IMG/VR virus record: IMGVR_UViG_3300023174_002247
Location: 1-26,185 of that record
Length of the DNA: 26,185 nt
Reading direction: 5' to 3' (one strand)
Origin: a virus
Shown here: one piece after another, positions 1 through 26,185 of the stretch
How positions within the stretch are numbered: the stretch's first letter is position 1
Layout: every line of letters begins with the position of its first letter
The notes under the pieces: generated by a model
Database searches by the model: none
Seen by the model: only the letters and a program-made list of their open reading frames with translations
What the model was told of the DNA's origin: nothing
Program-made: the position numbers and the translations under genes

Positions 1-803
1 ACAGCATGTTGTGGTTCTTTTGCTCTTACCGTTGCCTTACGATGTGTTTTTGGACCATCACCTTTACTCACTTGAACTTGCACATGGTGTTTTGTTGGAG
101 TATGATACTCATCATCTTCTCGTTCTTGCATAACATCTTCTTTAACTGGTTTTTTAGGATTCAATAAAGCTGCACCGGCACGTTCTTCACGTTCACGTTG
201 CTCTTTTGCTCTTTGTAATGCTCTTTGCATACGAACCGCAGCAGATGTTGCCTCTGTTACAGTACCACTTGCAACTGTCTTACCTTTCTTAACAGTAAGA
301 TTTGCAGGTGATGCATCACCAGATGGGATATCACCCATTTCTTTCGCTTCATTCATTTCTGAAGTCATGTAATCACATGATGTTTGAATGTAATCGGCTG
401 CAAGAGTAATCTTTGATTGAACCCACTCAGGCAAATCAGTATCAGGTTTCAACATATCCATAAGATATTCTGAATGGCGAACAATAGTCTTCAACTGATT
501 CATCGCCATGTCACCTTCATAACCATATTCTTCTTCGTCTTTTGCTTCTGCAACTCTTTCTCTTGCGGCAGATTTAGAGATGCCATGTTTTTTAACAAAA
601 GATGTTTTATCAAGAGCACCCAAATCTCCTTTAACTTGAGGCATAACAATCTCAGAAACAATTTCTTCTGATGTTACTTGAGGTGCAGGTTTAGTAGGTC
701 TTTTTGGTGCGGAAGAAGTAAATCTACCACCAACTGCTTCACGACCAGGTTCTGGTTTTGAAGATGGTGTAACTTCTTCTGAAAGTTTTCTAAACTTTTT
801 CAT
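1..803 (-). CDS. Virion-internal/prohead-associated protein, partial (C-terminus outside window)
   Basis: An open frame starts with ATG at 803 and stays open to the window edge (267 codons), so the C-terminus is missing. Its ATG overlaps the stop of the upstream gene (ATGA), suggesting translational coupling. The start reads MKKFRKLSEE, a lysine/phenylalanine-rich leader with an L-S-E triplet of the kind cut by T4 prohead protease. Residues about 12-50 are rich in Pro, Ser and Lys. About 93-150 form a compact segment (EYGYEGDMA..., then LPEWVQSKIT, then AADYI) that I recognise from many marine T4-like phage proteins of unknown role. The rest is charged and low in complexity. A role as a prohead core or internal protein is inferred from leader and context; no enzymatic motif is visible. 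Confidence 0.75.
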   Translation of the reverse strand, partial: MKKFRKLSEEVTPSSKPEPGREAVGGRFTSSAPKRPTKPAPQVTSEEIVSEIVMPQVKGDLGALDKTSFVKKHGISKSAARERVAEAKDEEEYGYEGDMAMNQLKTIVRHSEYLMDMLKPDTDLPEWVQSKITLAADYIQTSCDYMTSEMNEAKEMGDIPSGDASPANLTVKKGKTVASGTVTEATSAAVRMQRALQRAKEQREREERAGAALLNPKKPVKEDVMQEREDDEYHTPTKHHVQVQVSKGDGPKTHRKATVRAKEPQHA

Positions 804-1789
804 TTCATTGCCTGTTTTGTTGCGGTTGCATACATTACGTTCTTAGCACGGTCTCCATATCTGTCTTTGAAACCTTGCATACCTTTTTTCATAGACTTAA
901 CAATATTCTCACGCTTTTCCATTTCAGAACCTGTCATTTCACGCTCTTCAATAGTCTCAACTGAAACACCATTGATTGCATCAACATCTAATGGGTAATC
1001 AACAATCTCAGTTTCTTCATTTTTTGTTGCAATTTCACCGGCTTTCGCAACTGTGGTTGTTTTCTTTTTAACTGGTCTAATGGTGTCATCATCTTTGGTG
1101 TTTGCTTTGAATTTAGCAACATCTAATTGTGCGTTGAATTGTTCTTCTGAAGCACCTTCTTCAATTGGCTCTTCTTTTTTAAGCATTTCAGATAAAGACT
1201 TCAAACCTTTTTCTTGGTAAAGATTTACCATTTCAGAGAATTTCTTTTTCTTCTTCTCTGCTTCAATTTTTGCCAAATCTTTTTGACCTGGTCCACGAAC
1301 ACCTGCAAATGGGTCTTGTGGTTTCTCTGAACCACCATAACGACCTGCTTTTGCATTGTGAACAAACTTGCCATTCTTGTCTGTTTCGTATTCTAAAATT
1401 TGTTCTGCTTCTTCACCTTCTTTGTAAAGACGAGATGTTGCTCTTCTCAAACCTTTTTGTGTTTGTGGTTTGTCTAAATTTTCTTTGTCATTGATAGATT
1501 TCTTAACGTAACTATGTAAAGTATCTTTTGACAATTCATCAATCTGTTCAACTTCTTCATTGGCTTTCTTTTGACCACGAAGAATTTTGAAATCTTGACT
1601 ATCAAGTTTGTTGTTATGGTTCTTATCAAGTTTAACTTGACCACCTTTTAATTCTTCATTCATATCACATTCACCTGTGTGAACTTTGCCACATTTAAGG
1701 CAAGCAGTTGCTTCATCAATTTGTTGTGGGTTCATAATTTTCATCACAGCGTCTGCGACTGAACGAGTTGTGTTTGTATCTGAATACAT
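800..1789 (-). CDS. Charged probable virion-internal protein with CCHC and EF-hand-like motifs
   Basis: A 329-residue protein with ATG preceded by AGGAG seven bases upstream. Residues 30-41 hold C-x2-C-x3-H-x3-C, a possible zinc-binding knuckle. Residues 55-66 fit an EF-hand/dockerin-like calcium loop (D55, N57, N59, L62, D63, D66). Around 80-97 is the segment EQIDELSKDTLHSYVKK, which I recognise from several proteins of marine T4-like phages. The C-terminus (about 292-325) carries a conserved basic tail including RYGDRAKNVMYATATK. There are several I/L-x-E triplets (IDE, LSE, IEE), compatible with processing by a gp21-like prohead protease. Most of the protein is charged and probably disordered. 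Function unknown; a structural or injected internal protein is the best guess. Confidence 0.8.
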   Translation of the reverse strand: MYSDTNTTRSVADAVMKIMNPQQIDEATACLKCGKVHTGECDMNEELKGGQVKLDKNHNNKLDSQDFKILRGQKKANEEVEQIDELSKDTLHSYVKKSINDKENLDKPQTQKGLRRATSRLYKEGEEAEQILEYETDKNGKFVHNAKAGRYGGSEKPQDPFAGVRGPGQKDLAKIEAEKKKKKFSEMVNLYQEKGLKSLSEMLKKEEPIEEGASEEQFNAQLDVAKFKANTKDDDTIRPVKKKTTTVAKAGEIATKNEETEIVDYPLDVDAINGVSVETIEEREMTGSEMEKRENIVKSMKKGMQGFKDRYGDRAKNVMYATATKQAMK

Positions 1790-1805
1790 GAGGTTTCTCC
1801 TAATT

Positions 1806-2072
1806 TTAATTTTTATATGCTATTGGAACAGCTCTAACATCTGCTCCTGAATCTACTAAAAGTGCATGGTCTCTATGCTTTTCTATAATCATTTCAGAAT
1901 TATTCAACATAGTTATATTTGCAATATTTGTTCCGGTACTATCTTGGATCGTAATTACATGTTCTTGTGAACCTGTATGCACAAGTCTAACCACAACAGC
2001 ATTATTAACTGTTGTGTTAGATGTTGGTGATAATACAACTTCAGTACCAACTAAACTAATTAACAATTCCAT
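1806..2072 (-). CDS. Small beta-rich conserved marine-phage protein
   Basis: An 88-residue protein with alternating hydrophobic residues, Thr/Asn-rich N-terminal half, and an ending VRAVPIAYKN of a type I recall from marine myoviruses, suggesting a small all-beta fold. No catalytic motif is visible. The gene overlaps the upstream gene by 13 bases. The AGGAG directly abuts the annotated ATG, which is poor spacing; an in-frame TTG at 2066 sits six bases from AGGAG and may be the true start, removing two residues. It lies among late internal-protein genes, so a minor virion role is plausible but unproven. Confidence 0.65.
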   Translation of the reverse strand: MELLISLVGTEVVLSPTSNTTVNNAVVVRLVHTGSQEHVITIQDSTGTNIANITMLNNSEMIIEKHRDHALLVDSGADVRAVPIAYKN

Positions 2073-3037
2073 CTCCTAAGAGCTTTGTTAATTGGAGAAT
2101 CAGGGTCTCTCGCATTTTCAGGATTAGTCAATCTTTTTTTCATGCCACCCATTCTACTGCAAAAAGATTTTCTTCTTGAAGCTCTCTTACCAGTAGGATT
2201 CTTTTCTGTTACAGCAGTCTTTAATTTAGAACCAGGATGTTCTCTACGATAAGCATTAACTGCCTTCTGTGAAAGACCATCTGTCTTATCGTGTTTGTTG
2301 ACTGATTGCCAATCTTCATTCAGTTGTTGTTCTTGTAAGTATTTGGCTGCATCATCTACGATAGTAGATTCAGATTTCCAACCACCACCCATTTCTTTAT
2401 ATTTCTTTGCTGCCCAACCATTTGCATATGCAGATGGATAAACATCAAACTTGGCCTTTGCTTGTGCTTTTGCCTGTGCCCATTTTTCTGGACTAGTTGG
2501 TACATTTTTTTCGTCTAGTTGTTCCATAGATTCGCTTATCTTTCCTTTTCCAAAGTTAGACACATTGATAGGTTTACCCTTTCTTTCTGGATCGGGGTCA
2601 TTTCTTCTTTTTGCACGAACAGCAGATGCTCTTTCTTTTTTACTTAGTTGAGCTCTCTTTTCATTTGACATACATTTAGGTTTAGGTTCACCTGGTTCTC
2701 TTGCACAAGGACCGATTGCTTCACCTTTACTATTGATTCTTTTCCAACCACCTTCTGGATCAGTTTTACTGAACCATCTACGCAAATCTTCTTTGAGTTC
2801 TGCTTTTCTTTCAGCATTAGACTTACGATTTGGATGGTCTGGATTCTTATAAGGAGTTTTTCTCATACCTTCAGAATCATAATCACCAGATTTCTTCTTC
2901 GCAATCGCTGTTGCTGCGGCAATAGCTGCAGCTGCGCCTTCTTTCACACATGAACCAGCTGAGTAAGGTGTCTTACCTGGTTTTGGTTTATAACCAGGCC
3001 AACATCTATTCTCTAAAAAATTCTTTAATGTTTTCAT
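2060..3037 (-). CDS. Basic multi-module protein (DUF5872/DUF6321-like), probable internal virion protein
   Basis: A 325-residue, very basic protein starting MKTLKNFLEN, which resembles the T4 capsid-targeting leader. Three modules can be seen. Residues about 81-160 are a Lys/Arg-rich block with RRWFSKTDPEGGW and GPCAREPG. Residues about 180-222 resemble DUF5872 (SPEKWAQAKAQAKAKF, YPSAYANGWAAKKYKEMGGG). Residues about 241-325 resemble DUF6321 (KTDGLSQKAVNAYRREHPGS, SFCSRMGGMKKRL, ARDPDSPINKALRRWNC). These modules occur in marine phages and giant viruses, with unknown function. The linkers contain I/L-x-E triplets (ISE 168-170, LDE 174-176, LNE 239-241), possible prohead-protease sites. The gene starts by ATGA overlap with the 812-residue gene upstream. 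Nucleic-acid binding is inferred from the charge. Family names are from memory. Confidence 0.8.
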   Translation of the reverse strand: MKTLKNFLENRCWPGYKPKPGKTPYSAGSCVKEGAAAAIAAATAIAKKKSGDYDSEGMRKTPYKNPDHPNRKSNAERKAELKEDLRRWFSKTDPEGGWKRINSKGEAIGPCAREPGEPKPKCMSNEKRAQLSKKERASAVRAKRRNDPDPERKGKPINVSNFGKGKISESMEQLDEKNVPTSPEKWAQAKAQAKAKFDVYPSAYANGWAAKKYKEMGGGWKSESTIVDDAAKYLQEQQLNEDWQSVNKHDKTDGLSQKAVNAYRREHPGSKLKTAVTEKNPTGKRASRRKSFCSRMGGMKKRLTNPENARDPDSPINKALRRWNC

Positions 3038-5472
3038 GAGCTGATAGACTTATTTGCTTTGAATGATTTAAGGTTGATACCTTTTCTTTTCAATTCTAAT
3101 TCTCTTTCATCAGAATTAGATGTTGCATCTTCACCACCTGCACCAATAGTTTCATCCATGATTGATGCTTTACCTTTTCTTTTCAGATTAATCTTTTCAC
3201 CAGATGGTCGTGCCAAATTTTCACCAGAAGCCGCCATTGATAGACCAGTCTCTATACCTTGGTCGATACTTTCTTGGTGGTTCTGGATTGCGGCTTTTTG
3301 TTTTGACCTGATTTGGTTGAGGGTGATTTTTTCTTTGTTGGGTTTTGCTTCACCTTGGCCTTGCTCGGTGCTTTTGATTCCGATACTAAGGGCTGCTGGG
3401 GTGTAGTTTTGATTTCCACTTTCGGCTCCGAGATTACTAATTCTTCCTTCGGCAAGGAAGGTTGCGGTTCTTTTTCGATTGGTTGTTTTGCTTTGCTCAA
3501 AAAGCTCTTGATTAGTTTCAACATTATCATTCTCCTCTTTTATTTTTATTACATATCCCTTTGGGTGTTTCATTACTTCACCACCACGCAGGTGAGATTC
3601 TTTCGCTGCTGAACGGCGAATCAAAAAGATTCTTGGTTTGCCATCTTTACCACGCAACAGTTTGGCTTTCTTTTCTTCAAAAATTGAATTAATGTCTGCG
3701 TTGGATAATTCTTGTGAGTATTGTTTCTCACCAATTACATCCATTGTCTTACCAAGTGTTAAACTTTCATTATGATTGGATAGACCATCATATTCTTCTT
3801 CTGATTGTTCTGCGGTGTAACCAGTTTGCATCGAACTCATCATACTTTGAACTTCTTCAACTGTATCACCAGTGATTGAAACTGTTACTGATTCAGATAA
3901 GAATTTTTCAAATTGTTCATTAACTTTTTTAGGTACTGGTTTCTTCATTGAACTTCCTGAGGTTGGAACATTAGGTTCTTTGTGTGGTTCTTTTTCAACC
4001 TCAACAAGTTTATCATGCACAACTCTATGTGTTACTGTGCCGTCTTTACCATATCTACCAAAACCATAATACTTCAGACCCATCTTGCGGGCTTCTTCTG
4101 CGCCACCTGAATCTGGATGTGGTGTTTGTTCTGCACCATCGTTTGATATAGGTTGTGTGTCTTTCTTTTGCAACTCCATCGCAACCCATGCGGATGCAAT
4201 AGGATTCTCTGGTGGTTTTGCAACAAATTCTTTTATCTTTGTGAACATCTGAAGCATCTCATCTTTTTTAGCCTTGATTACTTCAGGTGGTGCTTTGCGT
4301 AAATCTTCAGAGTTATCAAACTCCATGTAGTTATCACCAAACAACTTTGCAAATTCAGGACGACCTGCTTGAACACCATCCCACTTTTCTTTGCGAATGT
4401 TTTCTGGTACGGTACGACCACCACGTTGACCACGTTCTATATTTCTTTGTTTAGAAACTTCATCGGCAGTATTAACTAGAACCATTGATGATTCATAACC
4501 AACTTCTTCTAATTTACTTTTAATCTTTGAAATCTTTTCTATATCATCACCAGTGCCATTGATAATCAAACCATTACGACCTAGAATTGCCAACTTTTGG
4601 CGTAACTCTGTCATATTCTTGGCCTTACCACGAACAAGGTTTCTCTTATCTTCTTCTGATGCAGGCATGGTCTTATCAAGACCTTCTTTATCCATCAAAA
4701 ACTCAAGTGCCTTATCTGAATTCATTTCGGTCATTCCATGACCTGCAAGTGTATTATCTAACACATAATCTTTACCAGAACCAGGACCACCTGCTAAGAA
4801 TACTGCTTTAAAGATTGCTTTATCATGGACACCTTCAAACAAAAGAGATTCAAATTGTTCATTAATACTTTCTTTGATTTGCATACCTTTACGAACATCA
4901 TGGAACATTTCTTTTGCATGGTGTTCAGGTACATGTGATGGCACACCTTTTTTAAATTCTTTAAAATTACCAGAAGAAGCATGACTTCGCATTTTAGATG
5001 CAGACATACCGGCAGTACCTTCGGCATCAGGATCTCTTTGACCTGCACTATGAACTGTTATCTTTTTGAAGTTGTATAATTTACCTTCACCAGTACCGTT
5101 ATACTGTGCAAGTTTCTTTTTGTATTCTGGAACACGGTCTGAACCTGCAACCATGTGTAAATGTGTTACACCTTTTTTGTGTAATTCGGCTGCATGAGAT
5201 AGGAATGTAGGTGATTCTTTACTAGACGTAGAAATATTAGTCTTTGGGAAGAATCGTTTTGCGTGTTTGACTTTATCAGCAGAGGATAAAGGATTCTTGT
5301 CCTTATCTTGTGTGTGTGATAGGACTACGCTGTGAGTTGCGCCATGTTCTTTGGCAACATCTTTGACTTTGTTTACAAGAACTTCATGTCCTGTAGTTGG
5401 AGGCGACATGCGGCCAAATGCCATGACATGGTGAACCTCTTTATTTTCACTAATAAATTCTCTAAATTTCAT
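3034..5472 (-). CDS. Multidomain nucleotidyltransferase-P-loop kinase protein with capsid-targeting-like leader
   Basis: An 812-residue late protein. Residues 1-9 (MKFREFISE) match the T4 capsid-targeting leader pattern. Residues about 14-195 are a HIGH-superfamily nucleotidyltransferase: PPTTGH at 24-29 and SASKMR at 157-162 correspond to the T/HxGH and ISSTxxR motifs, as in NMN adenylyltransferases and cytidylyltransferases. Residues about 218-415 are a P-loop kinase with Walker A GGPGSGKD (228-235), IINGTGDD (303-310) and a lid-like RNIERGQRGGR (343-353), recalling polynucleotide kinase or zeta-toxin folds. About 455-490 holds GLKYYGFGRYGKDG, seen in other marine phage proteins; 529-645 is unassigned and the tail is charged. 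Leader-like NEQFE...LxE elements recur at 203-213 and 517-527 between domains. The pairing also recalls NadR. Substrates unknown. Confidence 0.85.
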   Translation of the reverse strand: MKFREFISENKEVHHVMAFGRMSPPTTGHEVLVNKVKDVAKEHGATHSVVLSHTQDKDKNPLSSADKVKHAKRFFPKTNISTSSKESPTFLSHAAELHKKGVTHLHMVAGSDRVPEYKKKLAQYNGTGEGKLYNFKKITVHSAGQRDPDAEGTAGMSASKMRSHASSGNFKEFKKGVPSHVPEHHAKEMFHDVRKGMQIKESINEQFESLLFEGVHDKAIFKAVFLAGGPGSGKDYVLDNTLAGHGMTEMNSDKALEFLMDKEGLDKTMPASEEDKRNLVRGKAKNMTELRQKLAILGRNGLIINGTGDDIEKISKIKSKLEEVGYESSMVLVNTADEVSKQRNIERGQRGGRTVPENIRKEKWDGVQAGRPEFAKLFGDNYMEFDNSEDLRKAPPEVIKAKKDEMLQMFTKIKEFVAKPPENPIASAWVAMELQKKDTQPISNDGAEQTPHPDSGGAEEARKMGLKYYGFGRYGKDGTVTHRVVHDKLVEVEKEPHKEPNVPTSGSSMKKPVPKKVNEQFEKFLSESVTVSITGDTVEEVQSMMSSMQTGYTAEQSEEEYDGLSNHNESLTLGKTMDVIGEKQYSQELSNADINSIFEEKKAKLLRGKDGKPRIFLIRRSAAKESHLRGGEVMKHPKGYVIKIKEENDNVETNQELFEQSKTTNRKRTATFLAEGRISNLGAESGNQNYTPAALSIGIKSTEQGQGEAKPNKEKITLNQIRSKQKAAIQNHQESIDQGIETGLSMAASGENLARPSGEKINLKRKGKASIMDETIGAGGEDATSNSDERELELKRKGINLKSFKANKSISS
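3252..3524 (-). CDS. Possible overprinted gene inside the 812-residue gene (+1 frame)
   Basis: A 90-codon frame in the +1 frame of the larger gene. Its ATG at 3524 has a near-perfect AAAGAGGAG Shine-Dalgarno sequence with seven bases of spacing, and stop codons lie just upstream, so it would start independently. The product begins MLKLIKSFLSKA, continues with a Pro/Glu/Lys-rich stretch, and ends in a Lys/Ser/Thr-rich basic tail. Across this interval the main frame uses C in third positions far more often than neighbouring regions, as expected if those bases are also second positions of another coding frame. The Shine-Dalgarno sequence also simply encodes Lys-Glu-Glu in the main frame, so chance cannot be excluded. 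No family recognised. Confidence 0.28.
   Translation of the reverse strand: MLKLIKSFLSKAKQPIEKEPQPSLPKEELVISEPKVEIKTTPQQPLVSESKAPSKAKVKQNPTKKKSPSTKSGQNKKPQSRTTKKVSTKV
3907..3923 (-). repeat. 17-base direct repeat copy 2 (encodes NEQFE at second interdomain element)
   Basis: An exact copy of 4849-4865. It encodes the NEQFE part of VNEQFEKFLSE (residues 517-527), which precedes the domain beginning SVTVSITGD. Outside the repeated core the two copies differ but keep hydrophobic residues and an L-x-E ending. Confidence 0.8.
4849..4865 (-). repeat. 17-base direct repeat copy 1 (encodes NEQFE at an interdomain element)
   Basis: An exact 17-base match to 3907-3923 inside the 812-residue gene. It encodes the NEQFE part of the interdomain element INEQFESLLFE (residues 203-213), between the nucleotidyltransferase and kinase domains. 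The repeat suggests duplication of a leader-like cassette. Confidence 0.8.
5446..5472 (-). other. Capsid-targeting-like leader peptide of the 812-residue protein
   Basis: The first nine codons read MKFREFISE. The T4 internal proteins IPI-IPIII begin with a capsid-targeting peptide close to MKTYQEFIAE, cut by gp21 after the I-x-E. Here M-K, the aromatic, F-I and the final x-E are kept. Function inferred from this similarity. Confidence 0.55.
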
Positions 5473-5506
5473 TCTCCGCCTCTACAGCAGTTAGTTAATG
5501 TTCTAT

Positions 5507-6490
5507 TTAGTTATTTATCAAGTTTAGGATTCTATCTACAGAACTCTTAGATGTATGATTATGAACGGAATATTCGTATGCATTATCAAGTTTTTTTTCA
5601 GAAGGTCGTTTAAAATTAACCAAATAGTCTGATAATTCTGCATCCGTAGTGTATGTGTGACCGAACTCTTTCATCATTGTCGCACCTGCAATATCTCTTG
5701 CAACCCATGGAGTATGATTTAACATAGATTCCACAAGGACAAGGCCAAAACCTTCTTCAAATGAGTGCATAATATACAGGTCTGCTTCTCGCATTGCAGC
5801 AGAAACATCTGATTTATCTTCTAACATTAAAGGTTTCACAAACTCAGATTCTTGTGGCATCAATCCGTGTCTGTTATCATATCCAGTCAAAACTAATGTT
5901 GTATCAGGAATGTTTAGTTTATTAAACACTTCTACTAACTCAGGCATTGCTTTGTTTGGCCAATAACCACCACAAGTTAAAAACATATTCTTTGTTTTGA
6001 TTCCATATTTCTCACGGAAACCTGATAATCCGATTGCGTTTGCTTCATTCAAACTTAGGTTGATAGCAACACATCGTTGTGACAGACCATCATAAAATAC
6101 TTGGCCATCATGCCGCTTTATATGTTCCCAATCTTGTGGTGTGCCACATCCAATCCATTTCGCATCTCTAAGTCCTTGCATACACACAGAACTTTCTGAT
6201 GGTTTGATTAGAAGATATAAAACTGGATAAGGCAGTTGTCTAATGTTTGAAAGAACTAAGTTTTGAATACCAACATCACCACCATGAACTACAACTAAGT
6301 CCCATGGATAATTGAAAATGGCAGTATCACTTGTTACATGAACTCCGTTCCAATCACCTTGGTGTTCACCTGTAAATACGGCAACTTGATGACCTCTACT
6401 TAGAGTTTCTTCTGCCAAATCTCTGGTGTGATTCTCTGAACCACCAGGAAATGGTGCGTATCTATGGACTACAAATAATACTTTTTTCAT
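5507..6490 (-). CDS. Glycosyltransferase family 4-like (GT-B)
   Basis: A 327-residue protein that should transfer a sugar from a nucleotide-sugar donor to a glycan or protein acceptor in the cytoplasm. The N-terminus MKKVLFVVHRYAPFPGGSENH is the usual acceptor-domain start with a G-G-S/x-E loop. A second Rossmann half begins near 168 (MFLTCGGYWPNKAMPELV), followed by VLTGYDNR at 200-207. The C-terminal donor motif EGFGLVLVE has E246 and E254 in the E-x7-E spacing of GT4 enzymes. No signal peptide or membrane segment. It is the last gene of the glycan island and overlaps the gmd gene by ATGA. Donor unknown; GDP-fucose or the heptose nucleotide made by neighbours is a reasonable guess. Confidence 0.85.
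   Translation of the reverse strand: MKKVLFVVHRYAPFPGGSENHTRDLAEETLSRGHQVAVFTGEHQGDWNGVHVTSDTAIFNYPWDLVVVHGGDVGIQNLVLSNIRQLPYPVLYLLIKPSESSVCMQGLRDAKWIGCGTPQDWEHIKRHDGQVFYDGLSQRCVAINLSLNEANAIGLSGFREKYGIKTKNMFLTCGGYWPNKAMPELVEVFNKLNIPDTTLVLTGYDNRHGLMPQESEFVKPLMLEDKSDVSAAMREADLYIMHSFEEGFGLVLVESMLNHTPWVARDIAGATMMKEFGHTYTTDAELSDYLVNFKRPSEKKLDNAYEYSVHNHTSKSSVDRILNLINN
5512..5519 (-). promoter_or_regulatory. Candidate T4-type late promoter (GATAAATA)
   Basis: GATAAATA differs from the T4 late consensus TATAAATA at one position. It lies about 40 bases before the ATG of the 812-residue gene and overlaps the last codons of the preceding glycosyltransferase gene. It would give the internal-protein block its own late transcript. 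It could also be chance in A+T-rich coding sequence. Confidence 0.35.
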
Positions 6491-7458
6491 TTACTCAATC
6501 TTTTCATATCAGCATCAACCATCATCGTAACTAATTCTTCAAATGAAGTCTTGGTCTCCCATCCTAAAACTTCTTTTGCTTTAGTATTATCGCCACGCAA
6601 GGTGTGTAATTCTGCTGGGCGTTTGTAACGTGGGTCACTTGCAACATGTTTCTGCCAATCTGTGATACCAACATGCTTAAATGCCAAATCTAAGAATTCA
6701 AAAATTGTATGACATTCGTTTGTTGATACAACATAATCACCAGGTTCTTTTTGTTGTAACATTGACCACATTGCTTCAACATAGTCACCTGCAAATCCCC
6801 AATCTCTTTTTGAATCCAGATTGCCAAGTGTAATCTTATCTTGTAGGCCTAACTTGATTTTCGCAACACCATCGGTAATCTTCCTTGTGACGAATTCTTT
6901 TCCACGAATTGGAGACTCATGGTTAAACAGAATACCATTAGAAGCATGAAGACTATAACTCTCACGGAAGTTTACTGTAATCCAATACGCATAGAGTTTT
7001 GCAACACCATACGGACTTCTTGGGTGAAAGGGAGTTTTCTCATTTTGAAAATTGTCATTTGCATTTCCATACATCTCACTTGTGCTTGCTTGATAAAACT
7101 TTGTTTCTGAATTGTGTAGTCTTATTGCATTGAGGATATTTAGAGGTCCAATTGCATTAACTTCAGTTGTTAATTTGTTTAATTCCCAACTTGAACCTAC
7201 AAAACTCTGTGCTGCCAAGTTATAGAACTCATCTGGCTTAATTGACTTGACCAAATGACTCATATTGTTCTCATCGGTGATATCACCAGTGATTAATTCA
7301 ATATCATTTTGAATGTTAAGATAGTTAATATTCTCCAAGTTAGGATTAGAATATCGTTTCATCAAACCATATACATGATAACCTTTATCAATCAGGAGTT
7401 TGGCAAGATAAGGTCCATCTTGACCTGTGATGCCTGTTACAAATGCTTTCTTTTTCAT
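6487..7458 (-). CDS. gmd: GDP-mannose 4,6-dehydratase
   Basis: A short-chain dehydrogenase-type enzyme of 323 residues converting GDP-D-mannose to GDP-4-keto-6-deoxy-D-mannose, the first step to GDP-L-fucose. NADP-binding GITGQDG lies at 9-15, the catalytic STSEMYG at 125-131, and Y150-x3-K154. The Gmd signatures FNHESPIRGKEFVTRK (178-193) and GNLDSKRDWGFAGDYVEAM (212-230) are intact. AGGA six bases before ATG is a good ribosome binding site. The GDP-fucose synthase at 9321-10274 would complete the pathway. Length is slightly shorter than bacterial Gmd (about 370), with the loss at the C-terminal end. High confidence in function; GDP-mannose would come from the host. Confidence 0.93.
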   Translation of the reverse strand: MKKKAFVTGITGQDGPYLAKLLIDKGYHVYGLMKRYSNPNLENINYLNIQNDIELITGDITDENNMSHLVKSIKPDEFYNLAAQSFVGSSWELNKLTTEVNAIGPLNILNAIRLHNSETKFYQASTSEMYGNANDNFQNEKTPFHPRSPYGVAKLYAYWITVNFRESYSLHASNGILFNHESPIRGKEFVTRKITDGVAKIKLGLQDKITLGNLDSKRDWGFAGDYVEAMWSMLQQKEPGDYVVSTNECHTIFEFLDLAFKHVGITDWQKHVASDPRYKRPAELHTLRGDNTKAKEVLGWETKTSFEELVTMMVDADMKRLSK

Positions 7459-7461
7459 AAT

Positions 7462-8013
7462 TTATCCTTTTTCACATATCATTTTAAGAACGGCATCTCT
7501 TGCAGGCTCTGGATTACGCATATCTGGTACCCTTTTGCAATTTACAAACCCATTCTTTTCTAACAATTCTTTTAATGATTCAGTATCAAAGGCATTAACG
7601 TGACCCATACCTGCCATTTTGTATTCATCTTTGGTGTGAAATCCACCAAACAAATATGCCATCGCATTTTTCCAATCACTACTAGATTGATTCAACCAAT
7701 CAACATTGGCCTTTTCTTTCCAGTCACCTTTAACAACTCTTTCAAAAATCCATCGTGCATCAGGTACAACAACTTCAAAAATTGCACCTTTCTTTAAAAT
7801 ACGATTTACATCTGTTAAAACACGGTCAATATCAAAAATGTAAATGTGTTCAATTACATCACCCATGTATGCCTTCTCAAAGGTATCATTCTCAAATGGA
7901 TAAGGTGTTTCTAACAAGTCGTGAATACAATTAACATTAGGCCATGGATGTAAATCCATACGAACCTGTGCATCTGCTTTTGGCCATGGGCCTGATCCAA
8001 TATCAATAATCAT
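7462..8013 (-). CDS. Class I SAM-dependent methyltransferase (type 11-like)
   Basis: A 183-residue protein. MIIDIGSGPWPKADAQVRMDLHP is a methyltransferase motif I followed by the acidic residue that binds the SAM ribose. GDVIEHIYIFD near 51-61 corresponds to motif IV of Methyltransf_11 enzymes, and ILKKGAIFEVVVPD to the post-motif strand. The chain starts right at the first Rossmann strand, so it lacks the usual N-terminal cap. It lies between sugar-nucleotide genes and overlaps the upstream fusion gene by ATGA, so sugar O-methylation is likely. The acceptor cannot be read from sequence. Confidence 0.8.
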   Translation of the reverse strand: MIIDIGSGPWPKADAQVRMDLHPWPNVNCIHDLLETPYPFENDTFEKAYMGDVIEHIYIFDIDRVLTDVNRILKKGAIFEVVVPDARWIFERVVKGDWKEKANVDWLNQSSSDWKNAMAYLFGGFHTKDEYKMAGMGHVNAFDTESLKELLEKNGFVNCKRVPDMRNPEPARDAVLKMICEKG

Positions 8014-8765
8014 AATTTTCTTTCTATATCATCTTCTATACATTTATCACCATACTGTATCTCAACAAGTTTCAATGGTTCTATACTTTCATTTCGTAAT
8101 TGATGCCAATCACCTATAGGTATATCAAGACTTTCATTCTTTTGAATAGTTATAAGTTTTGCGGAGTTATTTCTTTCTATGGAAACTTTTGCAATACCCT
8201 CAACAACATGCCAATATTCATTACGATATTCATGTCGTTGCATACTTAGTGATTTGCCAGGTTCAACTGTCAATTCTTTTACTTTTGTATTTGGTGTTTG
8301 ATATAACACACGATAGTAACCCCAAGGTCTTTCTGTTTTAGGTGCCTTCCACTCATCAAGTATCCATGATGAAGAATTTTGTTTATGATTACCACCTACA
8401 CCAAATGCAAACTCCAAATTATCATCTGGATAATCCATCTCTAATGTATTCTTGTCTCCTCTATCACCACCATTTGCAAATATGATAGTGTCATTTGGAA
8501 ATGTTTGTCTTACTAATTTGATTGCATTTTTGGAAGAATTATCATCATCGTTATATTCAATAACAAAGTCTACCGTCTTCAATGCTTGAATTATTTTACT
8601 TCTTTCAAACCAAGGCATAAAAGGTTGACCTTTCTTACGGATCAACCATTCATCAGAATTAATACCAACAACTAATTTATCACCTAAGTTTCTTGCAGCT
8701 TGAAAGTAAGAAATATGACCTGAATGTATCGGATCAAAACCACCTGTTACAAGAACAATCTTCAT
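8010..8765 (-). CDS. Fusion of HldE/TagD-type nucleotidyltransferase and mannose-6-phosphate-isomerase-like cupin
   Basis: A 251-residue two-domain protein. Residues 1-about 135 are a HIGH-type cytidylyltransferase-like domain (GGFDPIHSGH at 8-17, VVGINSDEW at 32-40), closest in style to the adenylyltransferase half of HldE. Residues about 144-250 are a type II phosphomannose isomerase cupin: ERPWGYYRVL (145-154), SMQRHEYRNEYWHVVEG (174-190) with likely metal ligands Q176, H178, E183, then H221, and GDKCIEDDIER near the end. It sits next to gmhA and in the same run as hddA. The first domain may therefore activate heptose 1-phosphate, a step for which no separate HddC-type guanylyltransferase is present. 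The base used (ADP, CDP or GDP) and the cupin's activity are uncertain. Confidence 0.85.
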   Translation of the reverse strand: MKIVLVTGGFDPIHSGHISYFQAARNLGDKLVVGINSDEWLIRKKGQPFMPWFERSKIIQALKTVDFVIEYNDDDNSSKNAIKLVRQTFPNDTIIFANGGDRGDKNTLEMDYPDDNLEFAFGVGGNHKQNSSSWILDEWKAPKTERPWGYYRVLYQTPNTKVKELTVEPGKSLSMQRHEYRNEYWHVVEGIAKVSIERNNSAKLITIQKNESLDIPIGDWHQLRNESIEPLKLVEIQYGDKCIEDDIERKL

Positions 8766-9343
8766 AGTTTAATTCCATTATTTTTATTGTGCATCATTCG
8801 AATCTCTTGTGCAAGAATATGCATTAATGATTGATGACAATCTTCAACGATACCATAATTATTATCTTTAATATGTAAAACATAGTCTGCAAGTTTAGCG
8901 GCTTCACCACCTTCAAAACCTACAAATGCAATTACATACATGTTCAATTCTTTTGCTTTTTGAATTGCCTTGATAATGTTAGTAGAATTGCCACTTGCAG
9001 AAATGGCAACAAGAATATCACCTGCACTACCTTTCATACTCAATTGAAATGAAAATACATCTTCATATCCAATATCATTAGCAATTGCAGTTAGTATAGA
9101 ACCTGAAGTTAATGGTTCTATTCTAGGCCTTAGAAGTGCATCATAGTGTGTACCTTTTGCATGGTCACAATGAAAGTGGTCACTCATCGTAAGAGAACCA
9201 CCGTTGCCACAAACAAATACAGGAATTCGTTTGCGATATGCAATGTCTAAAGCTTCTACTACGTTTTGTAATTGTTTTTCATCTACAGATTTTAGTCCTG
9301 CACATACTCTATCTGCGTAATCAATTAGTCTTGGTTGCAACAT
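8762..9343 (-). CDS. gmhA: Sedoheptulose-7-phosphate isomerase (SIS domain)
   Basis: A 193-residue SIS-domain enzyme that converts sedoheptulose 7-phosphate to D-glycero-D-manno-heptose 7-phosphate, the entry to heptose nucleotides. Phosphate-binding GNGGS lies at 46-50 and ISASGNS at 114-120, the two hallmarks of GmhA. The C-terminal VEDCHQSLMHILAQ (166-179) corresponds to the active-site helix with conserved Gln/His. Length equals that of bacterial GmhA (about 190). It overlaps the GDP-fucose synthase gene by 23 bases and the fusion gene by ATGA. Function within the SIS family is supported by hddA nearby; high confidence. Confidence 0.9.
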   Translation of the reverse strand: MLQPRLIDYADRVCAGLKSVDEKQLQNVVEALDIAYRKRIPVFVCGNGGSLTMSDHFHCDHAKGTHYDALLRPRIEPLTSGSILTAIANDIGYEDVFSFQLSMKGSAGDILVAISASGNSTNIIKAIQKAKELNMYVIAFVGFEGGEAAKLADYVLHIKDNNYGIVEDCHQSLMHILAQEIRMMHNKNNGIKL

Positions 9344-10274
9344 TATTTAAATACCACTCATAAGTTAGTTTGAGACCATCAATCAATTCTACTCTAGGTT
9401 TCCATCCCAAAGAATTAATCTTACTGTTATCGGTAAGTTTACTCATTGCACCATCTGGTCTAGTTGTATCATACTCTATTCCACCTTGATAGTCAACTAC
9501 TTCTGCGGTAATCTTTACAAATTCACTAATTGGAATATCGTAACCTGAACCTAAGTTTACATAATTACATCTTGGTTCTGTAACGGCATCCCACTTATCT
9601 TTTTCTACATTCATTACATGGATACATGCCTCTGCCATATCTTCTGAATATAAAAATTCTCGTCTTGGTCGACCTGTTCCCCAAATCTTAACGATATTAT
9701 CACCATTAATCTTTGCAGTATGCATTTTGTGAATGATACCTGCGGCAACGTGACCTGCATCCACATCAAAGTTATCACCTGGTCCATAAAGATTACAAGG
9801 TAAAACACTACGATAATCACGACCATATTGTCTATTGTAACTCTCACACATTTTCACACCTGCAATCTTTGCAACTGCATATGGTTCATTCGTTGGTTCT
9901 AAATGACCAGTCATCAATAGATTTTCTTTAATAGGTTGTTCTGTTACTCTTGGATAGATACAGTTTGAACCTAACATCAATAACTTTTGAACATCATTAA
10001 CATGAGATGCATGAATGACATTCGTTTGAATCATTAAGTTATGATAGATGAAGTCTGCGGGATAAACATTGTTTGAATATACACCACCAACTTTTGCGGC
10101 AGCCAAGTAGACTTGGTCGAATTTTTCTTTTGCAAAGAATTCATTAACTAATGCTTGATTAGATAAGTCTAGTTCTTTATGTGTGCGAACAACTATCTCA
10201 TGTTCGGTGTTTTTTAAAATCTTGTGAATAGTAGAACCTACTAGTCCACGGTGTCCTGCCAAAAATATTCTCAT
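9321..10274 (-). CDS. fcl: GDP-L-fucose synthase (epimerase/reductase)
   Basis: A 317-residue short-chain dehydrogenase (WcaG family) that turns GDP-4-keto-6-deoxy-mannose into GDP-L-fucose with NADPH. GHRGLVG lies at 7-13, GSNCIYP at 102-108, and YAVAK at 132-136 (Y132, K136). The epimerase residues of the E. coli enzyme (Cys109 and His179) correspond here to C105 and H175, both present, so the full 3,5-epimerase plus 4-reductase activity is likely. EPTNEPYA and ESYNRQYGRDYRSV are nearly identical to the E. coli protein. AGAGGA precedes the ATG by six bases. It may also act on the dehydrated heptose nucleotide, as WcaG-like enzymes do in 6-deoxy-heptose pathways. Confidence 0.92.
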   Translation of the reverse strand: MRIFLAGHRGLVGSTIHKILKNTEHEIVVRTHKELDLSNQALVNEFFAKEKFDQVYLAAAKVGGVYSNNVYPADFIYHNLMIQTNVIHASHVNDVQKLLMLGSNCIYPRVTEQPIKENLLMTGHLEPTNEPYAVAKIAGVKMCESYNRQYGRDYRSVLPCNLYGPGDNFDVDAGHVAAGIIHKMHTAKINGDNIVKIWGTGRPRREFLYSEDMAEACIHVMNVEKDKWDAVTEPRCNYVNLGSGYDIPISEFVKITAEVVDYQGGIEYDTTRPDGAMSKLTDNSKINSLGWKPRVELIDGLKLTYEWYLNNVATKTN

Positions 10275-10276
10275 AA

Positions 10277-11269
10277 TTAATCCTCTAAATCTTGATAGTC
10301 ATGGTAAATCATTTGACTGCCGAGATATTCAAAATCGACAGGCACTTCTTTCAGTTTCAATTGTTCTGCTACTCTTTTATGTAGTTGTGGTGGTGTGAGA
10401 AACAATATAAATCCACCACCACCTGCACCTAGTAGTTTACCACCTACTGCACCTGCAGCAATACCCCTATTATAGATATCATCAATATCACTATTAGTAA
10501 TAGACTTCTCTATACTCTTTTTAATTTGCCATTGTTCATTCAATAGTTCTGCAAACTCTAATGTCTTGCCTGCAAACAATAACTTCTCGGCCTCAACTGT
10601 TAATTCTTGCATCAAATTCAAATTAACTTTTTTATCTTTGATATTATTGATTTTCTTATCGGCAATATCATGTGCGTTTCTTAATTGTTCGGTGAAGAAT
10701 AATTGAACCCATGATTCTAATTCATCTAATGAACTCTTTTTCAATGGCAATGGAGAACAGGTAAAGTTTGATACACCACCAAAGTCAATACGATTGAACC
10801 CACCAAATGCAGCTGCGACTTGGTCTTGTGACCCAACAGATTCACCTAAAATATTTTGTTCTAAATGAATTGCTCTCTGTGCCAATTCTCTTTTAGTTAT
10901 TTGTCCATGTTTTAATGCAGATAGTCCATGCAATAAAGAAACAGAGAAACTGGAACTAGAACCAATACCTGTTCTATTAGGTAAATCACCATGATGTGTG
11001 ATATCAAGTCCATGTTCAAAACCCATATACTTGATTGCTTCACGAATAACTGGAAATTCTATTTCATCAATCGTTTGTGTTTCTTGTCTTTCGTAATAAC
11101 GAACTCTATACTTGTAATCAAATATATTAGGTAACTTTCTTAAAACAAGGAATGAATATTTGTTGATAGAAGTAGACAGAACACTACCACCATGTTCTTT
11201 GTACCATGCAGGATAATCCGTACCACCACCAAAGAATGAAATACGGAAAGGTGTTCTAATAATAATCAT
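10277..11269 (-). CDS. hddA: D-glycero-alpha-D-manno-heptose-7-phosphate kinase (GHMP family)
   Basis: A 330-residue GHMP kinase predicted to phosphorylate C1 of heptose 7-phosphate. The N-terminal RTPFRISFFGGGTDYPAW is diagnostic for HddA-like kinases. LPNRTGIGSSSSFSVSLL (96-113) is the ATP loop, GSQDQ at 146-150 carries the likely catalytic Asp149, and GGKLLGAGGGGFILFL (276-291) is motif 3. Length is normal. The gene overlaps the upstream dehydratase by ATGA and lies two genes from gmhA. HddA kinases feed GDP-heptose synthesis, whereas HldE feeds the ADP-heptose route, so the cluster points to GDP-linked heptose. The GmhB phosphatase that follows in the pathway is not in the window. Confidence 0.9.
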   Translation of the reverse strand: MIIIRTPFRISFFGGGTDYPAWYKEHGGSVLSTSINKYSFLVLRKLPNIFDYKYRVRYYERQETQTIDEIEFPVIREAIKYMGFEHGLDITHHGDLPNRTGIGSSSSFSVSLLHGLSALKHGQITKRELAQRAIHLEQNILGESVGSQDQVAAAFGGFNRIDFGGVSNFTCSPLPLKKSSLDELESWVQLFFTEQLRNAHDIADKKINNIKDKKVNLNLMQELTVEAEKLLFAGKTLEFAELLNEQWQIKKSIEKSITNSDIDDIYNRGIAAGAVGGKLLGAGGGGFILFLTPPQLHKRVAEQLKLKEVPVDFEYLGSQMIYHDYQDLED

Positions 11270-12279
11270 CTAATTACAAATTTTCCGTTGTTCTCTGCAA
11301 CACGTTCACGCCAATAGTTTAACAAATCTCTCATTGTAGTTTCAAATGAAATCTCTGGTTTCCATCCTGTATGCAATCTAAACTTTTCTGTATTTGGAAC
11401 TTGTAAGTCTGCATCAATTGGTCTTAACCTATCAGGGTCAGTTACAATTTTAATTTGTTCACGCATTGGTGACATAGACAACAACTGATTCAATACATCA
11501 CTAATCTCACAAGTATATGTACCACCAATGTTATAATACTGACCTGGTGTTGGATTAACTGTGACTAACATATAGTAGGCACGAACTGCATCACGGACAT
11601 CCGCAATAGTTCTTAGACTTTTTAAATTGCCAACTTTAACAACTGGTTCAATATGTCCGGCCTCAATCATAGCAATTTGTTTTGCGAATGTTGATTCTGC
11701 AAATACATCACCACGCCTTGGACCTGTATGAGTAAACATACGGGTAGTCATAATATTCATGTTGTATGCCTCTGCATAAAATCTACCGATAAGGTCTGTA
11801 CCGACTTTAGATATGGCATATGGTGATGCAGGATGAAAGGAACATTCTTCGTCAATTGGAAGTTTTTCTTTTGGAACTCTTCCAAACACTTCCGATGAAG
11901 CGCAAACATGAATGACTGCATCTGGCACATACTTTTTACATGCTTCTAATAGGCGTGTGGTACCTTGAATATTGATATTCATAGTATCAAGTGGTGCGGT
12001 AAAACTTGTTTTGGGGAAACTTTGTGCGGCAAGATGAAACACATAATCAGGTTTAGTTTCTTTGATTGCCGTGTCCATTGAAAGACTATCGTTCAAATCA
12101 CCATAGACTAATCTCACACGATGTTTGTTATTGATATTCTCAACCAAACTTTTGATGTTGTCAAGTGGACTTCTCCAACGAATAAGTCCAACAACGTCCC
12201 AATCAGTATTCTCAATTAAATATTCTGCAAGGTGAGAACCAACCATGCCTGTAATGCCAGTAATAAACGCAGTTTTCAT
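11266..12279 (-). CDS. NDP-sugar 4,6-dehydratase, GDP-mannose/GDP-heptose dehydratase-like
   Basis: A 337-residue extended short-chain dehydrogenase. GITGMVG at 8-14 binds NAD(P), CASSEVFG at 126-133 and Y154-x3-K158 are the catalytic elements, and THTGPRRGDVF (184-193) plus VGNLKSLRTIADVRD (216-230) match the nucleotide-sugar site of Gmd relatives. It differs clearly from the canonical Gmd at 6487-7458 and looks more like the GDP-6-deoxy-heptose (DmhA/WcbK) branch. With gmhA and hddA next door, dehydration of GDP-D-glycero-D-manno-heptose is the favoured role. GDP-mannose is the alternative substrate. Overlaps both neighbours by four bases. Confidence 0.85.
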   Translation of the reverse strand: MKTAFITGITGMVGSHLAEYLIENTDWDVVGLIRWRSPLDNIKSLVENINNKHRVRLVYGDLNDSLSMDTAIKETKPDYVFHLAAQSFPKTSFTAPLDTMNINIQGTTRLLEACKKYVPDAVIHVCASSEVFGRVPKEKLPIDEECSFHPASPYAISKVGTDLIGRFYAEAYNMNIMTTRMFTHTGPRRGDVFAESTFAKQIAMIEAGHIEPVVKVGNLKSLRTIADVRDAVRAYYMLVTVNPTPGQYYNIGGTYTCEISDVLNQLLSMSPMREQIKIVTDPDRLRPIDADLQVPNTEKFRLHTGWKPEISFETTMRDLLNYWRERVAENNGKFVIR

Positions 12280-13265
12280 TCCGAAGCCTCAATCATATCA
12301 TTTAACCTATTCACATAGGTATGTTTATCTTTCACTTTTTTCATTTGATTCAAAATCAAATCTTTAGTTTTTGGATTATCTTGCATTTCTTTTGCAACAT
12401 GAAACAAATCTTTTGTGTTATCGGCATATGCAACTTCACCATCAAAGAAATCATATGTTTCTTTTGAGTTAGTCAAACATAATGCACCATAACTAATATT
12501 TTTAATTGACCTACAAGATATGTATCCGTTTGCCAAATGATTGTTAGGTCTTGCATCTAGTGGTAGATAAGATTGCACAACTGCAACTCTCATTTGTTCA
12601 ATTGATAATGGATTCTCCCAAGGTGTGTTATACACAAATGGCATATCATTCTTTTTACATTCTTCAATAAAAGGAACAAACATCTCTTGGTTGTCTTCTC
12701 TGATTGTACCACCGAAGAAAGCATACTTAGGGTCTTGAAACGGAGTCAATCGTGTTTCAAAATCTATTTCATTTGGTAACAAATCTGTAGCCCAAATAGA
12801 ATAGAAGATATCATAATCATCACGTTTCTCAATGAAAGAAGTTCCATTTCCAATTGGTGTGTATTTTTCTTTTTCAAACTTGTATGCATAGTTCTTATCT
12901 GGTACACCATCAACACCCCAATTACATGCAAAGCGAAAATCAATTAGTTTACCAACACGTCCAAGATACATATCTGCACCTGGATTTCCTTCAACTGGTC
13001 CTTTATTACCAAGGTAGTGAATGATGTAAGTAGAAGACTTTCTTAATGGTAAGTTATTACTATTTCCATTTGCAAACACTAACCATTGTTCTGAAATAAT
13101 TAATGCATCATCGAAGAATTCTTCTGCTAAGTTATCACGGTTATCTAACCAATAGATTGGAATACCCAAGTAATCACCTGCACGAATAATTGCATGATGA
13201 ACAAAAGCATGAGTGTGTCCTGTATCAGGTTTTGCACCCCATACAATTACTTTACTATGTTTCAT
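12276..13265 (-). CDS. Putative GT-B glycosyltransferase
   Basis: A 329-residue protein. The N-terminus KVIVWGAKPDTGHTHAF and the stretch to about 150 look like a Rossmann half. The C-terminal segment ISYGALCLTNSKETYDFF followed by EVAYADNTKDLFHVAKEMQ and a closing HTYVNRLNDMI matches the donor domain of glycosyltransferase group 1-like proteins (PF13524 type), where a conserved Gly-Ala/x-Cys-Leu-Thr strand and a final His-Thr-Tyr helix are typical. No signal peptide or membrane segment. The gene is embedded in the sugar-nucleotide run with four-base overlaps. Donor and acceptor unknown. Confidence 0.65.
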   Translation of the reverse strand: MKHSKVIVWGAKPDTGHTHAFVHHAIIRAGDYLGIPIYWLDNRDNLAEEFFDDALIISEQWLVFANGNSNNLPLRKSSTYIIHYLGNKGPVEGNPGADMYLGRVGKLIDFRFACNWGVDGVPDKNYAYKFEKEKYTPIGNGTSFIEKRDDYDIFYSIWATDLLPNEIDFETRLTPFQDPKYAFFGGTIREDNQEMFVPFIEECKKNDMPFVYNTPWENPLSIEQMRVAVVQSYLPLDARPNNHLANGYISCRSIKNISYGALCLTNSKETYDFFDGEVAYADNTKDLFHVAKEMQDNPKTKDLILNQMKKVKDKHTYVNRLNDMIEASE

Positions 13266-13912
13266 GTTTTAATCTTAAACCACGCTTGTTGTTCAACAAT
13301 TTCAACATCTACTTTACCAAAAAATTCTCTCAAAGCTTTATCTACTGTTGGAATATAAATGTCATGGCCTGCAAAGATACCACCTTTTTTAACTTTAGGA
13401 TAAAAGTTTTTAAAGTCTCGTAATGCACCTTCATATGAATGGTCACCATCAATGAAAATAAAATCTAAACTTTCATCTTCTATTGTCTTTACAAATTCTT
13501 CACTTGAAGTATATACAAATTCAATTTTATCAGTATGGAGTTTCAAACGATTAGCTGCATGTTCTTTCATAGCCTCTTGTCTATCTTCACCTATAACAGT
13601 TCCATTCCAATCAATAAAAGAAGGATAATGGTCTACTGCATATAGTTTCTTTAGATTAGGAATTTCTTTTGCATAAAGTTCTGTAGTGACACCAAGGCAA
13701 ACTCCAATCTCAACACCAATCAAATCACCTTTTAGTTTTTTGATATGTTCTACAAGACCAGAACCAGAAATGTTTTTCTCACCCCATTCAACTTGTTTTT
13801 GAACCCACTCTTTAGGTGGTAAATGGTTGTATGGGTCAGAAGAACCGGGAGTTTGTGGACTAGTTTGTCTGATTATATTATCTGTTGTGTCTATTGTAAA
13901 AATTTCACTCAT
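13262..13912 (-). CDS. Class I SAM-dependent methyltransferase (Methyltransf_24-like)
   Basis: A 216-residue protein. GVEIGVCLGVTT (66-77) is motif I; AVDHYPSFIDW (92-102) provides the acidic ribose-binding residue; LDFIFIDGDHSYEG (149-162) and GGIFAGHDI (177-185) are characteristic of the Methyltransf_24 family, which includes metal-dependent sugar O-methyltransferases. D155, D157 and H158 could bind a metal. AGAGG six bases before the ATG is the ribosome binding site, and the start overlaps the preceding glycosyltransferase gene by eight bases. Methylation of a fucose or heptose residue is likely from context, not proven. Confidence 0.83.
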   Translation of the reverse strand: MSEIFTIDTTDNIIRQTSPQTPGSSDPYNHLPPKEWVQKQVEWGEKNISGSGLVEHIKKLKGDLIGVEIGVCLGVTTELYAKEIPNLKKLYAVDHYPSFIDWNGTVIGEDRQEAMKEHAANRLKLHTDKIEFVYTSSEEFVKTIEDESLDFIFIDGDHSYEGALRDFKNFYPKVKKGGIFAGHDIYIPTVDKALREFFGKVDVEIVEQQAWFKIKT

Positions 13913-14759
13913 ATTTGGCCTCTATAATTTTTTTCCACTCTGGTACTCTGTCATACTGGTGAACGATGGAGAAAGGAACACCTTCACTAGTGCATATCAT
14001 ATTATCTACTAAAATAGGATTTTTTTCAACCAGCTTGTTACCATATTTGCCTGCAATCTGAGGACCTGTAGTGCCAAGTTGTGCTGCATACCCATCTTCA
14101 GACATAGCAAAATTTGTAATGTCTTTATAAGATTTCATATTCAAAAGAATGTTTAAAGCGGCTTGGTCTGGACCACCACCGCCTTCTGTGAAATGATTTG
14201 TGCTATTACATAACATATAGATGTTCAAAAACAAATCACTCATTGTATCAAATTTACCTGAGATTGTACCGGCGTTATAAATTAAATTTTCTTTATTGTG
14301 TTCGTGTATGAGGGCACCAAATGCTTTCATAAGATTATGACTGCCCCATTCTTCATCTTGGTAACGAATAGATTCACAGGCAACATTAATTTCTTTGTTG
14401 CCAAGATTGTTTTCTAACCAAGTTGAGGGGTTTGTTTGAAAGATAACATCTTTAACATCTGTAGTAATGATGTTACGATATTGTCCTTTGAATCGCTTGA
14501 GTAAGAACCAAAGGTGTAAAAATCTCTCAACTACAATTGAGAAGTTTTCTTTATACTCAAATCGTTTCTTTTCATCATTCTTTTTAAATGCAAGAATGGT
14601 ATAGTTTCGCTTCACTAATTCATCAACTGTTTCATAATCTACATTATAACAAATCATGGCTTTTGTGCCATCAAAACCGCAAGTGTCTAGGGAATTAACC
14701 CAAGGCTTAATTTTATCAAAAGTGTATCCTGTGATACAACCAACCACTATATCATTCAT
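13905..14759 (-). CDS. Putative GT-A glycosyltransferase
   Basis: A 284-residue protein. The ATG at 14759 is chosen because GGAG lies six bases upstream; an in-frame TTG at 14771 would add four residues but has no ribosome binding site. IVVGCITGYTFDKIKPWVNS starts a Rossmann-like GT-A fold. IITTDVKDVIFQTNP (97-110) holds a D-x-x-D (D101, D104) resembling the metal-binding DxD, NAGTISGKF lies at 162-170, and GGGPDQAALN at 194-203 corresponds to the acceptor/Asp loop of such enzymes. First gene of the glycan island, 16 bases after a small conserved phage gene. Donor unknown. Confidence 0.72.
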   Translation of the reverse strand: MNDIVVGCITGYTFDKIKPWVNSLDTCGFDGTKAMICYNVDYETVDELVKRNYTILAFKKNDEKKRFEYKENFSIVVERFLHLWFLLKRFKGQYRNIITTDVKDVIFQTNPSTWLENNLGNKEINVACESIRYQDEEWGSHNLMKAFGALIHEHNKENLIYNAGTISGKFDTMSDLFLNIYMLCNSTNHFTEGGGGPDQAALNILLNMKSYKDITNFAMSEDGYAAQLGTTGPQIAGKYGNKLVEKNPILVDNMICTSEGVPFSIVHQYDRVPEWKKIIEAKYE

Positions 14760-14775
14760 AACAAACTCCAATTAA

Positions 14776-14952
14776 TTAATAATCTTTAAATCTTTTTATC
14801 TTCTTCACACTCTGTCCTGGTGTGTCTCTCTTATATGTATTCGCCAAATAGGTCGTGCCATCGTTTCCACCACCAGAAGGAGGCAGAATATCAGGACTAG
14901 TACCTTCTTTTAGTTGTCTCTTTCGAACTATTCTTTGTATTGCTTCTAACAT
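14776..14952 (-). CDS. Small conserved phage protein, 58 residues
   Basis: A 58-codon gene starting MLEAIQRIVRKRQLKEG and ending KKIKRFKDY, with AGAGG five bases before the ATG. It begins one base after the stop of the 90-residue gene and ends 16 bases before the glycosyltransferase ATG, so it fills an otherwise empty gap exactly. The middle is Gly/Pro/Ser-rich (DILPPSGGGNDGTTYLANTY); both ends are basic. I recall similar short proteins in marine T4-like phages, but no function. Small size makes automatic prediction likely to miss it. Confidence 0.7.
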   Translation of the reverse strand: MLEAIQRIVRKRQLKEGTSPDILPPSGGGNDGTTYLANTYKRDTPGQSVKKIKRFKDY

Positions 14953-14953
14953 T

Positions 14954-15226
14954 TTAACCTCTAGTCAACGATAAAACTTTTTGAATTTGTTTTTCAATAA
15001 TTGGTCCACGATTTGGCCAATTAATATATGGTTTGTCGGCAGTTTTTAAAAGATTTGTTAAAAATGGCATAATAAGTTTTTCAACTTCTGTTAATCTATG
15101 TTTATACTTCTCAACAGTTTCATCTTTCTCATTAATTACCGCATTGTATTCTTCTTCTGATACCGCAGAGAATCCAAAATCATTGTCACCATACTCTGCC
15201 ATAATTTTGTTTATATCATATGCCAT
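14954..15226 (-). CDS. Small conserved phage protein, 90 residues
   Basis: A 90-residue protein starting MAYDINKIMAEYGDNDFGFS. GGAG lies six bases before the ATG, which shares a base with the stop codon of the preceding gene (TAATG). The N-terminal third is acidic, the middle is a probable helix (NEKDETVEKYKHRLTEVEKL), and the C-terminal YINWPNRGPIIEKQIQKVL is a segment I recognise from many marine T4-like phages. No enzymatic motif. Its constant company with the ligase-like gene suggests a linked late role, which is inference. Confidence 0.75.
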   Translation of the reverse strand: MAYDINKIMAEYGDNDFGFSAVSEEEYNAVINEKDETVEKYKHRLTEVEKLIMPFLTNLLKTADKPYINWPNRGPIIEKQIQKVLSLTRG

Positions 15227-16458
15227 TATTTACTCCAGTTTTTCTGAGCGGTAAAATTCAAATGACTAAACTCAAGTCTATCTACTAACTTAACTGCATT
15301 ACCTGTTAGTTTATCAACTGCAACAAAACCTTCAGGATTTGTCACTTTGAAACCATCTTCTGTTTGAACAAAGGTACTAGTAACTTGTTTCATTTGTTGC
15401 AACTTTTTGATAATCATATTCTTGGCATCAACCATGCCGTTTTGCATATCAAATATATTCTTCAAATCATTTGCAGAACCACGGAGAGTTCGCATGATTT
15501 CATTCTTAATCATTGTCTTATCTCTCTTTGTTTTATCCATCTTTGCTTCAATAATCTTATCATTTAATTTATCTTCAACCCACTTCAATAGTTCTCTTGT
15601 ATGTGCGGCAGTATTTGTAATTTTTTGGCCTTCACGCACTTTGGTGTTGTTGAATGTCTTAATGTATTCTCTAATAACATCATTACTTGATATTCTACCA
15701 ACAGACATAGAATTTGTTTGTTTGAATATTGCACCAACAGTAGATAGAATAGAAGTTATTTTTTTTGTTTCTTCTTCTGTGAATGATGCAGTACCAGAGG
15801 CATCAGTAAAATATGCATCACGAAACCAAACATCTTTAGTTGGTGTCAAATTCTTAATATCAATATTGAATGATGCCTTCATATCAGAGAATGTTCTACC
15901 TGTGTATGAAGTATGAAACACAACACCCATTTGTGCAGCCTGCATCGTCTTTGCTAACTTAGAATCAGCAGGCACAGCATAGATTAATGTGTTTGGTTGA
16001 AATGTAATGTAGTCTTCTCCATCAAGTGTTTTCTCTGTGATATCACCTTTTGCAAACATCATATCACCTTGCAGGACACCTTTGATACCAAGTTTTGGAA
16101 GATATCGTAATGCCACTTTAAGTTTTGCATTAAGACCTTCACCTGGATGATTCTTATCAATGTCTGCATCAGTATAATTCAACTTTGCATTTGCATTGAA
16201 TACACCTTTTGTGCCAACAAAGAATTTACCATTGTCTGGATTGATACCACAAAAGATTGCAGGTGAACCATCCCACTTTGTTGTGGTGTTTACTTTTGAC
16301 GATGAATGACCCGCAAGCATATCTCTCAATGCCTGTAAAAAATTGATTGCATCACGACCACCTTGAACACCACGATTCAGAATTTCATCTTCAAGGTGTT
16401 CTAAGTGAAGGTTCGCACCTTCTTTTTTTGCTTCTGTTATAAATTGTGTGAATTTCAT
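15226..16458 (-). CDS. DUF6267-like protein with nucleotidyltransferase/RNA-ligase motifs and capsid-targeting-like leader
   Basis: A 410-residue protein. The first nine residues MKFTQFITE, followed by A, match the T4 capsid-targeting pattern. K61-W-D-G64 fits motif I (KxDG) of covalent nucleotidyltransferases, where the Lys takes the AMP. LQGDMMF (129-135) could be motif III. Near the C-terminus PEGFVAV (E376) and AVKLVDR (K390) fit motifs IV and V of RNA ligases. Between motifs III and IV lies an unusually long insertion of roughly 230 residues with a helical, charged segment (about 286-360), so the fold would be an expanded one. I recall this family as DUF6267 in marine phages. Ligase activity is inferred, not established. 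Confidence 0.78.
   Translation of the reverse strand: MKFTQFITEAKKEGANLHLEHLEDEILNRGVQGGRDAINFLQALRDMLAGHSSSKVNTTTKWDGSPAIFCGINPDNGKFFVGTKGVFNANAKLNYTDADIDKNHPGEGLNAKLKVALRYLPKLGIKGVLQGDMMFAKGDITEKTLDGEDYITFQPNTLIYAVPADSKLAKTMQAAQMGVVFHTSYTGRTFSDMKASFNIDIKNLTPTKDVWFRDAYFTDASGTASFTEEETKKITSILSTVGAIFKQTNSMSVGRISSNDVIREYIKTFNNTKVREGQKITNTAAHTRELLKWVEDKLNDKIIEAKMDKTKRDKTMIKNEIMRTLRGSANDLKNIFDMQNGMVDAKNMIIKKLQQMKQVTSTFVQTEDGFKVTNPEGFVAVDKLTGNAVKLVDRLEFSHLNFTAQKNWSK
16432..16458 (-). other. Capsid-targeting-like leader peptide of the ligase-like protein
   Basis: The first nine codons read MKFTQFITE and the next residue is Ala, as in T4 internal proteins, where cleavage follows the I-x-E. It nearly repeats the leader of the 812-residue protein (MKFREFISE) although the proteins are otherwise unrelated. 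Confidence 0.55.
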
Positions 16459-16459
16459 T

Positions 16460-17689
16460 TTAGTATATCTTTACGAATGGACCATTAGTATCTCTAAATT
16501 CTTTTTTGGCACCATAATACAATGTTTTCAACCATTCGTTCATAAGACCTTTTTTATCTATAACTGCCCATGCATATGCCCAACGTAAACAAGTAAGTTT
16601 AGAAGATAAACGACCGGCTGCATATCTAGTAGAATTTTCTTGCATTATACAATAACTCAAAACATTTGCAAAATCATTTTTAGACACTGCTTTATTTTTT
16701 GATTTAACTTGCATGTCACCAAAGTCAATCGGTTTACTATTTACTTTAAATTTTGATAATTCTTTTTGGAAATCAATCCAATATTGTTTAGTATCTTTGT
16801 CCCATTTACCTGCCGCAGGAATATAAGGGTCTTTACCTGCATTGACTGGTCGAATAATTTGTAACTTTGCATAGTTAGCAGTAAAAAAATCATCAATCGC
16901 ATCAGCAGATGCTTTACCAATCTTTGCACCTGCATCTTTACCTGTTGGTGTCAAATCTGTTTGAACACCACCTCTTGGTGTTGACATATTAAAATTACGA
17001 GTTTGCCAATTCACTAAACTTCCACCCGCCTTAAATTGTCCTGCAATCTCACCATTATCAATTTCTGTAGGTGTTTTATTGTTTGTTCCAAAATTAAAAT
17101 AACATTTCAAAGGACCAACCATTTCAAATGTAACTTCTTTTTGTTTACCTGCACTTCCCATATTAGAAAGTTCTAAGTCTGCAACCAATTTGGTTTTTGA
17201 AATTGCTTTTAGTGAAACTGGAACCAAATCTTTATCTTTTATTAATTCACGCATGTAAGAATTTAAAGAATAAATGTTAGCCATCTTATCTTCAGATTTT
17301 GTAATAGAATCTAAATGTTTTCTAATTGCACTTTCTTTTCTACTCTTAACCATGTAAATATCAGCAGGATCCCAATTATCTTTAGTAGATACACCGCAAC
17401 GAGTTTTCGCAATGTTTTCAATGAAAGACATGAAACCATCATCTTCATCACGGGAATAACTATATCCTTTATTATTACCTAGATATGTTACTAATGCTTT
17501 TGCTTGTTTTTCATAAGTTGACATCCACACCTCACGCAAAGCAGTATTTTTTGCTAAGTCGGGATAAACTTTAACTACAACATTAAACATAACCGCCTCT
17601 GATGGAGTCGTAGTGCTTTCAATATATTTTTCAAAATAAACTTTAGAACCGTTTTCTTGTTTTGCGGTTTCTATTGCATTACCTGCCAT
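16460..17689 (-). CDS. Unknown 409-residue late protein
   Basis: I do not recognise this protein. It has no signal peptide, membrane segment or clear catalytic motif. The N-terminal 150 residues are mixed helix with many charged residues; the middle (about 170-270) is rich in Gly, Asn and Thr and looks like beta structure; the C-terminus has a helical RYAAGRLSSKLTCLRWAYAW and ends GPFVKIY. It is the first gene after a T4-type late promoter, with GGAG six bases before the ATG, and both ribosome binding site and start codon can be masked by an upstream arm. Expression should be late, so a virion or assembly protein is likely. It precedes the ligase-like gene by one base. Confidence 0.75.
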   Translation of the reverse strand: MAGNAIETAKQENGSKVYFEKYIESTTTPSEAVMFNVVVKVYPDLAKNTALREVWMSTYEKQAKALVTYLGNNKGYSYSRDEDDGFMSFIENIAKTRCGVSTKDNWDPADIYMVKSRKESAIRKHLDSITKSEDKMANIYSLNSYMRELIKDKDLVPVSLKAISKTKLVADLELSNMGSAGKQKEVTFEMVGPLKCYFNFGTNNKTPTEIDNGEIAGQFKAGGSLVNWQTRNFNMSTPRGGVQTDLTPTGKDAGAKIGKASADAIDDFFTANYAKLQIIRPVNAGKDPYIPAAGKWDKDTKQYWIDFQKELSKFKVNSKPIDFGDMQVKSKNKAVSKNDFANVLSYCIMQENSTRYAAGRLSSKLTCLRWAYAWAVIDKKGLMNEWLKTLYYGAKKEFRDTNGPFVKIY

Positions 17690-17691
17690 TT

Positions 17692-17719
17692 AATACTCCT
17701 ATCAATTTATTGGAGTATT
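17692..17719 (-). promoter_or_regulatory. Hairpin masking the ribosome binding site of the 409-residue gene
   Basis: A perfect 8-base inverted repeat, AATACTCC (17719-17712) and GGAGTATT (17699-17692), with a 12-base loop. The 3' arm contains the GGAG ribosome binding site, and beyond a small internal loop CAT can pair with the ATG. Read-through transcripts from upstream would hide the start; transcripts beginning at the late promoter would lack the 5' arm. Confidence 0.65.
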
Positions 17720-17723
17720 TATG
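17716..17723 (-). promoter_or_regulatory. T4-type late promoter (CATAAATA)
   Basis: CATAAATA matches the T4 late consensus TATAAATA at seven of eight positions. It lies in the only intergenic gap over 40 bases, between the replication block and the late block, about 30 bases before the ATG at 17689. It would be read by host RNA polymerase with a gp55-type sigma factor and the sliding clamp. Confidence 0.6.
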
Positions 17724-17732
17724 CTATCACAA

Positions 17733-18848
17733 CTACCGTATAATGTCAAGCACTTTATTGCCAGTCCAGACTTCTTGTTCTATCCTAATGCGTTTTTCTG
17801 TTGTTAATGTGTCAAAACGATTCATTGCTTTCTTTCGCCACCATTCAATAATGTTGGCCAAATGATGTTTCTCATAGTTTTCACCAGGTAATAACTTCTC
17901 TGCATCACCATTGACAAACTCTATCATATTTTTAAATCCATAGTCTGAAATGAAGTATCGTTTCTGTTCATTCAAATTCTTTGCATTTTCAATAGTCAAC
18001 TTAAATTTATCACCTTCTGGTGTGCCTTTAAGTGCAACTTTAATTAGATTGACCATCGTGTTAGATATCTTTAGTTTGCGACTGGATGCATCTTGTGGTG
18101 CCAAATCTTCACCCACAATACCTTCAATGTAATCTTTTAGGTCTGTATATGTCTTGCCATGCAACATAGGCAAGAAGTCACTATCAGTCAAACCTTTAAA
18201 ACGAATCAGAGGTTTCATGCCATCATATTGTGATACTGCCTTGGAACTGCCATACAAACTGGTAGTCTCAAACAAACAGGTTGTCATCTTATACTTGTCA
18301 TCAAGCATCTTACGAACTTCATGTGTGGTGCAGATTGCAGCCAGTAATTTACCACCAAGATAATTAAAACCAAATGGTTGTGCAGGTACGATAACAAATC
18401 CCATCGCAGCACAAGCATTGAATCGTTGAGCACCACCTTCGTGTTGTGTGAATACTCGACCCAACATATCATTACGAGGTTTACAATTGATAACAGGAGA
18501 ACCAAGACGAATGAAACCAACCCACTTGTTAGTTTTCTTTTCTAATACTGCCAATCGTAAACAACGACCAGGTATGCTTGTCATGTTAGAATGACTAGAA
18601 ATCATATCCAAATAAGTGTCCCATCGGTCTTGTGGTAGTTCAATTAGTTCAAACTCCATATCCGCAGGTGACATTGTAAAATTGGAGAACAAGTCTTCTT
18701 CAGGTCCCATACCAAAGAGGACAGGTGACCTCTCTGCCATCGAGGCCAGTTTTTGTTCACGCATGTATTCATCAATACGACCAAACTTATCAAAGTAGTC
18801 TGAGAATACATTTGCACCATGAACGGCTTGTTCGTGTGTTAACTTCAT
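17733..18848 (-). CDS. DUF4338/DruA-like protein
   Basis: A 371-residue protein. Residues about 94-205 follow the layout of DUF4338 (DruA family). LRLAVLEKKTNKWVGFIRLG (97-116) corresponds to the LRYLV...LGxLxFG strand pair, RFNACAAMGFVIVP (142-155) to the N-x-RFLILP strand, and YLGGKLLAAI (163-172) to the following helix. YKMTTCLFETTSLYG (186-200) corresponds to the YG-x-x-P-x-LLETFVD segment. DruA belongs to the Druantia defence system; its reaction is not established. The C-terminal 120 residues (helical, ending in a WWRKK-containing segment) lack a recognised family. It overlaps the helicase gene by ATGA, so it is expressed with replication proteins. Family call from pattern memory, moderate confidence. 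Confidence 0.6.
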   Translation of the reverse strand: MKLTHEQAVHGANVFSDYFDKFGRIDEYMREQKLASMAERSPVLFGMGPEEDLFSNFTMSPADMEFELIELPQDRWDTYLDMISSHSNMTSIPGRCLRLAVLEKKTNKWVGFIRLGSPVINCKPRNDMLGRVFTQHEGGAQRFNACAAMGFVIVPAQPFGFNYLGGKLLAAICTTHEVRKMLDDKYKMTTCLFETTSLYGSSKAVSQYDGMKPLIRFKGLTDSDFLPMLHGKTYTDLKDYIEGIVGEDLAPQDASSRKLKISNTMVNLIKVALKGTPEGDKFKLTIENAKNLNEQKRYFISDYGFKNMIEFVNGDAEKLLPGENYEKHHLANIIEWWRKKAMNRFDTLTTEKRIRIEQEVWTGNKVLDIIR

Positions 18849-20236
18849 ACTTTTAGACCACCAAAGTCTTTTCTACGTTCTCTATTACCAAATGTGTTTA
18901 TCGGTTTATCTGGAATGCCTGCATCAGCAATATCTTGTTGTGCAGATTCTTCAGCATCATATAGTCTCATCTTTGCTCTGTCGATACCAAGAACAAATCT
19001 CTTATACAAATTAGGGTCACCATAACGATTCTTCAATTGTTTAACAAGAATCTGACCTAAGGCTTCAAGTTCTTCATTACTCACCAATGCAAACATAAAG
19101 TCAGCAGTAGCAGGTAGACCAAACGATTCAGAAGTATCTTCGAGACCAGGATCCGAATTACTGAAACCACTACGAGTTGTTTGTGTCGCAGAGACAACTG
19201 GTAATGCAAACTCAACGGCAAGACCACGGAGTTCTTCTGCAATCGCCTTGATGTATGAATAACTGTTTACGTTTGCGCCAGGTTTAATTCGTGCCGAACA
19301 ACAAATGTTTAGATAATCAATAAAGATAATATCTGGTCTAAAGTTCTTCTTCAAAGCCAAATCATTTAATAATGCACGGAAGTGTAGAACACTTGCACTT
19401 GCAGTTGGATATTCTTTAATGATTAACTTACCTTGTGTCTTAGATTTCAATGCAGAAAATTTTCTTGTGTAATCTTCTTTACTAATTGTTCTCAATTCAT
19501 CTAGGTCAATATTTAGCAAGTTAGCATCAATGCGTTCTGCAATCTTTTCTTCTGCCATTTCCATTGTGATATAGAGAACATTTTGTCCTTGTGACAAATT
19601 ACCTGCAGCAACGTGACACATAAACAAAGACTTACCAACACCAGTGCCAGCAAGTGCAATGTTTAGAGTTTTGATTGGGAGACCACCTTTCGTAATCTTA
19701 TTAAAGAGGTCAAGGTCGAAACGAATACGAGATTCTACTTTGTGGTATGAATCATAACGAGAATCAAAGTCTTGTGTGTAATCGTGACCAATGTTATTAT
19801 CAAAAGAAACACCAAGAGCATCACTTAGAAGTTGTGGGATTTCACCCTTAGTTCTTTTCTCACTCTTACTGTCCAAGATAGAGACAGATTCCATAATTGC
19901 ATTATAGATGGCCTTGTCTTGGCAAAACTTTTCAGTCTGTTCAATTAACCATTGTGTTTCGGTTGGTTCATCTTTATCAGAATGGACTTTGTTTAGTAGT
20001 GCAATTGCCTCTTGCACTTGAGGTTCAGTTAGATTTTTCTTCTCTGTAAAATTGATTACAAGTGCCTCATGTGTAGGAGGATTCTTGTATTGGTTTATGA
20101 ATTCAAATATTTCTTTGAATACAATCTTTTCTGCATTGTCTGAAAAATAATCTGGTCGAATGAATGGTAATACCTTGCGGATATATTCCTCATTGTAAAT
20201 CAAGTTTTTGATTATCGTCTGTTCTAATCTGTTCAT
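18845..20236 (-). CDS. 41: Replicative DNA helicase, T4 gp41/DnaB family
   Basis: A 463-residue RecA-fold hexameric helicase that should unwind DNA ahead of the polymerase and work with a gp61-type primase (not in window). Residues 1-about 115 resemble the helical N-terminal domain of gp41/DnaB. Walker A is AGTGVGKS (196-203), Walker B is DIIFIDYLN (302-310, D307), the Gln of motif H3 is in SATQTTRSGFSNSD (349-362), and RYGDPN near 405 is in the usual arginine-finger region. Length matches T4 gp41 (475). The start overlaps the preceding small gene by 47 bases, with a weak AGG ribosome site. Confidence 0.93.
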   Translation of the reverse strand: MNRLEQTIIKNLIYNEEYIRKVLPFIRPDYFSDNAEKIVFKEIFEFINQYKNPPTHEALVINFTEKKNLTEPQVQEAIALLNKVHSDKDEPTETQWLIEQTEKFCQDKAIYNAIMESVSILDSKSEKRTKGEIPQLLSDALGVSFDNNIGHDYTQDFDSRYDSYHKVESRIRFDLDLFNKITKGGLPIKTLNIALAGTGVGKSLFMCHVAAGNLSQGQNVLYITMEMAEEKIAERIDANLLNIDLDELRTISKEDYTRKFSALKSKTQGKLIIKEYPTASASVLHFRALLNDLALKKNFRPDIIFIDYLNICCSARIKPGANVNSYSYIKAIAEELRGLAVEFALPVVSATQTTRSGFSNSDPGLEDTSESFGLPATADFMFALVSNEELEALGQILVKQLKNRYGDPNLYKRFVLGIDRAKMRLYDAEESAQQDIADAGIPDKPINTFGNRERRKDFGGLKV

Positions 20237-20501
20237 TTGCCTGTGTCGCTAATATTGTAGTAAGTATGTCACCCATGATTGTATGCAAATTTTCATCTTT
20301 TGTCAAGTCATCAATATCATGTTCACCAGGATGAACAATCGTATATCCGAATTGCAGTCTTGCAAATTCACCTTCTTCAAGCACTCTTGCCTTCTGATAG
20401 TGATATACAACTCCTTTGTATTCTTTTGTTAGAAGTTCTATACCACTTATATTAGAATCTTTGAAATCAAAGAAACGATAATCAACGCCTTCTTTAAGCA
20501 T
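20190..20501 (-). CDS. Unknown 103-residue protein between uvsX and helicase
   Basis: The start is taken as ATG at 20501 (MLKEGVDYRFFDF), which overlaps the uvsX stop by eight bases and has GGAAG upstream; longer in-frame starts would overlap uvsX by 80 bases and read unlike protein. The chain is compact, acidic and has alternating hydrophobics (YKGVVYHYQKARVLEEGEFARLQFGYTIVHPG), suggesting a small alpha/beta fold, then a helix (LHTIMGDILTTILATQAN). I recall it as conserved between uvsX and the helicase gene in marine T4-like phages, without function. No catalytic motif seen; a replication accessory role is inferred from position only. Confidence 0.75.
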   Translation of the reverse strand: MLKEGVDYRFFDFKDSNISGIELLTKEYKGVVYHYQKARVLEEGEFARLQFGYTIVHPGEHDIDDLTKDENLHTIMGDILTTILATQANEQIRTDDNQKLDLQ

Positions 20502-21549
20502 CTTCTGTTTCTTCCAAAACAGTAGTTTCTCCCATAATGTTTCCATATGCAATCTCATATTTTTGTTTAACAAAGTCTTTGAATTTTGGATCCTTTAGAA
20601 TTGGTTCCATAAATTCAGCGGTTTCAGTATCAGCGATACGTTTCTTATCACCAATCTCACCAGTTGATTGGTCTACCTTTGCATACCAACCATTGGTTGG
20701 TTTAACCACATGGCCGGATTCAAGTGCAAGGTCAAGTAGACCACTATACTTACTAATACCACCATCAAAAGATACAGAAATAGGTATTTTAGATTTTTCT
20801 TTAACATAACGACTTTTCTCTACGTTGATAATAAAATTGTAACCGACAACTTCGGTGCCATCTTTTTCTTGTTGACGACCAATGATATAGATGTTATCAG
20901 CAGAGTAATAAGAACCTGTACCACCACCAACAATATCTTTCGGGAACATACCAATCTCTTTGTATGTGTGATTCACAACAACCATTGAAATGTCTTTGAT
21001 ATTCAAGTGTGGTGTTACCATTCTAAACAAACTCTTAATTTGTTTTGCACGACTCATATCTGCAACAGATTTACCTTCAAGTGCATCATCAACTTCTTTC
21101 TTTGATGCAAGATTACCAACTGAATCAAGTATGATAATCAGTTTATCACCACGATTCACTTCTTGTAATTGTTGCATAATATCAAACTTCAACTGTTCAA
21201 TATCAGTTAGTGGTGTGTGCAATACTCTGTCCATGTCAATCTGGAATGTTTCAAAATATTTAACTGGTGTGCCAAACTCTGAATCATAGAATAAAAGGAC
21301 TGCCTCAGGGTATTTGTCCATATACGATTTCGCCATTAGCAAACTGAAGGCAGTTTTAAAGTGTTTAGATGGACCTGCCCACATCGTAAGACCAGGAATA
21401 AGGCCACCATCAAGTCTTCCAGATAATGCCACATTAATCATTGGCACACCTGTTGTAACCATATCTTTTTCAGTAAAGAACTTTGACTTAGATAGTATTG
21501 CACTATCTTTAATCGTTGAATTCTTTTTAATTTTTTCAAGTAAACTCAT
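20494..21549 (-). CDS. uvsX: UvsX recombinase (RecA family)
   Basis: A 351-residue RecA-like strand-exchange protein. It forms filaments on single-stranded DNA and drives recombination-dependent replication and repair. Walker A is GPSKHFKT (59-66), the variant P-S-K form typical of T4 UvsX; Walker B is KLIIILDSVG (136-145, D142). VVVNHTYKE and GGGTGSYYSADNIYIIGR correspond to the L1/L2 DNA-binding region. The C-terminus is acidic (ETTVLEETEDA), as in RecA proteins. GGAG lies seven bases before the ATG, which overlaps the preceding stop by ATGA. Length is near that of T4 UvsX (391), slightly short. Confidence 0.95.
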   Translation of the reverse strand: MSLLEKIKKNSTIKDSAILSKSKFFTEKDMVTTGVPMINVALSGRLDGGLIPGLTMWAGPSKHFKTAFSLLMAKSYMDKYPEAVLLFYDSEFGTPVKYFETFQIDMDRVLHTPLTDIEQLKFDIMQQLQEVNRGDKLIIILDSVGNLASKKEVDDALEGKSVADMSRAKQIKSLFRMVTPHLNIKDISMVVVNHTYKEIGMFPKDIVGGGTGSYYSADNIYIIGRQQEKDGTEVVGYNFIINVEKSRYVKEKSKIPISVSFDGGISKYSGLLDLALESGHVVKPTNGWYAKVDQSTGEIGDKKRIADTETAEFMEPILKDPKFKDFVKQKYEIAYGNIMGETTVLEETEDA

Positions 21550-22367
21550 TTAAAATCTCCATCTATTTTGGTAATGTCTGTCTTCGGTATAACTTCGTTT
21601 TTATCGTCTTTAAAGAATGATTCTAAACTAGGACTGGCTGGTTTGTCAAGTTCTTTTTTCTTCTTTGCCTTTTTAATAGGTTCAATCTCTACAGGTTCTT
21701 TTATTCTTTTATATGTTTGATTTGATGCAATCAGCAGTAGAACGGCAAGTGGGTCAAATACAATGATGATAATAAGAATTACACTTCTTACTGCTTTATC
21801 TATGAAGTTGGGGTCATCTTTACTATAGAATAACTCGGCTATGTATTTGATAGGACCAATTTCTGCCGTCAGTTTGTTTTCTTCTGACAATAAAGGCAAC
21901 TTCTCAGTTGAAATTCTTTTCAGTTCTGCCTGTGTTTCTTGGATTTGAATATCAATTTTCTTTGTTGCAGTTGCTGGGTCACCTGCTCTCTGTAATAGAT
22001 AAGTCAATCTTTCTTTTGCAATCTTCTCTTGTGATTCTAGTGTCTTTAATTGAACACTATTCGCACCAACAATAATATTTGTATCAAGGTGTGCCTTTGA
22101 AAGATAACCAAAGATACCCATTGAAGTAATCAACATTAGTAGAATAATGGCACCTAAGAAATAGTAACGCATTATTCGCACGGTAACATCCCAATTGTTA
22201 TATAGCCAAGATACTGTTACCAATTTACTAATCTCTAAGACTGAACCCATAAAGATAATTGGCCAGTATGAACCTGGAAATATCTGTGCAAGTCCAATGA
22301 CTGAATAGTAGGCTGCAATTCCTGATAATCCAATTGCAGTTAAAAAAGGTAATAATACTTGTATCAT
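21546..22367 (-). CDS. Four-helix membrane protein with coiled coil and clamp-binding-like tail
   Basis: A 273-residue protein. Three membrane segments (about 3-30, 34-55, 68-90), a charged helical region likely to form a coiled coil (104-170), a fourth membrane segment (194-216), then a Lys-rich tail (220-243) and S247-L-E-S-F-F252. The tail motif is identical to the last residues of the DNA polymerase. I recall this topology from marine phages, without function. It lies between the oxygenase and uvsX genes with four-base overlaps; AGAGGA three bases before the ATG. A role in bringing replication to the membrane is inferred only from the motif and position; blocking superinfection is an alternative. 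Confidence 0.82.
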   Translation of the reverse strand: MIQVLLPFLTAIGLSGIAAYYSVIGLAQIFPGSYWPIIFMGSVLEISKLVTVSWLYNNWDVTVRIMRYYFLGAIILLMLITSMGIFGYLSKAHLDTNIIVGANSVQLKTLESQEKIAKERLTYLLQRAGDPATATKKIDIQIQETQAELKRISTEKLPLLSEENKLTAEIGPIKYIAELFYSKDDPNFIDKAVRSVILIIIIVFDPLAVLLLIASNQTYKRIKEPVEIEPIKKAKKKKELDKPASPSLESFFKDDKNEVIPKTDITKIDGDFK

Positions 22368-22909
22368 GGGTTCCTCTTGGAATGTGGAACATCAAACACA
22401 AAAGTAATTCTTGTGCAATCACCTACGTTTTTAGTTCCATGCATTAGTTTATTATTAAACCAGAGTAAAGTTCCTGGTTCTACTGTAACTGTTTCACCAC
22501 CAACAGTATATTCATATCGACCTTGAATTGATAGATGGTATCTGTCTTTGGTTTGATAATAAGTTCCTTGGTCGATATGTTGACCAACAATTTCTCCAAC
22601 TGGTAAAGATAGAAAACCACACCTACGATAAGTATGAAAATGTCTTTTTAAAAATGATACAATCTCGGTGTGTCTATCGTGTGCAGGAGTTTTAATACAA
22701 ATTTCTGTATTGTAAACCATCTCACCTGGCTTTGTGATTGCACCCATTACTAACTGCAATACACCAGCGTAAATCTTATGAAAGTCGGGGTCGATTTGTT
22801 CTGCACCTTCAAGACCTTTTTGTTCACCCCAATCTTCAGGATATTTCTCCAACTGTCTCACTATTTTAGAGACATTGATTCCTGTTTTGATGATGCGGAT
22901 ATTATCCAA
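22364..22909 (-). CDS. 2-oxoglutarate/Fe(II) oxygenase, Asp/Asn beta-hydroxylase-like
   Basis: A 181-residue protein with a double-stranded beta-helix core. GEIVGQHIDQGTYYQ gives the metal ligands H-x-D (H112, D114), and WFNNKLMHGTKNVGDCTRITFVFDV gives the distal His (H156) and the Arg that binds 2-oxoglutarate (R167). RYHLSIQGRYEY and the N-K/x-H pattern fit aspartyl/asparaginyl beta-hydroxylases. Many marine T4-like phages carry oxygenases of this superfamily with unknown substrates. The start is TTG at 22909, supported by GGAG seven bases upstream, overlapping the polymerase stop; the next in-frame ATG is over 50 codons later. Substrate unknown. Confidence 0.8.
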   Translation of the reverse strand: MDNIRIIKTGINVSKIVRQLEKYPEDWGEQKGLEGAEQIDPDFHKIYAGVLQLVMGAITKPGEMVYNTEICIKTPAHDRHTEIVSFLKRHFHTYRRCGFLSLPVGEIVGQHIDQGTYYQTKDRYHLSIQGRYEYTVGGETVTVEPGTLLWFNNKLMHGTKNVGDCTRITFVFDVPHSKRNP

Positions 22910-25457
22910 AGAAACTCTCCAACGAATTTCGTTTCTCAGTTGACCAATTCATACAATCTAAAATCACTTTGATGGGTTCAAGGAACGCCTTATCAAATTG
23001 CATATCATAATCAACATAAGGTTGCAATTCAAATTCTTTTGGCAACCTACTTGGGAAAGAAATGACCATATCTTTAAACGGGTTAGGTTGTTTCAGATAG
23101 GTGAATTTTAGTTTCTCACCTTCTTGGATAAGAGGGTAAGTCTTTGTTAAATTCTTCTGTTTCAAATAATGATTGTAAAGAATTGCACCCTTAACATGAA
23201 TAGGTGTGCCTTTCTTATACATGGTAACAGAATCAGAATACTCTTTCAACCCATTGAGGCCACGGGGAAAAGAAATGTCTTCTGGTGGTAACTTCTTAAA
23301 CTCTTGTCTGAATTCTTCAATGAAGTTGTGAATATCATCTTCTGTACCATTAATCATAATCTTAATAGATAGTCTCATCTTCTCACGGATAGCCGCAGGT
23401 GTAGATGACTTAATCATTTCAAGACCCATAACTTTCATCTGTGGTTCTTTGTATTGAACACCTTCATTGTTATAGATGTTTAGAATATATCGTTTCTTAG
23501 CAGTCCAAATACCTTTGTTTGCCAATGCTTCACGTTTCATTTGCATCTTTTGGGCATACGCATGAACATACGTAGCAAGCTCCTGATAAGATGAATCAAT
23601 AAACGGTTGGATTTTATCTTCACATACACGGTCCATGAAGGCAATAACTTGTTGTTTGTCAATGCTTGGAGAGGTAGAATCTTTCTGTCCCGTTCCATAC
23701 ACATTATCAACAAGTGGACCAAGGCGTAGATAAATCGAATCTGTGTCCGAGGCGATAACATAATCTTCTTCTGTCTTTAATAATTTATTTAAATATCCAT
23801 TTAGTTTATTTTCAATCCACCTAATAGACAACTGGCCAGCAGTAGTGACGCCAAGAGCCATTCGCAAATCATAAAAGCGGAAATACTGGCTACCAAGAGC
23901 ACCATAAGCAGAATTAAGAGAAACTTTCTTTGCAAGTTGTAGGTTGTCATATCGAGCAATCTTATTTTTCAAATCTTTCTTTTTGTTCAGGTCAGTTTCA
24001 ACTTCATAGTCTTTCTTCGCCTGAATCATCATCTTCTTAAACTTACTTCTGTCAACATACATTTCTTCCAACATCTTTGGTAAAAAACCTTGTTTGTCGG
24101 TACGAAAGAATTGACCATTTGGTGTGATTGTAACACCAGATAGTTTAGAAGTATCAATCTCTTTGTCTAACATTCTATCAACAGAGATACCATCCATGAT
24201 AACTTTACGCATCTCTGGTGTGTAGTCTGTTGTTTCGACCAATGTCTCTGGAGAGATATTGTATTGCATCATCAAGTGTGGATACAAAGAGTTCAAGTCA
24301 AACGATGCAACCCAATTGTGTAAACCAACTTGTGGTATCTTTACATATGCACCTTCAAATGCAGATGACTTATGTTTTTCTTCTTTAGGTGGTACAACGA
24401 TATTCTTATCCAACAAGTAGTTATAGATTAGTGCATCCCACATACGAGTTTGTGCAAAGATATCTTCAAAGTTTGTTTTGGTGTCATATGCCAAAGTCAA
24501 ACCAAGTTCAATCAATTTCAGTTTCGCTTCAAGTTTGAAAATCAACTCAACGTCTTTGATGTTATACTCAATAAACTTTTGATGGTTCAATCGGTACAAT
24601 GCATGAAGGTTATCAAACTCATCATAAGAGATTTTACCTTCACCAAGTTCTACTTGTGCAATGTTATCCAAACGATATGATTCTTGTGACTTACCACCTG
24701 GCGCATACCATCTGTATAATTCAATATAATCTAGTGTAGATACACCAACGAATTCATATGCAGTCAACTCTCGGTTGTTTACAACAGCCTTGCGACTACT
24801 AATAAAATTCCAAGGTGATAACTTTTTTGTTTCGTCTTCACCAAGAATCTTATTGAAACGGTTTACAAGATATGGGATATCAAAGAACTTAATGTTCCAT
24901 CCTGAAATCACATCAGGACAATTTTCTTCCCAGAATCGTAAAAACTTTTTACATAATTGAAACTCATCGTCACACTTGATATAGGTTTCATCACCACGCA
25001 ACTCATAGTCACCACAAGCAAACACAACTGTTTGACCATTGAGATACTTAATACAAATTGCGGTGATAGGTTCTGTTGCAAGATATGGGTCAGGGAATCC
25101 GTTTTCAGAACCAACCTCAATATCTATTACTGCAATAGATAAGTCTTCAATCTTCCAGTCAACCATACCTTTTTGTTCATCAGCAATAAACGCATAGGCA
25201 TAACTGTTGTTACCATAGATTCTAAAATTCTCAACACCTTCATAACGATTGACGAAATCTCTAGCCTCACGGATAGATTCAAACTTCATTGGTTCAAGAT
25301 ACTCACCATCTAATGATGTGAACTTGGTCTGTTTTTTGGAAGGCAAAAACAAAGTCGGCGTGTAAGCAATTTTCAACTTAACACGCCGGCCATCTTTTAC
25401 TCCACGATAAAGAATATTGTTGCCAACAGAGGCAACATTTGTGTAGTATTTACTCAT
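22902..25457 (-). CDS. 43: DNA polymerase, family B, T4 gp43 type
   Basis: An 851-residue replicative polymerase with 3'-5' exonuclease. Exo I is D112-I-E114, Exo II includes N188...D193 (SGWNIKFFDIPYL), Exo III is Y298-x3-D302. Polymerase motif A is DLNSLYP (387-393), motif B KVSLNSAYG (511-519), motif C ASDTDSIYLR (569-578, D571 and D573). All catalytic residues are intact and no intein or split is present. The C-terminus NSLESFFG fits a sliding-clamp-binding tail, as in T4 gp43. Length is close to T4 (898). No clear Shine-Dalgarno sequence precedes the ATG; an extended -10 promoter-like element ends six bases before it. Confidence 0.97.
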   Translation of the reverse strand: MSKYYTNVASVGNNILYRGVKDGRRVKLKIAYTPTLFLPSKKQTKFTSLDGEYLEPMKFESIREARDFVNRYEGVENFRIYGNNSYAYAFIADEQKGMVDWKIEDLSIAVIDIEVGSENGFPDPYLATEPITAICIKYLNGQTVVFACGDYELRGDETYIKCDDEFQLCKKFLRFWEENCPDVISGWNIKFFDIPYLVNRFNKILGEDETKKLSPWNFISSRKAVVNNRELTAYEFVGVSTLDYIELYRWYAPGGKSQESYRLDNIAQVELGEGKISYDEFDNLHALYRLNHQKFIEYNIKDVELIFKLEAKLKLIELGLTLAYDTKTNFEDIFAQTRMWDALIYNYLLDKNIVVPPKEEKHKSSAFEGAYVKIPQVGLHNWVASFDLNSLYPHLMMQYNISPETLVETTDYTPEMRKVIMDGISVDRMLDKEIDTSKLSGVTITPNGQFFRTDKQGFLPKMLEEMYVDRSKFKKMMIQAKKDYEVETDLNKKKDLKNKIARYDNLQLAKKVSLNSAYGALGSQYFRFYDLRMALGVTTAGQLSIRWIENKLNGYLNKLLKTEEDYVIASDTDSIYLRLGPLVDNVYGTGQKDSTSPSIDKQQVIAFMDRVCEDKIQPFIDSSYQELATYVHAYAQKMQMKREALANKGIWTAKKRYILNIYNNEGVQYKEPQMKVMGLEMIKSSTPAAIREKMRLSIKIMINGTEDDIHNFIEEFRQEFKKLPPEDISFPRGLNGLKEYSDSVTMYKKGTPIHVKGAILYNHYLKQKNLTKTYPLIQEGEKLKFTYLKQPNPFKDMVISFPSRLPKEFELQPYVDYDMQFDKAFLEPIKVILDCMNWSTEKRNSLESFFG

Positions 25458-25463
25458 TCATAT

Positions 25464-25472
25464 ATTATATCA
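25464..25472 (-). promoter_or_regulatory. Possible extended -10 promoter for the polymerase gene
   Basis: TGATATAAT, an extended -10 element, lies directly before the polymerase ATG; its TGA is also the stop codon of the preceding gene. It shares TCTGATATAATA with the promoter at 26136-26164. No good -35 is visible, and initiation here would give an almost leaderless message, so the call is tentative. Confidence 0.3.
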
Positions 25473-25763
25473 GAATTTTGGAATAGAAGAGGCAATTTGA
25501 ATACCTGAACCAAAGACTTGATTGTATTGATTTGATAATTCAACGATTGGTGTTGTAACAGATTGAACAACATCTTTAGGAATATCAATACCTGTTTTGA
25601 ACTCTTCGGAAAATTCCAAATAAGGAGAAAATCCCATCATTGGACCATCCTTAGTTGGTTGCACAATAACTTGAACTGGATGTTTTACCATCCAAGAATT
25701 TAATGTTTCAGTAACTTCACCTAGAATCGTCTGATTCGTTTTGAATGTTAGTAGTTTCAGCAT
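25470..25763 (-). CDS. Small conserved phage protein upstream of the polymerase, possibly Sm-like
   Basis: A 97-residue protein. The opening LLTFKTNQTILGEVTE, then WMVKHPVQVIVQP, then MMGFSPYLEFSEEF looks like a small beta barrel of Sm/LSm type, but this is a resemblance only. The C-terminal half is helix-forming (TPIVELSNQYNQVFG). Conserved copies near gp43 in marine T4-like phages are recalled, without known role. No strong ribosome binding site; the start lies inside the end of the preceding small gene (47-base overlap). Confidence 0.75.
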   Translation of the reverse strand: MLKLLTFKTNQTILGEVTETLNSWMVKHPVQVIVQPTKDGPMMGFSPYLEFSEEFKTGIDIPKDVVQSVTTPIVELSNQYNQVFGSGIQIASSIPKF

Positions 25764-25890
25764 AATGTTTAATTTCTAAAATTGAATTAATTGGTTGTTT
25801 ATTGGAAAACTCTGTTGCTTCTCTGAGATTTTCAAACTCTTTAGATGCAACAGCATTTGAATTATTAAAATAATAAGTTACTCTATACAT
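25717..25890 (-). CDS. Small unknown protein, 57 residues
   Basis: A 57-codon frame starting MYRVTYYFNNSNAVASKEFE and ending in an acidic NESDDSR. Its ATG overlaps the stop of the 78-residue gene, and GGAG lies 12 bases upstream, longer than ideal. It fills the gap of about 120 bases between two genes and overlaps the next by 47 bases. A beta-beta-alpha pattern (YRVTYYF, then KEFENLREATEFSNK, then SILEIKHY) is plausible. No family recognised. Confidence 0.55.
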   Translation of the reverse strand: MYRVTYYFNNSNAVASKEFENLREATEFSNKQPINSILEIKHYAETTNIQNESDDSR

Positions 25891-26119
25891 TTACTTTTAT
25901 ATCTCCAGAAATCACACCAATGGTCACCCATCGTTTAGGAAAGAGCATTTCTCTTCCACGATAATCATTCATATCAGCAGTTGGGTCCTGCATCCAACCA
26001 AGAACCTCAACCATGCCATCAAAATTCCTCAAGTAGAGGTCATAACGGTCTGCTCTAGGCAGTTTAAATTCAACGGCGATTCTCTTGGCAATTTCACGAA
26101 TGTTCATAGTTTCTTTCAT
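25883..26119 (-). CDS. Small unknown protein, 78 residues
   Basis: A 78-residue protein, first gene after the strong promoter at 26136-26164. The first ATG (26119) has no clear ribosome binding site; a second in-frame ATG at 26107 is an alternative. The N-terminus NIREIAKRIAVEFKLP is a basic helix; the rest is mixed alpha/beta (DLYLRNFDGMVEVLGWMQDP, FPKRWVTIGVISG). No family recognised. Expected to be expressed early because of the promoter. Confidence 0.6.
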   Translation of the reverse strand: MKETMNIREIAKRIAVEFKLPRADRYDLYLRNFDGMVEVLGWMQDPTADMNDYRGREMLFPKRWVTIGVISGDIKVNV

Positions 26120-26135
26120 AGTTAAATCAAAATGT

Positions 26136-26164
26136 ATTATATCAGATATTTAATAGTATTGCAA
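26136..26164 (-). promoter_or_regulatory. Strong sigma70-like promoter with extended -10
   Basis: Reading leftward: TTGCAA (26164-26159), a 17-base spacer, and TATAAT (26141-26136) preceded by TG-N (TGATATAAT). This is a near-consensus host promoter, as T4-like early promoters are. It would start transcription about 10 bases before the first small gene and could drive the whole replication block, in which no terminator is seen. Confidence 0.75.
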
Positions 26165-26185
26165 GCTCTTATTTGGCAAACTTGC

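Follow-up and report, generated by a model that had tools for sequence, protein, structure and literature searches.

A putative T4-type capsid-targeting leader on a ligase-like DUF6267 protein and other enzymes of T4-like phages

The window and its two main leader-bearing genes

The whole stretch of DNA analyzed here (the window, 26,185 nt) is a 26-kb piece of a T4-like phage genome of a Kyanoviridae-like, marine/freshwater lineage, and no structural genes lie within these 26 kb. The isolate nearest to the window by its DUF6267 protein is Methylophilales phage Melnitz (49% identity), followed by C48C1, Stenotrophomonas phage DLP_6, HTVC008M and cyanophages. Two genes and their N-terminal leaders are of main concern:

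15226..16458, minus strand: DUF6267 gene, 410 aa, ligase-like nucleotidyltransferase (Pfam PF19782, motifs, weak fold matches)
16432..16458, minus strand: leader MKFTQFITE of the DUF6267 protein, predicted cut after E9 (conservation; model)
3034..5472, minus strand: 812-aa protein, cytidylyltransferase (NMNAT-like), Zeta-toxin-like kinase and basic tail (phrog_3041, phrog_395, PF06414)
5446..5472, minus strand: leader MKFREFISE of the 812-aa protein (homologue conservation)

The DUF6267 protein matches PF19782 with an E-value of 8.5e-110 over the entire profile (1-376 of 376). K61-W-D-G, E376-G377-F-V379 and K390 are invariant or nearly so among 47 homologues, and we take KWDG, EGFV and the following Lys to be motifs I, IV and V of the covalent nucleotidyltransferases (DNA/RNA ligases). 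Foldseek against the PDB also placed DNA/RNA ligases at the top, with matches that were not significant (best E 0.07), and a PDB sequence search gave no usable match. "RNA-ligase-like", the name used in the earlier note, is a fair but tentative label. The best viral match is a 591-aa fusion with a cytidylyltransferase in S-PM2.

The 812-aa protein was assigned by Pfam and PHROGs to a cytidylyltransferase (phrog_3041, phrog_395) joined to a Zeta-toxin-like P-loop kinase. Its cytidylyltransferase/NMNAT-like part (phrog_3041, E 8.9e-67) has the (T/H)xGH and SxxxxR motifs of that family, as TTGH at residues 26-29 and MSASKMR, and a PDB sequence search of the protein returned only weak adenylate-kinase matches in the kinase part. 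The bodies of the two proteins are unrelated, since Pfam and PHROGs place each in different families, as the earlier note had held. The N-termini it had read, MKFTQFITE-AKKEG (DUF6267, start 16458, minus strand) and MKFREFISE-NKEVH (812-aa protein, start 5472), were confirmed from the sequence, and this nine-residue stretch with F-x-x-F-I-x-E is the sole part that the two proteins share.

Between the two genes (5507-14771) lie genes of nucleotide-sugar/glycosyltransferase type, including epimerases/dehydratases, a sugar kinase and methyltransferases (functions assigned by eye). At 17733-18848, in a phage replication region, lies a protein that Pfam matched to a DruA-like (Druantia) family (E 2.7e-8).

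The leader, its T4 counterpart and the predicted cut site

In IPIII of phage T4, residues 4 and 7 govern targeting to the capsid, and residues 8 and 10 govern processing (PMC9026906). The leader F-x-x-F-I-x-E has the same spacing as Y4-x-x-F7-I8-x-E10 of T4 IpII and IpIII (capsid-targeting sequence MKTYQEFIAE), and when aligned at E, these targeting and processing residues coincide with the conserved leader positions. The match to the T4 sequence noted earlier is therefore sound, the spacing being identical and IpII and IpIII being recovered by the scan described below. The reading preferred here, at a probability of about 0.78, is that the nine residues are a T4-type capsid-targeting propeptide, by which an enzyme docks in the head, is cut by gp21 and becomes injected cargo. 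A signal peptide was also considered and rejected, as a hydrophobic core is absent.

N-termini were scanned with the pattern M-x(1-4)-[FYLI]-x-x-[FYL]-[ILMF]-x-E, and the expectation was taken from the rate of its core inside proteins. The window alone has two N-terminal matches (0.15 expected from the internal rate), and 38 (5.07 expected) were counted in a set of 11 T4-like genomes or fragments to which the window belongs. Counted by family, 25 protein families matched, against a shuffled mean of 4.6 and a maximum of 13 (300 shuffles), and none of the 79 proteins of T5, a control that is not T4-like, carried the N-terminal pattern. In T4, the six matches were IpII, IpIII, Alt and gp24, all of which are cut by gp21, together with gp61.1 and one intron endonuclease. 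The intron endonuclease and UvsX of the relative G001 are false matches, and the false rate is accordingly above zero. The two N-termini in the window are not a product of chance. In T4, gp61.1 (18966-19130), a 54-aa hypothetical protein, begins with a perfect capsid-targeting leader (MKTFKEFIKE-DM) and is, judged by this start, likely an unrecognized internal protein.

Conservation of the leader was followed on DUF6267. The first search for relatives included the leader among its patterns; in the second, viral contigs were screened with nothing but two internal peptides, KWDG and F(Q/R)PNT, and nearly all of the 47 aligned homologues were found without use of the leader. In this alignment F3, F/Y6, L/I7 and E9 are kept, and positions 4, 5 and 8 are free. 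Glutamate is present in 45 of the 47 leaders, S or A comes next in most of them, and indels begin directly after E, so that the alignment of homologous N-termini proposed in the earlier note gave the outcome expected of a leader: conservation stops at the cut site. In the AlphaFold model, residues 1-19 are of low confidence and do not belong to the confidently folded body; residues 3-10 form a short helix. The leader of the 812-aa protein is similarly constrained, M1, F3, F6 and E9 being nearly invariant among homologues.

A matching protease was detected in relatives. PF03420, the gp21-family prohead protease, was found in all seven isolates tested and in three of six relatives (G001, G002 and G004), all six records being fragments to some degree and the longest being those with the gene. 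In the major capsid proteins of relatives, a variable propeptide gives way in most cases to a conserved body at L/I-x-E, with A, S or T as the next residue, as in SAFLSE-AAPTN (Melnitz) and GMLTE-TGSPTN (G003). The mature major capsid protein has an N-arm motif, GFTGAAAPEGPVAGYDPLM, which is also contained in two other virion proteins, S-CREM2 gp160 and S-SCSM1 gp97 (L106), with a BLAST E-value of about 1e-5.

Two further proteins in the window begin with weaker versions of the leader:

3008..3037, minus strand: degenerate leader MKTLKNFLEN of the 325-aa DUF6321 protein (gene 2060-3037; homologue leaders)
777..803, minus strand: weak leader MKKFRKLSE of the partial last protein (gene 3-803; kept in homologues)

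The 325-aa protein keeps the aromatic/hydrophobic positions and has N at the cleavage position, where homologues have E (MKSFKSFIAE-RCWPGYK, MKKLKDFISE-RCWPGYK, MKSLKEFINE-GGRCWPGYK) and several others have G. The partial last protein (MKKFRKLSEE) has only L-S-E, and its homologues retain MKKFR.LSEE; in L094, L098 and L100 its 267-aa body forms the rear part of a fusion with another protein, and F-K-x-I/L-S-E stands where the two meet. Homologues thus bear both of these weaker leaders, also pointed out earlier. The missing glutamate suits an alternative in which the leader attaches its protein to the prohead core and is left uncut, or is not always cut, so that packaging proceeds without processing; in T4, Asp at position 10 stops processing but not targeting (PMC9026906). 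A glutamate kept in nearly every DUF6267 leader and followed mostly by small residues, as at known cut sites, would be needless for docking alone, and we consider this alternative unlikely.

Leader-bearing proteins in virions and across families

The propeptide reading was compared with published virion proteomes, which provide tryptic coverage only; no new N-terminus directly following the E was seen. That of S-CREM2 is given with coordinates (PMC10665884 Table 3) and was matched here to the genome; the simple gene caller skipped some annotated starts (gp6, gp14, gp136), and pattern counts for this phage are therefore lower bounds. Five S-CREM2 virion proteins carry the leader at residue 1: the cytidylyltransferase gp154 (MKNFSSFLTE), the SAM lyase/hydrolase gp6 (MKDFDSFLEE), the kinase gp14 (MKRFDAFLTE), gp13 (MKDLHSFLTE) and gp136 (MQTFSMFFSE). 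A Cas9-like virion protein has RFASFMAE about 20 residues in. This protein, gp12, which is annotated as Cas9, gave no Pfam match and only phrog_3561, and it has an odd start in common with S-CRM01 g128 (MTSRWSNWSTG and MRQSRWAKWSRG, respectively) ahead of the offset leader. With the first anchored pattern, 5/6 leader proteins of S-CREM2 belong to the virion set (p 0.003). When only non-structural proteins with a minimum length of 75 aa are counted, the anchored pattern gives 5/7 against 23/122 without it (p 0.005).

In S-SZBM1, the leader-bearing cytidylyltransferase gp140 (MRFRQFIIE) is in the virion list, from which the leaderless DUF6267 protein gp141 and two small leader proteins are absent. 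In S-SCSM1, the NMNAT (MKSFLQFLKE) is a virion protein, and one small leader protein is not in the virion. The S-CRM01 kinase bears MISFDQFLSE, and its virion status is cited in PMC10665884. When the three proteomes were pooled, 7 of 13 pattern-bearing proteins were in virions against 2.5 expected (P 0.005); without S-CREM2 the figure is 2 of 7 and not significant (P 0.28). The association between leader and virion is real, and it leans mainly on one phage, S-CREM2. The earlier proposal that leader-bearing enzymes are packaged in the head thus agrees with the presence of bearers in S-CREM2, S-SZBM1 and S-SCSM1 virions, but draws its statistical weight from the first of these.

Virion enzymes might instead be carried over as abundant late proteins, with the leader serving another purpose, for instance to contact a membrane or the scaffold during infection. 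The authors of two of the proteomes themselves caution that abundant proteins may co-purify with virions, and RegA is among the listed virion proteins of S-SCSM1. Detection in S-CREM2 nevertheless follows the leader: when non-structural proteins shorter than 75 aa are set aside, 6/6 with the loose pattern, which admits the Cas9-like protein and was picked after that protein was seen, are in the virion against 22/123 without it (p 6.6e-5). This alternative is regarded as very unlikely.

Packaging as a property of the leader also agrees with its distribution. Apart from DUF6267 and cytidylyltransferase/kinase proteins, it is found on a RimK-like ATP-grasp protein (Melnitz), a HAD/polynucleotide-kinase-phosphatase-like protein, a protein kinase, a DUF6321 protein, the SAM lyase (PF23780) of G001 and S-CREM2, and several proteins of no named family. 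Melnitz has it on DUF6267, the RimK-like protein and a 361-aa protein, and in a weaker form on its cytidylyltransferase. At least 65 of 72 DUF6267 homologues have it; in L195 and L196, 67% identical to the window's protein, DUF6267 begins at the body (MATKTDKNVHLEH or MATKQDKNVHLEH) and is leaderless, and the others are truncated, split or divergent. Most cyanophage DUF6267 proteins are leaderless: those of S-SZBM1, S-CRM01 and S-WAM1 lack a leader that the cytidylyltransferase of the same phage has, the HTVC008M and S-PM2 homologues have none, and in S-PM2, where DUF6267 and cytidylyltransferase are fused, neither part carries one. The earlier note had named homologues without conserved leaders as evidence against its proposal; such homologues exist, many of them in cyanophages, and the objection holds in part; the patchy presence is read here as modularity. 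The leader is independent of the body, as it occurs on unrelated proteins, is gained and lost, and has its conservation end at the cut site.

That each enzyme conserves this N-terminus simply as part of its own body, and that proteins resemble one another there by coincidence or local duplication, is scarcely credible: the motif is short and unrelated proteins such as UvsX also match the pattern, but the large excess over chance and over the T5 control, the homologues with intact bodies and no leader, the indels that part leader from body, and the low-confidence, detached leader in the model all speak against it.

In some loci, a GIY-YIG endonuclease-like insert, or what remains of one, interrupts the DUF6267 gene just after the leader (L250-L265, L055, L069; also L049, L054, L056, L059, L076, L082 and L038). 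There, a second leader-like ORF (MYNFKNFTMEGSQDVILAEEKSGKNLHLE, then a stop) ends CTT GAG TAA T GAA CAY, and the body of 391 aa lies in frame +1. Either the ribosome bypasses 7 nt, taking off at GAG and landing at GAA, or translation restarts by coupling, in which case the protein would be leaderless. Conservation of the split site was set by the search pattern and hence is no evidence, and Rfam returned nothing at gathering threshold on these loci.

Proposed route, cargo and comparison with known systems

The T4-type propeptide is favored because conservation is position-specific, bearers are unrelated and the leader is gained and lost on conserved bodies, and because relatives have a gp21 gene, L/I-x-E capsid cut sites and virion-borne bearers. 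From T4 (PMC9026906, PMC3012670, PMC9391042) we infer docking, cleavage, retention and injection. As a short amphipathic helix whose two aromatics stand three residues apart, the leader would attach the enzyme to the prohead's scaffold core; the gp21 prohead protease would cut after L/I-x-E (E9) and the leader would depart; the enzyme would remain in the DNA-filled head and enter the cell alongside the DNA. The packaging of DUF6267 is predicted from its leader.

The cargo would comprise the ligase-like DUF6267 protein and the cytidylyltransferase/NMNAT-like protein with its P-loop kinase, and in relatives SAM lyase, RimK-like ATP-grasp protein, HAD phosphatase and protein kinase. By analogy with T4, these phages probably inject a small ready-made enzyme kit with their DNA. 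T4 IPI blocks a restriction enzyme and IPIII is required on one host strain; because of these roles, first-response defense is the leading idea for the cargo, which would be active at time zero and would have first-response host defenses as its most plausible target (RNA end repair, NAD and SAM control).

The 812-aa protein contains exactly three copies of the core motif (3-9, 207-213 and 521-527), at domain edges, two of them internal:

4834..4854, minus strand: internal site FESLLFE-G, residues 207-213, cytidylyltransferase/kinase boundary (13-sequence conservation)
3892..3912, minus strand: internal site FEKFLSE-S, residues 521-527, boundary of kinase part and basic tail (motif retention)

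Across 13 sequences F207, L211 and E213 do not vary, and in L101, where the kinase stands alone, the site at 207-213 is its N-terminal leader. At 521-527 the motif is retained and its flanks vary (FEKFLSES, FESFFQEA, FELFLNEE, FESFLEED). The AlphaFold model (13 sequences) is poor (mean pLDDT 51.9); both sites fall in parts of low confidence, 207 in a helix and 521 in a stretch, which is weak evidence. We explain the internal sites by fusion of leader-bearing genes; the fused 267-aa body described above, with its motif at the point of fusion, shows a like arrangement. Cutting at these sites is a prediction, and the protein may be a polyprotein. It is a doubtful, though conceivable, extension that gp21 removes the leader and cuts at 213 and 527, freeing cytidylyltransferase, kinase and basic tail in the capsid, and that these are injected together with DUF6267, phosphatase and SAM lyase as a time-zero set that repairs RNA ends and controls NAD/SAM against host defense.

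Capsid targeting by the T4 leader and the presence of cytidylyltransferases in cyanophage virions are already known. In the literature searched, which took in few subscription journals, three things appear undescribed: the link between leader and virion enzymes, the internal sites, and the occurrence of the leader on phosphatase, RimK-like, SAM lyase and DUF6267 proteins. Capsid targeting and cyanophages came up together there only in a T4 review. Within that scope, the earlier statement that a leader on these families was undescribed stands for the link itself; cytidylyltransferases packaged in cyanophage virions had already been published, without the leader. The leader would provide a sequence rule predicting the particle-borne, injected proteins of abundant marine/freshwater T4-like phages, and would explain the NMNAT, kinases and SAM hydrolase in cyanophage virions. 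The pre-loaded enzymes would be candidates for immediate counter-defense, and the new leaders may be of use for loading proteins into phage heads.

As in T4 IPI, IPII, IPIII and Alt, an N-terminal leader of about 10 residues with the same aromatic/F/I-L/E spacing precedes unrelated cargo, and the same type of protease gene (gp21), here found in relatives, accompanies it. Unlike the T4 internal proteins, the leader has nine residues, the cargo consists of multi-domain metabolic or RNA-type enzymes, the 812-aa protein has internal sites at domain boundaries, and the lineage is Kyanoviridae-like rather than Straboviridae. The virion enzymes of S-CREM2, S-SCSM1, S-SZBM1 and S-CRM01 (NMNAT/cytidylyltransferase, kinases, SAM hydrolase, Cas9-like protein) are comparable, and their cytidylyltransferases are homologous; where checked, the annotated virion-borne enzymes of these cyanophages bear the leader (about 20 residues in for the Cas9-like protein). 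In the portions of those reports consulted, they are described as virion-associated, with no route given, no mention of the leader and no report of DUF6267. In the giant phages phiKZ and SPN3US, a gp21-related protease likewise cuts ejection proteins C-terminal to Glu, but their propeptides differ, being mostly longer than 100 residues and having another motif.
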